58,839 bases of DNA, from positions 1-58,839 of the forward strand of contig JAFGSQ010000015.1 in assembly GCA_016934535.1 (NCBI GenBank). Direction: 5' to 3'. The stretch is from a candidate division WOR-3 bacterium. GTDB taxonomy: Bacteria; SDB-A. Numbering within the stretch: the first letter of the stretch is position 1; the number at the start of each line of letters is the position of its first letter. The notes under the pieces were generated by a model that saw only the letters and a program-made list of their open reading frames with translations, had not been told where the DNA came from and did not search any database. Below are positions 1 to 58,839 of the stretch, one piece after another. A program made the position numbers and the translations under genes.

Positions 1-12
1 AAAATTATGAAA

Positions 13-85
13 GCCGGTGTAGCTCAGCTGGTAGAGCAGCGCATTCGTAATGCGCGGGTAGGCGGTTCGAATCCGCCCATCGGCT
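13..85 (+). tRNA. tRNA-Thr (anticodon CGT)
   Basis: A full cloverleaf can be folded. The 7-bp acceptor stem is GCCGGTG/CATCGGC with one G-T pair. The D arm is GCTC/GAGC, the anticodon stem GCGCA/TGCGC closes loop TTCGTAA, and the T arm is GGCGG-TTCGAAT-CCGCC. Anticodon CGT reads ACG (Thr). The discriminator base is T and CCA is not encoded. The next gene starts only 8 nt after the tRNA end, so both are probably on one transcript. Confidence 0.96.
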
Positions 86-93
86 TTGTATTT

Positions 94-1662
94 ATGTTTC
101 TCCTTTTGGTTTTGTCGGCACTGAACCCTGTTAGAGGCTCCGTACCCGGGGTCGAATTCGGAATACTCGATGAGTCTGTCATGGCAAATTCCGACGGATC
201 CGCGTCTCCCGGTGAAAAAGTATTGCTGCTGTTCTCAATTCACGACCCGAACTTTCCCTGTGACAGTGTCCTTCCTCTTCCCGGGCAAGGGTATACGACG
301 CACAATTTCAGATTTGACAGGTTAAGACAAAGAGGAAATTTGGAATTTTCGGTGCTGTCTGAATTGGTTCCGGACACTTCTGTCAGGATAAGAATAATAG
401 CTTTCGGGAACAGGAAACAAGACACTTTGATTTTCAAAGTTCCGGTAGTATTTCCGGTTGACAGCATAAAAACAGAAACCGCGCCGAAAACAGTTTTGAT
501 AAAGCTTTATCATCAATCTTTCATTGAGCATAAATTTCAAAGGATAGTGCGAATCAGGAGGTTTCCGGACCTCTGGGACACTTCCGTTCTTGCATCATAT
601 TTTGACACTAACGCGCTTTTTGCAAGGTTTGAGAACATTGAACCCGGTCTTTATTCCGTCGAAATTATTTTAAATGCTTACTCATCCACAACGAATCTAA
701 AAAATCCGGTCTCCTTCTTTTTTGTGTCAAACGGACACAAATACGATTATGTCCTGCTGACCGACATAGGCGATCAGCAGTCCGGGATGGGGAATTCTAT
801 GGAGCTTTCTCTGCTGATAAATGAATCCTCCGAACTCGGTTGCCGGCAGAGTGAAAACACCTTGGGAAACGCCGTCATTCTTCCTTTTTCCTTTGCCACA
901 GAAGATGTATGGAAGAAACTTTGCGAACCCGCAGCGATTCTTTTCGTGAAAGCCGGTGAAAATGCCGTCATGACGAACGAATTGTCTTCCAGAATAAGCG
1001 ATTTTGCCGAAATGCGCCCGGTTATCCTTCTTGGATCTACGACTTTGAAAGCGTTCGTATCGGAAGATCTCAATTCGTTCAGGGAATTCCCTTTTTTATC
1101 GTCTGATTTGACCGAAAACCTCGGCGTCAGCGGCAATTTGTGCGGTGTGTTAGATTTGAAAGAATACTTTTCCGCCAGTTTGGTGCTTACATGCGAAGCT
1201 AATGAAACTTTGCTGTGCGCAACTGATGTTCCAATAGTCGTAAAATCCGGTAATTATTACATCGTTTTTCCTCAATATCATACTTGTACCGACTTGTATC
1301 CTTCGATAGTCGACAATATCCTGGCGTATCTTTCATCCGGGAATCATCAGTTAGTTACGATTTTGGATTCAATGCCGGTTGAGATAAAAAACGTTTATCC
1401 GAATCCTGTCGGGGCATCGGGAGCATCTTTTCTACTGGAGGCTCGCAGTTCCGGAACCATCAAACTTTTCATAGCAGATGTCACGGGAAGAGAAGTTACT
1501 ACTGTCTTTGAAGGACGAATAGAACCGGGACAACACATCTATTTCTGGAACGCCAGGGACAGGTCCGGTTCTCCTCTTCCAAAAGGTCTTTATTTCGCCA
1601 CCGGAGTTTTTACGTCAGGCGGCGAAATATTCCAGACAACTCATAAAATCACATTGTTCTAA
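94..1662 (+). CDS. Secreted protein with C-terminal FlgD/T9SS-type domain
   Basis: The protein has 522 aa from ATG 94. The reading frame stays open upstream into the tRNA, but ATG 94 begins a short hydrophobic signal-like stretch (MFLLLVLSAL). There is no ribosome-binding site, because the tRNA ends 8 nt before. The body is not recognised. The last ~85 residues start at a YPNP motif, contain IADVTGREV and end in a PLPKGLYFA-type strand, as in FlgD-Ig/T9SS type A sorting domains, so export or surface attachment is likely. The stop codon abuts the ATG of lipA. The function of the N-terminal 430 residues is unknown. Confidence 0.8.
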   Translation: MFLLLVLSALNPVRGSVPGVEFGILDESVMANSDGSASPGEKVLLLFSIHDPNFPCDSVLPLPGQGYTTHNFRFDRLRQRGNLEFSVLSELVPDTSVRIRIIAFGNRKQDTLIFKVPVVFPVDSIKTETAPKTVLIKLYHQSFIEHKFQRIVRIRRFPDLWDTSVLASYFDTNALFARFENIEPGLYSVEIILNAYSSTTNLKNPVSFFFVSNGHKYDYVLLTDIGDQQSGMGNSMELSLLINESSELGCRQSENTLGNAVILPFSFATEDVWKKLCEPAAILFVKAGENAVMTNELSSRISDFAEMRPVILLGSTTLKAFVSEDLNSFREFPFLSSDLTENLGVSGNLCGVLDLKEYFSASLVLTCEANETLLCATDVPIVVKSGNYYIVFPQYHTCTDLYPSIVDNILAYLSSGNHQLVTILDSMPVEIKNVYPNPVGASGASFLLEARSSGTIKLFIADVTGREVTTVFEGRIEPGQHIYFWNARDRSGSPLPKGLYFATGVFTSGGEIFQTTHKITLF

Positions 1663-2520
1663 ATGAGCGAAAGACTGCCACTTTGGCTCAGGAAAAAAGG
1701 CCTTCTTTCTGAACCAGCCATGATGACATCACGGATAATCGGGGAAAAAAAATTGAACACAGTTTGCAGGGAAGCGAAATGTCCAAACAGGCACGAATGC
1801 TATTCACAAAAAACAGCAACTTTTATGATATTGGGAAGAACATGCACGAGAAAATGTGCTTTCTGTGGGGTGGACAAAGGCGCAGGGGAAGAACCGGATA
1901 ATTCTGAACCGTATCGAGTGGCTCAGGCGGCAAATGCTCTCGCTATCGATTATTCGGTCGTGACTTCGGTTACGAGAGACGATTTGCCAGACGGAGGGTC
2001 GTGTTTGTTCGCACAAACAGTCTCAGAACTGAGAAAGACGGTAGAAAACTGCAAAGTTGAAGTATTGATACCGGATTTCATGGGATCCGGTGAATGTTTA
2101 GACAATATTTATTCGGTTTCTCCGGACGTAATAAACCATAATATAGAGACGGTCCCTTCCCTCTACGAAAAGATTAGACCGCTTGCAGACTATAAACGTT
2201 CCCTTAAAATTCTCAGGGATGCAAAAAATTCCGGTTTTATAACAAAAACCGGTCTCATAGTCGGTCTTGGCGAGACATTGGAAGAGATAAAAGCAGTTTT
2301 TGAAGAACTTGCTTCTTCGAAAATAGATATTTTAACAGTAGGTCAATACATGAGACCTTCCTATAAAAATATTCCCGTCAGCCGTTATCTTGACCCTGAT
2401 GAATTCGTTTTAATGGAACAATTGGCCGTAAAAATGGGGATAAATGTAGTTGTGTCAGGCCCTTTGGTAAGAAGTTCATACAGAGCGAAAGAGTGTTTTG
2501 AGAAAACCCGAAATATCTGA
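1663..2520 (+). CDS. lipA: Lipoyl synthase
   Basis: LipA is a radical SAM enzyme that inserts two sulfurs into protein-bound octanoyl groups to make lipoyl cofactor. All signatures are present in 285 aa: the auxiliary [4Fe-4S] ligands C35-x4-C40-x5-C46, the radical SAM motif C61-x3-C65-x2-C68, and the C-terminal RSSYRA motif that supplies the serine ligand. Length is normal for the family. ATG 1663 directly follows the stop of the gene before. The lpdA at 14338 is a lipoyl-dependent partner elsewhere in the window. No lipB or lplA is seen. Confidence 0.97.
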   Translation: MSERLPLWLRKKGLLSEPAMMTSRIIGEKKLNTVCREAKCPNRHECYSQKTATFMILGRTCTRKCAFCGVDKGAGEEPDNSEPYRVAQAANALAIDYSVVTSVTRDDLPDGGSCLFAQTVSELRKTVENCKVEVLIPDFMGSGECLDNIYSVSPDVINHNIETVPSLYEKIRPLADYKRSLKILRDAKNSGFITKTGLIVGLGETLEEIKAVFEELASSKIDILTVGQYMRPSYKNIPVSRYLDPDEFVLMEQLAVKMGINVVVSGPLVRSSYRAKECFEKTRNI

Positions 2521-3313
2521 CATCGCCTTGTCTAGCATGATTTCAATGCCGGGAGATCTGTTCGCTTTTCTCGAAGCAGTTTCCATGACTGGTTTCCGAA
2601 AAATTGAAATAAGAGTTGAATTGACTCATTGGGACTACGACGACATCGGGATTATTAATAAAGTTGAAAATTTCTGCCGTAAAAAAAGCATAGATGTTGT
2701 TTCGCTTCACTCACCCATGTCCGCTTTGATAAGTTCTCCCGACGAATACGAAAGAGTCAAATCGCTGAGAGAAATTGAAAAAACAGTTTTAATCGCGAAC
2801 AGGCTCGGTGCATCTTTTGTTGTCGTCCACGCAGACACTTTAAACTCTTTTGACAGAAATTCAAAAACCGAAGCGCTGAATAAATCGCTTGAAGAGCTTT
2901 CGGAATTTTCGTCGAGATGGGGAGCGTGCCCTCTCATTGAGAATCTGATGCCTCCCAGACTGGCCAGTGAACCTGGAGAGATTCTATCCTATCTGGATAT
3001 AATGAAACAGGGAAGCGGAATATGTCTCGATTTAGGTCATCTCAGGATTTCAGGGGTGGACTTTAATTCTCTGTCAAAGAATTTTCTTTCCTGCGTCAAA
3101 TCAGTTCATTTGAACGACAACGACGGACTAAGAGACCGGCATTACCTTCCGGGAAGTGGAGACGCACCCGGACACTCGAAAGAGGACATCGTGAATTTTC
3201 TGGACGCAGAAATCGAATGTGTCGTCGAGGCGTCAAAAAGCGTAAATTCGGAGCTGAGTTTGGAAGATTTGCTGTTATTTGTCGAAAAGAGAATTGGCGG
3301 ACTGATCGCCTGA
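2498..3313 (+). CDS. Sugar phosphate isomerase/epimerase-like TIM barrel
   Basis: A 271-aa protein of the xylose isomerase-like/AP endonuclease 2 TIM-barrel superfamily. Motifs seen are VVSLHSP near residue 70, VVVHADT near 110, LIENLMPP near 148, GICLDLGHL near 175 and SVHLNDNDG near 207, which place metal-binding His, Glu and Asp residues at strand ends. Start is TTG 2498, 23 nt inside the end of lipA; ATG 2537 is an alternative. The 3' end overlaps the 3' end of convergent purF by 39 nt. The substrate cannot be told. Confidence 0.8.
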   Translation: MRKPEISDIALSSMISMPGDLFAFLEAVSMTGFRKIEIRVELTHWDYDDIGIINKVENFCRKKSIDVVSLHSPMSALISSPDEYERVKSLREIEKTVLIANRLGASFVVVHADTLNSFDRNSKTEALNKSLEELSEFSSRWGACPLIENLMPPRLASEPGEILSYLDIMKQGSGICLDLGHLRISGVDFNSLSKNFLSCVKSVHLNDNDGLRDRHYLPGSGDAPGHSKEDIVNFLDAEIECVVEASKSVNSELSLEDLLLFVEKRIGGLIA

Positions 3314-4753
3314 AAAAATTTTGTCTTTCATCCTTTCCTGCTCAACAATTATTAGTTCGTTTTCCGTTATACCGCCGGGGTATGATTTTGAAAAGCACGC
3401 GTCGCAAAAATTTTCAGACGAGATGATTTCAGGATTGATCTCGGAAATCCCTCTTCTCAGGCCGTCTACTGAAAGGTAAAATAATTTATCAGCGCCAATG
3501 AATTTACAGACTTCTTCCACCGATTTTTCGTTTGCAATCAGTTCTCCTTTTGTCTGCATGTCTATTCCGTAAATGCACGGATATCTTATGGGCGGGGAAG
3601 TTGAAGCGAAGATTATTTCGGCGGCCTGAGCCTCCCTGACGAGGGATATAATTTTTCTTGAAGTCACGCCGCGGACAATGCTGTCATCTACCAGAATTAT
3701 CCTTTTGCCTTTGATCTCGGATTTTATCGGATTGAGCTTGTGCCTGAGCGAATAATCTCTCTTGACTGAATCGGGCATTATGAAAGTGCGCCAGATGTAT
3801 CTGTTTTTTATCAATCCTTCCTTGAAAGGTATTTGCATATTTTCAGCAATGGCGAGTGCTGCAGTCCTGGCGGTGTCGGGAACCGGTATTACCGCGTCTG
3901 CTGTGACATTTTCGGTCAGCATCTGTGATGCCAGTTCTGCACCGATTCTGTACCTCGCTTCGTAAACCGAAACGCCTTCAATTACAGAATCAGGACGAGC
4001 GAAATAAACCCATTCGAAAATGCATGGCCTGTATTCTTTATGTAAAAGCGTTTTTCTGGCTATTTCCCTTGTCATCTCTGCCACCCATATTATTTCTCCC
4101 GGTTTTACCTCGTCTATGAAGTCGAACTCCAGAACGTCTGAGACGACTGTTTCCGAAGAAAACAGAACGTCTCCGCCTTTTTTTGCAAAAAACAGAGGTT
4201 TAATGCCATGCGGATCTTTGAATGCGAACATGCCCATGTTGGCTATATAACCTACAACGGAATATCCGCCCTTTACTTTTTCCATGACCTCTTTCGCAGA
4301 ATCAAAAACAGCCTGACTGCTGAATTTCGGGTGCTTTTTCAGCGATTCGGCAAACACGTTGAGTATTATCTCAACGTCGGACGATGTGTTTACGTGTATC
4401 CTGGAAGATTTCAGGTTTTCCTTCAAATCTTTATAGTTGGCTACGTTGCCGTTGTGAACCATGACAATACCGTAAGGGGAATTGATATAAAGAGGCTGGG
4501 CATCTTCATTCGATCCGGATCCTATTGTAGGATAACGGACGTGACCCAATCCGATATTACCTGTCAGTCTCTTTATGTTTTTTTCCTTGAAAACGTCTCT
4601 GACAAGAGCGTTGCCTTTTTTGATGTGGAATATTTTCCCGTCATATGTTACCGCTCCGGCCGCATCCTGGCCTCTGTGCTGAATTGCTAACAAAGCGTCA
4701 ATGATCCGCGTTATGCAGTCGTCTTTTGCCATCAGTCCTACTACGCCGCACAT
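3275..4753 (-). CDS. purF: Amidophosphoribosyltransferase, Fe-S type
   Basis: First committed step of purine synthesis: PRPP plus glutamine gives phosphoribosylamine. The 492-aa protein begins Met-Cys, so Cys2 is the Ntn nucleophile and there is no propeptide. The PRPP loop is at residues 352-364 (ILVDDSIVRG). Cysteines 244, 393, 450 and 453 lie where the Bacillus subtilis type binds its [4Fe-4S] cluster (RPC near 244, RYPC near 393, CDAC near 450), so this is the iron-sulfur type. It starts 1 nt after the fmt stop. Its 3' end overlaps the convergent TIM-barrel gene. Confidence 0.96.
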   Translation of the reverse strand: MCGVVGLMAKDDCITRIIDALLAIQHRGQDAAGAVTYDGKIFHIKKGNALVRDVFKEKNIKRLTGNIGLGHVRYPTIGSGSNEDAQPLYINSPYGIVMVHNGNVANYKDLKENLKSSRIHVNTSSDVEIILNVFAESLKKHPKFSSQAVFDSAKEVMEKVKGGYSVVGYIANMGMFAFKDPHGIKPLFFAKKGGDVLFSSETVVSDVLEFDFIDEVKPGEIIWVAEMTREIARKTLLHKEYRPCIFEWVYFARPDSVIEGVSVYEARYRIGAELASQMLTENVTADAVIPVPDTARTAALAIAENMQIPFKEGLIKNRYIWRTFIMPDSVKRDYSLRHKLNPIKSEIKGKRIILVDDSIVRGVTSRKIISLVREAQAAEIIFASTSPPIRYPCIYGIDMQTKGELIANEKSVEEVCKFIGADKLFYLSVDGLRRGISEINPEIISSENFCDACFSKSYPGGITENELIIVEQERMKDKIFSGDQSANSLFDK

Positions 4754-4754
4754 A

Positions 4755-5681
4755 TTATTTTAAAATTTCCCCTTTCCTGATTCTTGAGCCGTTGACAAAA
4801 TCCGTTCCCGTCATTTCTTTTTTAGACGGAGGTTTCACTCTCTTTATAACCAGTGATCCGGCTATTGTTTTGATTACGAGAGGTTTTACGCTGATAACAG
4901 ACGAAACAGGCGCGTTTTCGGAGAGACAGTCTCTTTCGTTCGCCAGATCGGTTTCGAGGAGCTGTATGCATTTGTCCCTGAAAAAAAAACAGGCAGTGGG
5001 CTTGGGGTGAAGAGCCCTGCATTTGTCTACTATGCTTTTAGCTGTCATTTCCCAATGCACTTTACGGTCGTCTTCCGTCACTGCTTTTGCCCATGAGGCT
5101 TGATCTTCATCCTGTGGTTTCGCATTTTCAAGATAGAATTCAAGGTTACCGAAAACTTCTTTAACCATAAAGGAGGCTAAAACAGCGAGACGTAACTTAA
5201 GCGTGAGATCATCGTCTGTGTCTTCTAACGGCGTTTTTCGCTGAAGAATTATGTCTCCGGAATCAATCTTGCCGCTGAGCTTGTGCAGAGTAACACCTGT
5301 CTCGGTTTCTCCGTTCATAATCGCTCTCGCAACTGGCGCCATTCCTCTGTATTTGGGCAGAAGTGACGGGTGAACATTGATGCCGCCGAATTTCGGTATT
5401 TCAGCTATCGCAGCAGGTATCTTTTTACCGAAAGAAGCGACGAGAAATACATCGGGGTATTCATTTCCGGCGAATTCCAAGGCTTCCTGACTTTCGAGAT
5501 TGTCGCATTCCAAACAGGGGAGGCCTTCCTTCCGCGCCCATTCGGCGAGTTGAGATGAGTTTGTGGATAGCCCTCGTCCGGCTTTTCGTCTTCCAATTGT
5601 AAAAACCGAATCAACTACATTTTTCGATTTTCGCGCGAATGCGCAGCTGAATTCGTCCGATCCGAAAAGCATCGTTTTCAA
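4755..5681 (-). CDS. fmt: Methionyl-tRNA formyltransferase
   Basis: Formylates initiator Met-tRNA. The 308-aa protein has the catalytic motif GGINVHPSLLPKYRG near residue 100 (Asn, His) and the later IDSGDI motif that carries the Asp. A C-terminal Fmt_C-like region follows. The start codon overlaps the yajC stop by 4 nt (ATGA), and purF follows 1 nt later, so yajC-fmt-purF is one operon. The N-terminus (MKTMLFGSDEFS) fits the family. Confidence 0.95.
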   Translation of the reverse strand: MKTMLFGSDEFSCAFARKSKNVVDSVFTIGRRKAGRGLSTNSSQLAEWARKEGLPCLECDNLESQEALEFAGNEYPDVFLVASFGKKIPAAIAEIPKFGGINVHPSLLPKYRGMAPVARAIMNGETETGVTLHKLSGKIDSGDIILQRKTPLEDTDDDLTLKLRLAVLASFMVKEVFGNLEFYLENAKPQDEDQASWAKAVTEDDRKVHWEMTAKSIVDKCRALHPKPTACFFFRDKCIQLLETDLANERDCLSENAPVSSVISVKPLVIKTIAGSLVIKRVKPPSKKEMTGTDFVNGSRIRKGEILK

Positions 5682-6043
5682 GAGGTCTTCTCTTCCTCCG
5701 TTTGATTTAATATTTTCACTATGGAGCCTCTTTCAACGTCGACGTCGGTTTTTTCGGCGATTTTAAGCACGACGATGTTCCCCTTGATGGTCTTGACTAT
5801 CCCGTAAAATCCTCCGGTTGTGAGGACTTTGTCGTCCTTTTGAAGATTTTCGAGCAATTTCTGATGCTGTTTTCTTTTTTTGCTTTCCGGATAAATGAGG
5901 AGGAAATAGAAAATGACGAAAATAAGAATGAAAGGAAGGAAAGAAATCAAAGTGCCGAGAGGATTTGAGCTTTGATTCTGACCTGATGAAGCGGTTTCCT
6001 GAGAACAGCTCTGCGCTAAATGCAACAATCTCAAAATAATCAA
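5678..6043 (-). CDS. yajC: Preprotein translocase subunit YajC
   Basis: Small single-pass membrane partner of SecDF. The 121-aa protein has a low-complexity N-terminus rich in Ser/Gln, one membrane segment near residues 30-52 followed by YPESKKRKQHQ, and the typical hydrophilic tail (DDKVLTTGGFYGIV). The start is TTG 6043, preceded 5 nt away by a strong AGGAGG. First gene of the yajC-fmt-purF operon. secD and secF are not in the window. Confidence 0.92.
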   Translation of the reverse strand: MIILRLLHLAQSCSQETASSGQNQSSNPLGTLISFLPFILIFVIFYFLLIYPESKKRKQHQKLLENLQKDDKVLTTGGFYGIVKTIKGNIVVLKIAEKTDVDVERGSIVKILNQTEEEKTS

Positions 6044-6200
6044 TCCGACCTCCTGAAGTTTACATGATGTTCGAAAAATATACCGGTCATTAATGAAGAA
6101 TTTTCATTTATCAACCGCAGAAAGCAATGTTATCATGTATGCGTTATTCAATCAACACGGCATTATATAAATTAATTCACTCATGAACTGAGGAGAAGAA

Positions 6201-6905
6201 ATGAAGGTTTCGCAGGCTGTATTATTATTTTGTCTTTGCGTTTCGTTCTCATGCACTTTCCGCGGATCGGACGAGGATCTAAGAGAGCCGGGAAATTTGG
6301 CCGGTTCTTACATGGCTTATGGCGAGGATTACGAGATCGAGACATTTTTAGCAGAGATGGAAAAGGATGTTTTCAAGGTCAGCCAGGGAGAAGGCATCGC
6401 CGGGATGGGATTGAAAGAAGGGGAACTCTTGTTTCTGGCTGTCAGGGGCGACAGCAGTTTCGCGGCTGGAATTTATCTGATCGGCAGAAAATCAGTCGAC
6501 GGAATCTGGACGTCCGGAAATTCGATCATTTATTCGGAAAGGCTTTCGAAATCGGGATTTCCCGATGAAGATCAGAAATATTTTGAAAGCGACAACGAAA
6601 TCGAAAGCGCGGTTTATAAACTGACAATACCTTCGAACGAAGATTCTGTAGAAACTCTGATGCTAATCGAACCGACTGGGAAAAACACGTTCGACGTCCT
6701 GCTGGAAAGCGAAAATTCTGTCGTTACAGGCGTCGGTATTTCTGCAGAGAAATATTTATGCATCTGTTATTTTGACTCCATTCTTGATACCTGGGGAATT
6801 GTGTTTTTTGAAATTACAACAGGAGATACTATGAGGGGGAAAATCTCTTTGTACGGAGAATGGAAACCCTCGTCAGTATACGGAGAAAAACTGACTGTAG
6901 AATGA
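6201..6905 (+). CDS. Putative lipoprotein, function unknown
   Basis: A 234-aa protein with a lipoprotein signal peptide: hydrophobic stretch AVLLFCLCVSF and a lipobox ending at Cys18 (FSC). The mature part is acidic and predicted to be mostly beta strands; I recognise no domain. ATG 6201 has a GAGGAG ribosome-binding site. It is a single gene between divergent yajC and convergent hppA. A short 5-bp inverted repeat, TTGCC/GGCAA at 6945-6960, follows the gene and could be a weak terminator. Confidence 0.75.
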   Translation: MKVSQAVLLFCLCVSFSCTFRGSDEDLREPGNLAGSYMAYGEDYEIETFLAEMEKDVFKVSQGEGIAGMGLKEGELLFLAVRGDSSFAAGIYLIGRKSVDGIWTSGNSIIYSERLSKSGFPDEDQKYFESDNEIESAVYKLTIPSNEDSVETLMLIEPTGKNTFDVLLESENSVVTGVGISAEKYLCICYFDSILDTWGIVFFEITTGDTMRGKISLYGEWKPSSVYGEKLTVE

Positions 6906-6967
6906 AAGACCTGTTGTGATCGGTCAGTATTTGCGGTGCCGATGTTGCCAGGGGCGGCAATTTCCTT

Positions 6968-9241
6968 TCACATCAGATGATACGCAATAATAAAACCTGC
7001 GACGACTACACTGACCATGCTCATCAGTTTTATGAGAATGTTCAGGCTCGGTCCCGCTGTGTCTTTGAAAGGGTCTCCGACCGTGTCACCGACGACAGCG
7101 GCTTTGTGAGCGTCAGAACCCTTGCCGCCTAGATTTCCTTCTTCGATATATTTTTTGGCGTTGTCCCAGGCGCCTCCGGAATTCGCCATAAAGATAGCGA
7201 GTGTGAATCCGGTAATAAGACTGCCGACCAGAAGACCTATGACTCCGGCGACACCGAGAACGAGGCCTGTCGCGATGGGAGTTATTATGGCGAGAAGCGA
7301 AGGAAAAATCATTTCCCTCTGGGCGCCTTTTGTGGAGATTTGGACACAGGAAGCGTAGTCCGGGTTTTCAGTGCCTTCGAGTATGCCTTTTTTCTCGCTG
7401 AACTGCTTTCTGACCTCCTTGACCATGGACTGCGCGGCTCTTCCTACAGCCTTCATAGTCAGGGCTGAGAAAACGAATGGAAGCATAGCGCCAAGAAAGG
7501 CTCCGACCAGCACTATCGGGTTCATGAGATTGACACCGAAGTAATTCATGAAATCACAAAACGTTGCCGAGACCGTCTGAACTGATCCCTGCCCCATCTC
7601 CAGGATGGTGTGACCGGCTCTGAGCAGTGAAACCCTGATTTCTTCGACGTATGCGGCTATGAGCGCCAATGCAGTCAAAGCCGCAGAGCCTATGGCAAAG
7701 CCTTTTCCGGTCGCGGCTGTCGTGTTTCCGAGGGCGTCGAGAATGTTTGTCCTGTTTCTTACCTCCGGCGGGAGACCGCTCATTTGAGCGTTTCCTCCTG
7801 CGTTGTCGGCTATCGGTCCGTAAGCATCCGTGGCGAGGGTTATTCCGAGGGTTGAAAGCATTCCAACAGCTGCAAATCCAATACCGTAGAGACCGAAAGC
7901 TGCTGATTGGAAACCTCCCGAAAGCCAGTACGAAAAAAGCGTCGCAGCGGAAACGGAGATTACCGGGACGAAAGTGGAAAGCATCCCGGTCCCTATCCCT
8001 TCGATTATAAGTGTTGCGGATCCGGTGGTCGCTTGTCTTGCTATGTTCTGAGTCGGTTTGTAATCCGAAGAGGTGAAATATTCTGTAGATTTGCCGATTA
8101 TTATTCCTGTGAGAAGGCCTGAAATCATGGAGCCCCATACGCCCGGCCATTTGCCTATTATATTTCCGAGGAATCCTGAGGTGAAATCAGTCGTCAGGAC
8201 AGGTTTGAGGACAAAGTAACAGACAATTAGGGAAAACAACGCAATCAAAACCGAACTTGTGTTTACTCCGAGGCCAAGCGAATTGAGCAGCTGTTTCTGG
8301 GTGGCGCCTTCTTTTGTTTTGACGGCGTAGATACCTATGACTGAAAGAAAAGCTCCTATCCCGGCAATTATCATCGGAGCGATGACGAGAAGGAACTGTC
8401 CGTGACCGAGGCTCGCTCCAGCCGCCGCTCCCAATGCTGCGGTCGCCAGAATGCTTCCGCAGTAACTTTCGTACAGGTCGGCTCCCATCCCCGCTACGTC
8501 TCCGACGTTGTCTCCGACATTGTCTGCGATGACCGCAGGATTCCTCGGATCGTCTTCCGGTATGTTCTGTTCGATTTTCCCGACGAGATCTGCTCCGACG
8601 TCTGCGGCTTTTGTGAATATTCCACCGCCTACTCTCGCGAAAAGCGCTTGAGAAGAGGCTCCTATTCCGAAGCTGAGCATTGTTACTGTTATCTCATTGA
8701 GGTCAGTTATACCGACTAACAGCCTGAGAACTATAAACCATAATGATATATCGAGCAGTCCAAGTCCGACAACAGTAAGACCCATTACCGCGCCTGAGCG
8801 GAAAGCCACTTTTAGGGCGCCGTCCAGGTTTTCTCTGGCTTTGTTTGCGGTTCTCGAACTCGCGAGAGTGGCTGTGTTCATTCCGATAAAACCCGCCAAT
8901 CCCGAAAAAAATCCTCCCGAAAGAAAAGCGAAGGGAACCCAGAGTGACTGGACTTTCAGTACGAACGCCAGAAACATGAAAAAAATGAACGCAAAGAAGA
9001 AAAAAACGGCCACTATTTTATATTGCTGTCTCATATACGCTAGGGCTCCGACTCTGACATGATTGGCGATGTCGCGCATAGTTTGATTGCCGGGATCTGT
9101 CTTCATTATCCTTTTGTAGAAAACGAAAGCGAAAATAAGAGCCGTCACGGCTCCTACGGGAGCTATCCAGAACAGGTTATCAACAGGTTTTTCAAAAGCT
9201 ATCAGCGCATAAGTAACGAGCAATGCACTCATCGAATTCAC
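6968..9241 (-). CDS. hppA: Membrane-bound pyrophosphatase, K+-dependent type
   Basis: A 757-aa integral membrane pyrophosphatase that couples PPi hydrolysis to H+ or Na+ pumping. It has the [11 protein letters not shown] signature, the two Asp-rich substrate loops ([21 protein letters not shown] and the [11 protein letters not shown] motif near the C-terminus), and about 16 membrane segments. The motif [15 protein letters not shown] has Ala and Gly where K+-independent enzymes have Lys and Thr, so the K+-dependent subfamily is inferred. The pumped ion cannot be decided from sequence by eye. Its start overlaps the gene before by 4 nt. Confidence 0.95.
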
Positions 9242-9954
9242 CTCCGTTCAGATTCAAACGCAGTTAGATGTTCCTTTGCCCCTTCAGCGAGGATGACTAT
9301 GTCCGAACAGGAATCACCGTGTCCGCCGGAGGCAATTATTTCACAATGAAGGTTGTACAAAATTTTAATGGCATCCGTTTCTGTTATTATTTTTGCGCCC
9401 CTTACAGGAAAAAGACGCGCTTTTATTCCTTCGCACATGTCTATTTCTCCGCCGTTCAGGGCTTCGCAAGCCCGGTCGACAGACGGGATGAGTTTTCTAG
9501 AACTGACAGGCATTATCAGATTGACTGATCTTGCTATTACCTGCCCGTAAATTCTTCCTATTGTGCCTCCGAGATCTCCCCCGACGAGAATTCCGGCATT
9601 CCCTTTGCTGTCTATCGCGTTGGCGCCTTTCAGAAAAACGTCTCTCGATGTCATCTCGGGAAGCACGTCGAGGTAATTTCTGTCTGATTTTTCACCTTTG
9701 AATAAAATCAGTGGTTTCAATCTTTTTTCCACGGGAGTTACAGAGAGCGTGTGGTTCTCTATGATGCCGGCCGAATAATTCACCGGGTCGTAGGATTCCC
9801 CGGTGATTCTTGAGGCAATAAAGGAATTGGTTGTTCCGTTTCCGATAACCAGGAAGCCCTCTTCAAGAGCTCTTTTGGTTTCAGTCAAAGCGAGAACGGC
9901 TTTTGAAATCAGTCTCGTAGACCTTTCGGGGGATAAAACAAAAACACCTTTCAC
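9238..9954 (-). CDS. Conserved protein of unknown function (between alr and hppA)
   Basis: I do not recognise a named family. I choose GTG 9954, which overlaps the alr stop in GTGA and has an AAGGCAGG stretch upstream, giving 238 aa; the longest frame would add 21 unlikely residues. Glycine-rich loops stand out: VIGNGTTNSF near residue 37, KGANAIDSKGNAGILVGGDLGGTIG near 110, and ASGGHGDSCSD near 212. They look like phosphate- or nucleotide-binding loops, and the first recalls isomerase-like (ISOCOT) folds, which is only a guess. The tight coupling to alr and hppA suggests one transcript. Confidence 0.75.
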   Translation of the reverse strand: MKGVFVLSPERSTRLISKAVLALTETKRALEEGFLVIGNGTTNSFIASRITGESYDPVNYSAGIIENHTLSVTPVEKRLKPLILFKGEKSDRNYLDVLPEMTSRDVFLKGANAIDSKGNAGILVGGDLGGTIGRIYGQVIARSVNLIMPVSSRKLIPSVDRACEALNGGEIDMCEGIKARLFPVRGAKIITETDAIKILYNLHCEIIASGGHGDSCSDIVILAEGAKEHLTAFESERR

Positions 9955-11093
9955 ACTACCTGCCTTTTGATGAGCGGGTTGATTCTCGTTAAAATTTCGT
10001 AGTTTATCGTTCCGCATAAAGACGCGATGGTTTCTGCGGATATGATTTCAGAACCCTGTCTGCCGAGGAGAACTGCTTCGTCCTCAAGTTTCACCCCTTC
10101 TATGCCGGTGACGTCGATAATGACGACGTTCATGCAGACTCTGCCCCTAACAGGGGCTCTTTTTCCCCTGACGAGAACCCAGCCGATGTTGGAAAGTGAT
10201 CTGTCATATCCATCGTAGTATCCAACAGGCAGATAAGCGAGTTTTGTTCTCGAGGCGGTCTTGTATGTGCATCCGTATCCGACAAAACTGCCCGCAGGAA
10301 CCGTCTTTATCTGCGAAATAAGGGTTTTCCAGCGCATTACCGGCTTGAGATCGAGTGATTTTCCCGACATTTTCGCCGACAGCAAGGTTTCTTTTGAAGG
10401 CCATATACCGTATAGAGAAATGCCGATTCTGGCAAGATCGTTGTATGTTTTCGGGAAAAGAATAGCGGCGGCAGAACAAGCCGTGTGAAGCTGAACCCGG
10501 CCCCTGATTATTTTCCTGATTTTTCTCGTCAATTCCCCGAAAACTTTGATCTGGCTTATGGCAAACTCGTGTTCTGTCGTGTCTTCGATGTTGGCAAAAT
10601 GCGTCGAAAGACCTTTCACTTCCATTCCGCCGAGGGAAACTGATAGACTTGCGGCTTTGAGGGCTTTTTCATCCGTAAAGCCCTGCCTGTTCGTTCCGGT
10701 TTCAAGTTTAAGATGAATTTTCGATTGCTTGCCCAGCCTCACGGCCGCGCGTGAAACGGCTCTAATGGTCTCTGAATTGAAGACGGTCATTTCGATATCA
10801 TTTTCGACGGCTTCAGGAATATCTTTTAGCGCTACGTAACCTAGACAGATTATTCGGGATTCCGGGGAAATTTTTCGGGCGAGAATCGCTTCCTCTAAAA
10901 AAGACACGCAGAAAGTTTTGACATTTCGCCTTACGCAGATTTCCATCACTTCTTTGAAGCCGTGGCCGTAAGCGTTCGATTTAATGACGGGGGCAAACTC
11001 GGTTTTTTCACCGAGCAGATTCCTGAATATCGATACGTTGTTGGACAGATTCTTTTCGCTTATTTCAACCTTACTTAGGGAGCTTGCTTTCAT
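9951..11093 (-). CDS. alr: Alanine racemase
   Basis: PLP enzyme making D-alanine for peptidoglycan. The 380-aa protein has the PLP lysine at K38 in VIKSNAYGHG, the second catalytic Tyr in VGYGCTY near residue 265, and the C-terminal RVCMN motif followed by a beta domain (EDEAVLLG). ATG 11093 lies inside the end of the CDF gene (23-nt overlap), so they are probably co-transcribed. The downstream gene overlaps by 4 nt. Confidence 0.95.
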   Translation of the reverse strand: MKASSLSKVEISEKNLSNNVSIFRNLLGEKTEFAPVIKSNAYGHGFKEVMEICVRRNVKTFCVSFLEEAILARKISPESRIICLGYVALKDIPEAVENDIEMTVFNSETIRAVSRAAVRLGKQSKIHLKLETGTNRQGFTDEKALKAASLSVSLGGMEVKGLSTHFANIEDTTEHEFAISQIKVFGELTRKIRKIIRGRVQLHTACSAAAILFPKTYNDLARIGISLYGIWPSKETLLSAKMSGKSLDLKPVMRWKTLISQIKTVPAGSFVGYGCTYKTASRTKLAYLPVGYYDGYDRSLSNIGWVLVRGKRAPVRGRVCMNVVIIDVTGIEGVKLEDEAVLLGRQGSEIISAETIASLCGTINYEILTRINPLIKRQVV

Positions 11094-11997
11094 TGAATCC
11101 TTCCGGTTCGGTGTGAATTAGTACTTCTCTTACGGACGGAACCGAGTCTTTAATTAAATCCTTCAGTTTGTGGCTTATCCTGTGAGACAGATAAAGCGAA
11201 ATGTTCGGGTCCATTCTCACGTGCATGTCGATCCAGAATTCCTGCCCAAGAGTCCTCACTTTCGGAGTCTCGACGGATTTGATTTCGGGTATCCGGGAAG
11301 CAATTTCCTTTATCGATTTCAGAAGGCTGTCCGGAGGCGATTTGTCCATCAGGTCGTCGAAGCCTTTTACAGTTATGTCGATCCCGATTTTTCCTATTAT
11401 AAGAAGTATGACTATGGATCCCAGCATGTCAGCGTAGCCTTTGGTTTGAGGCAAAATGAAACTTAGCGAGATTGAAACAAAAGCGACCATTGAAGAATAA
11501 GCGTCTGATCTATGGTGCCAAGCGTTAGCCTTGAGAGTCAGGCTTTTTTCCTGAACGGCGCATTTTAGGGATTTCCTGTATAGAAATTCTTTAACGGGTA
11601 TAGTCGCGAGCGCCCAAAAAATCAGCAATATTTTTATGAGAGGAGAAAGCACAACGGGATTTCCTGAAAAAAAATCGCGAAAAGTTTCAAAAACCATCAA
11701 GACGACAGCTATTATGAGTATCACGCCTACGACGAATGATGAAAAATTCTCTATCCTTCTGTGTCCGTAAGGATGAGAAGAGTCTTCGGGTTTTTTTGAG
11801 AATTTCAGCGTGAAAATAGTTATGAAATCGGTTATAAGGTCGGAAAGCGAATGAAAACCGTCGCTCGTCAGTGTCATGTTGGATGCGTATATCCCGAAGA
11901 ATATCTTGCCCGTGGCCAACACGAGATTTGAAATTACAGATGTAACCATTATTGAGGAACTGTTCATCACGGAATTATAGAATCTAACATTTTTCAT
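11071..11997 (-). CDS. Cation diffusion facilitator family transporter
   Basis: A CDF efflux antiporter for a divalent metal such as Zn2+, Fe2+ or Mn2+. The 308-aa protein has about six membrane segments, the metal site DGFHSLSD near residue 46, HPYGH near 75, HHRSDAYSS near 160, and a cytoplasmic ferredoxin-like C-terminal domain (FWIDMHVRMD). First gene of the CDF-alr-unknown-hppA run. The start is ATG 11997; a later ATG (MNSSS) is possible. The substrate is not determined. Confidence 0.92.
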   Translation of the reverse strand: MKNVRFYNSVMNSSSIMVTSVISNLVLATGKIFFGIYASNMTLTSDGFHSLSDLITDFITIFTLKFSKKPEDSSHPYGHRRIENFSSFVVGVILIIAVVLMVFETFRDFFSGNPVVLSPLIKILLIFWALATIPVKEFLYRKSLKCAVQEKSLTLKANAWHHRSDAYSSMVAFVSISLSFILPQTKGYADMLGSIVILLIIGKIGIDITVKGFDDLMDKSPPDSLLKSIKEIASRIPEIKSVETPKVRTLGQEFWIDMHVRMDPNISLYLSHRISHKLKDLIKDSVPSVREVLIHTEPEGFNESKLPK

Positions 11998-12003
11998 AGC
12001 AAG

Positions 12004-12031
12004 TTGACTTTCACCGAATAATAAATAAAAT
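12004..12031 (+). promoter_or_regulatory. Sigma-70-type promoter placing the start codon at +1
   Basis: TTGACT (12004-12009), a 16-nt spacer and TAAAAT (12026-12031). The ATG of the next gene begins 7 nt after the -10 box, which is where transcription should start. No ribosome-binding site fits in between, so the mRNA is expected to be leaderless or nearly so. Confidence 0.65.
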
Positions 12032-12038
12032 AGACCTT

Positions 12039-12773
12039 ATGAAAAACATAAAAAACATTACTATAACGATTCTGGCCGTCCTGGTCGTTCTCGAAGCATC
12101 CATGATCTTTTTTCAGTACAGGAAAACGACGCACTCGGTCGAAAGAGCAGCCTATTTTGAAGGCAAAAGAGACAGTTTGAATTATGTGATATCGGGTTTT
12201 GTCGGTTCATTTTCAAATCTTGAATATCTTGTTGAGAATCTCGAACTTGAAAATCAATCTCTAAAGACTGACGAATATTACATGATTATAAATTTAAGCC
12301 GACAGCATTTCTGGATAAAAAAACGGGACAAGATCATCTGGGAAGGTTCGTGTGCTACGGGAGTCGGAGAAGTCACCAGAGCAGGGGAAAAATTCAGTTT
12401 TCACACTCCCGTCGGCGAAAGGAGAATACTCGCCAAAAAAACGGAACCCTACTGGATTAGACCTAATTGGTTCTGGAAAGAGCAGGGACTTGCCGTGCCT
12501 CACGACAGCGAGTGGATAGTGATACCCGACACTTTGAATTTTCAGCAGTCAATAGTGTTTTACGACAGCCTGCCGGAAGAGGAAAAACTCATGGTAAGAG
12601 CCGTTCCCGGGGCTCTTGGAAATTACGCTCTCAATCTCGGCGACGGAATTTTAATTCACAAAGGACAAATAGGCAGGGGAGTCTATTCTCACGGGTGTAT
12701 TAGACTTAAGGAAGATGACCTCGAAGTCGCAGACAGCCTTCTGCCGATAGGCGCATCGGTTTTCATTTTTTAA
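12039..12773 (+). CDS. L,D-transpeptidase (YkuD domain), membrane-anchored
   Basis: Peptidoglycan or lipoprotein cross-linking enzyme of the YkuD family. The 244-aa protein has an N-terminal membrane anchor (residues ~5-25), a short coiled linker, and a YkuD domain from ~residue 85. The catalytic motif is ILIHKG...YSHGCIRL near residues 205-225 with the active Cys in SHGC. The domain has an insert around WIRPNWFWKEQG, as in some gram-negative members. Starts directly behind a promoter with no ribosome-binding site. lnt follows after about 100 nt. Confidence 0.92.
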   Translation: MKNIKNITITILAVLVVLEASMIFFQYRKTTHSVERAAYFEGKRDSLNYVISGFVGSFSNLEYLVENLELENQSLKTDEYYMIINLSRQHFWIKKRDKIIWEGSCATGVGEVTRAGEKFSFHTPVGERRILAKKTEPYWIRPNWFWKEQGLAVPHDSEWIVIPDTLNFQQSIVFYDSLPEEEKLMVRAVPGALGNYALNLGDGILIHKGQIGRGVYSHGCIRLKEDDLEVADSLLPIGASVFIF

Positions 12774-12809
12774 TCTTTGCTTGATTCAAAAGATTTATTC
12801 GACAGGAGC

Positions 12810-12874
12810 ATGAAATACAGGCCCTTTTAAGGACGAGTAGGCAGTTTTTTCTCCCGGCGCTGTCCGGAGTCTTA
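12810..12874 (+). other. Likely true N-terminus of lnt, one base out of frame
   Basis: ATG 12810 follows an AGGAG ribosome-binding site by only one base and begins MKYRPF, then meets TAA at 12828. The next frame (-1) continues as LRTSRQFFLPALSG into the Lnt protein without any good start codon. Adding one T to the T4 tract at 12825-12828 joins the two into a normal Lnt N-terminus. This is a base-calling indel, a real frameshift mutation, or a slippage site. Confidence 0.55.
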
Positions 12875-14353
12875 TTGTTTCTCAGTTTTCCGCCCGCTGG
12901 TTTGGGTTTATTGATGCTTGTAGCCATGGTTCCTCTGTTGATATCAGTTTACGGGAAAAAAAATCATTCGTTCCTGAAAGGATTTTTGACAGGACTGATA
13001 TTTTATTCTCTTCTTCTTTCCTGGATAACCGAACTTTCAATAACCGGCCACGTTAAAATATTTCTTTACGTTGGTTACATTGTATTATGTTTTTATCTTT
13101 CAATTTATACAGGTCTTTATGCATATTTTTTGTCGAGAGCAAAAAATCCCTTTCATTTCGTTCTTTTGTCGTCTTTTCTTTGGACTGCTTTCGAATTCAT
13201 CCGGTCGCAGACTTCTCAGGTCGGATTCCCGTGGGGGATGACGGCTTATTCTCTCGCGAGAAATCCTCTGCTGATACAGATCACTTCTGTAGGCGGAATT
13301 TATCTTCTGGTGATGTGGCTGGCCTCTGTAAATTCTCTCACCGCAATGATTTTTTTGAAAAAAAAATATGCTTCCCTGTTTTTCACTCTGATTTTGCTTG
13401 TCAATCTTGTATTCGGAACTCTTTCAATGAAAAATCATGACGGCGAAGAAGACTGGATACTGGTCTCCGTCATTCAACCCAACGTGTCTCAGGATCTGAA
13501 AGGGAGTGAAGACGAAAAGGCCAGGATGCGTAGGACGGAAATCATCATGGATTTTGTTTCCCGTTCTTTTAACCTGTTCGACGGAGACATCGTCATAATG
13601 CCAGAGACGAGTTGGCCCTGGCCTGTTAAGTCTATATGTCCGGCTATGTTTCCGAATTCAATGCCCCTCTCAGATTCAGCGAAAACCTACGGAAAAGCCG
13701 TTTTGGTAGGGGCTCAGGACTTGGTCGGATTCAGAGACTATTACAGACCGACGAATTCTGTTTTTTTGATCGACGGTCGGGGTAGTGTCATAGCAAGACA
13801 CGATAAAATATATCTGGTCCCGTTCGGCGAGCATCTGCCTTTTGACGACGTCTTTCCTTTCATCACCTCTCTCAATTTAGGTCAGAGTGATTATCTGCCG
13901 GGAAAAAATGAACTTCTTCCCTGCATTGACGGAGTCTGTTTTGGAGCAGGCATTTGCTACGAGTCGGCTTTTGAGGATTACTACAGAGGTCTCGTTGAAA
14001 AAGGCGCGAACTTCATAGTAAATGTCACTGACGACCAATGGTTCGGCCACTCGGCTGGTCCCAGACAGCACGCCGACATGTTCATATTGAGAGCAGTCGA
14101 AAACAGAATGTGGGGAGTTAGATGCGCCAACAAAGGAGTATCTTATATTGTCGATCCTCAAGGAAGAATAATCGCTTCAACCGAACCGGACACTCCTGAC
14201 ATCCTTTTCGGCAGAGTCGGAGTCAGAACAGTGAAGAGTCCTTATACAGCAGTTGTAGGCGGCAAAGTAGGAATTATTTCAGTATTATGTTCTTTTGTCT
14301 ACGCCATTGTTTTTTTAATAAAAAAAAGGAGATATAAATGTATGAAGTCGTAA
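12875..14353 (+). CDS. lnt: Apolipoprotein N-acyltransferase
   Basis: Transfers an acyl chain to the N-terminal Cys of lipoproteins. The open in-frame part is 492 aa with a TTG at 12875, but the first residues are missing (see the feature at 12810). An N-terminal block of about six membrane segments is followed by a nitrilase-fold domain. The Glu-Lys-Cys triad is visible in MPETSW, the HDKIYLVPFGEH loop and GICYES. A last membrane segment and a basic tail close it. It overlaps lpdA by 16 nt. Lnt is a diderm marker and fits the lipoproteins in this window. Confidence 0.93.
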   Translation: MFLSFPPAGLGLLMLVAMVPLLISVYGKKNHSFLKGFLTGLIFYSLLLSWITELSITGHVKIFLYVGYIVLCFYLSIYTGLYAYFLSRAKNPFHFVLLSSFLWTAFEFIRSQTSQVGFPWGMTAYSLARNPLLIQITSVGGIYLLVMWLASVNSLTAMIFLKKKYASLFFTLILLVNLVFGTLSMKNHDGEEDWILVSVIQPNVSQDLKGSEDEKARMRRTEIIMDFVSRSFNLFDGDIVIMPETSWPWPVKSICPAMFPNSMPLSDSAKTYGKAVLVGAQDLVGFRDYYRPTNSVFLIDGRGSVIARHDKIYLVPFGEHLPFDDVFPFITSLNLGQSDYLPGKNELLPCIDGVCFGAGICYESAFEDYYRGLVEKGANFIVNVTDDQWFGHSAGPRQHADMFILRAVENRMWGVRCANKGVSYIVDPQGRIIASTEPDTPDILFGRVGVRTVKSPYTAVVGGKVGIISVLCSFVYAIVFLIKKRRYKCMKS

Positions 14354-15699
14354 TAATCGGAGGAGGGCCGGGAGGGTATGTTGCGGCACTCGAAAGCGCT
14401 CGAAAGGGTCTCAAGACTGCTCTCGTTGAAGAAAAAAAGGTCGGCGGAGTCTGTCTGAACGTCGGATGCATACCGACAAAAGCGATGCTTTACTGCTCTT
14501 CAGTTCTAACATCGGCCTCGGGCGGAAAAAGATACGGCCTCGCGGCGGAAAACATCTCCTTTGACGAGAACGCCGCAGACAGACACAGATCGCTCACTGT
14601 TTCAAAACTCGTTAAAGGAATAGAAAATCTCCTGGCCAATAGAGGCGTAGACATCATCAGGGACACCGCTGTTTCTGTATCAAAAGGAAAAACTGTGTGC
14701 AAAAACAATGTTCTGGAATCGGAAAATATAATCATCGCGACCGGTTCCAGATCCGCCGATATCCCTCCTGCGAGATTTGACGGAGAAAAAATAATTAGTT
14801 CAGACCAGGCAGTCACGGAACAGAGATCGCCAGAGAGCATTCTGGTAGTTGGCGCTGGTGTTATAGGAGTCGAGATGGCGACTTACTGGTCATCTATAGG
14901 CAAGCGCGTAGTGCTCGTTGAAATGCTCGGTTCGATTCTGCCTCTGCTGAAAGATGACAGAGTCAGCGCTGTCATAGCCGAATCCTTGAAAAAGAAAAAA
15001 GCCGTCGTTTTGACCGGAAAATCGCTGGAGAAATGCGAAATTCAAGGGAACATGGTGAAAAGTTTTTTGAGCGGCGGAGATGTAGTTGAGACTGAAAAAG
15101 TTTTGATTGCGACAGGGAGAAAACCTGATTCGGTGATAGCTGACCCGCTGGTTTTTAAAAGGGACTCACGCGGACATATACTGACTGATGATTTGTGCAG
15201 AACGAACATCGATGGAATATGGGCAATAGGAGATGTCGCCGGTGAACCGTATTTGGCGCACAAGGCTTCGCACGAAGCCGAAGTCGCCGTTTCAGCCATG
15301 CTCGGAGAAAAAACTGAAAAGAAGAATTTAGCCGCCGTGCCGTCCTGTGTTTTTTCAGATCCCGAAGTCGCCTCGGTCGGACTCAATCCCCGTGAAGCAG
15401 AAGAAAGGGGCATAACTTGTATATGGGGAGAATTTCCTTTTTCAGCCAACGGAAAGGCCGTATCATCAGGTATGATAGAGGGTTTTGCCCGAATTGTCGC
15501 CAGAAAGGAGGATCACGCTGTTATGGGAGGACAAATTGCAGGAGCCTCTGCGGACCTGCTCATTGGAGAAATATCGCTCGCCGTCAGACTTGGCCTCAGG
15601 TTGGAGGACTTGGCTCGTACGGTTCACGTCCATCCTTCTCTGTGCGAAGTGATCCCGGAAGCTGCAAGGGTCGCGCTCGGTGAACCCCTTCACAGGTGA
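14338..15699 (+). CDS. lpdA: Dihydrolipoyl dehydrogenase
   Basis: E3 flavoprotein of 2-oxoacid dehydrogenase or glycine cleavage complexes. The 453-aa protein has the FAD motif GGGPGG at residues 8-13, the redox disulfide C39-x4-C44 (GGVCLNVGCIPTKA), a NAD-binding GAGVIGVE loop in the middle, and the C-terminal HVHPSLCE motif that carries the catalytic His and Glu. ATG 14338 has an AAAGGAGA site inside the end of lnt. No E1 or E2 gene is nearby, so its complex is unknown. Confidence 0.95.
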   Translation: MYEVVIIGGGPGGYVAALESARKGLKTALVEEKKVGGVCLNVGCIPTKAMLYCSSVLTSASGGKRYGLAAENISFDENAADRHRSLTVSKLVKGIENLLANRGVDIIRDTAVSVSKGKTVCKNNVLESENIIIATGSRSADIPPARFDGEKIISSDQAVTEQRSPESILVVGAGVIGVEMATYWSSIGKRVVLVEMLGSILPLLKDDRVSAVIAESLKKKKAVVLTGKSLEKCEIQGNMVKSFLSGGDVVETEKVLIATGRKPDSVIADPLVFKRDSRGHILTDDLCRTNIDGIWAIGDVAGEPYLAHKASHEAEVAVSAMLGEKTEKKNLAAVPSCVFSDPEVASVGLNPREAEERGITCIWGEFPFSANGKAVSSGMIEGFARIVARKEDHAVMGGQIAGASADLLIGEISLAVRLGLRLEDLARTVHVHPSLCEVIPEAARVALGEPLHR

Positions 15700-15714
15700 A
15701 TTTTTCCTGCCGAT

Positions 15715-16008
15715 TCAGCTCGCGTGGGAAACGGATCTTTTTTCGACAAGGCTTCTTAGAAAGGGGGAAAGATATACTTCTTCGAGGGAATAATGAGCGC
15801 CGAGGTTTTTTATGAATATTGCGACGAGAGACTGCGGACTGTATATTCGGTTTAAAACAATGACAGGTTTGTCATGAACTCTGCAAAAACCGCCTTCACC
15901 GCTTATCCTGTCGTATATGACTTCGACACCGAGCTTGACGGCGATTTCATGGAGGTCTTCAAGGGCCTTGGACCACTTTCTCGTGTTCACTTCGGTTTTT
16001 ACACTCAT
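15715..16008 (-). CDS. Small conserved protein of unknown function
   Basis: A 97-aa protein with a predicted helix (KWSKALEDLHEIAVKLG), then a beta region GEGGFCRVHDKPVIVLNR and a helical tail. I recall similar small proteins with a G-G-x-C-R-V core in other bacteria, but no function. It converges on lpdA with 15 nt between stops. A good promoter (16018-16046) lies directly upstream with the -10 box 9 nt before ATG. Its 5' end may overlap, antisense, the start of the secreted protein gene. Confidence 0.7.
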   Translation of the reverse strand: MSVKTEVNTRKWSKALEDLHEIAVKLGVEVIYDRISGEGGFCRVHDKPVIVLNRIYSPQSLVAIFIKNLGAHYSLEEVYLSPFLRSLVEKRSVSHAS

Positions 16009-16017
16009 AATTCTGTA

Positions 16018-16046
16018 ATTTTACTATTGATATGCTTTTTTGTCAA
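16018..16046 (-). promoter_or_regulatory. Sigma-70-type promoter, near-leaderless
   Basis: On the minus strand TTGACA (16046-16041), a 17-nt spacer and TAAAAT (16023-16018), followed 9 nt later by the ATG at 16008. The expected transcript start is only 2-3 nt before the start codon and no ribosome-binding site is present. Confidence 0.65.
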
Positions 16047-17745
16047 TATGTTGTGTAGTGAAACTCTTGTTGCAGAACAGATTGTTATCAACGAAGTAAT
16101 GGCTAACCCGAGGGGAAGCGAATCCGTTCAGGGTTCTCCGGGCGACAGGAACGAGTTCATAGAGCTTTTCAACGACTCATCTGATCCTTATGACATCTCA
16201 AAACTTCTGATCAGCGACGGTGACGCGACCGATGTCATAATTGCCTGGAACGACACCTCTTTAATGGCACAGAATGTGATTTGGGGCTCTACAATTCTTC
16301 AACCCGGAAATTTTGCAGTGATTCTCGATCCCGAATACACGGATTCCGGAGATCAGACGTTTTATCAGCCGTACAGATTTGGCGACGGAACTCTTATTGT
16401 GACAGTTGGCAACACGACACTTGGCAACGGGTTGGCTACTTCAGACCCTGTTTTGCTTCTCGATAGCTCGTTGATTGTCATATCAACATACGGAACGCCC
16501 TGGGACAGTCTCGACTCGGTTCCTTTCGACCCAGGAGACGGAGTTTCTTCGGAAAGAATTAATCCTTCGGTGGAAGATTCGGATAGGGCATGGCGCCCTT
16601 CCGCCGATTCCTGTACTCCTGGAAAAATCAACAGTGTTTACTGCGGTAATTTAGTTATAGATCCTGAGTTTATGAGATTTTCTGGAACGACTCCGGGTGA
16701 ACCGTGCACTTTGACTGTTCGTCTTGAAAATCTCGGCTCTGACACTGTTGGCGGGTTTTCCGTTGTTGCATTCCGGACTAAATACATTTTTTATTCAGAC
16801 AGTTTGATCTTTTCAGGAGAAACGGCTTACAGTAGAGACCTTTTTCCCGGGTACGCGGATTCAGTAGCATTGGTATGGCTTGATCCTCCAGCCGGATTGT
16901 TTACTTTGTTTGTCAGGGCATTGGATGCAGAAGCTTCAAAACTTGTCAGATTTGGCCATGTTCCCGGCCAGTTGATAATATCTGAAGTCATGTTCGCCCC
17001 TGATTGTTCGGGTGAATGGATCGAACTCCGTAACAGGTACGACAGGTCTTGCTCTGTTCAGTGCCTTCTCCTGAGCGGAAAAGATACGGCTTTTGCGGAA
17101 ATTATTGTGGATCAGTACGGATATTTAGTCCTTTGTGAAGATTCGGCGTCCTTCAGGACGCAATACACGGCTTTTCAGGGTTTGCTGTTCCAGCCGAAGA
17201 TATGGCCGGTTTTAGGCAATTTTGACGATTCAATCCTGGTTTTAGAGCCCTTGGGAACAAAAATTGACGCTTTAAAGTACTCTTTTACGTCTTGGGAAAG
17301 AGGTTTCAGCCTTGAAAGAGTTTGCGACGAAATTTCTTCTGACGATCCAGGCAATTGGGCGAGATGCGTTTCACCGGCCAAAGCGACCCCGGGCGCGAAA
17401 AATTCCGTTCAGTCAGTTTTACCTGATCTTGAAGGTGCGATATCGGTCACGCCCAATCCGTTCTCTCCTGACGGTGACATGGTGGACGAAAACTGCATAA
17501 TCGCAGTCTCACTAGGGACTTATCCGGAAAATATGAAACTGAAAATTTTTGACATATCCGGTAGTGTTTTGAGAACTTTCGAAAGTTTTATACCTGAAAT
17601 GACCCAGTATTTTATCTGGGACGGCAGGGACGACTCGGGAAATAATTTGCCGCCCGGTATTTATGTTCTGCTTTTGAACGCTAAACTTGCTGACGGCAGA
17701 TCGTTTTCATCCAAATGCACAGTGGTTATCGCCGAAAAACTATGA
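16027..17745 (+). CDS. Secreted protein with two lamin-tail domains and FlgD/T9SS-type tail
   Basis: The start is uncertain: TTG 16027 gives 572 aa with a short signal-like stretch (ICFFVNMLC), while the frame is open back to 15874 and ATG 15949 or ATG 16048 are also possible. A first lamin-tail-type domain starts at IVINEVMANP, a second at LIISEVMFAPDC. Between them is a beta-sandwich region. The last ~95 residues (VTPNPFSPDGD...WDGRDDSGN...PGIYVL) form a FlgD-like domain of the kind used as a C-terminal export signal. The 3' end overlaps the convergent kinase gene by 6 nt. A surface or secreted role is inferred. Confidence 0.8.
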   Translation: MICFFVNMLCSETLVAEQIVINEVMANPRGSESVQGSPGDRNEFIELFNDSSDPYDISKLLISDGDATDVIIAWNDTSLMAQNVIWGSTILQPGNFAVILDPEYTDSGDQTFYQPYRFGDGTLIVTVGNTTLGNGLATSDPVLLLDSSLIVISTYGTPWDSLDSVPFDPGDGVSSERINPSVEDSDRAWRPSADSCTPGKINSVYCGNLVIDPEFMRFSGTTPGEPCTLTVRLENLGSDTVGGFSVVAFRTKYIFYSDSLIFSGETAYSRDLFPGYADSVALVWLDPPAGLFTLFVRALDAEASKLVRFGHVPGQLIISEVMFAPDCSGEWIELRNRYDRSCSVQCLLLSGKDTAFAEIIVDQYGYLVLCEDSASFRTQYTAFQGLLFQPKIWPVLGNFDDSILVLEPLGTKIDALKYSFTSWERGFSLERVCDEISSDDPGNWARCVSPAKATPGAKNSVQSVLPDLEGAISVTPNPFSPDGDMVDENCIIAVSLGTYPENMKLKIFDISGSVLRTFESFIPEMTQYFIWDGRDDSGNNLPPGIYVLLLNAKLADGRSFSSKCTVVIAEKL

Positions 17746-19047
17746 CGAAAGCTTGAGCTCGACGGCGAAGACCGTGCCGTAATCAGGTTTTGAGCTTTCC
17801 ACGTATATTCTTCCTTCGTGCATGGTTTCTATGATTCTTTTAGAAAGCGTCAATCCCATTCCCCAGCCGTATTTTTTTGACGTGTAGCCCAGGTCGAATA
17901 CTTTTGCAGATTGTTTTTTAGTCATACCCTTTCCGTTGTCCGATATTCTGAGAACGGCTTTGCGTTTCTTGTCGTCCGTGCCCAGAGATATCGAAATTTC
18001 TCCGGTGTCTTTGTTCATTGCGTCGAGGGAATTTTTTATTATGTTCTCGATTACCCAGGAAAGAAGCTCTGCATCGCCTGTCACCGGGCAGTTCCCGACA
18101 GGATCGTAGGTGAGATTTACATTGTGTCCGAGGGTAGGCAGTCTTTTGGAAAAATATTCCACCGAATTCCTTACTATCTCGTCGAGGTTTATTGACATCA
18201 TTGTGGGAGACGTCCCTATGCGGCTGAATCTCTTGATTATGTTGTTCATCCTCAAAAGGTCGCGCTGAATGCTGTCCAAACCTTCCTCCAGTGTGGAAGG
18301 ATCTGCCCTGAAAAATTCTATCCATCCCATGATTGAAGAAAAGGGCGTCGCGAGTTGATGGGCGGTCTCTTTGGCCATTATCATCCAGACATTGTCCCTT
18401 TCCCAGTTTCTGGCGATTCTCAGGGATATCAAAAGTGTAAAAAGCAAAGCTATCAGCAGTCCCGTCTGTATCAGCGGCAGAAGGTTTATTGTTTTTAAAA
18501 AAGGCGGATTGCCGTAATGGAGGTAAGCCGCAGTCAGTCGGATTTCGCCGACTTCGACGTAAATCGGTATCGGTTCGTTTATTTTGTCCATTTTTTCGTA
18601 GATTTCAACTATCTCGAGTATGACGGGATTGTCCGTCGCGAAAATGTCTGTGGTGTCAAGTTCTTCGCTCGACACTGCGTCCGGATATATACCTATGTTC
18701 CTCCACGCTCTAGGTTTACCATCCGGTTCCGTTATGACTACAGGGATGGGTATCGAAGCTATGATCCTTTTTCCTTCGAGGAATATCTTTTCGTTGGAAG
18801 GATCCTGAGCGACCTGAGTCGTAAAAAATGTCATGAGTGAAGCGTATCCCTGAGCGACTACTTCTTCTGATTTTTTTATGTCGTTTATGACTTTCTGGGT
18901 CATCACGTAAGAGAGTATTCCGACGCCTGATATGGTTAAAAGGGTTACAAAAAGAACAAATTTGAGCCAGGGGTGTCTGAGATCGAATAAGTTGAAATTG
19001 CCGAGTGATCTCATCGAAGACTGAATTATTTTTTTTATTCTGTGCAT
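17740..19047 (-). CDS. Sensor histidine kinase
   Basis: A 435-aa membrane kinase. Membrane segments at ~30-50 and ~188-210 enclose a ~135-residue sensor region of PAS-like size with a VVITEPDGKPRAW stretch. The phosphoacceptor is H230 in the unusual H-box AHQLATPFSS, and the ATPase domain has N (ENIIKNSLDA), G1 (DNGKGM) and G2 (GWGMGLTL) boxes. There is no HAMP domain that I can see and no response regulator beside it, so it is an orphan kinase. A TATAAT box (on the minus strand) lies about 25 nt before ATG. Confidence 0.9.
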   Translation of the reverse strand: MHRIKKIIQSSMRSLGNFNLFDLRHPWLKFVLFVTLLTISGVGILSYVMTQKVINDIKKSEEVVAQGYASLMTFFTTQVAQDPSNEKIFLEGKRIIASIPIPVVITEPDGKPRAWRNIGIYPDAVSSEELDTTDIFATDNPVILEIVEIYEKMDKINEPIPIYVEVGEIRLTAAYLHYGNPPFLKTINLLPLIQTGLLIALLFTLLISLRIARNWERDNVWMIMAKETAHQLATPFSSIMGWIEFFRADPSTLEEGLDSIQRDLLRMNNIIKRFSRIGTSPTMMSINLDEIVRNSVEYFSKRLPTLGHNVNLTYDPVGNCPVTGDAELLSWVIENIIKNSLDAMNKDTGEISISLGTDDKKRKAVLRISDNGKGMTKKQSAKVFDLGYTSKKYGWGMGLTLSKRIIETMHEGRIYVESSKPDYGTVFAVELKLSS

Positions 19048-19114
19048 GTGTTGTTCATTTGTTAAAAAATTTATTATACAACGAATCCGTGTTCTTTATA
19101 AGAGCGCGAATCAG

Positions 19115-21058
19115 TCATGGACCGAGAATTCTTTTCAGTTCCAGAAATCTTTGGTCTTCGGGCCATTTAACCGAAGCTTTCATGAGTTCTCGCTTCGCCT
19201 CCTGAACGTCACCGATCGCCAGAAGCAGGTTGATTGACGCTTCGTATTTATCAGGTGAGTCACTCATCAGTCTCACCGCTTGGGCGGCTTCTTCGAATTC
19301 TCCCGTCAGAATGCAAAGGTGTGCTCTGAGGTAATAAATGTCGTCTTTGTCAGATCCCAGAGCGAGTGCTTTTTCCAGGTCAACAGAAATTTCTTTCGCT
19401 TCTTCCCTTGTTATGTCGGCGCCCAGGCAGATCATGCGGATTTTTGCCCTGTTGAGCCGGTATTGCCAGAAAGAATAATTGGCGTTGAGCGAATCGAGAA
19501 CCGGTAAAAGACGGGGAATATCTTGAGTGGAAAAAAAGAAATTCATCTGGTTTTCCCAGATGACTCTTTGGTGATTCTGAGACGCCGGTTCCGGGTCATA
19601 AATTATTCTGTAAGCTGTTTCGGGAGATTTATCGTCACCGTTAAAAAGGAAATAACAACTTTTAGGAGTGAAAACCGAAGAAAGGGATTTTGTTTTTGAA
19701 GAAGGGAAATATACAAGAGGAAGCGATTTTTCCAGACAGTAATTCATCAGCGCCCCTGCGTCGCAAAGATGACCGGAAATTTCACCAAGAGATTCAATGT
19801 ACCATTTCTCATCGAGGAGATCAGAAAAAATTAATGTCAGGTCTGTCCTTTCTCCTTGAGTAATTTTCGCGTTGAGAAGGAGAAAATACTCGTTGGTGTT
19901 TTCGCAGTACACGACAGAATTTTCCGGGATTTTTTCAAGCATAAAATTCATGTAAGAATGCGCTCCGGATGAGTTTCTTCTCTCGAGCGGAGGGTGATGG
20001 ATTAAAAAATTAAAAATTGCTGTTATTATCAGGAAAAAGCCGGCGAACCGTCTGAATTTAACAAGATCGTCTGAATGTGACGCAGTGTATGAAGCGAAAA
20101 AGTACAGAGGGATCAGATAAGCTTCAAAATCCGGACCTCTCCCTGCGTTTAGTGCGAAAACAAGAAACGCGAGAAAGAGAACCGGAATCGTCAGGGCACA
20201 GGCGCCGTTCTTTTTTAAAATTGAAATAAAACCTGCCGCCCAGAGAATGATTCCGGCGAAAGCTGAATTGAAGAGAAGATTTTTCGAAACAGTGACGACG
20301 GTTGTGAACAGGTTCTTTTGCGCCAGAAAACCTGAAAAGAAATCACCTCTGAATTCTTTCATAGTAAGCATGCCGTAAAAATTTTTGAAGTTCTCAGGAT
20401 TTCCCCAGTCAAGAGGGGGGCCGGCCTGGCTTCTGAAAAAAATAAATAAGTAAATTGAGAAACCCATAGAGAACAGAAAAATGTTTAGAAATAAAAAACG
20501 GACGTTTTTATCCTTGAAAAAGCAAAATGCCGCCGTTACGGGAAATATAATTGCGATAAGTATGCTGGCTCCCGAAAAAAGACCCAGAATGTAGCTGTAA
20601 AGAGCGAATTGCTTTCTGCTGCCGAAAACCAGAGGGAAAAAGCAAAGCCCGGCCGCGAAAAGACAGTACGTTTCTGCAACTGTGGAATAATGGAAAACGG
20701 GCATTGAAAAGCCGAAAATCAACGGAGCGCCAATGCTTGAAAGAAAAGATCTGCCGGAACGGGCCAAAAGAAACGAATAAACAAAAAGAGACAGAGATGA
20801 ATATAAAACGCTTGCAAGCACCACGGATCTTGAAGGGGAAGTGAACGATCCGAAGATAATGACCGAAATCCTTCCCATGATTGAATAAAGAGGATGTCCG
20901 GGGGAGTGAGTTATGGAAAGGGTTCTGGCGACAATGTCCATCTGGGGGGAGTCTTCCCAGAACAAACCCGGACACGAGAAGAAAAAATACGCGGAAACAG
21001 AAATAGCAAAAACAGCAAGAGGAGGAATTAACTCCAGAAAAAATCTTTTTTTACCCAT
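19115..21058 (-). CDS. GT-C type membrane glycosyltransferase-like protein (DUF2723) with helical repeats
   Basis: A 647-aa protein. The N-terminal ~380 residues hold about ten membrane segments and the DUF2723 hallmarks: a first-loop acidic motif WEDSPQ near residue 35, HSPGHPLY near 51, and DWGNPENFKNF near 218. The acidic first-loop motif is typical of lipid-linked-sugar GT-C transferases. The C-terminal ~200 residues look like TPR helices (KALALGSDKDDIYYLRAHLCILTGEFEEAA). The start directly abuts the radical SAM stop. Acceptor and sugar are unknown. Confidence 0.85.
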   Translation of the reverse strand: MGKKRFFLELIPPLAVFAISVSAYFFFSCPGLFWEDSPQMDIVARTLSITHSPGHPLYSIMGRISVIIFGSFTSPSRSVVLASVLYSSLSLFVYSFLLARSGRSFLSSIGAPLIFGFSMPVFHYSTVAETYCLFAAGLCFFPLVFGSRKQFALYSYILGLFSGASILIAIIFPVTAAFCFFKDKNVRFLFLNIFLFSMGFSIYLFIFFRSQAGPPLDWGNPENFKNFYGMLTMKEFRGDFFSGFLAQKNLFTTVVTVSKNLLFNSAFAGIILWAAGFISILKKNGACALTIPVLFLAFLVFALNAGRGPDFEAYLIPLYFFASYTASHSDDLVKFRRFAGFFLIITAIFNFLIHHPPLERRNSSGAHSYMNFMLEKIPENSVVYCENTNEYFLLLNAKITQGERTDLTLIFSDLLDEKWYIESLGEISGHLCDAGALMNYCLEKSLPLVYFPSSKTKSLSSVFTPKSCYFLFNGDDKSPETAYRIIYDPEPASQNHQRVIWENQMNFFFSTQDIPRLLPVLDSLNANYSFWQYRLNRAKIRMICLGADITREEAKEISVDLEKALALGSDKDDIYYLRAHLCILTGEFEEAAQAVRLMSDSPDKYEASINLLLAIGDVQEAKRELMKASVKWPEDQRFLELKRILGP

Positions 21059-22426
21059 TCAGCCTTTCATCATGTGAAACACGAATTTAACGTCAGATAA
21101 AAAAGAACCGGAGCTGAAAGCGTGACCGCGTCTAATTATGTTGAAAATTTTTTTCGGGTTGAGATAAAATTTTAGGTAAGCTTTTTTGAGCAGTTTTTCA
21201 AGTTCCCCTCCGGAAAAACCAGGCAGTTGAAGATTGGTGTTCTCGTAAAGGCCTTTCTCAGGTTCTCCGCTTAAAAAACCCATTTTCGAATACAATTCGT
21301 TTATTCTTGTTCCTTTATACGGCTGGAGTATGAAAAATTTGGCAAAATGAGCCTTCGACGAAATGGAATGTAATACGTTTTTTTCGACGGTTTCTTTGGT
21401 TTCTCCTGGTAGACCGAAAACGTAAAAAACCCACGTGGTCAGACCATTCTTCGAGGAAAGATATATCGCCTCTTCGTATTTTTGCATGCTGACCGTCTTT
21501 CCTATTGTCCTGTATATGCTCTCCGATGCAGTTTCGATGCCGAAACCGGCGTTGATGAAATTGGCGCTTTTCATGCAAAGAAGCAGGTCTTTGTCTATGT
21601 TTGAAGGTCTGATGCCGTTCATGAAGTAGAATTTTACAGGCAGATTTTTTTTTCTCGTCAGGTAGAGAAAATCCTCGGTCCATTCTCTGTCTCCCGTGAA
21701 ATCGTCGTCAGTTATGTGTATCTCCCTGGCTTTAAATTCCGAAACAAGATATTCGACGAGACATATAGCCCTTTCAGGAGACATTCTTCGGACTTTTCTG
21801 CCCCAGATATTCGGTGTCGAACAAAAAATACAGTTGCCTCCGCATCCTCTGCTGAAAGATACAGGTATGGCGGGAGCGTCACGGGATTCGGGCGGTTTGA
21901 ATCTTTTCCAGTCGCTGACAAGACGGTAATTAGGGAAAGGAAGAGAGTCGAGATCTTCTACCAGAGAAGCGGCCGGTGTTTCTCCGTCTTCAGTCAGCAC
22001 GCCTTCGATTCCGGACAAGTCTGAATTATCTGAAAGCCGGAGGGCTATCTCAACGGCGGCTTTTTCCCCCTCGCCCCTGACTGCGGCTCTTATTCCTTCA
22101 GTTACAGATGACATTCCGTAAGCCGAGGCGTGCGGCCCTCCGAGAATTACGGGCGGACCGTTTAATTTTTTTAAAGTCCTGGAAATGCTGCGTATTCTGG
22201 TGAAAAGAGGAGTTGTGCAGGTTGCAAAAACAGCGAGAGTGTCGTTCCGGGTGAGTTTATGAATTAATTGTTTTTTTTCCGCGAAATCCTCCTGCACGAG
22301 CTCTGTTGTGAATCCCGCATTTTCAAGAGCCGACGACAGAAAAAGGAGCCCGAGATGAGGATAAGGAATCTTTCCGGCGTAGAGCTGTTTTTGAGAAGGC
22401 GACAGAAGAAGAATTTTATTTTTCAT
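21059..22426 (-). CDS. B12-binding radical SAM protein
   Basis: A 455-aa protein with an N-terminal cobalamin-binding Rossmann-type domain (PYPHLGLLFLSSALENAG, VILGGPHAS) and a radical SAM domain with C-x3-C-x2-C in SRGCGGNCIFC near residue 195. The C-terminal region has the usual PGETKETVEK helix. Such proteins catalyse methylations or other radical chemistry with methylcobalamin. It overlaps the deacetylase by 4 nt and directly precedes the GT-C gene, so a role in modifying a lipid-linked sugar or lipid is plausible but inferred. Confidence 0.9.
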   Translation of the reverse strand: MKNKILLLSPSQKQLYAGKIPYPHLGLLFLSSALENAGFTTELVQEDFAEKKQLIHKLTRNDTLAVFATCTTPLFTRIRSISRTLKKLNGPPVILGGPHASAYGMSSVTEGIRAAVRGEGEKAAVEIALRLSDNSDLSGIEGVLTEDGETPAASLVEDLDSLPFPNYRLVSDWKRFKPPESRDAPAIPVSFSRGCGGNCIFCSTPNIWGRKVRRMSPERAICLVEYLVSEFKAREIHITDDDFTGDREWTEDFLYLTRKKNLPVKFYFMNGIRPSNIDKDLLLCMKSANFINAGFGIETASESIYRTIGKTVSMQKYEEAIYLSSKNGLTTWVFYVFGLPGETKETVEKNVLHSISSKAHFAKFFILQPYKGTRINELYSKMGFLSGEPEKGLYENTNLQLPGFSGGELEKLLKKAYLKFYLNPKKIFNIIRRGHAFSSGSFLSDVKFVFHMMKG

Positions 22427-23253
22427 GCAACCGATAATGGATTGTTTCTGCCTGGAACAGAAGATGTCCGGATTTTTCTGTATTCACCTTTGCCCCTTTC
22501 TTTCAGCGAGCTCAGAGGCAGAAAAGAGATTCCCGCATTTTTGTTTTTACGGAGTATTTTTTCGAAAAAGTATTTGTATTTTATGCCTTCGAGTTCGGCG
22601 TGAGCGCAATATACATCTCCGTCTTTGAATGCAGGATTTATAGATATTTTTGAGACCAGGCATTCGTCGAGAGTGGGAAGAGTCACAGGTATCTGCAGTG
22701 TTTTGAGGCGTGTTCCGTTTTCTGTCAAGGGATAAAAAGGCGCATTTGCCCTGACATCGCTGGCGAATTCGAAGCCGAGGGAATCTTGCATGCGAAGAAG
22801 TTCTACGGACGCTTTCCAGCCGGGAGCTCCGGAAAAAGAGGGTGAAAAACCTGTGGAGGAGATGAATTCATCAATTCCCTGTAACATGCGCTTGAAAAAA
22901 AATTTGGATTTTTCGGTGTTGAAAAATGCTATCCATCTGAAATGCGAATACCCGTGAAGGCCTATTTCGTGTCCATCCGACAGAATGCTCTCGGCTGTTT
23001 TCCTCAAACCGGACGATTGATTTCCAGAAGCCAGGTTGATGTATGAACTTTTGAGCGTAATTATTTTTTCAAGGAAATCTTTTTCTCTGAAAACTCTCAG
23101 GGCCGATACTGCGAAATCGTCAGGTCCGGTCGTAAGAAAGAAAGAAGCCTTCGCACTTTGCCGGGCGAGAGTTTTAAGGATCTCGGGGACACCGGCTTTC
23201 AGGCCGGCTTTGGTGTCGACATCAATCCGAAGGCAGCATATCTTATCATGCAT
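22423..23253 (-). CDS. ArnD-like polysaccharide deacetylase/deformylase
   Basis: A 276-aa NodB-homology protein. It opens with LRIDVDT followed by GVPEIL and ASFFLTTGPD, which closely resembles the start of ArnD (undecaprenyl-phosphate Ara4FN deformylase), and has the metal-binding HEIGLHGYSH motif near residue 95. No signal peptide, so it acts in the cytoplasm as ArnD does. The ATG is 7 nt from the 3' end of tRNA-Arg; the GGAG before it includes the tRNA discriminator base. Other arn genes are absent, so the substrate is open. Confidence 0.85.
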   Translation of the reverse strand: MHDKICCLRIDVDTKAGLKAGVPEILKTLARQSAKASFFLTTGPDDFAVSALRVFREKDFLEKIITLKSSYINLASGNQSSGLRKTAESILSDGHEIGLHGYSHFRWIAFFNTEKSKFFFKRMLQGIDEFISSTGFSPSFSGAPGWKASVELLRMQDSLGFEFASDVRANAPFYPLTENGTRLKTLQIPVTLPTLDECLVSKISINPAFKDGDVYCAHAELEGIKYKYFFEKILRKNKNAGISFLPLSSLKERGKGEYRKIRTSSVPGRNNPLSVA

Positions 23254-23260
23254 ATTTCTC

Positions 23261-23334
23261 CGTGCCCGAAAGGACTTGAACCTTCAACCTGCGGATCCGG
23301 AATCCGCCGCTCTATCCTGTTGAGCCACGGGCAC
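23261..23334 (-). tRNA. tRNA-Arg (anticodon CCG)
   Basis: On the minus strand a full cloverleaf folds: acceptor GTGCCCG/CGGGCAC, D arm GCTC/GAGC, anticodon stem GCGGA/TCCGC with loop TTCCGGA (anticodon CCG, codon CGG), T arm around GGTTCAAGTCC. Discriminator G, CCA not encoded. It sits 25 nt after the mS38-like gene and 7 nt before the deacetylase ATG, embedded in an apparent operon. Confidence 0.96.
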
Positions 23335-23359
23335 GAGTTTATTTCAGGGAAAGATTTAT

Positions 23360-23455
23360 TTACCTGATTTTCTTTTTGTGTCTGTTGAGTCTGCGTTTTT
23401 TCTTGAGTTTATGAGTGCGTATTTTTTGCAGCTTTCTTTTTCTTCCGCAGGGCAA
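23360..23455 (-). CDS. AURKAIP1/COX24-domain small ribosome-associated protein (mS38-like)
   Basis: A 31-aa very basic protein starting at TTG 23455, 4 nt after a GGAGG site: it begins LPCGRKRK (initiator read as Met), has KIRTHKLKKKRRLNRHKKK, and ends KIR. The PCGRKRK and THKxKKR pattern is that of the small bacterial proteins related to mitochondrial ribosomal protein mS38 (AURKAIP1, yeast Cox24), best known from FCB bacteria. It follows the HU gene by 15 nt. A gene this short is easily missed in annotation. Confidence 0.85.
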   Translation of the reverse strand: MPCGRKRKLQKIRTHKLKKKRRLNRHKKKIR

Positions 23456-23470
23456 AGTTCCTCCAATCAA

Positions 23471-23761
23471 TCATTTTTTTACTGATTCTTTAATAAATCT
23501 TGCCGGTTTGAATGTAGGCGCCGGATGATCCGGAATGTTCATCATCTGTTTTGTTCTGGGATTTATGGCGCTTCTTCCTTTTCTGCTTTTTACCTTGAAC
23601 ACGCCGAAGCCCCTTATCTCGACTCTTTCGTGTCTTGCTATCGTGCCGACGAGGGCGTCTATGAAGGCATTAACAATAATGCTCGTATCTTTCTTAGGAA
23701 AACCCGTGGATTCTGCCACTTCATTTATAAGATCCATTTTTGTTTTGGTTGTGTCTCTCAT
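23471..23761 (-). CDS. HU/IHF family DNA-binding protein
   Basis: A 96-aa nucleoid protein. The family pattern is clear: helices DLINEVAESTGFPKKDTSIIVNAFIDAL, the EIRGFGVF strand, then the DNA-gripping arm with RKGRSAINPRTKQMMNIPDHPAPTFKP. The NP motif in the arm that bends DNA is present. ATG 23761 has an AAGGAG site. It lies between lptE (33 nt upstream) and the mS38-like gene. Confidence 0.95.
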   Translation of the reverse strand: MRDTTKTKMDLINEVAESTGFPKKDTSIIVNAFIDALVGTIARHERVEIRGFGVFKVKSRKGRSAINPRTKQMMNIPDHPAPTFKPARFIKESVKK

Positions 23762-23793
23762 TTTTGACTCCTTTTCAAAACGTTCCGCGAAGT

Positions 23794-24288
23794 TTACCAG
23801 TTTTCTGTCATCAAAGAAATGAGGATTTTTGAAAAATCTTCATAAGCCAACTTTTTTCCGTCATCTTCAGTTTCATTATATGCAGAATATATGCCGTTTG
23901 CAATAATTACTTTGTCTTTCCAGATAGTGTCATTATCCGTATTGTTTATATAAGTCACGTTTACCGCAATGGATACTTTGTATTGTTCGATTTTCTCGTC
24001 TGATGTATATGAGAAAACCTCGTTAGTGTAAGCTGAGACTTTGAGGTGAAGAACAAGGTCGGAATCTCTTGAATCTGTGAGATGAAGTCGAGAATCTTTT
24101 ATGAAGGCGTTCCTGACAGTTTCGGTGAAGTCCTGTTCTATTCCGTACATTCCGGAAGTGTTGTCGGCCACGGGTATGGATATACTCCCGGATTTCGGAG
24201 GGAAAGTGCCTCCATGGAAAGAGTAAGAAACACAACCGGAAATTAGAAGCGTAAGCAAGAAGTAGTATTTTGACATTTTTATCATCAT
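23794..24288 (-). CDS. lptE: LptE-like LPS-assembly lipoprotein
   Basis: A 164-aa lipoprotein with lipobox LISGC (Cys19). The mature start YSFHGGTFPPKSGSISIPVADN and the later LxLKVSAYTNEVFSY match the LptE/RlpB family, the plug of the LptD outer-membrane LPS translocon. ATG 24288 or 24276 may be the start. Divergent from the thioesterase gene; the two 5' regions are 20 nt apart. Presence supports a lipopolysaccharide-type outer membrane. lptD is not in the window. Confidence 0.8.
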   Translation of the reverse strand: MMIKMSKYYFLLTLLISGCVSYSFHGGTFPPKSGSISIPVADNTSGMYGIEQDFTETVRNAFIKDSRLHLTDSRDSDLVLHLKVSAYTNEVFSYTSDEKIEQYKVSIAVNVTYINNTDNDTIWKDKVIIANGIYSAYNETEDDGKKLAYEDFSKILISLMTENW

Positions 24289-24298
24289 CCGTTATTAT
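24270..24298 (+). promoter_or_regulatory. Sigma-70-type promoter with very short leader
   Basis: TTGACA (24270-24275), 17-nt spacer, TATTAT (24293-24298); the ATG of the thioesterase is at 24309, so the expected leader is about 4 nt. No ribosome-binding site is seen. The promoter overlaps the start of the divergent lptE gene. Confidence 0.6.
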
Positions 24299-24308
24299 CA
24301 TATCTTGT

Positions 24309-24791
24309 ATGAAAAAAGTAAAGAATCCATTTCTTCTTCTAGATAACTACTGCTGTTTTGCTTGTTCTCCTCACAATCCTCACGGACTTCAACTCCAATT
24401 TTACGAAGAAGAAGGCGAAGTATTCGCTCTGTTCGACGCGAAACAGAGGTTCGAAGGATTTCCCGGAATGCTCCATGGAGGAATTGCGGGAACAATCCTG
24501 GACGAAGTGATGTTCTGGGCTTCTTTCGTAAAAATGCAAATTATGACAGTCACAATGTCCATGGAATTAAAATACAAATTACCGGTATCGCTCGACAGGG
24601 AGTATAAGGCCAGAGGAAAAGTCGTCGGAATAAAACGCCGGTCGGTAATTTGTGAATCTTCAATAGAAGACGGCGACAAAACGGTTTACTGCCTGGCCAA
24701 AGGTGTTTATTTTATTCCCGAAAAAAGAAAATTTTCCGATGCCGCCAGAATTGACGTGGATAAAGGGCCTCTTGCCGGATTTTTCAGATAG
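24309..24791 (+). CDS. PaaI-type hotdog-fold thioesterase
   Basis: A 160-aa single hotdog-domain protein, probably an acyl-CoA thioesterase. Motifs: CFACSPHNPHGLQL near the start, FPGMLHGGIAGTILDEVM (the acidic residue in the central helix is the usual catalytic one) and ELKYKLPV. ATG 24309 is chosen because the promoter lies just before it and the 13 residues of the longer frame overlap that promoter. It converges with the YigZ gene, 11 nt between stops. Substrate unknown. Confidence 0.85.
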   Translation: MKKVKNPFLLLDNYCCFACSPHNPHGLQLQFYEEEGEVFALFDAKQRFEGFPGMLHGGIAGTILDEVMFWASFVKMQIMTVTMSMELKYKLPVSLDREYKARGKVVGIKRRSVICESSIEDGDKTVYCLAKGVYFIPEKRKFSDAARIDVDKGPLAGFFR

Positions 24792-24802
24792 CCGTTTCAT
24801 AA

Positions 24803-25417
24803 TTATTCCACATATATTTCTCTTTTTCCCTTCTTCAGCGCTTGAGGGATCATATTTTTCGCTGAGGCGAAAGCTTTCGCGAAAGTTTTTTCGTCTGATT
24901 CGATCAGAGAAAAACGAGACCGTACTTTTTCAGTATAAGAGTCATCCTGGCAGTATATCCTGAATGGTCCGATTAGTTTTTTAAATTCCTCAAACTCTCT
25001 GTAATCGCAAACGATCTCGTAATCGATTACGCTGACGAGCTCTTTGAGGTGTGCGCGGGATACTGCCAGAGAGGCCGCTTTTACATAAGCTCTCGTCAAA
25101 CCTGCCGCGCCGAGTTTTATGCCTCCGAAAATCCTGCTCACGACTATGAGAGTTTCAAAAAGCGATGCCCTCTCTATGCAAGAGAGAATAGGTTTGCCGG
25201 AAGTTCCGGATGGTTCGCCGTCGTCGGAATATTTTTTTTTAGCTCCTGCGATGAATGCGAAAGGATGATGATTGGCGTTTTTAATCGCCGATTTTCGGGC
25301 GGAGAGGATTTTTTTGATGTCTTCGTCACTTTCGACGGGTGTTAGAAAAGCGATGAATCTGCTTTTCTTATCCAGCGTCTCAACCGTCGCCGAAGAAGAA
25401 GGAACGAATTTAGCCAT
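24803..25417 (-). CDS. YigZ/IMPACT family protein
   Basis: A 204-aa protein with the UPF0029 (IMPACT) signature: NANHHPFAFIAG, DDGEPSGTSGKPIL and VVSRIFGGIKLGAAGLTRAY, followed by a C-terminal ferredoxin-like domain (DUF1949). Related proteins are tied to translation stress control in eukaryotes; the bacterial role is poorly defined. Length is normal. It starts 15 nt after the ABC permease stop, so it may be the last gene of that operon. Confidence 0.93.
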   Translation of the reverse strand: MAKFVPSSSATVETLDKKSRFIAFLTPVESDEDIKKILSARKSAIKNANHHPFAFIAGAKKKYSDDGEPSGTSGKPILSCIERASLFETLIVVSRIFGGIKLGAAGLTRAYVKAASLAVSRAHLKELVSVIDYEIVCDYREFEEFKKLIGPFRIYCQDDSYTEKVRSRFSLIESDEKTFAKAFASAKNMIPQALKKGKREIYVE

Positions 25418-25432
25418 GGGTGGAAAATTCAG

Positions 25433-27091
25433 TCACAGGTTTATTTTTTTCAGCGATCTCAACGCCGAGAGAGGAAAAACAGAAGCGAAGATGACAGTCA
25501 ACAAAGCAACTATGGACTGGCAAATTATCAAGAGTCTGATATTGATTGTTCCGCCGAATAAGTAAGTGGTCCTGAAATAATTGTATGCCCACTGGTTCAT
25601 TACAAGTAGTGAAAAAACAAGATAAAACAAACTGATTACGGCTGAAATTATCCCTCCGGCGCCGGCTGAAAGGCGAGAGGGATTTTTTTCCCTGAAGTTA
25701 GGGACCAGTCCGCCGATACCGATATTGATGCCCGTTATACCCCACGCGAACAGAAACACGTTCAAAATACCAATGATTGTAATGAGAGGACCGGTTTTCA
25801 GAAAATAATTGCCAACGGACACGAGCACAAGGCCGATGATCAGAACAGGGACAAGGTTTATGAAATATTTCGTCGTCAAAAAAGTTTTGAGATCTGTGTA
25901 TGTCCGCATTAACCAGAATGAATTGCCTTCAAGGCTTATGGAGGGATACGTAAATCTGACCGATATGGTTACCATGAGATAAGAAACAAAGGCGATGTTT
26001 GCGAAAGCGATGAAGGTCATGAAGACCGGATGACTGACGTTGAAGGATGAGTTTATTATTCCCAGCAGATAAATCACAAGCAGAAGCAGAAGAATCAGAC
26101 TTTGCCCCCACTGTGTTGGTTCCCTGAAAAAAAACAGAAGGTCTTTGTATGCAAGAATTCTTGCTGATCTCAGCATTTTCCCCTTGACAGTCGGAAATCC
26201 CTTGGTCTTCTTTGCGGAGCTGTTCGAAACCGCCGGAATGCTCAAAAAAAGCTTGTTATATCTCAAAGAAGACAATCCGAGCAGGAAAAAACTTCCGGCA
26301 CAATATGCCATCATGGCGCTGAAAGGCTTTACCCATGAGAATCCCGGCATCGCCGATGTTTTCATTGTTTCTGTAAAAAACTCGGATGGAAGCAGCCTGA
26401 AAGCTGGCAGCTCAACGGATTTGATATAATTAAGCACACCCTGCATCGTCGTTATGTCCGGAACTCTGAACAGAACGTTGAATTTGAGAGAAAGATACAG
26501 GATTATCAGAAACGAAAAAGCGGCAAACGCCGAAAAAGTTATTTTCAATCTTGAAAAACTGAGAAAAGCAGGAAAAAGCATGAATATGATGAATATCCCC
26601 AGCGAAGCCGTGATAAGAAGAAAAATGAAAAGGGAGGCTGTCGAAACGGCGTAGTATTTGAAAGATCCGTGATACACCGCTCCATAAGCCGTTATGACGG
26701 GAATATCGACTATGACACTCGCCCATGAAGCGTAAATGATATTCTCGATGAGGCGGGAGAAAAATATCTTTTTCGAATCAAGCGGGAGAGTGAAAAGATA
26801 CTCAACCTCCGGATTCCTGAAGAACGTGGGAATAGATGTAATAATATTGCTTATGATGAGAAAGAAAAAAAAGGACGAGAAAGTCATCGCTATCAGGCGC
26901 GTGATTATGACAGGGCCTATATATTCTTCTACGTAGAGAAATCCGAAAATTCTAGTGAGTAAAACGTAAATCCCGGTATAAAAAACAGTTATGACGATGA
27001 GGAAAGAAACAATTTTCACTATGTTTTGAATCGAGAATCCGAAGACGTCTCTTTTTAACGTTCTCATTTTCAGAAGCAAAAGAGATCTCAT
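25433..27091 (-). CDS. ABC exporter permease (ABC-2-like)
   Basis: A 552-aa membrane protein with about twelve hydrophobic segments in two blocks, separated by a loop near residues 290-320. It overlaps the ATP-binding gene by 4 nt and so forms one transporter with it. The N-terminus MRSLLLLKMRTLKRDVFG is a cytoplasmic amphipathic helix as in ABC-2 type exporters. No substrate clue in the neighbourhood. Confidence 0.85.
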   Translation of the reverse strand: MRSLLLLKMRTLKRDVFGFSIQNIVKIVSFLIVITVFYTGIYVLLTRIFGFLYVEEYIGPVIITRLIAMTFSSFFFFLIISNIITSIPTFFRNPEVEYLFTLPLDSKKIFFSRLIENIIYASWASVIVDIPVITAYGAVYHGSFKYYAVSTASLFIFLLITASLGIFIIFMLFPAFLSFSRLKITFSAFAAFSFLIILYLSLKFNVLFRVPDITTMQGVLNYIKSVELPAFRLLPSEFFTETMKTSAMPGFSWVKPFSAMMAYCAGSFFLLGLSSLRYNKLFLSIPAVSNSSAKKTKGFPTVKGKMLRSARILAYKDLLFFFREPTQWGQSLILLLLLVIYLLGIINSSFNVSHPVFMTFIAFANIAFVSYLMVTISVRFTYPSISLEGNSFWLMRTYTDLKTFLTTKYFINLVPVLIIGLVLVSVGNYFLKTGPLITIIGILNVFLFAWGITGINIGIGGLVPNFREKNPSRLSAGAGGIISAVISLFYLVFSLLVMNQWAYNYFRTTYLFGGTINIRLLIICQSIVALLTVIFASVFPLSALRSLKKINL

Positions 27092-27807
27092 GTCTGTTCG
27101 GCAATCATTTTGAGGAATATTTCCTCGAGGTTGGATTCTTTCTTTGAAGTAAGTTCTTTGGGAGGTCCCTGATATATGAGTTTCCCTTTGTTTATAACGC
27201 CGACCAGATCTGCAATGTCTTCAGCGAGCGGAAGAGTGTGTGTGGAAAGAAACACAATTTTTCCCCTGGAAGCGAAATCCCTGAACAGATCCTTGACCCT
27301 TTTCGCCGAAAGCGGATCAAGTCCGACCATCGGCTCGTCTATTAGAAGAAGATAGGGGTCGTGTATCAAAGAAGAGGCTATGGCAACTCTTTGCTTCATG
27401 CCGTGCGAATAACTTTCGACAAGATTGTCTATCCAATCCCCGAATGCCAAATATTCATCGAGTTCCGCGAATCTTCTGTTGAATTCTTTTCTTTCTATTG
27501 AAAACAGTTCCGAGACGAATTGGAGGAATTCCCTTCCGGTAAGTTTGTCATACAGAAACGGAGTGTCAGGTATGTAACCTATTATTTTCTTTATGCTCAT
27601 GGGTTCTTTCAACAAGTCTGTACCGTTGACTGATATTTCGCCTTCCGTCGGCAGAAGGAGCGTCGCGAGGATTTTTATCGTGGTGGTTTTCCCGGCACCG
27701 TTTGGGCCTATAAAGGCGAAAATCCGTCCTTCGGGGATCACGATGTTCACGCCGTCGACTGCGAGTGTTTTATCGTAGTATTTTTTCAGATTTTTAATTG
27801 CCAGCAT
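27088..27807 (-). CDS. ABC transporter ATP-binding protein
   Basis: A 239-aa ATPase of the CcmA/ABC-2 exporter class. Walker A GPNGAGKTT near residue 33, Q-loop region GYIPDTPFLYDKLTGREFL, a slightly changed signature YSHGMKQR, Walker B LLLIDEPMVGLD and H-loop STHTLPLAEDIAD. It is the first gene of the operon and starts directly at the predicted transcription start. Confidence 0.95.
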   Translation of the reverse strand: MLAIKNLKKYYDKTLAVDGVNIVIPEGRIFAFIGPNGAGKTTTIKILATLLLPTEGEISVNGTDLLKEPMSIKKIIGYIPDTPFLYDKLTGREFLQFVSELFSIERKEFNRRFAELDEYLAFGDWIDNLVESYSHGMKQRVAIASSLIHDPYLLLIDEPMVGLDPLSAKRVKDLFRDFASRGKIVFLSTHTLPLAEDIADLVGVINKGKLIYQGPPKELTSKKESNLEEIFLKMIAEQT

Positions 27808-27813
27808 TAAAAA

Positions 27814-27841
27814 ATGATATCATAATGGATTAAATTTTCAA
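27814..27841 (-). promoter_or_regulatory. Sigma-70-type promoter, leaderless
   Basis: Minus strand: TTGAAA (27841-27836), 16-nt spacer, TATCAT (27819-27814), then exactly 6 nt to the ATG at 27807. The -10 box thus spans -12 to -7 relative to the start codon. There is no ribosome-binding site. Confidence 0.65.
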
Positions 27842-27878
27842 TCAGGGTTTTCAAAATCAGTTTTTTGCAAGGATAAAC

Positions 27879-28784
27879 ATGGAAGACGTTCTTTTTAAGA
27901 ATCCATTGTCTGATCTCCCATACGATCTTTTGAAATCGACTTCTCTCAGCATCATTGCAAAGATGGTAGTCGAAGGGCTGTTCAGTGGCCTGCACAGAAG
28001 CTGTTACAAAGGATTTTCGGTCGAGTTTTCCCAGCACAGAAAATACTATCCGGGTGACGAGACCAAGAGGATTGACTGGAGGGCTACCTGCCGAAGAGAT
28101 AAAACTGTGGTCAAGGAGTTTGAAGACAGGACTAATCTCCAGGCTTACGTAATTTTGGACGCGTCGGCATCCATGGAATACGGAAGCGGCCAAGTGAAAA
28201 AGTCGACTTACGCGAAAATACTGTGCGCTTCTCTGGTCTATCTTCTGACAAAGCAGAGGGACATGGTCGGTTTTGCTTCATTTTCCGAGAAAATTGACTG
28301 GATAGTCGCTCCGGGAGGCACTTCACATCACGTGAGAAGAGTTTTCGGAATGATAGAACGGACAAAGTTCGAAGGAAAAACCGACGTCGAAAAAATCCTG
28401 TACGAATTGGGCGAGAGGATAAAAAAAAGGAGTCTGATAATAATAATATCGGATCTTCTCGGAGAGAATCCTGATTTCATAAAGCCCTTGAAGGGTTTGA
28501 GGTATAAGAAAAACGAAATCGTACTCTTTTGGGTAAGAGATCCGAAGGAAGTGAGATACGGTTTCAAAAACGATTTCACTCTTTACGATCCTGAACTGGA
28601 CAGGAGAATTTTCGCCGAATACTCGCATACAAAAAAGAAATTTGACGAGAAGATGTCTTCTCTTGAAAAAACGATCTACGAAGAAACGAGCTCGAGCAGT
28701 ATATATTTCATGGACGCAAGAACCGACAGGGACATAAGAAACCTTCTTTTGGAATTCGTTTCCGACAGAAAAAAAATTGTTTGA
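27879..28784 (+). CDS. DUF58 family protein
   Basis: A 301-aa cytoplasmic protein of the DUF58 family (von Willebrand A-like). The family hallmark GLHRSCYKGFSVEFSQHRKYYPGDETKRIDWRAT is at residues ~43-76, followed by VKEFEDRTN and a MIDAS-like DASASM. DUF58 proteins usually pair with a MoxR AAA+ ATPase; none is in the window. ATG 27879 has an AAGGA site. It is divergent from the ABC genes. The function is unknown in detail. Confidence 0.9.
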   Translation: MEDVLFKNPLSDLPYDLLKSTSLSIIAKMVVEGLFSGLHRSCYKGFSVEFSQHRKYYPGDETKRIDWRATCRRDKTVVKEFEDRTNLQAYVILDASASMEYGSGQVKKSTYAKILCASLVYLLTKQRDMVGFASFSEKIDWIVAPGGTSHHVRRVFGMIERTKFEGKTDVEKILYELGERIKKRSLIIIISDLLGENPDFIKPLKGLRYKKNEIVLFWVRDPKEVRYGFKNDFTLYDPELDRRIFAEYSHTKKKFDEKMSSLEKTIYEETSSSSIYFMDARTDRDIRNLLLEFVSDRKKIV

Positions 28785-28845
28785 GCTGAACCTTTGACGC
28801 AGCCGGCTCACGGCATAAAACGGGATCGGCCGACAACAAACTAAA

Positions 28846-28874
28846 TTGATTATTTTGTGTTTATATGTTAGATA
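28846..28874 (+). promoter_or_regulatory. Sigma-70-type promoter, leaderless
   Basis: TTGATT (28846-28851), 17-nt spacer, TAGATA (28869-28874), then 6 nt to ATG 28881. An ATG at 28875 overlaps the edge of the promoter, so 28881 is preferred as the start. No ribosome-binding site. Confidence 0.6.
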
Positions 28875-28880
28875 ATGATT

Positions 28881-30218
28881 ATGGACGGCAAGATAAGGAT
28901 AATGCTTGCCGAAGACGATCCTCATATGATGAAAGTAATGGGGGACGCTTTCGACGGCAGGAAATATGATGTTGTCAGGGAAGAAAACGGTTCGGAAGCT
29001 TTGAACAGACTTCTCGAAGAGGACTTCCATGTCGCTGTTCTCGACGATCAAATGCCCGGAACGGGCGGCATCAATATATGCAAAAGACTCAGAGAAGAAA
29101 ACAGAAAAAAAAGCCTTCCGATCATACTTCTGACCGCGACAACAGATCCCGCCGAAAGAATCGACGGATACCGTTCAGGCGCGGATGCCTGCCTTTCCAA
29201 ACCTGTTAATAACCAGGAAATGGTTGGGATAATCGAAAATCTTTGCCGTCAGAGATATGACAGCGAATTTATTCTCAGCAACATGAAAGGGTTTGGCGGG
29301 ACAGTCAGCAGTTTTCCGGTTGTTGACCTCCTTCAATTCATGGAGATGGGCGCTAAAACAGGTTCTCTCGAGATAAAAAGTTTTGAAAAAAGCGCCGTTG
29401 TTTATTTTGACAAAGGCGTAATTGTGCATTCCGAATCAGGAAGACTCAGGGGCAGCAACGCAATATATCACATAATAAGCTGGCAGGACGGAACTTTCGT
29501 CTATTCTCCCGACAAAATGCCGGCGGAGGTGACTGTCAGGGAAAACCTGTCACACTTGCTTCTGGAAGGCATCAGGCTTATGGACGAAGAGGCGAGGGAT
29601 AACACGGCCGTAAAAGAACTGACACAGGCTCTTTTACAAGTGGAAACTTCTACCGAATCAAAAGTATTGAAGAAAATGGAAGATCTCTCGAAGAAAATCG
29701 CTCTTGGCGAAAAAAGGATTTTCGAGATACTCGTAATTGACATCTGGAAAGACAGCCGAAAGGAAATGCTCGATTTTTTCATAAGCAGTATTTTGAAATA
29801 TATTGGCAGAGACGTTCAGGTCTCGAAAAAAGACAGCGCCATATCGAGCTTCGCGAAACTCGACGTGATGAAAGATTTTTCAATAGACATCGTAGTAAGC
29901 AGCGGGAAAAGAAAATTCAATCTTCTCTGGCAGGTTTTCCTGGAACAGGCAAACGCTCTCGTTGTTTTTGTCGATCCGACTAATGAAGAAGCAAGAAATG
30001 ACGGAATAGAAATAGCGAGGAGATTCAACAGCTACCGCTCTCAGATACCTTGCGTGATAATTTCTCCGGTCGGGCAAAAAGCGGCAGGTCTTCCTTTTGA
30101 AAATCCAAAATGGTTTGCGGTCCCGGAATACAATCTCATAAACCTCGAAGAGATTTTCCAGTTTATGTTCGATTTCACACAGGAACATTTTCTTGACGAA
30201 ATCGAAATGAGAAGATGA
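28881..30218 (+). CDS. Response regulator with DUF4388 (PATAN) domain and GTPase-like C-terminal region
   Basis: A 445-aa protein. Residues 1-120 are a receiver domain with acidic pair ED11-12, phospho-acceptor D55 (VLDDQMPG) and the KP motif near 107. Residues ~130-240 fit DUF4388/PATAN (GTVSSFPVVDLLQFMEMGAKTGSLEI, FDKGVIVHSESG). The last ~180 residues have the strand order of small Ras-like GTPases (LLWQVFLEQANALVVFVDPTNEEARNDG, CVIISPVGQK) but no P-loop. Its ATG is placed at the predicted transcription start, and the stop overlaps the asparaginase start by 4 nt. Confidence 0.85.
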   Translation: MDGKIRIMLAEDDPHMMKVMGDAFDGRKYDVVREENGSEALNRLLEEDFHVAVLDDQMPGTGGINICKRLREENRKKSLPIILLTATTDPAERIDGYRSGADACLSKPVNNQEMVGIIENLCRQRYDSEFILSNMKGFGGTVSSFPVVDLLQFMEMGAKTGSLEIKSFEKSAVVYFDKGVIVHSESGRLRGSNAIYHIISWQDGTFVYSPDKMPAEVTVRENLSHLLLEGIRLMDEEARDNTAVKELTQALLQVETSTESKVLKKMEDLSKKIALGEKRIFEILVIDIWKDSRKEMLDFFISSILKYIGRDVQVSKKDSAISSFAKLDVMKDFSIDIVVSSGKRKFNLLWQVFLEQANALVVFVDPTNEEARNDGIEIARRFNSYRSQIPCVIISPVGQKAAGLPFENPKWFAVPEYNLINLEEIFQFMFDFTQEHFLDEIEMRR

Positions 30219-31177
30219 AAAAGATCTATATAATTGCCACCGGCGGTACAATACAGATGAGAAAAGAAACCGGAAAAGGCGTTATACCGGCTTATATAGG
30301 GGAGGACATTCTGAAAAATCTGATTCTGCCGGATGAGAATTTCAAATTGGAATTCGACGAATTTTCAAATGTTCCCAGCCCATGGATAAAACCCGAAGAC
30401 ATGATGAGAATATCGGAAAAAATCAATTCTCTAGCCCTTGAGTGCGACGGTATAGTGATAACGCATGGCACCGACACACTGGAAGAGACGGCTTATTTTT
30501 TATCTTTGACATACGACAAAGATACTCCGGTCGTAATGACTGCGGCTATGCGTGCCCCGCCTGATCTCGGGATTGACGGACCGAGAAATATTCACGATTC
30601 TGTCATGGTCGCACTGGAGAGTTCATCCATCGGCAGGGGGGTCATGGTGGTAATCAACAACAGTGTGTTTTCCCCGAGAGACGTGACAAAAGTCTCCACA
30701 TCAAATCTCGCCGCTTTTACATCGCCTGAATACGGTCTTCTCGGAACCATAGACGAAAAAGTCATATTCTTTTCGAAGAATGTACAAAGAGAAAACATAC
30801 ATGCAAACCGCCCGGTCGGTCCTGTTGATATCATTCCGGCTTATTCAGGAGCGGACACGAGGCTTATCTCGGCATCTGTTGACTCGGGTGCCAAAGGATT
30901 GGTCCTGGAAGCTCTCGGAAGAGGAAACGTGCCTCCAGGCATGCTCGAAGGTATTTTTTACTCCATAAACAAAGGTCTGCCAGTAATTGTCTCCACGAAA
31001 GTTCAAAACGGAAGAGTGGCGGCAACATACGGATATGAAGGCGGCGGCAAACACCTCGCCGGAATGGGGTGTTATTTCGCTGGAAATCTCCGGGCGAACA
31101 AAACGAGGATAAGGCTCATGCTCGCTCTCGGAACTGAGGATAAAGAAATGGGGAGGTATTTTGAAAAATTTGCTTAA
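30215..31177 (+). CDS. L-asparaginase, type I-like
   Basis: A 320-aa asparaginase/glutaminase family protein. Both catalytic Thr motifs are present: IIATGGTI at residues 5-12 and THGTDTLEETAY near 88. There is no signal peptide, which suggests the cytoplasmic type. It is translationally coupled to the regulator upstream and overlaps the NlpC gene downstream by 17 nt. Some members instead act in Glu-tRNA(Gln) amidation (GatD); no gatE is seen. Confidence 0.92.
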   Translation: MKKIYIIATGGTIQMRKETGKGVIPAYIGEDILKNLILPDENFKLEFDEFSNVPSPWIKPEDMMRISEKINSLALECDGIVITHGTDTLEETAYFLSLTYDKDTPVVMTAAMRAPPDLGIDGPRNIHDSVMVALESSSIGRGVMVVINNSVFSPRDVTKVSTSNLAAFTSPEYGLLGTIDEKVIFFSKNVQRENIHANRPVGPVDIIPAYSGADTRLISASVDSGAKGLVLEALGRGNVPPGMLEGIFYSINKGLPVIVSTKVQNGRVAATYGYEGGGKHLAGMGCYFAGNLRANKTRIRLMLALGTEDKEMGRYFEKFA

Positions 31178-32093
31178 AACACTGATTTTATTTTCAGCGC
31201 TGACTGTGGTTTTGTCCGGTCATCTCGCGGCTCTGACTCACACTGTCAAACTTGGTGAAACGCTGACATCTATATCGAGGATGTACGGGATTCCTGTTTC
31301 CCAGATCAAATCAGCCAACAATCTCGCTTCGGACATGATAGTTGAAGGCCAGAGGCTGACTATACCATCCGGTTCTTCGGGAAGCGGAGACCTGTATGTC
31401 GTTAAAAGCGGAGAAACGCTTTCCGGACTCGCTTCGAGATTTCAGACCACAGTTCAGGCGATAAAAAACGCCAACAATCTTTCTTCGGATTTCATAAGAG
31501 AAGGCCAGCGGCTCGTCATCCCGGGAAGATTTCCGCCTCCCAGGCAGGATACTGAACAGCAAAGACCTCCGGTAAACACTAACATAGTCATACCGAACGA
31601 AGAAAAGACCGCCCGTCCGGCCGTGATTGAATTTTCGGCGGTTTCGCCGGAACCTTTGGCACGCATTGCCCAAGAAACCGAAACCGCTGATGTTTACGAG
31701 GAAATTCCGCTATTGTCTGCCGAAAAAACCGAACTCGTTAAATCAATTTTAAACAGTGCGATTTCATATTTGGGCTCACCTTACGTTTACGGAGCCACAG
31801 GAAACGGAGGTTTCGATTGCAGCGGACTCGTTTTCAGGGTTTTTGCCGACAACGGCATCGATTTGCCGAGGACGGTTACTGATATGGAAAGCTCCGGAAT
31901 TGAAGCTCCGAAAGAGGCTCTGATGCCGGGCGATCTTCTTATATTCGACGACCCGAAACATGTGGGTATTTATCTCGGTTCTGGAAGGTTTATTCACTCG
32001 TCATCTTACAGGAACAGGGGAGTTATTATAAGCTCTCTCGAAAGAGAGAGCTATTCTTCCCGCTTTATAAAAGCGCGAAGGGTTGTTTACTGA
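31161..32093 (+). CDS. Peptidoglycan hydrolase with two LysM domains and NlpC/P60 domain
   Basis: A 310-aa exported cell-wall hydrolase. A signal peptide (MKNLLKTLILFSALTVVLS) is followed by LysM repeats at ~27-70 and ~77-122, a Pro-rich linker, and an NlpC/P60 domain from ~200. The catalytic Cys is in FDCSGL, the His in HVGIYLG and a further His in FIHSS. The start is TTG 31161 with a GGGAGG site 4 nt before it. Likely substrate: peptide stems of peptidoglycan. Confidence 0.95.
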   Translation: MKNLLKTLILFSALTVVLSGHLAALTHTVKLGETLTSISRMYGIPVSQIKSANNLASDMIVEGQRLTIPSGSSGSGDLYVVKSGETLSGLASRFQTTVQAIKNANNLSSDFIREGQRLVIPGRFPPPRQDTEQQRPPVNTNIVIPNEEKTARPAVIEFSAVSPEPLARIAQETETADVYEEIPLLSAEKTELVKSILNSAISYLGSPYVYGATGNGGFDCSGLVFRVFADNGIDLPRTVTDMESSGIEAPKEALMPGDLLIFDDPKHVGIYLGSGRFIHSSSYRNRGVIISSLERESYSSRFIKARRVVY

Positions 32094-32130
32094 TAAGCAC
32101 TTCGTATGAAATTCTGCTGAAATCAATGAG

Positions 32131-32159
32131 TTGATTTTTGGCAGCAGTAATAATATCAT
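32131..32159 (+). promoter_or_regulatory. Sigma-70-type promoter for the trans-envelope motor operon
   Basis: TTGATT (32131-32136), 17-nt spacer, TATCAT (32154-32159), predicted start near 32166 and a ~48-nt leader with a CGGAGG site before ATG 32214. Unlike other promoters here it leaves a real leader. Confidence 0.55.
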
Positions 32160-32213
32160 TTGATGGGGGATAAACAACCGATATCTAATCGCATATAGGA
32201 TTCGGAGGACTCT

Positions 32214-33140
32214 ATGAAAAAAATACAGTATTTAATATTGTTTTTTATTGCGGGTACTGCGCTAAACGCGTCGCCTTTTCTTCAGGGCAACTACATCGAT
32301 GTACCGAACGCTTATATAATGCCTCATTCGAGCGTTCAGCTGACATCTATTTTCACAGTTTACGATCAGGATTTCACCACAGCAGGCGCAAATTACGAAA
32401 CTTTTTCGCAGTACATATTCGGGGCTAATCTTTCGGTCGGTTTGTACGACTGGTTTGAAGCGGGAGGAGGTTATCTCGGAACGGATGTTTGGTCGGGTTT
32501 TGTCAAGGCGAGAGTGTTAAGAGAAAGCGAAAAATATCCCGCTTTTGCTGTTGGAATCCAGAACATTTCGTCTCACAAAAAAATGTCCGAATTCGGCAGG
32601 CATTCTCTCGATTATTACGAATCAAGCCAGAATTTCTCGTTTTACGGAGTGGTGACCAAAGACATATCGTATTATTTCCCGAGGATTCCTGTAATTCTGT
32701 CTTTCGGCATCGGAAGCGGCAGATTTCAGGGGGAGAGACCCAGGTCAGAACCTTTGAAGGGCGTTTTCGCCGGCATTGAATTCAGACCGGTGAAAAACCT
32801 GAGATTCATAGGCGACATGGACGGAAAAGACTGGAACCTCGGAACTGTATTCAGGGCCAACGACAACATAGAGCTTCTCATGGCGTGGGTAGAGATCGAA
32901 CAGACATTCGGCGTCAAGTACAGCGTCAGACCTGTTCCCACCGAACAGCAGAAACTAATAATCGGCGTGCAATTCTCATTCGGGCCTTTCTTCGGCAGTA
33001 AAGCTCTTTCCGTCAGACGTCAGAGAGAACTCGAGATAATGAGCAATTACCAGAGAGAGCTCGAAGAGATAAGACGTAAAAGAGAAGAGGCTGAGAGAGA
33101 GCTCGAAAGACTTCGCAGAATCCTGGAAGAAAGCCAGTAA
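32214..33140 (+). CDS. Outer-membrane beta-barrel-like protein with C-terminal coiled coil
   Basis: A 308-aa protein with a signal peptide (to ~NAS, residue 20). The mature part starts FLQGNYIDVPNAYIMPHSSVQLT and has alternating beta strands, as in YjbH-like barrels. The last ~45 residues (from RRQRELEIMSNYQ) are a charged coiled coil with many Glu and Arg, which could reach into the periplasm. First gene of the operon with TPR proteins and the TolQ/ExbD motor. The outer-membrane location is inferred. Confidence 0.75.
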   Translation: MKKIQYLILFFIAGTALNASPFLQGNYIDVPNAYIMPHSSVQLTSIFTVYDQDFTTAGANYETFSQYIFGANLSVGLYDWFEAGGGYLGTDVWSGFVKARVLRESEKYPAFAVGIQNISSHKKMSEFGRHSLDYYESSQNFSFYGVVTKDISYYFPRIPVILSFGIGSGRFQGERPRSEPLKGVFAGIEFRPVKNLRFIGDMDGKDWNLGTVFRANDNIELLMAWVEIEQTFGVKYSVRPVPTEQQKLIIGVQFSFGPFFGSKALSVRRQRELEIMSNYQRELEEIRRKREEAERELERLRRILEESQ

Positions 33141-33152
33141 AGGAATTATAAT

Positions 33153-34697
33153 ATGCTTTTTTGTTTGTTCGCTTTCTTTTTTACGGCTCAGGAACAGACT
33201 GTTCCTCTTTCGACGGACGAGATATATGAGGTCACCGATTCTGTTAAGACAGAATTAACTTACGAAAGACAGATTCTCGAAGACCTTTACGCCGAAATCG
33301 AACAACTGAGGATGGCGGTCGAGATTCCGCCTCCAATCAGCTCAGCCGACTCTCTTTATCTTAGAGGAGCTCTCGGTTGGGCAAAAGTCACTTACCAGAA
33401 TATCTACAATCACTTCATGTCACCGGACAGCCTTAAACAAAGAGCCATGTACATGTACTGTGTTATTTCCTATCAGCAGTCGGACTACAAAGAAAGTACG
33501 GAAAAAGCCGAAGAGTTTCTCCAAACTTATCCGGGAAGCTTATTTTCAGACAACGTATATCTGATTTTGTCTCTGTGTCACTTCTCGGTAGCGGATTTCC
33601 AAAAAACGAGGGACTACTGTTCGAGGATTTCGTCTTCTTCTTCCCAGTTTCCTTTCGCCCTCTACATAACGGCGATATCCTATTTCCAGGAAAATAAAAA
33701 CTCCGAAGGCATAAGTATGGCGAAAGAAAAACTCAACGAAATGGCTTTCGGCATATACTCCGGATACATGTCGGACGAATGGAAATCAAGGGCTCTGATG
33801 AGCCTGGCTCAACTGCATTACGAGCTCGGCGAACTCCAGACCTCCTATGAATATTATGAGCTCGCCAAAGACAAAGGTGCGGATCCAAACGCGGCCGATT
33901 TCGGGATTGCATGGATTTACATCAAAGTGGGTCTTCTCGACGAAGCCCTCGAAATAATTGAGAACCTCGAAAGGCGCGAAGACATAGACAAAATGTACAC
34001 GGATGTACAGCTCGCCAAAGCTGCCATTTTAATCCAGCAGGAATCGTACGAAAAAACATTCGATATATATTCAGACATACTTAAAAAGTATTCGAGCAAT
34101 TACAGTTATGAAGACGTCATAAATGCGGCTTACGAAAACGCCTTGTCCTCGATTGTCATGGAAGATGTGGACGCTACAAGGAATCTTGAGACCAGCCTCG
34201 AAAATCTGATCGCCCTTTCGAGAGTTAGAGGCAGGCAAGATGTTGTTGACAGTCTCGAAAAGATAAAATCAAGCCTGAGATTTCAGCAGGAAGTTCTGCA
34301 CTCGATAGGTTTTCAGATAAATCCTGCCGACCAGGCAGACCTGGATGTCCTCAAGCACAACATCACTTTGATGATCCAGGAGGAGAGATCCAAAACCGAA
34401 CTGCTGTTGATGGACATAAATTATCTGGAAACAAAACTGCCGTCCCAGCATCTCGGCGCACTCGACAGTATCAAATACAAGCTGACCGGAATATCACTGA
34501 TGCTGGCCGATATTGAAAACCAAATCGGAGCCCGAGGAGTCACGGAGACTACAAACTGGCTCATTCAGGCGCAATACGGGGCGGGAGTCACTTTTTTCAT
34601 GATGTACAAGGACGTCGAATCGCAGATATCTGAGATCAAATCGAGAATGCAGACGATAAGATACGAAATCGAAGGATCTCAGGGGACGGACAGATAA
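33153..34697 (+). CDS. Exported TPR-repeat protein
   Basis: A 514-aa protein with a short N-terminal hydrophobic signal (LFCLFAFFFTAQ), then an N-terminal coiled region and TPR-like helical repeats (ALGWAKVTYQNIYNHF, SDNVYLILSLCHFSVADF, LAQLHYELGELQTSYEYYELA). The last ~150 residues form long helices without TPR pattern. It starts 12 nt after the barrel gene and ends 1 nt before the next start. Probably a periplasmic scaffold of the motor complex. Confidence 0.8.
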   Translation: MLFCLFAFFFTAQEQTVPLSTDEIYEVTDSVKTELTYERQILEDLYAEIEQLRMAVEIPPPISSADSLYLRGALGWAKVTYQNIYNHFMSPDSLKQRAMYMYCVISYQQSDYKESTEKAEEFLQTYPGSLFSDNVYLILSLCHFSVADFQKTRDYCSRISSSSSQFPFALYITAISYFQENKNSEGISMAKEKLNEMAFGIYSGYMSDEWKSRALMSLAQLHYELGELQTSYEYYELAKDKGADPNAADFGIAWIYIKVGLLDEALEIIENLERREDIDKMYTDVQLAKAAILIQQESYEKTFDIYSDILKKYSSNYSYEDVINAAYENALSSIVMEDVDATRNLETSLENLIALSRVRGRQDVVDSLEKIKSSLRFQQEVLHSIGFQINPADQADLDVLKHNITLMIQEERSKTELLLMDINYLETKLPSQHLGALDSIKYKLTGISLMLADIENQIGARGVTETTNWLIQAQYGAGVTFFMMYKDVESQISEIKSRMQTIRYEIEGSQGTDR

Positions 34698-34698
34698 A

Positions 34699-37563
34699 GT
34701 GAGAAAGTATTCGGACTCTGTTTTTCTTCTTTTTATGTCCACTGTTGCGTTTTTCCTGTCATCATGCGGACCCGGACGACTGGATCCCGAACAGGAACTT
34801 CTTCGCCTCGAGAGCGAAAAAAAACAGCTCGAACTTCTTCAGGAAGAATACATGGACGCCACGGCTCTTTATCTTGAGAACCTGCTTTCTTTTTACCCGA
34901 ACAATCCCTTCGGAGCAGATGCCGCCCTGAGGCTTTCCGAAATTTACAGAATAAAATCCAAGAGTGAATACGAGCGAAGGATTGATGAGTGGATGACAGG
35001 CGGATTTTCCGGACTGGAACCATTCCCTGAGTACGGACGCGCCAAAAATATGTACATGCAGGTTATAACTAAATATGAAGGCATAGACACTGTATCGGCC
35101 ATTGAAGCGTATTACGCTCTCGCTTCGATACTTGAAGAAGAGGGCAGTGTTGATTCGGCAAGTATAATGTACAGGAAGCTCGTGGAAAGGTATCCCGGAA
35201 GCGCGAGGGCACCCGCAGCGTGTTTCCGGCTCGGTCTCTATTATTTCAATTTCAGGCACGAAGGGCTCGGAAAAGTGGATCTCGCCATAGATTATTTCGA
35301 CAAAGTCCTCGAATATCCTGACGATCCCAATTACGACAAAGCTGTTTATATGATTGGATGGCTCAACAGGGTTGCCGGACCCGATTCTATCCCCGCTTCA
35401 ATAACCCATTTCCTTTTCCTCCTCGAGATGTCGGCCGAGGAGGGAAGAACGGAACTTGCCGACGAAGCAGTCATGTATCTTGGCTTCGATTTTTCCGAGC
35501 TTCCAAACGGCACTATGAGGCTCCGCAGGGTGCTGACCGTTCTTTCGGAGATGCCAAAAGGCGACGAGATCGTCCTCAAACTCGCCGAGACTTTCAAAGA
35601 AAAGGTGGATTACCAAAAGGCAATTGAAGCGTACAATACTTACCTCGACATGTATCCGAAAAGTCCTGGTGCACCTTTTGTCCTGCGTGATCTGGCATCG
35701 CTTTACGCCGAAGTCGGAGACATGACTCTGGCCGACGCGACAATGGACAGGCTGGTCGAAGATTACGGAAAAGACTGGCAGGTCACTCTTGACAGCACCG
35801 GCGACACCGCGAGAGTGTCTTCCACCGACTCACTCATACGTGAAGCGATGCTTTACACAGCCGGAATACATCACAGAAAAGCCATTCAGGAGGGCACGTA
35901 TGAAGAGTGGTCCACGGCGGCTGAAAGATACGGAAATTTTATAGACCAGTATCCGGATGATCCTGAAGTTTACGGACTTAGATTCGCCCTCGCGGAAGCT
36001 TATTACGAAATGGGAAAATATATTGACGCCGCGAACAATTACACTCGTGTGGCTTTCGACGGGACATACGACACTTTGACCTTGCCGGCCGCCTACGAAG
36101 CGGTGACGTCCTTCAATCAATGGTATTCGCAGGACAGCTCTTCGGACGAGAGACAGGACAGTATGCTCGTCGCGGCTCAAAGGTACATGGGCGTGTGGGA
36201 CGAAAGACCCGGCACTGATATTTCAGATCCTGTCAACATTTCGATGTCAATGGGTAAAATGCTTTACGAGGCCGAAAGATACGAAGAAGCAAAGAACTGG
36301 TACATGAAAGTCATCGATGATTTTCCTTCTTCGGAAGCTTCCGCCTCGGCGTCGGCGATGATCGCCCAGAGCTACTACAATCTTGGAGACCTGTCTTCTT
36401 CTGAAAGCTGGTTCCTCAGAGCCGCCTCACAGTCAAGCGACACGACTTTGTCGAGGCAGGCTGCCCTGATAGCCTTTCAGTCAGCTTCGAATCTTACTGA
36501 GACGGACACTATGAAAGCCGCAACTTTCCTCGAAGTCCACGGCAAGTATTCAGACCGCGAAGAAGGGAAAAAAGCGCTTTTCAACGCCGGAGTCATTTTT
36601 TTCAACGCCGGTTACGAGACCAGAGCCGTTGAAGTTTTCAGATCTTACATTCGGAATTATGACTACCAGGAAGACAGCCTCCTTTATTCGGCGTACATGA
36701 ATCTGGCCAACATCGCCATTTCAAAGGCCGAAAGAGCTGACAGCGCGGGTCTTCAAAGCGGAAACCTCTGGAATGAGGCGGCGAGCGCCCTCGAATCATT
36801 CACCGCGAGATACCCTTCCTCCCAGGGAACCAAAGACGCCGTGTATTGGACTGGCAAATCGTTTTTCGGGGCGAGGAACTTCCAGGGGGCAGAGAATTCG
36901 TTCATGAGAGTTGCCAATGGTACGTCTTTTTCCGAAGAACTCCATTACCAATCTCTTCACAGGCAGGCTTTATCACTGGACAGTCTAGGTTTGAATTCAG
37001 ACGCTGACAATGTCAGAAGAAGGATATTGATGGATTATTTCGAAGGAGGCAGAGCCGCCGGTGTGTCGCCTTCAGAAATTGAAATGGACATGATAGATGT
37101 CGTAGAAATAGATTTTGAGACAATCAAGGGAACTGAACTTTACTGGCCGATTGACAATTCATATCCCCCATACGACGCCGACATGAAGGCTATCGCGGAG
37201 AATCTGACGAGAATAGCCGGCCTCAGAGCAGGGCTTTCGACAATAGCGGCTTTGTTCCTTCTCGGCCAGTGCAATGAAGATTACGCGAGAGCTTTCAGGG
37301 AAGCAGAGTATGACCCTTCGTGGACGGAAGATGAACAAATATATTTTCAGGAACAGCTGGAACAGCAAGCGCTTCCTTATGAAGATGCCGCGGTCCAATT
37401 CTATCTTGCGTCGATGCAGACTGCGGAAAGCAACGGGCTCACTGACAACAGATGGTACCGGGACGCTCAAGAGGCTGTGGAAAATCTTAAAAAATTCAGA
37501 CCGGATTTGTTCCCTGATGAACAAAACTATGATAGCATCGAAGAAGAAACAACTTCGCCTTAG
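34699..37563 (+). CDS. Large TPR lipoprotein
   Basis: A 954-aa protein starting with GTG 34699. The lipobox ends at Cys23 (LSSC). The rest is made of many TPR/tol-pal-type repeats such as AIEAYYALASILEEEGSVDSASIMYRKLVERYPGSARAPAACFRLGLYYF, with recurring YPGS and YPDDP turns (about fifteen repeats by eye). It resembles YbgF/BamD-style and GltE-like TPR lipoproteins. Anchored in the inner or outer membrane, it may bridge the motor to the barrel protein. Confidence 0.85.
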   Translation: MRKYSDSVFLLFMSTVAFFLSSCGPGRLDPEQELLRLESEKKQLELLQEEYMDATALYLENLLSFYPNNPFGADAALRLSEIYRIKSKSEYERRIDEWMTGGFSGLEPFPEYGRAKNMYMQVITKYEGIDTVSAIEAYYALASILEEEGSVDSASIMYRKLVERYPGSARAPAACFRLGLYYFNFRHEGLGKVDLAIDYFDKVLEYPDDPNYDKAVYMIGWLNRVAGPDSIPASITHFLFLLEMSAEEGRTELADEAVMYLGFDFSELPNGTMRLRRVLTVLSEMPKGDEIVLKLAETFKEKVDYQKAIEAYNTYLDMYPKSPGAPFVLRDLASLYAEVGDMTLADATMDRLVEDYGKDWQVTLDSTGDTARVSSTDSLIREAMLYTAGIHHRKAIQEGTYEEWSTAAERYGNFIDQYPDDPEVYGLRFALAEAYYEMGKYIDAANNYTRVAFDGTYDTLTLPAAYEAVTSFNQWYSQDSSSDERQDSMLVAAQRYMGVWDERPGTDISDPVNISMSMGKMLYEAERYEEAKNWYMKVIDDFPSSEASASASAMIAQSYYNLGDLSSSESWFLRAASQSSDTTLSRQAALIAFQSASNLTETDTMKAATFLEVHGKYSDREEGKKALFNAGVIFFNAGYETRAVEVFRSYIRNYDYQEDSLLYSAYMNLANIAISKAERADSAGLQSGNLWNEAASALESFTARYPSSQGTKDAVYWTGKSFFGARNFQGAENSFMRVANGTSFSEELHYQSLHRQALSLDSLGLNSDADNVRRRILMDYFEGGRAAGVSPSEIEMDMIDVVEIDFETIKGTELYWPIDNSYPPYDADMKAIAENLTRIAGLRAGLSTIAALFLLGQCNEDYARAFREAEYDPSWTEDEQIYFQEQLEQQALPYEDAAVQFYLASMQTAESNGLTDNRWYRDAQEAVENLKKFRPDLFPDEQNYDSIEEETTSP

Positions 37564-37599
37564 TTATTCAGCCGGCGAAGAGTTTTCGACAGGCGGAAT

Positions 37600-38016
37600 G
37601 TGATGAAAAAAATAATATTTATTTTATTAATGCTCGCCGGAGCCCTCTGCTTTTCGCAGGAGATACCGAGCAGCATCCTTGAGATCGAAGAAATCGAGAT
37701 AAGGGGGACGGCAAGAGAACCTCTGGTCATAAACATCGCGGCAACGGCTAAAATTGATTTCTCGAATTTCATAATTTCGCAGAGTTTTTCGCGCGAGATC
37801 CTGAATCAGGTTTTCCAGGCGAGATCCGAACTCGGAATGATAGGCCGAAGACAGATAACGAGGCCTTATTCCAGGACTTTTCTTTTTTTGGGCGGAGCAG
37901 GAACAGCTGCCGGAGTCTATCTATTGTCGAGGGGTGAAAAATCCAGCGCTTATTTTCTGGCAGCGGGCGGAACATTTCTTCTCACATCCGGAATTTTTTA
38001 TCTGTCTGGCAAGTAA
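37600..38016 (+). CDS. Small exported membrane protein of unknown function
   Basis: A 138-aa protein with a signal peptide (KKIIFILLMLAGALCFSQ), a short beta-like segment (IEEIEIRGTAREPLVINIAA) and two C-terminal hydrophobic segments (FLFLGGAGTAAGVYLL and AYFLAAGGTFLLTSGIFYL). The motif before the membrane part recalls the IEEIEIRG stretch of envelope TonB/OmpA-like partners, but I cannot name it. It lies between the TPR lipoprotein and the TolQ-like gene, so a structural role in the complex is likely. Confidence 0.65.
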   Translation: MMKKIIFILLMLAGALCFSQEIPSSILEIEEIEIRGTAREPLVINIAATAKIDFSNFIISQSFSREILNQVFQARSELGMIGRRQITRPYSRTFLFLGGAGTAAGVYLLSRGEKSSAYFLAAGGTFLLTSGIFYLSGK

Positions 38017-38040
38017 TAATATTAAAGGAGGTTGATTCTA

Positions 38041-38661
38041 ATGGCTTTCATCCAGTTTTACAAGAATGGCGGATGGGCTATGCACTTTATCGCTCTTGTA
38101 GCTTTGGTATCACTCGGTTTGATAATCGAAAGGCTTGTTTTCCTGATGAGATCAGGCATAAATGCCGATAATTTCCTGCGCATAGTCACTAAAAAACTCA
38201 GAGACGGTGATTACAATGGGGCGATAAGGCACTGCGACGGAACCGGAAAACCTCTTTCAAAAATTATCGGTGCCGGCCTGAGAAACTACAAAGGCGACGT
38301 GAGGGAGATGCAGAACGCCGTTGATGAAGTTGGTCTCGCTGAAATCCCGAGATTGAACAAGCGCCTGAATTATCTTCCGGTTCTCGCTCAGGTTGCAACG
38401 CTTCTGGGACTTCTGGGAACCATAGCTGGTCTGTTGAAATCTTTCGGCGCTCTTTTGACGGCGAGTGCTTCAACCAGAACTTTAGAGCTTATTCAGGGCA
38501 TATCGGTTGCTCTCAATACAACCTTTTTCGGTTTGCTGGTCGCCATACCCGTTATGCTCTTGCATTCTTTTCTGCAATCCAGGGCAGACGGCATAGTTGA
38601 CGACATTGACGAATACTCGGTCAGGATTATGAATATGCTTCAGGACATAAAGAAGGATTGA
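38041..38661 (+). CDS. MotA/TolQ/ExbB proton channel family protein
   Basis: A 206-aa inner-membrane protein with three membrane segments (~12-32, ~112-135, ~155-175) and the family motif ISVALNTTFFGLLVAIPVMLLHSF. Stator-type subunit that uses the proton gradient together with ExbD/TolR partners. ATG 38041 is chosen over TTG 38032, because the AAAGGAGG site ends at 38031, which leaves 9 nt to the ATG and none to the TTG. Followed by two ExbD-like genes. Confidence 0.93.
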   Translation: MAFIQFYKNGGWAMHFIALVALVSLGLIIERLVFLMRSGINADNFLRIVTKKLRDGDYNGAIRHCDGTGKPLSKIIGAGLRNYKGDVREMQNAVDEVGLAEIPRLNKRLNYLPVLAQVATLLGLLGTIAGLLKSFGALLTASASTRTLELIQGISVALNTTFFGLLVAIPVMLLHSFLQSRADGIVDDIDEYSVRIMNMLQDIKKD

Positions 38662-38664
38662 CGG

Positions 38665-39342
38665 ATGTCTTACGCCGTATCCAAGGCCGGCCGGAAATAC
38701 AGACATCAGGAGGGGGTCAATGTCACTACGGTGCTCAATCTTTTTATGATACTGATTCCGGCGCTTTTGACGAGTTTTCAAATAGTTCAGACTTCCATCA
38801 TGAATCTGGAACTAGCCGGACTCGGAGCCGTCGAAGGAGAAAGCTATTTGCCTCCTCCCACATATTTCATGACGACTATTCTCGCGAGAACTAAAGACGG
38901 CAGGATAGTTTGTGAATTGTCCAGATACAGATACGTCGGTGGAGAATCCATAGCCGTTGACACTTTGATCGAAAAAACGCGGTTTTTTGAAGGTTGGGAT
39001 CAGGCTGACACTTTTATTGGGCAAAAACTCGACTCGCTTTTTATAGAGGCTAAAAAGGAAGTTACGGTTTTTCTGGACTCGACTCCGGAAGTACTTCTTG
39101 CCCCTAACTGGAGAGAGATAAAAACCGTTCTCAGGGAAAATCCTCAAGAAGGCGCGGTTATAGACAGCGTTGTCAGCAGACTAAACCTTTTCATACTTAT
39201 CTCGGTAGACAGCATAGGAGATGCCGTCAGCGGGGAAAGAGTAAATTTGAATGATCTCGTAAACTTCATGAAGATTTCTCAGAAAAACGGTTTTCAAAAC
39301 AATTACCTTCAGCCTCCTCCCTGGTGGCCTTCAGGATCCTGA
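38665..39342 (+). CDS. ExbD/TolR-like protein lacking the conserved membrane Asp
   Basis: A 225-aa protein with one N-terminal membrane helix (residues ~21-42, VNVTTVLNLFMILIPALLTS) and a periplasmic domain. The helix aligns with ExbD/TolR/AglS, but the key Asp is Asn (LNLFMIL; the usual motif is IDxxxxL). The periplasmic part is longer than in ExbD and contains LFIEAKKEVTVFLD and LILISVDS. It starts 3 nt after the TolQ-like stop. It may be a structural partner rather than the proton carrier. Confidence 0.8.
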   Translation: MSYAVSKAGRKYRHQEGVNVTTVLNLFMILIPALLTSFQIVQTSIMNLELAGLGAVEGESYLPPPTYFMTTILARTKDGRIVCELSRYRYVGGESIAVDTLIEKTRFFEGWDQADTFIGQKLDSLFIEAKKEVTVFLDSTPEVLLAPNWREIKTVLRENPQEGAVIDSVVSRLNLFILISVDSIGDAVSGERVNLNDLVNFMKISQKNGFQNNYLQPPPWWPSGS

Positions 39343-39355
39343 AACGGAGAGAACT

Positions 39356-39967
39356 ATGCCAATAGAAACCGACCGGACTTCTGATAAATCGTGGAAATGG
39401 TTTCCCAAACCTCCCACCAAAAGAAAGATGATGTTCAGGAAGTCCATTTCGTCTCTCAAATCATCAAACTCATCCAGGGGACCGGGTTCGGAGAGGCAAA
39501 CTCCAGTCCTTCAACTGACTTCACTCATAGACATGTTCACGATAATTCTAATATTTCTTCTTCTTAATTTTTCGACAGATCCTAATCAGAGCCCTCCTCC
39601 AATGGACGTAAACCTTCCGACCGTCATTTCGGAAGAAGAAATTGAAGAGAAAACTCGTGTGGGTGTAAACGTTGTAACGGCGAACAGTTATTCCATCACG
39701 CTCGATCAGACTTCGATAATCGAATCGGCTGAAAAAATGCCGGCGAAAACAGACACTTTCATAGCTCCGCTTCTCGACAAACTAAGAGAGACTTACGAGA
39801 TCGCTATTCAGACTGCGGAAATAAACCAGATTGACCCTGACTCAGTAAAAGTAATAATCCAGGCCGACAGCCTGGCCAGTTATAATCTGATTACTCAGAT
39901 TGTCAACACCTGCACGATGGCAGGATACAAAAAAGTTTCGGTTATGGTTATAACACCGAAATACTGA
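39356..39967 (+). CDS. ExbD/TolR-like protein
   Basis: A 203-aa protein with a long Lys/Ser-rich cytoplasmic head (~55 residues), a membrane helix LTSLIDMFTIILIFLLLNF with the proton-binding Asp near residue 61, and a periplasmic domain (SVKVIIQADSLASYNLITQIVNTCTMAGYKKVSVMVI) typical of ExbD. ATG 39356 has a GGAGAG site. With the preceding gene it gives a TolQ/ExbD/ExbD arrangement like AglR-AglQ-AglS of Myxococcus. Confidence 0.92.
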   Translation: MPIETDRTSDKSWKWFPKPPTKRKMMFRKSISSLKSSNSSRGPGSERQTPVLQLTSLIDMFTIILIFLLLNFSTDPNQSPPPMDVNLPTVISEEEIEEKTRVGVNVVTANSYSITLDQTSIIESAEKMPAKTDTFIAPLLDKLRETYEIAIQTAEINQIDPDSVKVIIQADSLASYNLITQIVNTCTMAGYKKVSVMVITPKY

Positions 39968-39985
39968 CGGTTTAAAGGGGGAAAA

Positions 39986-41836
39986 ATGGAAGAGATCAAA
40001 CTTGCCGTAGTTGTTCAGCAGCAGGGCAAGCGGAGACATTTCGTCGTCGAGAAAGATCTCATCGCCATAGGAAAGAGCGAGGATTGCGAGATTGTGATAC
40101 AGGAGGACGTTCCCGGGATTTCCGACAAACAAGCTCTTTTCTCATACAACGGCGTGAACAATTCATACGAACTGAGGATCAAGCCGGATGTATTCAGAGG
40201 ATGGATAAAAATCGGCGAAGACGAGGTGTCTGTAAAGGACATAGCACTGCGTGCGAAGGTGAGAAAAGAAGGTGATCAGATAATTCTTCCTCTTGATCCC
40301 GCGAGCAGGGGAAGAATTCAGGTTGGCGGAACAGTAATCGGATACGGTTTTCAGTCTTTTGCCAAACCGCAGGAAAGAAAGACCGAGGGAACCGGTTCCG
40401 CAATTTTAACGGGGTGGGTTGAAATTATTCAGGGTGGCAGGTTGAAAAAGTACCTCGTCAAGAATAACCAGGTTTTTCTTGCGGGCAACACGCCCCGTTC
40501 AGCTGTCCGCGAACCTTCCATAGAAAAAGAACTCAAGCTGTTCTGTTCTTCTGACAAGCGTTACGTTTTGACCCTTGTCCCCGGTTTCAACGGAGTCATT
40601 AACAAGGATGGAGAAAGAATCAGAATTGACGAAGAGTATTTTGTTTCAAACAATATTCTGGAAAAGAAATTCGAACTCGGACCGGGAGACAGAGCCGACC
40701 TCAAATACCTGAACAGCTTCATAGTCAGGCTCGGAGTCAGGGAAGAAGCCGTTCCCAGGGAAGCGGTCAAGTCTCCTCTAAAACCTCCCGAACCGGAAGT
40801 AAAACCCCAGCCAATAGAAAAAGAACGGGGAAAACCGAAATGGGAGAGATTTAACAACAGGCCTCACGACAGGCTCACCATAGGAGAGCACACCAAGGAC
40901 AGAAAGCAATTCGCAATATTCGATTTTACGACCGTGGTTTTCTGGGTCTTCTGGATAATATACTCTTTCACCGTAAGAGTTGAAGCGCTCAATATTAACA
41001 TTGCCACCGCAGAAGAAACATTGAAAAGACTCGAAGAGAGCGATCTTCTCGACGTTTCTATGAGCGAAGACATAGAAAGCCTCAGGCGCGGAACCCTTGG
41101 AATGACTACGACCGGAGAGGGCACTGGAGAAGGAACATCCTCGGGTTCGGGTTCAGGATCCGGAAGCGGAGCGGGATCCGGAAGCGGGGCGGGAGGAGGC
41201 ATCGGCCAGGGCGGGCAGACATCGAGAGTGGCCAGGGGACTGAGAGTTCTCGGCGTCGGATCGGGTCCGATGACCGGACCGATGGGACTCGGCGGCGGAG
41301 ATGCGAGCATTCAGGATCTGTTGGCCGGAGGTGCTTCGTTGTCAGGCGTCTCCGGAGGAGCGGCTTCTGCGGCGGGGGGAGCAGGAGGACTCGGAGGAGG
41401 GGTCACCGGGACAGTTGGAGTCACAGGAGGCACGGAGATATCAACGGGCACTGCGACTGGAGGCGATCTTCAGCATCAGAGAACAGCGGGAGTCAGGGGA
41501 GGGACAATTGCCGACCTGACTGGTTCGGCGGCCACCTCGGGCGCGCGAGACGCCGCGGACGTTCGAAGAGCAATAGTCAGGTACCAGGGAAGGCTCAAAT
41601 ACTTTTACGAGAAGGAACTGGAAGTCAATCCTTCGCTTCAAGGAAAGATCGTCGTCAGAATAACGATTTCGGAAGAAGGCTTCGTGTCGAACGCATCGCT
41701 TGTCAGCAGCACTCTGGGTTTGCCCTCCTTGGAACAGCAGATATTGTCGGCGATAAGCGGATGGTCTTTCGGTCCGATAGATCCGGGAGGCGGATCATTC
41801 ACCTTCACTGTTCCTTTTAATTTTTACAGCCAGTGA
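39986..41836 (+). CDS. FHA-like protein with membrane helix, Gly-rich linker and TonB/AgmX-type C-terminal domain
   Basis: A 616-aa protein. Residues 1-250 hold two FHA-like beta modules (LIAIGKSEDCEIVIQ; QVFLAGNTPRSAV), then a Pro/Lys-rich linker, a membrane helix at ~313-330, a coiled segment, a Gly/Ser-rich stretch at ~375-520 and a C-terminal domain at ~522-616 (VRRAIVRYQGRLKYFYEKEL... GKIVVRITISEEG) of the AgmX/GltJ/TonB kind. The FHA-like part would be cytoplasmic and the TonB-like tail periplasmic. Last core gene of the motor operon. Confidence 0.85.
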   Translation: MEEIKLAVVVQQQGKRRHFVVEKDLIAIGKSEDCEIVIQEDVPGISDKQALFSYNGVNNSYELRIKPDVFRGWIKIGEDEVSVKDIALRAKVRKEGDQIILPLDPASRGRIQVGGTVIGYGFQSFAKPQERKTEGTGSAILTGWVEIIQGGRLKKYLVKNNQVFLAGNTPRSAVREPSIEKELKLFCSSDKRYVLTLVPGFNGVINKDGERIRIDEEYFVSNNILEKKFELGPGDRADLKYLNSFIVRLGVREEAVPREAVKSPLKPPEPEVKPQPIEKERGKPKWERFNNRPHDRLTIGEHTKDRKQFAIFDFTTVVFWVFWIIYSFTVRVEALNINIATAEETLKRLEESDLLDVSMSEDIESLRRGTLGMTTTGEGTGEGTSSGSGSGSGSGAGSGSGAGGGIGQGGQTSRVARGLRVLGVGSGPMTGPMGLGGGDASIQDLLAGGASLSGVSGGAASAAGGAGGLGGGVTGTVGVTGGTEISTGTATGGDLQHQRTAGVRGGTIADLTGSAATSGARDAADVRRAIVRYQGRLKYFYEKELEVNPSLQGKIVVRITISEEGFVSNASLVSSTLGLPSLEQQILSAISGWSFGPIDPGGGSFTFTVPFNFYSQ

Positions 41837-42828
41837 AATCACTGACAATTATACTTTTTTCGGCGATTCTTGTTTTCTTTTCTGTAAAACAGTCGCTGTG
41901 CGCCGTTTTTGTACTCGTCGAACAGGAAGAGCTGGCGATGGAACAAGTGCAGAAATTCATTGATTCTGTTGCCGATCTCGGCGTAGACGGAATAGTCGTG
42001 GATGTTTACAAAGACGGCCGGACTTTGTTCCCTTCCGAATATTTTGAGTTTACGTACACGTACGACGTACTCGATGAGATCATTTACTGCGCCAAAATGA
42101 AAAATCTTCTTGTTTTTTTCAATCTAGATATTTTCAGGATTTGGACTCAATCGCTTTCGCCTTCCGTCCTTTCTCACATCTTTCACAGGCACAAGGATTG
42201 GCTTTTAGCCGACGAAACAGGCAGAAGCATGAGTTCGTATTCTCTCGAAGACCTGAGAGAAAGATTCGGCGTCGAAGGCTATTACGTTTCCCCTTCAAAC
42301 AGGGAGTACGGGTTTCTGATCTATGGACTGATTCAGGAGCTGTCTGAAAAATACTTCTATTCCGGAATTGTTTTATCAGGTGTATCGGTCCCCGGTTCCA
42401 GGTGGTCGTACGATGTTTATACATTAACTGAATTCATGAGAACTAATTATGCAGATCCCAGAGAAGAAGGGCTGTCTGGACTACTCGAGGAAGAATGGAA
42501 CTGCTTCAACGACGGAGCCTCAGAAAATTTCCTGAAAAGGCTTTTGGCTACAGCCGATTTGAAGGGATATGTCGCTTTGAGACTGGAAAAGGGTTTTATG
42601 CCCGCATCACTGATTCAGTCGGATCTCGCGGATATTCTGGTAGCGGATTCAAATTGGGTAACCGCGAAAAATTTTCCGCCTAAAACTCTTTCCGACATGA
42701 TAAAAGAGAGAGGATCTTCTGAATTCATTGTTCTGGACAACGCCAGAGACATTCTGAGAATAATCGGCTACAAGGAAATGATACGAATCGCAATGGATCA
42801 GATCAGGGAAGAGGAGGCCAGAAAATGA
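41833..42828 (+). CDS. Exported glycoside hydrolase-like TIM-barrel protein (GHL10 type)
   Basis: A 331-aa protein with a signal peptide (ILFSAILVFFSVKQSLCA). The start is GTG 41833, overlapping the previous stop by 4 nt. The pattern VADLGVDGIVVDVYKDGRTLFPS, ... VFFNLDIFRIW ... YVSPSNREYGFLIYGLIQEL ... GIVLSGVSVPG matches the family-10-like (DUF187) glycosidases of YngK type. The usual Arg/Asp positions are only partly conserved, so activity is uncertain. Its 3' end overlaps the convergent zinc-ribbon gene. Confidence 0.7.
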   Translation: MKSLTIILFSAILVFFSVKQSLCAVFVLVEQEELAMEQVQKFIDSVADLGVDGIVVDVYKDGRTLFPSEYFEFTYTYDVLDEIIYCAKMKNLLVFFNLDIFRIWTQSLSPSVLSHIFHRHKDWLLADETGRSMSSYSLEDLRERFGVEGYYVSPSNREYGFLIYGLIQELSEKYFYSGIVLSGVSVPGSRWSYDVYTLTEFMRTNYADPREEGLSGLLEEEWNCFNDGASENFLKRLLATADLKGYVALRLEKGFMPASLIQSDLADILVADSNWVTAKNFPPKTLSDMIKERGSSEFIVLDNARDILRIIGYKEMIRIAMDQIREEEARK

Positions 42829-43198
42829 ATCTCGCGCAGTTCTCGCATCTTTCAACAGAAGTGTGATTTTTTACTCTTTGAAAAACTTCGGCCGGTATTC
42901 TGTTTGAACATCCCACGCAGTATCCTTCTCCCCTGTCTTCTCTCACCGGGACAATTGCTCTCGGGATCAGGTCCTGATTGTATTTCTTCATCAGCCGCTG
43001 ATATTCTTTCATAAGAACAGAAGGGAGTTTTTTAAGCAGTTTTTCTTTCGTGTTTTGAAAATTATTGACTGTGCCTTCGTCGAAACTCATCCCGATTTCC
43101 TTCAGTTTTGAGAGATATCTGTCGTTTGAGAGTTCGCTTATGTAAGTCTCCGCGTTGTCTACGGCGAGAAGGATCTCGAGCTGTTCATTCATTGGCAT
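42803..43198 (-). CDS. Short C4-type zinc-ribbon protein
   Basis: A 131-aa protein ending in a zinc ribbon with C-x2-C (YCVGCSNRIP) and C-x2-C (CENCARFIFW), the signature of the COG1579 C4-type zinc-ribbon family. Normal members have a ~170-residue coiled coil in front; here that region is only ~90 residues. ATG 43198 or 43192 may be the start, inside the end of the EIIA-like gene. The 3' end overlaps the GHL10 gene by 26 nt. Function unknown. Confidence 0.75.
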   Translation of the reverse strand: MPMNEQLEILLAVDNAETYISELSNDRYLSKLKEIGMSFDEGTVNNFQNTKEKLLKKLPSVLMKEYQRLMKKYNQDLIPRAIVPVREDRGEGYCVGCSNRIPAEVFQRVKNHTSVERCENCARFIFWPPLP

Positions 43199-43631
43199 TT
43201 TTATACTCCTCGACGAATTCGACGAATTGGGCTGCGGTTTTTATTTTTTTCATTATTTTTTTTGTTTTTACTGTTTTAAAAAATCTAGCGAGTTCGCCGA
43301 CGATGTCGGAATATTTTACATATTTTCCCGAAGAGTGAAGGTAATACTCCTGAGTAGGCAATACGAGAAGGTAAACAAAGTTAACGGGTGAAATTGAATT
43401 TTCCATCTGCCAGGGGAAAGGTATGTCTTTTCCCACGGAAATACCCACCGAGACAATAGGAGAAGAAATGAGATTGATTCTGGCGTGCGGAAAGGCGATG
43501 TTTCCTTCCAAAACGAAAGAGTTCATTTTTTCTCTGTCCAAAAGCGCTTTGAGAATAACGCCGTATGGTTCGGCCTTAACGCCTTTGAGCATTTCCGAAT
43601 ACACGCCTTTAGAATTCGCAGACTTTAGCAA
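43185..43631 (-). CDS. PTS EIIA-like (PtsN/fructose type 2) protein, N-terminus likely frameshifted
   Basis: The in-frame part is 148 aa from TTG 43631. It has the EIIA type-2 active-site stretch LEGNIAFPHARI (phospho-His in PHAR), followed by PIVSVGISVGKDIPF and a C-terminal helix. An N-terminal piece fitting the family (LINENNVFLLKSANSKG) lies partly upstream and has no in-frame ATG (see the next entry). No other PTS genes are present, so it may be a regulatory PtsN-like protein. Confidence 0.75.
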   Translation of the reverse strand: MLKSANSKGVYSEMLKGVKAEPYGVILKALLDREKMNSFVLEGNIAFPHARINLISSPIVSVGISVGKDIPFPWQMENSISPVNFVYLLVLPTQEYYLHSSGKYVKYSDIVGELARFFKTVKTKKIMKKIKTAAQFVEFVEEYKNANE

Positions 43632-43683
43632 AAATACGTTATTTTCATTAATCAGGTGGATGATAAAAAAACCCTTTCTTCAT
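43632..43683 (-). other. Probable missing N-terminus of the EIIA-like gene, out of frame by one base
   Basis: ATG 43683 follows AAAGG and starts MKKGFF in another frame, then stops. Removing one base from the T7 run (A7 at 43665-43671 on the plus strand) would join it to FFIIHLINENNVFLLK, which fits the EIIA family and runs into TTG 43631. Possible sequencing indel or slippage site. Confidence 0.45.
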
Positions 43684-43697
43684 AAACCTTTAATTAA

Positions 43698-43724
43698 ATT
43701 ATATTTTCTTTTTTTTAATGTCAA
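43698..43724 (-). promoter_or_regulatory. Sigma-70-type promoter for the EIIA-like gene
   Basis: Minus strand TTGACA (43724-43719), 15-nt spacer, TATAAT (43703-43698). The -35 box overlaps the last bases of the BtuC-like gene. ATG 43683 follows 14 nt after the -10 box. Confidence 0.55.
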
Positions 43725-44713
43725 TGATTTTCTTTACTTTTATTAAACAAGAGAAGATACAGGAAAAAAGGGGCGCCCAAAAGAGCCGTTACTATTCCGA
43801 CCGGCAGTTCTGCAGGCTGAACGGCTTTTCTGCAGATTACGTCTGCGACTGATAAAAACACGGCACCTGAAAAAAAAGAAGCCGGCAGCATAGTTCTGTA
43901 GTCGTGTCCGGAAATATTCCTTTCTATGTGCGGGATTATTAATCCGACGAATCCAATGGGACCGAAAAAAGCGACGGACCCTGCTACGAACAGGCTCACG
44001 AAAAGAAAAGAATACTTCTGCAGGGACTGGACGTTCACTCCTCTTGAAAAGCTTATTTCGTCTGCGAAATAAAGGCAGTTGTATGAGTTCATTTTTGACG
44101 CGGTGTAAAAAATCAGGGGAACAGAGAAAAGCGCTGTTCCGGCGAGAGTTTTCCAGCTTGAAAAAGCGAGAGATCCGGTCAGCCAGCGGTCCAGAGTTCC
44201 TGCCGAAAAAGGATTCGAAACGAAACGCAAAAACGTTATTGTAGATCCGGCGAAAATGCTTAAAGTTATGCCGGCCAAAACGAGGTCGTGTATCGCAAAG
44301 GTTTTCTTTCTCGTGGACGCAGTATAAATAAAAACAGTAGTGACGGCTGAAAATACAAGAGAAAAGAATATCCCGGAAAAGGCGAGGGAAGATAAATATG
44401 TCGCCGCCAGATAAGCCCCGAGAGCCGACACACTGCTGATTCCGAGAGTGTAGGGCTCTACCAGAGGATTTTTTAAGGTGCTTTGGAGGACGGCTCCTGA
44501 CAGCGAAAGAGCGCCGCCGAGGAAGAATGCAGTCAGGGCTCTCGGGATCCTGTAATTTAGAAATATTTCCCTTAATACTCCCTCCTTTAAAATGTCGCTC
44601 AGTCCTATGTCGACTGAACCTATAAAAGGTGCGGCGGCGAGAACGCCAAATGCAAGTGCGGCGTGCAGAAAAAAGCTGAAAAAAAATTTTTTGCGCGTCA
44701 GTATGGTTTTCAA
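43721..44713 (-). CDS. FecCD/BtuC-type ABC importer permease
   Basis: A 330-aa permease with about ten membrane segments. Family motifs: NYRIPRALTAFFLGGALSLSGAVLQSTLKNPLVEPYTLGISS, GLIIPHIERNISGHDYR and the ending AVQPAELPVGIVTALLGAPFFLYLL. It imports cobalamin, haem or ferric siderophores. The start overlaps the ATPase gene by 4 nt. With cobO in the same run, cobalamin is the favoured substrate, but that is inference. Confidence 0.93.
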   Translation of the reverse strand: MKTILTRKKFFFSFFLHAALAFGVLAAAPFIGSVDIGLSDILKEGVLREIFLNYRIPRALTAFFLGGALSLSGAVLQSTLKNPLVEPYTLGISSVSALGAYLAATYLSSLAFSGIFFSLVFSAVTTVFIYTASTRKKTFAIHDLVLAGITLSIFAGSTITFLRFVSNPFSAGTLDRWLTGSLAFSSWKTLAGTALFSVPLIFYTASKMNSYNCLYFADEISFSRGVNVQSLQKYSFLFVSLFVAGSVAFFGPIGFVGLIIPHIERNISGHDYRTMLPASFFSGAVFLSVADVICRKAVQPAELPVGIVTALLGAPFFLYLLLFNKSKENH

Positions 44714-45474
44714 CTCGGCCTCGGGAATATTAGAGGGACTCCGTCTTCGTAAACAAGCGCCAATTCTTCGCCGAAAACCGAGCGTACTGTTTTTTCGTCA
44801 ATGATCTCGCGGGGTTTTCCTTTTGCAGCCAATCTTCCCTCTTTGAGGACTACTATTTCGTCGGAATAGACTCCGGCTAAAGTAATGTTGTGACTTGCCA
44901 TGAGGATGGTTGTTCCGCAGTCGGAAAGTCGTCTGAGTTTTCTATATATTTCTATCTGATGGGAAATGTCGAGAGAGGCGGTCGGTTCGTCGAGTGCGAG
45001 GAACACCGCGCTCTGAGCGAGGCTTGCGGCTATCATCGTCCTCTGGCGCTCTCCTCCGCTCAAGGTCTGAAATTTTCTTCCCGCGATATCTGTAAGGCTG
45101 AATTCCTGCATAATCTCCTTTAAAGGCAAGAAGTCTCCTTTACCGGCGAATCCCAAACTTCCGAGCCATGGAAAACGTCCCATGAAAACGGTTTGCTCTA
45201 CGGTGAAAGGAAGTTCATACGCGGTGAACTGAGGCAGGTACGAGATCAGTTTGGATTTTTCACGGGTGGGTATCTTTCCTATGTCGGACCCGAGGAAAAT
45301 CACGTTTCCCTCGTCGGGCCTGGAATAACCGACGGCTATTTTGAGAAGAGTGCTTTTCCCGCTGCCGTTAGGACCTATTAAGGCGGTCAACGAGCCTTTT
45401 TTTACATGAAGATCGATTTCCCGAAGCGAGAAATTCCTGCCGTAGGAAAAACAGGCTCTTTCAATCTTCAGCAT
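44710..45474 (-). CDS. FepC/BtuD-type ABC importer ATPase
   Basis: A 254-aa ATPase: Walker A GPNGSGKSTLLK near residue 36, signature LSGGERQR near 140, Walker B LALDEPTASLD, H-loop MASHNITLA. The C-terminal region (LAAKGKPREIIDEKTVRSVFG) is typical of vitamin B12/iron-chelate importers. It overlaps the start of the permease and the end of the binding-protein gene. Confidence 0.94.
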   Translation of the reverse strand: MLKIERACFSYGRNFSLREIDLHVKKGSLTALIGPNGSGKSTLLKIAVGYSRPDEGNVIFLGSDIGKIPTREKSKLISYLPQFTAYELPFTVEQTVFMGRFPWLGSLGFAGKGDFLPLKEIMQEFSLTDIAGRKFQTLSGGERQRTMIAASLAQSAVFLALDEPTASLDISHQIEIYRKLRRLSDCGTTILMASHNITLAGVYSDEIVVLKEGRLAAKGKPREIIDEKTVRSVFGEELALVYEDGVPLIFPRPS

Positions 45475-46366
45475 GAACGGCTCTTTCGATTATTCGTCTT
45501 ATTAGTTTCGCGGATTCAGGGAAGTCGGGACCCGGAACAAGAATTTTTTCGCTGAAACAAACATGAACGTTTCCGTTTACGATTGCGCTGACGCCGGGAT
45601 AGGAATTTGCCCATCTGCCGGTTATTTCAAGGGAGTCAAAAATTCCAGAACGGCTTGCAGGTCTGAGTTCGATAATGACGTCGGGATCGAGAAGTATAAC
45701 GGCCTCCCTGGAGATTTCGGGATAGAGAACCGGATTGTCTTTCAGGACGTTGTCACCTCCCGCGATAGAGATGATCTCACCGAGAAAAGTTTTTCCGTTA
45801 GCTGACATGAATTTCTCGGGAGATGAGATTTCAGAAGTTATGGCGACGATTACTTTGGGCCGAAACGCGGCGGGACGATACGCTATTTCTTTCACTTCAG
45901 CTCTGATAGAAGAGATGAGGCGTTCGCCTTCTTCACTGCAACCGAGAATTTCCGCTATTTTTTGGACGGCTTCGATTATTCCGGAGGTGTCCTCCACGTT
46001 AAAACCGAAAACCTGGATGGAGTACTGAGAAAGAAAAGTTCTGAATTGTTCGGGATTTCCGGCGACAAAAACTGCGTCAGGTTCGAGGTATGCTATAAGT
46101 TCAAGATTCGGATCAAGTATGCCCCCGACTCTGACGGCTCCGGAACCGGCGAGTTTTTCATCCGACCAGTCGTCTATGCCGATTATATATTTCGAACAGC
46201 CGAGGGAAGCGGTAATTTCGGTCAGATTTGGGCCGAGAATTACGATTTTATCGAATTCCATATCCTCCCGGTATCCGGCGGAATCTTCTTTACATCCGGC
46301 GGCGAACAACAGCGCCAAAACCGAACATAAGCAGGCGTTAAAAAAAGCAAATCTCTTTAGGTTCAC
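45461..46366 (-). CDS. Substrate-binding lipoprotein of a B12/iron-chelate ABC importer
   Basis: A 301-aa lipoprotein with lipobox ending at Cys25 (FAAGC). The mature part is a TroA/BtuF-like fold: KIVILGPNLTEITASLGCSKYIIGIDDWSD, VGGILDPNLELIAYLEPDAVFVAG and a long backbone helix. It overlaps the ATPase gene by 14 nt and cobO by 4 nt. The DxxS/T and D at ILDPN suit a cobalamin- or haem-type ligand; ligand not proven. Confidence 0.9.
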   Translation of the reverse strand: MNLKRFAFFNACLCSVLALLFAAGCKEDSAGYREDMEFDKIVILGPNLTEITASLGCSKYIIGIDDWSDEKLAGSGAVRVGGILDPNLELIAYLEPDAVFVAGNPEQFRTFLSQYSIQVFGFNVEDTSGIIEAVQKIAEILGCSEEGERLISSIRAEVKEIAYRPAAFRPKVIVAITSEISSPEKFMSANGKTFLGEIISIAGGDNVLKDNPVLYPEISREAVILLDPDVIIELRPASRSGIFDSLEITGRWANSYPGVSAIVNGNVHVCFSEKILVPGPDFPESAKLIRRIIERAVHAED

Positions 46367-46893
46367 ATCTCTATACCGGTTCTGGCTTCAACGCCGTCCC
46401 GGAAATAATGTTTGACTTCCTCCATGACAGTGACGAGGTGCGCTTTTTCTATGAATTCCCCTGGCGCATATCTTCCGGTGAAAAGCAGTTCTGTGTTTTC
46501 CGGTTTATTTTCTATCAGACCTACAGCTCTTTTCATTTCGATTAGGCCGAAATGAGCGGCGATGTTGATTTCGTCCAGAATGACGAGATCGAATCCGCCT
46601 CTGAAAAGATTTTCTTCGGCCATGTACAAACCGTTTTCCGCTCTTTCGAAATCAGCTTCGGAAGGGGACGTGAGGTCTATAAAATCCTTTCCACCGTAAA
46701 GGTCAAAAAAAATCTGACCCGAAAATTTTTCGAGAGAAGAATGCTCTGAATAACGAAGGCCTTTCAGGAAGTGTCCGATGTAAACTTTAAATCCCGCCCC
46801 CGCAGCTCGAACGGCCAGGCCTATTGCGGCTGTAGTTTTACCTTTGCCGTTTCCCGTGTATATTTGAAAAAGTCCTTTATTTTGTCTGCTCAT
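46363..46893 (-). CDS. cobO: Cob(I)yrinic acid a,c-diamide adenosyltransferase
   Basis: A 176-aa CobO/CobA-family ATP:corrinoid adenosyltransferase. Its P-loop is YTGNGKGKTTAA at residues 12-23, followed by AVRAAGAGFKVYIGHFLKG, DLVILDEINIAAHFG and the LLFTGRYAPGEFIEKAHLVT segment that binds ATP in this family. It overlaps the binding-protein gene and follows glgA by 16 nt. It turns imported corrinoid into adenosylcobalamin. Confidence 0.93.
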   Translation of the reverse strand: MSRQNKGLFQIYTGNGKGKTTAAIGLAVRAAGAGFKVYIGHFLKGLRYSEHSSLEKFSGQIFFDLYGGKDFIDLTSPSEADFERAENGLYMAEENLFRGGFDLVILDEINIAAHFGLIEMKRAVGLIENKPENTELLFTGRYAPGEFIEKAHLVTVMEEVKHYFRDGVEARTGIEM

Positions 46894-46909
46894 ATTATTT
46901 TCATCTTCA

Positions 46910-48376
46910 TCATGACGCAGGAACTGCTTCTCGCGTTATACTTCGGTAGAGATTGTGATATTGAAGCACTCTGTGGTCCCAGGAATGATTTTCCCGCATG
47001 CCGTTTTGAAGTATCTTTTTCCACAACTTTTTGTCCCTGTCGAAAAGGGTTATCGCTTTTACGAGCGCGGAAGTGAATTCAATGTCCGAAAAAGGCATGA
47101 ATTTTACTCCGTTGCCTGTTCCGGTAACGGGATCGAAGTTTTTAACCGTATCGTCGAGACCGCCTGTCGCGTGAACGACAGGTAAAGTGCCGTATTGCAG
47201 TGCGAACATCTGGGTCAGGCCGCAAGGTTCGTAACGGCTTGGCACGATAAAAATGTCGGATCCCGCGATTATCTGATGTGAAAGGGGTTCGTCGAAAGCG
47301 TTTATGAATTTGAAATTGTTGTAATGACGGGAAATGGCTTCGAAACTGCTTTCGATTTCAGGGTCCCCGGTTCCGAGTACGATCATCTGAATGTCATTGG
47401 ATAGAATTCCGGGTAAGACCCTGGCGAGCATGTCGTGTCCCTTTTGATGGGCTATTCTCGAAATGGCTCCGATGAGCGGTACTTCGGGATCGGCAATAAA
47501 ATTCATTTTGTTCTGGAGGCTTTTTTTGCAGTTGGTTTTATCATCAATCGCCTCTTCACTGTAATGACAACATAGAAACGGGTCGGACATAGGATTCCAG
47601 AGATTTTCGTCTATGCCGTTCAATATGCCTATCAGTTTATTTCGCTTTTCCTTTAGCAATCCGTCCAAACCGAAGCCGTATTGGGGAGTTTGTATTTCGG
47701 CGGCATATCTCGGGCTGACAGTTGTAAGGACATCCGAATAAATTATGCCGGATTTGATCAAAGACATGTTCGAATAGAACTCGAGACCTTCGGTTGAAGC
47801 AAATTCAGGCGGAAGTCCGGTCAGGTGAAAATTAGACATGGGATAGTTTCCCTGATATCCCAGATTGTGAATAGTGAATACTGTTTTTGCGTCAGCGAGC
47901 TGAGATGGCTTGTAGGCGCCGGATTTTATGAGAGCCGGCACCAGACCTGACTGCCAGTCGTGGCAGTGTATTACATCCACGTTGAAATCAAAGTATTTGG
48001 CCATCTGGACGGAAGCGTTGCAGAAAAATATGAATCTTTCGGCGTTGTCGGGATAATCTACGTTGATTTCATTGTAAAGCTCAGGTCTGTCGAAATACTT
48101 GTCCTGTTCGATGAAGTAAAATCTGACTGAAGAAGAAGTCTCCAGGTGTTTCAGTATTCTGCAGATGACAGTTATACCTCCGCATACGACTTTGAAATCA
48201 TCAGCAAGTATCTCGATGTCGAGTTTTTTTTCTTTTGTGCATCTGTAATAGGGCAGAACCACCCTGACGTCGTGGCCGAGTTTGGAAAGGTGTCTCGACA
48301 AATCGCCGACCATGTCGGCAAGTCCGCCGGTTTTCGAGTAGGGATAGGCTTCCGATGCGATTTTTAGAATGTGCAT
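46910..48376 (-). CDS. glgA: Glycogen synthase (ADP-glucose type)
   Basis: A 488-aa GT5 glycogen synthase. ATG 48376 is chosen: it overlaps the FmdB stop in TGATG and starts MHILKIASEAYPYSKTGGLADMVGDL, the ADP-glucose-binding KTGGL motif near residue 15; the longest frame would add 57 non-homologous residues. Other motifs: NIHNLGYQG, ISRIAHQKGHDML, and SRYEPCGLTQMFALQYGTLPVVHATGGLDDTV near the end. glgB/glgC are not nearby. Confidence 0.95.
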   Translation of the reverse strand: MHILKIASEAYPYSKTGGLADMVGDLSRHLSKLGHDVRVVLPYYRCTKEKKLDIEILADDFKVVCGGITVICRILKHLETSSSVRFYFIEQDKYFDRPELYNEINVDYPDNAERFIFFCNASVQMAKYFDFNVDVIHCHDWQSGLVPALIKSGAYKPSQLADAKTVFTIHNLGYQGNYPMSNFHLTGLPPEFASTEGLEFYSNMSLIKSGIIYSDVLTTVSPRYAAEIQTPQYGFGLDGLLKEKRNKLIGILNGIDENLWNPMSDPFLCCHYSEEAIDDKTNCKKSLQNKMNFIADPEVPLIGAISRIAHQKGHDMLARVLPGILSNDIQMIVLGTGDPEIESSFEAISRHYNNFKFINAFDEPLSHQIIAGSDIFIVPSRYEPCGLTQMFALQYGTLPVVHATGGLDDTVKNFDPVTGTGNGVKFMPFSDIEFTSALVKAITLFDRDKKLWKKILQNGMRENHSWDHRVLQYHNLYRSITREAVPAS

Positions 48377-48630
48377 CAAGCCTCTGCCTTGCTCTTGGGG
48401 CATGTCTTGCAGGTTGAGTCCTTGGATTTCTCGCACGTGGAGGTTTTTTTGTCCTTGTAATCCGTCTTGTAGAATCCTGACCCTTTGAAAACAAGCCCGA
48501 CTCCGGAGGAGATTATTTTTTTCGCCGTGGATCCGCAAGAAGGGCAAACGGCGTCAGGGGGCGAATTGAAATCTCTGAGAAGCTCGAAGCATTCTCCGCA
48601 TTTTTCGCATTTATATTCGTATATAGGCAT
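48376..48630 (-). CDS. FmdB-family zinc-ribbon protein
   Basis: An 84-aa protein starting MPIYEYKCEKCG. The family zinc ribbon has C-x2-C (YKCEKCGE) and C-x2-C (CPSCGS), and the FKGSGFYKTDYK tail is typical. A Cys/Lys-rich tail (CEKSKDSTCKTCPKSK) follows. Putative regulatory proteins of unknown function; the widespread FmdB name comes from a methanol-related gene. The stop overlaps glgA. A site AAGGGAG precedes ATG. Confidence 0.93.
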   Translation of the reverse strand: MPIYEYKCEKCGECFELLRDFNSPPDAVCPSCGSTAKKIISSGVGLVFKGSGFYKTDYKDKKTSTCEKSKDSTCKTCPKSKAEA

Positions 48631-48752
48631 AAATACTCCCTTGGAAGGTTTTGTTTATTTCAAGTTCCATCGCCGAAAAGCGGCTAAGGAAACGTATTTT
48701 CTATGATAAGTCAAAAACAGATTTAATAAAAGAAAAAAATGTTTCATAAAAC

Positions 48753-48779
48753 AAAAAAAGGGGGCGAAGCCCCCTTTTT
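48753..48779 (-). terminator. Bidirectional-looking intrinsic terminator after groEL
   Basis: A 6-bp stem GGGGGC/GCCCCC (48760-48765 and 48769-48774, loop GAA) with an A7 run on one side and a T5 run on the other. On the minus strand it lies right after the groEL stop and ends in T7. Confidence 0.85.
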
Positions 48780-48780
48780 A

Positions 48781-50421
<1,641 letters not shown>

Positions 50422-50433
50422 TTATACCTCCAT

Positions 50434-50721
50434 TTATCCTTGTATTACTGCGAGAATTTCGTCTTCGTTGAGAATTAGAAAATCTTTGTCTTCGACCGAG
50501 ATTTCTGTTCCGGCGTATTTGCCGAAAAGAATGACGTCTCCTTCTTTTACCGGCATGGGATCTTCATCTTTTTTAGTGACCTGGGCGACAGACACTACTT
50601 TGCCTTTCTGGGGCTTTTCTTTTGCCGTGTCGGGAATAATTATCCCACCCTTTTTGACTTCCTGTTCGTCGGTTCTTTCGACGATGACTTTCCTGTTGAC
50701 AGGAACCAACTTAACTGCCAT
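50434..50721 (-). CDS. groS: Co-chaperonin GroES
   Basis: A 95-aa co-chaperonin ([27 protein letters not shown], mobile loop near residue 20-33; [15 protein letters not shown]). ATG 50721 is preferred over ATG 50727 because the AGGAGG site lies 8 nt before it and only 2 nt before the other. First gene of the groES-groEL operon. The upstream region has no obvious TTAGCACTC-type CIRCE repeat. Confidence 0.96.
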
Positions 50722-50815
50722 AGACATGACCTCCTTTAAGTATATTGTTAAGTTGAACTTCGAACTAAAATTGTTCTATATGCTAAAAGATATTCGAAAA
50801 AATAGATATGTCAAG

Positions 50816-50890
50816 TTTTGCAATTGCAAAAATAAATTATGCAGTTTTTGCAATAACTCACGAAAAGAGCATGGATTTGCAATTTGCGAA
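50816..50890 (+). promoter_or_regulatory. Three TTTGCA-type palindromes, candidate enhancer sites for the pilin-like operon
   Basis: Sites begin at 50816 (TTTTGCAA/TTGCAAAA, perfect 16-bp palindrome), near 50847 (TTTGCAATAAC, half site) and 50876 (TTTGCA-ATT-TGCGAA). They are about 30 bp apart and lie ~95-155 bp before the sigma-54 -24 box at 50977. The rest of 50728-51026 (299 nt between groES and the next gene) is AT-rich with no other feature I can support. Similar sites precede the other two pilin promoters. Confidence 0.65.
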
Positions 50891-50976
50891 AAATAAACTG
50901 TTATTTATGTTATGACTTTACATATTATTTACTGTAAATAGCGTTAAGGCGATCACAATCGATGATGACAGATTAT

Positions 50977-50992
50977 TGGCGCATTAATTGCT
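50977..50992 (+). promoter_or_regulatory. Sigma-54 promoter
   Basis: TGGCGCATTAATTGCT: -24 GG (50978-50979) and -12 GC (50990-50991) with 10 nt between, plus the T after GC. The predicted start is near 51003, 24 nt before ATG 51027 with an AGGAGG site. The spacing and bases match the strict sigma-54 consensus. Confidence 0.8.
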
Positions 50993-51026
50993 TTATTTTA
51001 GTTGAAAATTCAATCAGGAGGCTCAA

Positions 51027-51509
51027 ATGAAAAAGAAAATTTTGAAATTTTTTTTAATTGTATTTTTTTTGGCATTATTGGCAGTTGTGACAATATCAGC
51101 AGATATAGTCTTCAACGACGGATTGTTCTTTAAAAATGCCGTCGCTTCGAGTATTTTCAGTGTCAAAAACGCCGAGGACGAGTACATGTCCATAAACCTC
51201 GACAGAACGAGATATCTTGAGTCAATTGTCATTACTAATGCCTACATGGTCCAGAAAGCCGCAGAAGAGTATGCAAGTTATAACGGTGGATATTATCCGG
51301 ATGGATATGCACATTTAAACCTACCATATAGTAGTATAATCAATCCTTTTGATTCGCTAGGCAATTGGATTATTGATGATGTTCAATATGGTGTTGAGGG
51401 AAAAGTAAGTTTTTGCTCTACTTTTGGAACACTGCCGTACACGATTATTGCTGGAGGAAAATACGGAAGAAAAATAATAACTCTCCACAGCTCATACGGC
51501 TCAAATTAG
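51027..51509 (+). CDS. Pilin-like protein without a prepilin leader
   Basis: A 160-aa protein. Residues 7-27 are a hydrophobic anchor (FFLIVFFLALLAVV), but the GFSLIEL prepilin-cleavage motif is absent. From about residue 70 the sequence matches the globular half of the pilin at 54385: NA..(V/C)Q.AAEEY, Y.DG.A.L.LP, NPF, DD, VS, FG, YTI.GGGK-like and IITL are shared in order. Under a sigma-54 promoter; followed 8 nt later by the FG-GAP gene. Possibly a pilus accessory or assembly subunit kept in the membrane. Confidence 0.85.
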   Translation: MKKKILKFFLIVFFLALLAVVTISADIVFNDGLFFKNAVASSIFSVKNAEDEYMSINLDRTRYLESIVITNAYMVQKAAEEYASYNGGYYPDGYAHLNLPYSSIINPFDSLGNWIIDDVQYGVEGKVSFCSTFGTLPYTIIAGGKYGRKIITLHSSYGSN

Positions 51510-51517
51510 GAGGAAAC

Positions 51518-54040
51518 ATGTCAAAGAAAACATTATTCATATTCATGTTGATTTTCTCTGCTTTGAACTTGTTTTCTCACAGTGCTCTGTTTGAAGCGAG
51601 ATATGATGTTTATGGAGATTCGGATTTTTATCAGGTAAAATATAGAGACATTTGTTTTTTGGTCGAAGATATAGACAATGACCAATTGGCCGATGTGATA
51701 ATGATAAATCCATTATCCGGGAAATTTTTGTTCCTGATAAACCAGGGAAATTACGATTTTTCAAGGCATGAGTTCATTGCTCCAGGAGGAGTGAGGTTCG
51801 CCGATATAGGCGATATAGACGAAGACAATGATCTGGATATTTTATACGTTCCACTTACAAAAAATTATTGGGATACCCCAGACACAATTTTCATATACAA
51901 AAACGACGGAAACTACAATTTCAGTTTTGAATCTTGTATTACTGAATCCTTGACTTTTTTTTGTGGTTTTAAACTTGGCGACCTGGACAATGACGGGGAC
52001 AATGATATTTTTACAATGGTTTACCCAGCTAGATCCTTTATATATAAGAACGATGGGGCAGGTCATTACAATTTTTATGATTCTTTAGTTATAGGAGATT
52101 TTTGGTTATCTCTAATAGATATCGAAATTGCCGATTTAACAAATGATTCTTATGATGATGTTATGTTTTATAATTTCGGTTTGTCTCCAGACGGATTGTT
52201 TGTTTTAAGGAACAACGGGGCTGGATCATTTATTGTTGATTCGTTTTATGAGTTTCCTTTTCCACACATAGATAATGTCATAAAAGTGACCGATGCCGAC
52301 GGTGACGGAGATAACGACGTATTTCTCTATGGATGGGTCACAGACAAGTTGATATACATGATAAACAACGGAAACGGGAAATTCACATCATTGGATTATT
52401 TCGGTTTCGATTTTTTTACACAAAATTTTTATATAACTCCTCTGATGAATGATTTCACGAGGTTTTATTTTACAATGAGATCTGAGCAGGATTATTACAG
52501 CTATAAAAGGAAAGTTTATCTTTTCAAGAATTATCTATTGGATCCGATGACTCTTTTCGATGAATTCGTTTCCTGCGAATTCCCCATGAAGTTAGGAGGA
52601 GGAGATTTCGACGGTGACGGAGACATAGATTACTGCGTCGTAAACTTCAAATCCGGGTTGCTGTCTATAATACAGAACAGAGGAGACGGCAAATTCGTAA
52701 AACCTCCTCAGTATCAGACCGGACTATACCCTCAGAACATCGTAGCCCGTGATTTTAACGGAGACGGGGTAAACGATGTGGCTACAGCCAACGGCGGATC
52801 AGATGACTTCACTGTTCTTTTCAACGACGGACAGGGCGGGTTTTTCAACAGACTTTCATATCAGAGCGATTCTTCCCCCAACGGTATTTGCTCTGGTGAT
52901 TTCGACGGTGACGGGGATCAGGATGTAGCGGTTGCTAATTATTCTTCTGATAATGTAAATATTTTTTCCAACAGCGGATATGGAACATTTTCCTCGGCCG
53001 GTCAATATTCGTTCGGAACAGATCACACAAATCCTTTCGACATAAACTGCGGAGACCTTGACGGTGACGGATATCTGGACCTCGTCGTCTCTCTCCAAGG
53101 AAGTTCTGAGATCTCTCTCCTGACCAACGATGGAAACGGCAATTTTACAGTGGACACATTTTACGGGACCGGACAATCGCCATGTGAGCTGGTGATTGAA
53201 GACTTGAGCGGCGACGGCTTTTTCGACATACTCGTAGTAAACGAGTTTTCAAACACAGTCAGCATATTCACCGGCGACGGGCAGGCAAGGTTTACTTTGG
53301 GGGATTCTCTGACAGGACTCTGTAATCCCACTGGTCTTGTTGTCTGTGATTTTGACGGGGATTCTCTCAAGGACATAGTTGTCTCAAGTGCATATTCCAA
53401 TTCAATACAGGTTTTCAAGAACCTCGGTTCGGGAAATTTCTCAGAATATTTTGAGATTAGAACAGGTTTTGAGCCATGGGGTATAGAATGCGCCGATGTG
53501 GACGCCGACGGGACAAAAGATATTGTCACAGTCAACTTCAAGACTAACAATTTGGCCGTGCATTATGGAAACGGCGACCTGACATTTTCCGAGGCCGAAT
53601 TCTATGGAGTTGACAGTGCCCCCTCCTGTATGGTCTTAGGGGATTTCAACGGAAACGGCGGTGTGGACGTAATAACAGGACATTACACGAGTGACAAGAT
53701 TTCAGTTCTTCTCAGCGAAATAACTACAGGCGTAGGTGAGTCGCCCGGTTACGACAATGGAGACGGCGGCATAAAATTTGAACTGCTCACTCCAAATCTT
53801 TCGCCGGGTAATTTTGATTTAAGGCTGGTTATATCGGGCAATTCCCATGTCACAGTAGAGATATACAATATTCTCGGACAGAAAGTGAAAACGATAGTCG
53901 AAGGAAATCTAACCGCGGGAACACATTTGTTCAGGTGGGAAAGAGACGACGATAAAAATGTGAGGGTTTCTGACGGAGTTTATTTTATCCTGATGAGATC
54001 GGAAAATATAACAGATATAAAGAAGATATCGCTGATCTAA
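51518..54040 (+). CDS. Secreted FG-GAP/VCBS beta-propeller protein with FlgD/T9SS-type tail
   Basis: An 840-aa protein from ATG 51518 (AGGAGG 5 nt before; the longer frame into the pilin-like gene is rejected). A signal peptide (LFIFMLIFSALNLFSHS) is followed by about twelve Asp-rich calcium loops of the D-x-(D/N)-x-D-G type (DLDNDGDND, DFNGDGVND, DFDGDGDQD and others), typical of integrin-like propellers. The last ~90 residues have VEIYNILGQKVKTIV, FRWERDD and DGVYFILMRS, a FlgD-like C-terminal sorting domain. Same transcript as the pilin-like gene, so a pilus-linked adhesin is plausible. Confidence 0.85.
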   Translation: MSKKTLFIFMLIFSALNLFSHSALFEARYDVYGDSDFYQVKYRDICFLVEDIDNDQLADVIMINPLSGKFLFLINQGNYDFSRHEFIAPGGVRFADIGDIDEDNDLDILYVPLTKNYWDTPDTIFIYKNDGNYNFSFESCITESLTFFCGFKLGDLDNDGDNDIFTMVYPARSFIYKNDGAGHYNFYDSLVIGDFWLSLIDIEIADLTNDSYDDVMFYNFGLSPDGLFVLRNNGAGSFIVDSFYEFPFPHIDNVIKVTDADGDGDNDVFLYGWVTDKLIYMINNGNGKFTSLDYFGFDFFTQNFYITPLMNDFTRFYFTMRSEQDYYSYKRKVYLFKNYLLDPMTLFDEFVSCEFPMKLGGGDFDGDGDIDYCVVNFKSGLLSIIQNRGDGKFVKPPQYQTGLYPQNIVARDFNGDGVNDVATANGGSDDFTVLFNDGQGGFFNRLSYQSDSSPNGICSGDFDGDGDQDVAVANYSSDNVNIFSNSGYGTFSSAGQYSFGTDHTNPFDINCGDLDGDGYLDLVVSLQGSSEISLLTNDGNGNFTVDTFYGTGQSPCELVIEDLSGDGFFDILVVNEFSNTVSIFTGDGQARFTLGDSLTGLCNPTGLVVCDFDGDSLKDIVVSSAYSNSIQVFKNLGSGNFSEYFEIRTGFEPWGIECADVDADGTKDIVTVNFKTNNLAVHYGNGDLTFSEAEFYGVDSAPSCMVLGDFNGNGGVDVITGHYTSDKISVLLSEITTGVGESPGYDNGDGGIKFELLTPNLSPGNFDLRLVISGNSHVTVEIYNILGQKVKTIVEGNLTAGTHLFRWERDDDKNVRVSDGVYFILMRSENITDIKKISLI

Positions 54041-54224
54041 AGTGTTTAAAAAACCGCATACCATGATTTTAAACGCCTTTAAAAAAATATTGCAATTTTT
54101 TTACCAAAAGAGTAATATCTACGCTATGAGGAAGGAAAGCGTGTTGAGTTATCACTATGATTATGGTCTTATAAATGAACACCATGAAAACATGTCGCAT
54201 AATTATGAATATTGGAGCAGGCAA

Positions 54225-54261
54225 AATGCAATAATATGTCCGGTAAATTGCAATATGCGAG
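54225..54261 (+). promoter_or_regulatory. Candidate enhancer sites upstream of the pilin gene
   Basis: A half-site (AATGCA-ATA) at ~54225 and an imperfect palindrome ATTGCA-ATA-TGCGAG at 54247-54261, lying ~95 and ~73 bp before the -24 box. The rest of 54041-54384 (344 nt) is AT-rich; a 100-codon frame there overlaps these sites and the promoter and is judged non-coding. Confidence 0.55.
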
Positions 54262-54325
54262 AAGAAATTTTTAGTTGTGTATTTCCAAGTGTCGGTAATA
54301 AGCATTTTGTGTATTTAACCAATTA

Positions 54326-54341
54326 TGGCACAAGCATTGCT
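54326..54341 (+). promoter_or_regulatory. Sigma-54 promoter (near-perfect consensus)
   Basis: TGGCACAAGCATTGCT, identical to the consensus TGGCAC-N5-TTGCT, GG and GC separated by 10 nt. Predicted start near 54352; AAAGGAGG site at 54371-54378 and ATG at 54385. Confidence 0.9.
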
Positions 54342-54384
54342 TGAAAAGCGGTATGAATATAGAATTTAGCAAAGGAGGTTTAGA

Positions 54385-54768
54385 ATGAAGAAAGGATTTT
54401 CACTGATCGAACTGATGGTCGTTGTGGTCATCATCGGCATTCTCGCCGCGATAGCCATACCGAACTTCATCAGACTGAGAGACAGGGCGAAAGAGTCTGA
54501 AGTAAAAGCCAATGCCCACACATGCCAGCTTGCAGCAGAAGAGTATTCAACAACAGCAGATGGAAATTATTGTGATGGTTTTGCTACTTTGACTCTTCCT
54601 TCGAATATCAAGAATCCGTTTGCTGCTGGCGCCGCTGTTGTCGATGATGCTGCTCCGGGAGAGGGAGAAGTTTCATATCAACATGGTGCCTTTGGTGCTT
54701 CAGCATACACAATTGTGGGTGGTGGAAAGGGCGCAGTGCCAATTATTACCCTTTCTCCCGGACAGTAA
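54385..54768 (+). CDS. Type IV pilin
   Basis: A 127-aa prepilin: leader MKKG, then FSLIELMVVVVIIGILAAIAIPNF with cleavage after Gly4 and Glu5 of the mature form (GFSLIE). The globular part has AEEYSTTADGNYCDG and two Cys (in HTCQ and NYCDG) that could form a disulfide. Single gene with its own sigma-54 promoter and a strong terminator 15 nt after the stop. Assembly genes (pilB, pilC, pilD) are not in the window. Confidence 0.95.
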   Translation: MKKGFSLIELMVVVVIIGILAAIAIPNFIRLRDRAKESEVKANAHTCQLAAEEYSTTADGNYCDGFATLTLPSNIKNPFAAGAAVVDDAAPGEGEVSYQHGAFGASAYTIVGGGKGAVPIITLSPGQ

Positions 54769-54783
54769 TCGATCAGTTCAATG

Positions 54784-54815
54784 AAAAAAGGGGAGATAAA
54801 ATCTCCCCTTTTTTT
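54784..54815 (+). terminator. Intrinsic terminator after the pilin gene
   Basis: Stem GGGGAGAT (54790-54797), loop AAA, ATCTCCCC (54801-54808), flanked by A6 and T7. The same 8-bp stem recurs after the gene ending at 56609. Confidence 0.95.
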
Positions 54816-54890
54816 GTTTCTTAAGTACAACCCTTGAATTTTACATTTTATATAATAATCGGTAAAAACGTAATTTACAATTAAAATTGC

Positions 54891-54918
54891 TTGACAAAAG
54901 TTTAGTTTTATATATAAT
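54891..54918 (+). promoter_or_regulatory. Consensus sigma-70 promoter, leaderless ATG at +1
   Basis: TTGACA (54891-54896), 16-nt spacer, TATAAT (54913-54918), then 6 nt to ATG 54925. Both boxes are perfect consensus. The first codon falls at the expected transcription start. Confidence 0.8.
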
Positions 54919-54924
54919 CACGAT

Positions 54925-55092
54925 ATGTTAGATTTCATGAACTCTCTCTCTCTCTCTCTCTCTCTGCCGTTGCGTAGTTTACGGCAATGTTCTATTAAAA
55001 GATATTTAAGGAATTTTTCCATAAAAATATATCCGGTTAAACCAAGAGCTTCCAACCACAAAGTTTATCTACTTCCGTTCAATAATTTATAA
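54925..55092 (+). CDS. Candidate leaderless small ORF with in-frame (CT)12 repeat
   Basis: A 55-codon ORF, MLDFMNSLSLSLSLPLRS..., ending TAA at 55092. It starts at the +1 position of the promoter and reads through the CT tract as a Ser-Leu repeat. Losing or gaining one CT unit changes the frame after it and gives an early stop. The C-terminal half is basic (RQCSIKRYLRNFSIKIYPVKPRA). I recognise no family. 20 nt after its stop comes the SD and GTG of the secreted protein. It may be a real peptide, a leader peptide, or chance; the repeat makes it notable. Confidence 0.4.
   Translation: MLDFMNSLSLSLSLPLRSLRQCSIKRYLRNFSIKIYPVKPRASNHKVYLLPFNNL
54942..54965 (+). repeat. (CT)12 dinucleotide microsatellite
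   Basis: Twelve uninterrupted CT units, 24 nt, located 17 nt after the predicted transcription start. Such tracts are prone to slipped-strand gain or loss of units and are typical of phase-variable loci. Confidence 0.95.
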
Positions 55093-55112
55093 TTCTAAAT
55101 TTGGAGGTTAAA

Positions 55113-56609
55113 GTGGTTTGGTTTATTTTAATATTAAATCTTTTTAATATTTCTACAAAAGATGCTTGTGTGGGGCTTGATTATTCGTGGTCAATATCAG
55201 GTCAGTATAATTATTTTGGAGGATATAGATGGAACAATGGTTACGCAAGAACTTTTCCAGATCTTGCATACGATATTGATAAATATTTGAATAGTTATAT
55301 TATAACAGGATATACAAGTAGGCCAAGACCAATTAGTCCTGCCTTTCCAAGGAATGGTCTTTACTTAATAGTGAATGCAAGACCTGGTCTTCAAATGAAT
55401 CCTCCAACTATATATCCATATATAGGATTTGATCATGAAAAGTATTATTCTTCTGTTGTATTAGAAAGCGGCCATTTTTTATCAGCAGGTATATATGATT
55501 TTGGAGATGGACAAGGTAGAATTTGTGAAGTAAATGAGAACAACGAACCAACTAGTTTTAATAAGTATCTCATTGATGAGATTAATGAGATAAGTAAAAT
55601 TGAATTTGGTCACGATGATTACTATGTTATTGTTGGTAAAAATTACTATAATGGTCAAATTTGCCTTCTGAAGGATGATTTTCAAGTTAAATACGAGCAA
55701 GATCTGGCTTATAGTACAAATTATTGCACATATGCGTATGATATCGCCGTTTTAAATGACAGTGGGTATATTGTTGTCGGCTCTGGCTCAAGGGCAATAA
55801 TCAAACTGAATTCTGTTTTGGATACAATCTGGACAATATCCGGCGGTGGAAATGCGATCTGCCTTACAAACGACGGTGGATTTGCTGTTACTAGTAATTC
55901 TTCACCACAACCTATTGGTTATATATCAAGATATGATTCATTAGGTCAGATAATTTGGTCAAAAACAGACACTGGAAAGTATTATTTTGATTTGGCTTAC
56001 GATAGTATTATGGCTAAATTCGTCGCAGTCGGGAATGTTGGTTTTGATAGAGACAGCGTATATATTGTATCTTTAGATTCAACAGGTCAAGAAATCGCTT
56101 CTTATACTTTTACAGGAACGAGTAATTCTGGTGAAGAAGTTAGAGCTACATCAGTTTTGAATAATAGCGGCAGTTTTATCATTGTTGGATTTTTATATCA
56201 AATTTCTCCAATAAAACCTTATTATCAGAATGATTCGATGTCTAATGATGTATTTATTTTATCATGGAATTCTAATGAGGATATCGTTCCATTAAATCAT
56301 TTTATTGATCAAAATAAGTTGAATGATATTAAATCTGACAGTACTTTTACTTTCAATGTTTCAATTTTACATGAAAAGGAAATTTTGATTTCGTTTTCTC
56401 TTGAAAATAGCGCAAATGTAAATATTGATATATACAACGTAGTTGGTCAAAAAATTGGCAACATATTCTCAGGAAATATTATCGCCGGCCAACACAATTT
56501 TAGGTATTATCAGAATGCCAATGACTTGAACTTGAGTAAAGGTGTATATTTTGTAAGAATTAAGCTAAATGGTTTACCATATACAAGATCTTTTACTTTA
56601 TTTCACTAG
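55113..56609 (+). CDS. Secreted AT-rich protein with FlgD/T9SS-type tail
   Basis: A 498-aa protein from GTG 55113 (GGAGG 5 nt before). N-terminal signal (VVWFILILNLFNIS). The middle has repeated motifs like GYIVVGSGSRAIIKLNS, GGFAVTSNSSPQPIGYISRYDSLGQIIW and GSFIIVGFLYQ, which look like beta-propeller blades of the kind found in delta-60/Kelch-like secreted proteins. The tail (NIDIYNVVGQKIGNI, SKGVYFVRIKLNG) is FlgD-like. Codons are much more AT-rich than in neighbours (many AAT, TAT, ATT), suggesting recent transfer or relaxed selection. Terminator follows. Confidence 0.8.
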   Translation: MVWFILILNLFNISTKDACVGLDYSWSISGQYNYFGGYRWNNGYARTFPDLAYDIDKYLNSYIITGYTSRPRPISPAFPRNGLYLIVNARPGLQMNPPTIYPYIGFDHEKYYSSVVLESGHFLSAGIYDFGDGQGRICEVNENNEPTSFNKYLIDEINEISKIEFGHDDYYVIVGKNYYNGQICLLKDDFQVKYEQDLAYSTNYCTYAYDIAVLNDSGYIVVGSGSRAIIKLNSVLDTIWTISGGGNAICLTNDGGFAVTSNSSPQPIGYISRYDSLGQIIWSKTDTGKYYFDLAYDSIMAKFVAVGNVGFDRDSVYIVSLDSTGQEIASYTFTGTSNSGEEVRATSVLNNSGSFIIVGFLYQISPIKPYYQNDSMSNDVFILSWNSNEDIVPLNHFIDQNKLNDIKSDSTFTFNVSILHEKEILISFSLENSANVNIDIYNVVGQKIGNIFSGNIIAGQHNFRYYQNANDLNLSKGVYFVRIKLNGLPYTRSFTLFH

Positions 56610-56623
56610 TATAAACATCATGT

Positions 56624-56656
56624 GAAAAAAGGGGAGATTTCATCTCCCCTTTTTTT
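56624..56656 (+). terminator. Intrinsic terminator
   Basis: Stem GGGGAGAT (56631-56638), loop TTC, ATCTCCCC (56642-56649), flanked by A6 and T7. Stem identical to that at 54790-54808. Confidence 0.95.
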
Positions 56657-56666
56657 ATTTTCGTAG

Positions 56667-56672
56667 TATAAT
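56667..56672 (+). promoter_or_regulatory. -10 box placed 6 nt before a GTG start (leaderless)
   Basis: TATAAT followed by TTCTCA and the GTG at 56679. An in-frame TAG at 56664 and no other start codon fix the GTG. No -35 box is obvious, since the terminator stem lies there, and no ribosome-binding site exists. Confidence 0.5.
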
Positions 56673-56678
56673 TTCTCA

Positions 56679-58361
56679 GTGAAAAAAAATATCGTATTTA
56701 TCTTCATTCTTATAATTGTCCCGATAATTCTCTATTTTCAAACTCTAAAGTTCGGATATGTCAACTGGGACGACTCTTATCTACTTGTGGACAATGCGTC
56801 CTTCTTTGAAAAACCTTCAAACATTTTCGCTTCTTTTACAAAAGATTTGTCTCTTTCGACCAATGACCAAAATAAAATATTCTACAGGCCGTTAATGCTC
56901 GTGTCTTACGTCATTGAATACCAGTGGGCAAAAGAAAATCCCCGGTCATATCATTTGACAAATGTCATTTTTCATATAGTTTCGACCCTTTTGCTGTTCT
57001 TTTTCCTCCGGCAGTTGAAAGTTTCTGAAAGGTCAAGTTTTTTTCTGTCCCTGATTTTCTCTGTCCATCCCTTGACGGTCCAGTCCGTGGCGTGGATTCA
57101 GGGCAGGAACGATTCTCTTCTTTTGATTTTTCTCCTTTTGTCGCTTATATCCCTTGAAAAATTGAGAAAAAAATTCTCTTGGCTCATCCTGACTTCACAT
57201 TTTTTGGCATTTTCAGCGGCACTCCTGACAAAGGAATCAGCTCTGTTATTCCCTGCCGTATATCTGGCTTATTTGGCCTTGGTCCAAAAAGAAAAAATTT
57301 TTACGAAAAGAAACGCCCTTTTATCTGCGGGTTGGTTAGCAATTACAACCTTATGGTTTTTCTTCAGAAGTATGGTTATACATTTAGGATTCAGAGGATT
57401 TTACTCGGTTAAAGATATGGCTCTCGGAATTCTAAGTTATTCCGGAAAGCTTGTCTTTCCGTTTGATCTTTCTCCTTACCCTGTACCGGAAAATGTCTTT
57501 CCGATTTACGGTGTGCTTGTCTTGTCATTTATAGTGCTATTGGTTACTTTTAGAAAGATCAGGGATAAAAGTAAATTTTACTTCGGAGCATTATGGTTTC
57601 TGTCGTTGATAGGTGTAACTTTCGCAAGAGGTTTTACGACAGCAAGTTTTATAGAAACGAGAATTTATCCAGCCCTCCCGGGGGTTATGCTGATGATGGC
57701 TGAAATTGATCTCGGAAAAATATTGTCAAAGTATAAGTACGTGTTCTTTTTGTTCTTATTTGTACTTTTTTCTTCGGTCACTTATGTCTATTCGAAGGTT
57801 TACAGGGATCCTCTTTCCCACCAGATATTCGCTGTAAAATCCTCTCCAAACTCGTGGGTGACAAGACACAATCTCGCCCTTGAATATTTGAGAATTGGAA
57901 GGACCGACTTTGCCTACAACCAGATCAAGAGGGCTTATTCACTCAATCCACAGAATTCAACCCTTAATGCAAATTATGCCTTGATTTTGGAAAAGATGGA
58001 AATGACAGACAGCGCTCTTTTTTATTACAAAAAAGCGTTGTCTATAAATCCTCAAAACCTGAACGCTTTTAATAATACGGGGCTTATATATTATAATAAT
58101 GGTGAATACGACAGCGCCCAGAGATATTTTTCAGACGGATTGTTAATTTACTGCGGGGACGCAATCATGCACTTCAATTTGGCTAACACTTTTTTTATGA
58201 AAAAAGAATTCGGGTCTGCTAAAACAGAGTATTTAACGGTCATCGAACTGGATCCAACAAATAAAGAAGCTTTGAAATATTTGAGTTACACTTATAAAGA
58301 ACTCGGTTCAAATGATTCTGCTGAATATTACGAAAAGCTCTTTAATGAATCTTATCCCTGA
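56679..58361 (+). CDS. TMTC-like GT-C glycosyltransferase with C-terminal TPR repeats
   Basis: A 560-aa membrane protein. The first ~385 residues hold about ten membrane segments with the first-loop acidic motif NWDDSYLLVDN near residue 29 and HPLTVQSVAWIQGRNDSL near 131, as in TMTC-type O-glycosyltransferases that use lipid-linked sugars. From ~395 there are four or five TPRs (HNLALEYLRIGRTDFAYNQIKRAYSLNPQNS, AFNNTGLIYYNNGEYDSAQRYFSDGL). It sits between two pilin genes; protein O-glycosylation of pilins or surface proteins is a reasonable inference. Confidence 0.85.
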   Translation: MKKNIVFIFILIIVPIILYFQTLKFGYVNWDDSYLLVDNASFFEKPSNIFASFTKDLSLSTNDQNKIFYRPLMLVSYVIEYQWAKENPRSYHLTNVIFHIVSTLLLFFFLRQLKVSERSSFFLSLIFSVHPLTVQSVAWIQGRNDSLLLIFLLLSLISLEKLRKKFSWLILTSHFLAFSAALLTKESALLFPAVYLAYLALVQKEKIFTKRNALLSAGWLAITTLWFFFRSMVIHLGFRGFYSVKDMALGILSYSGKLVFPFDLSPYPVPENVFPIYGVLVLSFIVLLVTFRKIRDKSKFYFGALWFLSLIGVTFARGFTTASFIETRIYPALPGVMLMMAEIDLGKILSKYKYVFFLFLFVLFSSVTYVYSKVYRDPLSHQIFAVKSSPNSWVTRHNLALEYLRIGRTDFAYNQIKRAYSLNPQNSTLNANYALILEKMEMTDSALFYYKKALSINPQNLNAFNNTGLIYYNNGEYDSAQRYFSDGLLIYCGDAIMHFNLANTFFMKKEFGSAKTEYLTVIELDPTNKEALKYLSYTYKELGSNDSAEYYEKLFNESYP

Positions 58362-58367
58362 TATATA

Positions 58368-58410
58368 TTTGCATTTTGCAAAAATAATCTGTCGGTTCGC
58401 ATTCTGCGAG
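58368..58410 (+). promoter_or_regulatory. Two TTTGCA-N3-TGCRAR palindromes upstream of the last pilin
   Basis: TTTGCA-TTT-TGCAAA (58368-58382) and TTCGCA-TTC-TGCGAG (58396-58410), centres 28 bp apart and ~99 and ~71 bp before the -24 box. The second coincides with the terminator stem of the preceding gene. Confidence 0.6.
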
Positions 58411-58420
58411 CCTTTTTTTT
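58394..58420 (+). terminator. Intrinsic terminator after the GT-C/TPR gene
   Basis: Stem GGTTCGCA (58394-58401) with TGCGAGCC (58405-58412), one G-T pair, loop TTC, then T8. It follows the gene stop by 32 nt. The stem also matches the pilin upstream palindrome. Confidence 0.8.
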
Positions 58421-58472
58421 CATGTAAATTGCCATATTACACAAAAATGCGACTTATCAAACCAGATTAACT

Positions 58473-58488
58473 TGGAATGAAAATTGCT
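58473..58488 (+). promoter_or_regulatory. Sigma-54 promoter
   Basis: TGGAATGAAAATTGCT: GG and GC with 10 nt between. Predicted start near 58499; AAGGAG site and ATG 58523. The -24 half is less perfect than at 54326. Confidence 0.75.
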
Positions 58489-58522
58489 TATTAAATATCG
58501 GCAATTATTCAAGGAGCTTATT

Positions 58523-58839
58523 ATGAAAAATAAAGGATTTTCCCTAATAGAACTGATGGTTGTCGTCGTAATAATAGGGATTCTTGCCGCCGTTGCGATA
58601 CCGAATTTTGTCAGGCTTCGCGACAGAGCAAAGGAAGCAGAAATAAAATCCAACGCACACACCCTCCACCTTTCCGTGGAAGAATACTCGACATCTGCAG
58701 ACGGATTTTACATAGACGAAGCTAACATGGCGTCTCTGTCAATGCTCGGAAGCCTTAAAAATCCGTTCAATCCCTCTGGAGCGGCTTGGTCGCCGGACGC
58801 TCCCGCCGAAGCAGGGTGCGTAAGCTACGATCACGACGG
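58523..58839 (+). CDS. Type IV pilin (3' end beyond the window)
   Basis: At least 105 codons, cut by the window end. Leader MKNKG, then FSLIELMVVVVIIGILAAVAIPNF, RLRDRAKEAEIKSNAHT and a globular part with EEYSTSADGFY and NPFNPSG. It is a paralog of the pilin at 54385: the first ~60 residues are nearly identical and the head diverges. No Cys pair at the positions of the first pilin, though one Cys appears near residue 100. Own sigma-54 promoter. Confidence 0.93.
   Translation, partial: MKNKGFSLIELMVVVVIIGILAAVAIPNFVRLRDRAKEAEIKSNAHTLHLSVEEYSTSADGFYIDEANMASLSMLGSLKNPFNPSGAAWSPDAPAEAGCVSYDHD

Follow-up and report, generated by a model that had tools for sequence, protein, structure and literature searches.

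In the known 5:2 proton motors, both axle subunits bear an aspartate. The closest described relatives of the locus analyzed here are the AglRQS-Glt gliding machinery of Myxococcus xanthus and the smaller Agl/Glt core (gltC, gltD, gltE, and gltG with aglR, aglQ, and aglS) that Luciano 2011 traced to the Gammaproteobacteria, the Betaproteobacteria, Geobacter, and Fibrobacter (PMC3169522). In M. xanthus, AglR binds GltG (PMC3169522), and the D28N substitution in AglQ abolishes proton conductance, motility, and sporulation (PMC3858216). Whether AglQ and AglS form a heterodimer has been stated to be unknown (PMC9389320).

We analyzed a 58,839-nucleotide stretch of DNA (the window) from a candidate division WOR-3 bacterium and find that it very probably encodes a divergent trans-envelope machine of the Agl/Glt type. 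According to the ORF list, the operon consists of nine tightly packed genes, A through I, that all lie on the plus strand (32214-42828; Table 1). Genes A through H are separated by 1 to 36 bp, and the first 4 bp of I are also the last 4 bp of H. The eight ORFs described in the initial annotation (A-H) are all present on the plus strand at the positions it gave. We compared the window genome (G000, 2.23 Mb) with three relatives, all within one family: G001 and G002 from the same genus, and G003 from the same family. The order of genes A through I is unchanged in all three, and thus the arrangement is not due to chance. Gene-order comparison, which the initial annotation had proposed across FCB candidate phyla, also showed that the order is shared with core clusters in many phyla. 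Upstream of the operon lies a response regulator with a DUF4388 domain (window 28875-30218) that is conserved in the family. On the minus strand at window 43721-46893, genes for an ABC transporter (permease, ATPase, and binding protein) are followed by cobO, a set likely involved in corrinoid or metal uptake.

Table 1. Genes of the operon and an upstream neighbor, with positions in the window
Gene	Position	Strand	Description
LysM + NlpC/P60 cell-wall peptidase	31161-32093	+	120 bp upstream of A; possible operon neighbor
A	32214-33140	+	308 aa; signal peptide, β-rich, C-terminal coiled coil; probable outer-membrane barrel
B	33153-34697	+	514 aa; TPR protein in GltC position
C	34699-37563	+	954 aa; lipobox LSSC; TPR lipoprotein, GltD/NfsD homolog by profile
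D	37600-38016	+	138 aa; small exported protein, C-terminal membrane hairpin
E	38032-38661	+	AglR-type TolQ proton-channel subunit; Pfam MotA_ExbB 6e-25
F	38665-39342	+	TolR1, AglQ-like, Asn (VLNLF); Pfam ExbD E = 0.26, clear in family profiles
G	39356-39967	+	TolR2, AglS-like, Asp retained (LIDMF); Pfam ExbD 7e-15
H	39986-41836	+	GltG-like transducer; TonB_C 2e-5; Pfam FHA 0.03 (below cut-off)
I	41833-42828	+	exported, weakly GHL10-like; absent from the initial annotation

With E as the query, relatives were found in named genomes of the Fibrobacterota, Nitrospinota, Raymondbacteria, KSB1, Bdellovibrionota, Myxococcota, and many Gammaproteobacteria. The core clusters of these organisms run in a common order, from a TPR protein and a large TPR protein through (GltE) and a small protein to TolQ, TolR1, TolR2, and the GltG-like protein. 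In the TolQ tree, E falls within the AglR-type clade (support 100/99), and the ExbB proteins of the window genome, as well as TolQ and ExbB of Escherichia coli, fall outside it. Joining E to the ExbB proteins of its own genome was rejected (p-AU 0.0255); for a position of E inside rather than just beside the sampled AglR-type set, p was 0.49. In the TolR tree, F groups with AglQ (94/88) on a long branch, and G groups with AglS (100/99). The nearest named record, a metagenome-assembled genome (MAG) called 'Desulfuromonas sp. SDB' (L050, LKUE01000281.1; 82% TolQ identity), is filed by NCBI under Desulfuromonas but groups in the family of the window genome and is probably misnamed. Two MAGs of Myxococcota (L060 and L082, ~10001-12000) carry two tandem AglR-type TolQ ORFs ahead of a single AglQ/AglS pair.

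Protein H scores 78 bits against the NCBIfam model NF033768 for the AgmX/PglI tail (cut-off 40) and 69 bits, over a partial match, against the GltG model (equivalog cut-off 650). As judged from its sequence, H is GltG-like, though not the gliding GltG itself. In an AF2 model of the protein, two β domains at the N terminus precede a long helix, and a disordered linker leads from there to a tail of alpha-beta structure; Foldseek searches returned both HasB/TonB C-terminal domains and FHA domains. The predicted plan is therefore one of two FHA-like domains, a membrane helix, a Gly-rich linker, and a TonB-fold tail, and the original description of an FHA-like/TonB-like protein with a Gly-rich linker is borne out, including its resemblance to GltG. 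Inspected by eye, H seems to have degenerate versions of the FHA phosphopeptide residues, with GK in place of GR and no Ser-Arg-x-His. A Ser-xxx-His motif in the membrane helix, present in 20 of 84 GltG-like proteins, is absent from H, as is the Cys pair of some GltG-like relatives. A second protein with an AgmX/PglI tail above the cut-off (70 bits) is encoded elsewhere in the window genome (425 aa; G000:C37 45699-45977; L154, ORF 4713-5990), with no motor genes beside it.

Pfam and NCBIfam recognize TPR repeats in both B and C. Among the accessory proteins, C is identified by profile comparison as a GltD/NfsD homolog, its non-TPR C-terminal domain reaching 41 bits (E = 3e-12) against the GltD/NfsD profile, compared with ≤7 bits for shuffled sequences. 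Protein B scores 26 bits against the NCBIfam model of GltC, far under the cut-off of 450, and 44 bits against a profile of GltC-position genes (shuffles ≤6). This second match covers only the TPR part, with no alignment of the non-TPR part, and on these scores B is a TPR protein in the GltC position that is closest, in its TPR part only, to other genes at that position. Across the full set of loci searched, homologs of protein A occurred in G001-G003 alone, and the protein has no assigned family, its match to the YjbH Pfam family being below cut-off (E = 0.005). Its AF2 model (mean pLDDT 35) contains ~10 strands and a C-terminal helix spanning residues 262-307; of the coiled-coil β-barrel proposed in the initial annotation, the coiled coil holds and the barrel is no more than suggested by the strands of this low-confidence model. 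Protein I scores 22.9 bits against Pfam GHL10 (cut-off 27.9).

The operon has no GltE gene between C and D, and protein C scores 13 bits against the GltE model (cut-off 225). GltE is also missing on the locus maps of the Fibrobacterota. Because GltE was tested for and not found, we class the window operon as a variant of the Agl/Glt group and not as an ordinary member. Of the gliding extras GltA, GltB, GltF, GltH, GltI, GltJ, and GltK, the operon displays only a GltF-like part, which is protein D. The N-terminal part of D is homologous to a gene of ~105 aa found upstream of aglR in the core clusters, a location that corresponds to the GltF position in myxobacteria. Against a small-gene profile built without window sequences, D reaches 17 bits, a score attained by 0 of 500 shuffles, and in a Myxococcus-type genome the same profile also matches an ORF flanked by GltE and GltG. 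Luciano 2011 noted an extra core gene without myxobacterial homologs and counted GltF among the later additions (PMC3169522). The matches to the D profile suggest that this extra gene, which we take to be the small gene represented by D, may be GltF-like. At glt-like and nfs-like loci, small ORFs in the GltF position (L152, 12699-13523; L153, 8990-9280) match the ~105-aa core gene as well, and from these matches GltF may have been part of the core ancestrally. In L051, L102, L116, and other core clusters of the Fibrobacterota and Raymondbacteria, a ~105-aa gene separates TolR1 from TolR2; in L051 this gene encodes a STAS domain.

To compare the proton-carrying position across the family, we scored the alignment column that holds D23 of E. 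coli TolR and D25 of ExbD. Among the 82 distinct core loci, the window included, TolR1 (AglQ-like) bears Asn in 76 cases and Ser in the other 6, whereas TolR2 (AglS-like) has Asp in all of 87 distinct loci. Control TolR/ExbD proteins encoded beside a non-Agl TolQ/ExbB likewise have Asp (27 of 27). These counts derive from raw rows of 78 Asn, 6 Ser, and 91 Asp after removal of contigs counted twice (L040/L050 and L041/L063) and of TolR pairs listed double because two TolQ ORFs precede them (L060 and L082). Every TolR1 with Asn or Ser, including F, has a Pro at +7; the Microbulbifer TolR1 is among those with Ser. Asp occurs in Agl-type TolR1 only in L044, L060, L082, and the two pairs of L088. 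The last three loci belong to Myxococcota, and the GltG of the L044 genome passes the curated Myxococcus cut-off; the myxobacterial Agl-type pairs that we sampled have Asp in both TolR proteins.

At the position of ExbB E176, TolQ has Glu in 10 of 10 rows with Asp and in 0 of 84 rows with Asn or Ser. Although these counts are perfect, they reflect only two changes on the tree, and ExbB proteins of the window genome that are without the Glu have Asp partners, so we treat the coupling between TolR1 Asp and TolQ Glu as a lead only. Asn as a marker of nongliding bacteria was dropped because a member of the Bdellovibrionota has Asn too. What is new is the Asn/Asp axle pair as a family-wide feature. 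In the part of the literature that we searched, we found no report of a natural Asn in TolR1, and it may have been noticed elsewhere.

The explanation that best accounts for the whole locus, and one that we consider likely, is a divergent Agl/Glt core in which E, F, and G form the motor, H is the transducer, and the load lies at the surface or in the envelope. AglR-like TolQ subunits (E; five by analogy) would ring an axle composed of one F and one G, and protons would pass between the TolQ ring and this axle with only the Asp of G being titrated. Since F has Asn and G alone has Asp, the axle would have a single protonatable arm. The target of the motor would be the membrane helix of H; the TonB-fold tail of this protein would reach outward past the peptidoglycan to B, C, D, and a partner in the outer membrane, for which A is the probable candidate. 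The proton and force steps would follow those of TolQR, ExbBD, and AglRQS-GltG by homology, and we infer the 5:2 stoichiometry, the heterodimer, the force path, and a load at the surface or envelope rather than the whole cell.

Within this explanation, a heterodimeric F-G axle with a single Asp is the reading toward which we lean slightly. Its extension to at least six phyla, as an obligate heterodimeric axle with one proton-binding subunit, with the residue that disables AglQ in D28N present by nature, and with compensation by the Pro at +7 in the same helix and the loss of the TolQ Glu, is more tentative and falls just short of an even chance. In a natural family of Asn/Asp axles, the proton cycle would be expected to have one site, and the pattern makes the choice between homodimer and heterodimer testable in cultured hosts such as Marinobacter, Microbulbifer, and Fibrobacter.

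Two other readings bear on the identity of the motor. The axle could instead be a homodimer of G, giving an ordinary motor with two Asp residues, and F an accessory or regulatory protein that merely resembles TolR. The loss of proton conductance when Asn is engineered into AglQ (PMC3858216) would set F aside in this way, as would its diverged sequence (Pfam ExbD E = 0.26) and long branch. F nevertheless keeps a TolR-type membrane helix, its Asn or Ser and its Pro at +7 are constrained in 82 of 82 core loci, and its gene always lies beside that of TolQ and is retained together with G, just as AglQ and AglS occur together; we judge the G homodimer unlikely, though it is the strongest of the alternatives. 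That the operon is simply the Tol-Pal or TonB-ExbBD system of this lineage in another gene order is highly improbable. Protein C does exceed the YbgF/CpoB cut-off (TIGR02795, 133 bits), but the GltD of L041 matches likewise, and we ruled out this match as evidence for Tol-Pal. The tail of H has a TonB fold, and the other TolQ/ExbB matches of the window genome are confined to a TonB operon; that operon, however, is a separate ExbB-ExbD-ExbD-TonB set beside a TonB-dependent receptor, and ordinary tolQ-tolR-tolA and tolB-pal-cpoB genes are present elsewhere in G001 and G003 (L160-L162). The trees and the separate loci led us to reject a Tol-Pal/TonB identity. The initial annotation had itself raised this identity, with Pal and TolB partners nearby and a transducer unlike GltG; instead, Tol-Pal has its own locus in the family, neither Pal nor TolB is encoded near the operon, and H resembles GltG. 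The complete Tol-Pal locus reads trpS-tolQ-tolR-tolA-tolB-pal-cpoB (L160 in G001:C55; L161 and L162 in G003), and the window genome yielded no Pal-sized OmpA match, probably owing to an assembly gap. The TonB locus of the window genome (L004, G000:C3, 3134-12547) encodes the receptor, ExbB-ExbD-ExbD-TonB, and then a second ExbB, with Asp in both ExbD proteins, and is an ordinary TonB system.

As for the load, our tentative proposal is that the machine moves or places a polymer or protein of the surface or envelope. Wza/Wzc-like genes adjoin the cluster in 10 of 12 loci of Fibrobacterota as well as in L042, L080, and L095 (Pfam check of these neighbors: L051), and the related Agl-Nfs machine moves the spore-coat polymer in Myxococcus (PMC3858216). 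With modest confidence, these neighbors and the Nfs role lead us to favor a surface or envelope cargo over gliding. Linkage to polysaccharide genes as a general feature was rejected, given that it is seen only in the Fibrobacterota, L042, and L080/L095 and not in the window genome, where the Wza-like gene is located elsewhere, unlinked to the operon, which has the GHL10-like gene instead. A true gliding machine, in which the cell advances as its motor pulls on surface adhesins, is improbable despite the Agl/Glt kinship of E, F, G, and H, the MglB-MglA pair in 4 of 4 genomes of the family, and a Bdellovibrionota locus with the same motor type. M. xanthus requires additional Glt proteins for gliding that were not found in the operon, Luciano 2011 argued that motility is not driven by the core by itself (PMC3169522), and most core-bearing bacteria are not known gliders; MglAB, moreover, may serve type IV pili, for which pilus ATPases are present. 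The MglB-MglA genes (roadblock protein and small GTPase; motifs GPGLGGKTTNL and TVPGQVYYNASRKLIL) lie beside recR in the window genome (G000:C16 ~57931-58865; L168) and in G001 (L167). Less probable still is some other motor for secretion or outer-membrane linkage, such as a T9SS-like one; secretion and envelope linking were among the roles named in the initial annotation. Nearby proteins ending in FlgD_ig or sub-threshold Por_Secre_tail domains would suit it, yet the operon contains no GldL/GldM, PorV, or SprA-like gene, and the matches of E, F, G, and H are all to components of Agl/Glt. The proteins in question are large and exported, contain FG-GAP repeats, and are encoded at window 51413-56609. 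The operon places a machine of the Agl/Glt type in an uncultured lineage, with hints of polysaccharide handling in some phyla.

Compared with the described systems, the window operon shares with the Agl/Glt core the AglR-type TolQ, the AglQ/AglS-like pair, the GltG-like transducer, GltD, a TPR protein in the GltC position, and the small extra gene, all in a single operon outside Myxococcota. It differs in having no GltE and no GltG Cys pair and in adding A, I, the doubled FHA-like domain, and the membrane hairpin of D. The initial annotation presented an Agl/Glt-like operon outside Myxococcota; the kinship is supported by the TolQ and TolR trees, the tail of H, the GltD domain, and the gene order, but the occurrence outside Myxococcota was already reported by Luciano 2011 (PMC3169522). 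What is new is a core in the present lineage that is GltE-less and has three lineage-specific additions: the barrel-like protein A, the second FHA-like domain of H, and the GHL10-like gene I. The motor, transducer, and GltD are homologous to those of the M. xanthus AglRQS-Glt machinery, which has Asp in both AglQ and AglS where F has Asn. Unlike in M. xanthus, the motor genes share one operon with the core; the scores are far under the curated cut-offs for GltG, GltC, and GltE, and the gliding-specific Glt proteins were not found in the operon. The AglRQS-Nfs spore-coat machine of M. xanthus, a different lineage, has the same type of core without gliding and serves to move a polymer at the surface. 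Tol-Pal and TonB-ExbBD, which exist separately in the family of the window genome, belong to the same class of proton motor and have a TonB-fold transducer, whereas the window operon has a TolQ of another clade, two unlike TolR proteins, and an FHA-like cytoplasmic part, and is without Pal or TolB. The vWA force-transducer clusters (PMC12204202) also combine TPR proteins, tolQ, two unlike tolR genes, and a transducer, the tail of which is a vWA domain rather than the TonB fold of the window protein. On all the evidence at hand, the machine very probably works like the motor of the Agl/Glt core.
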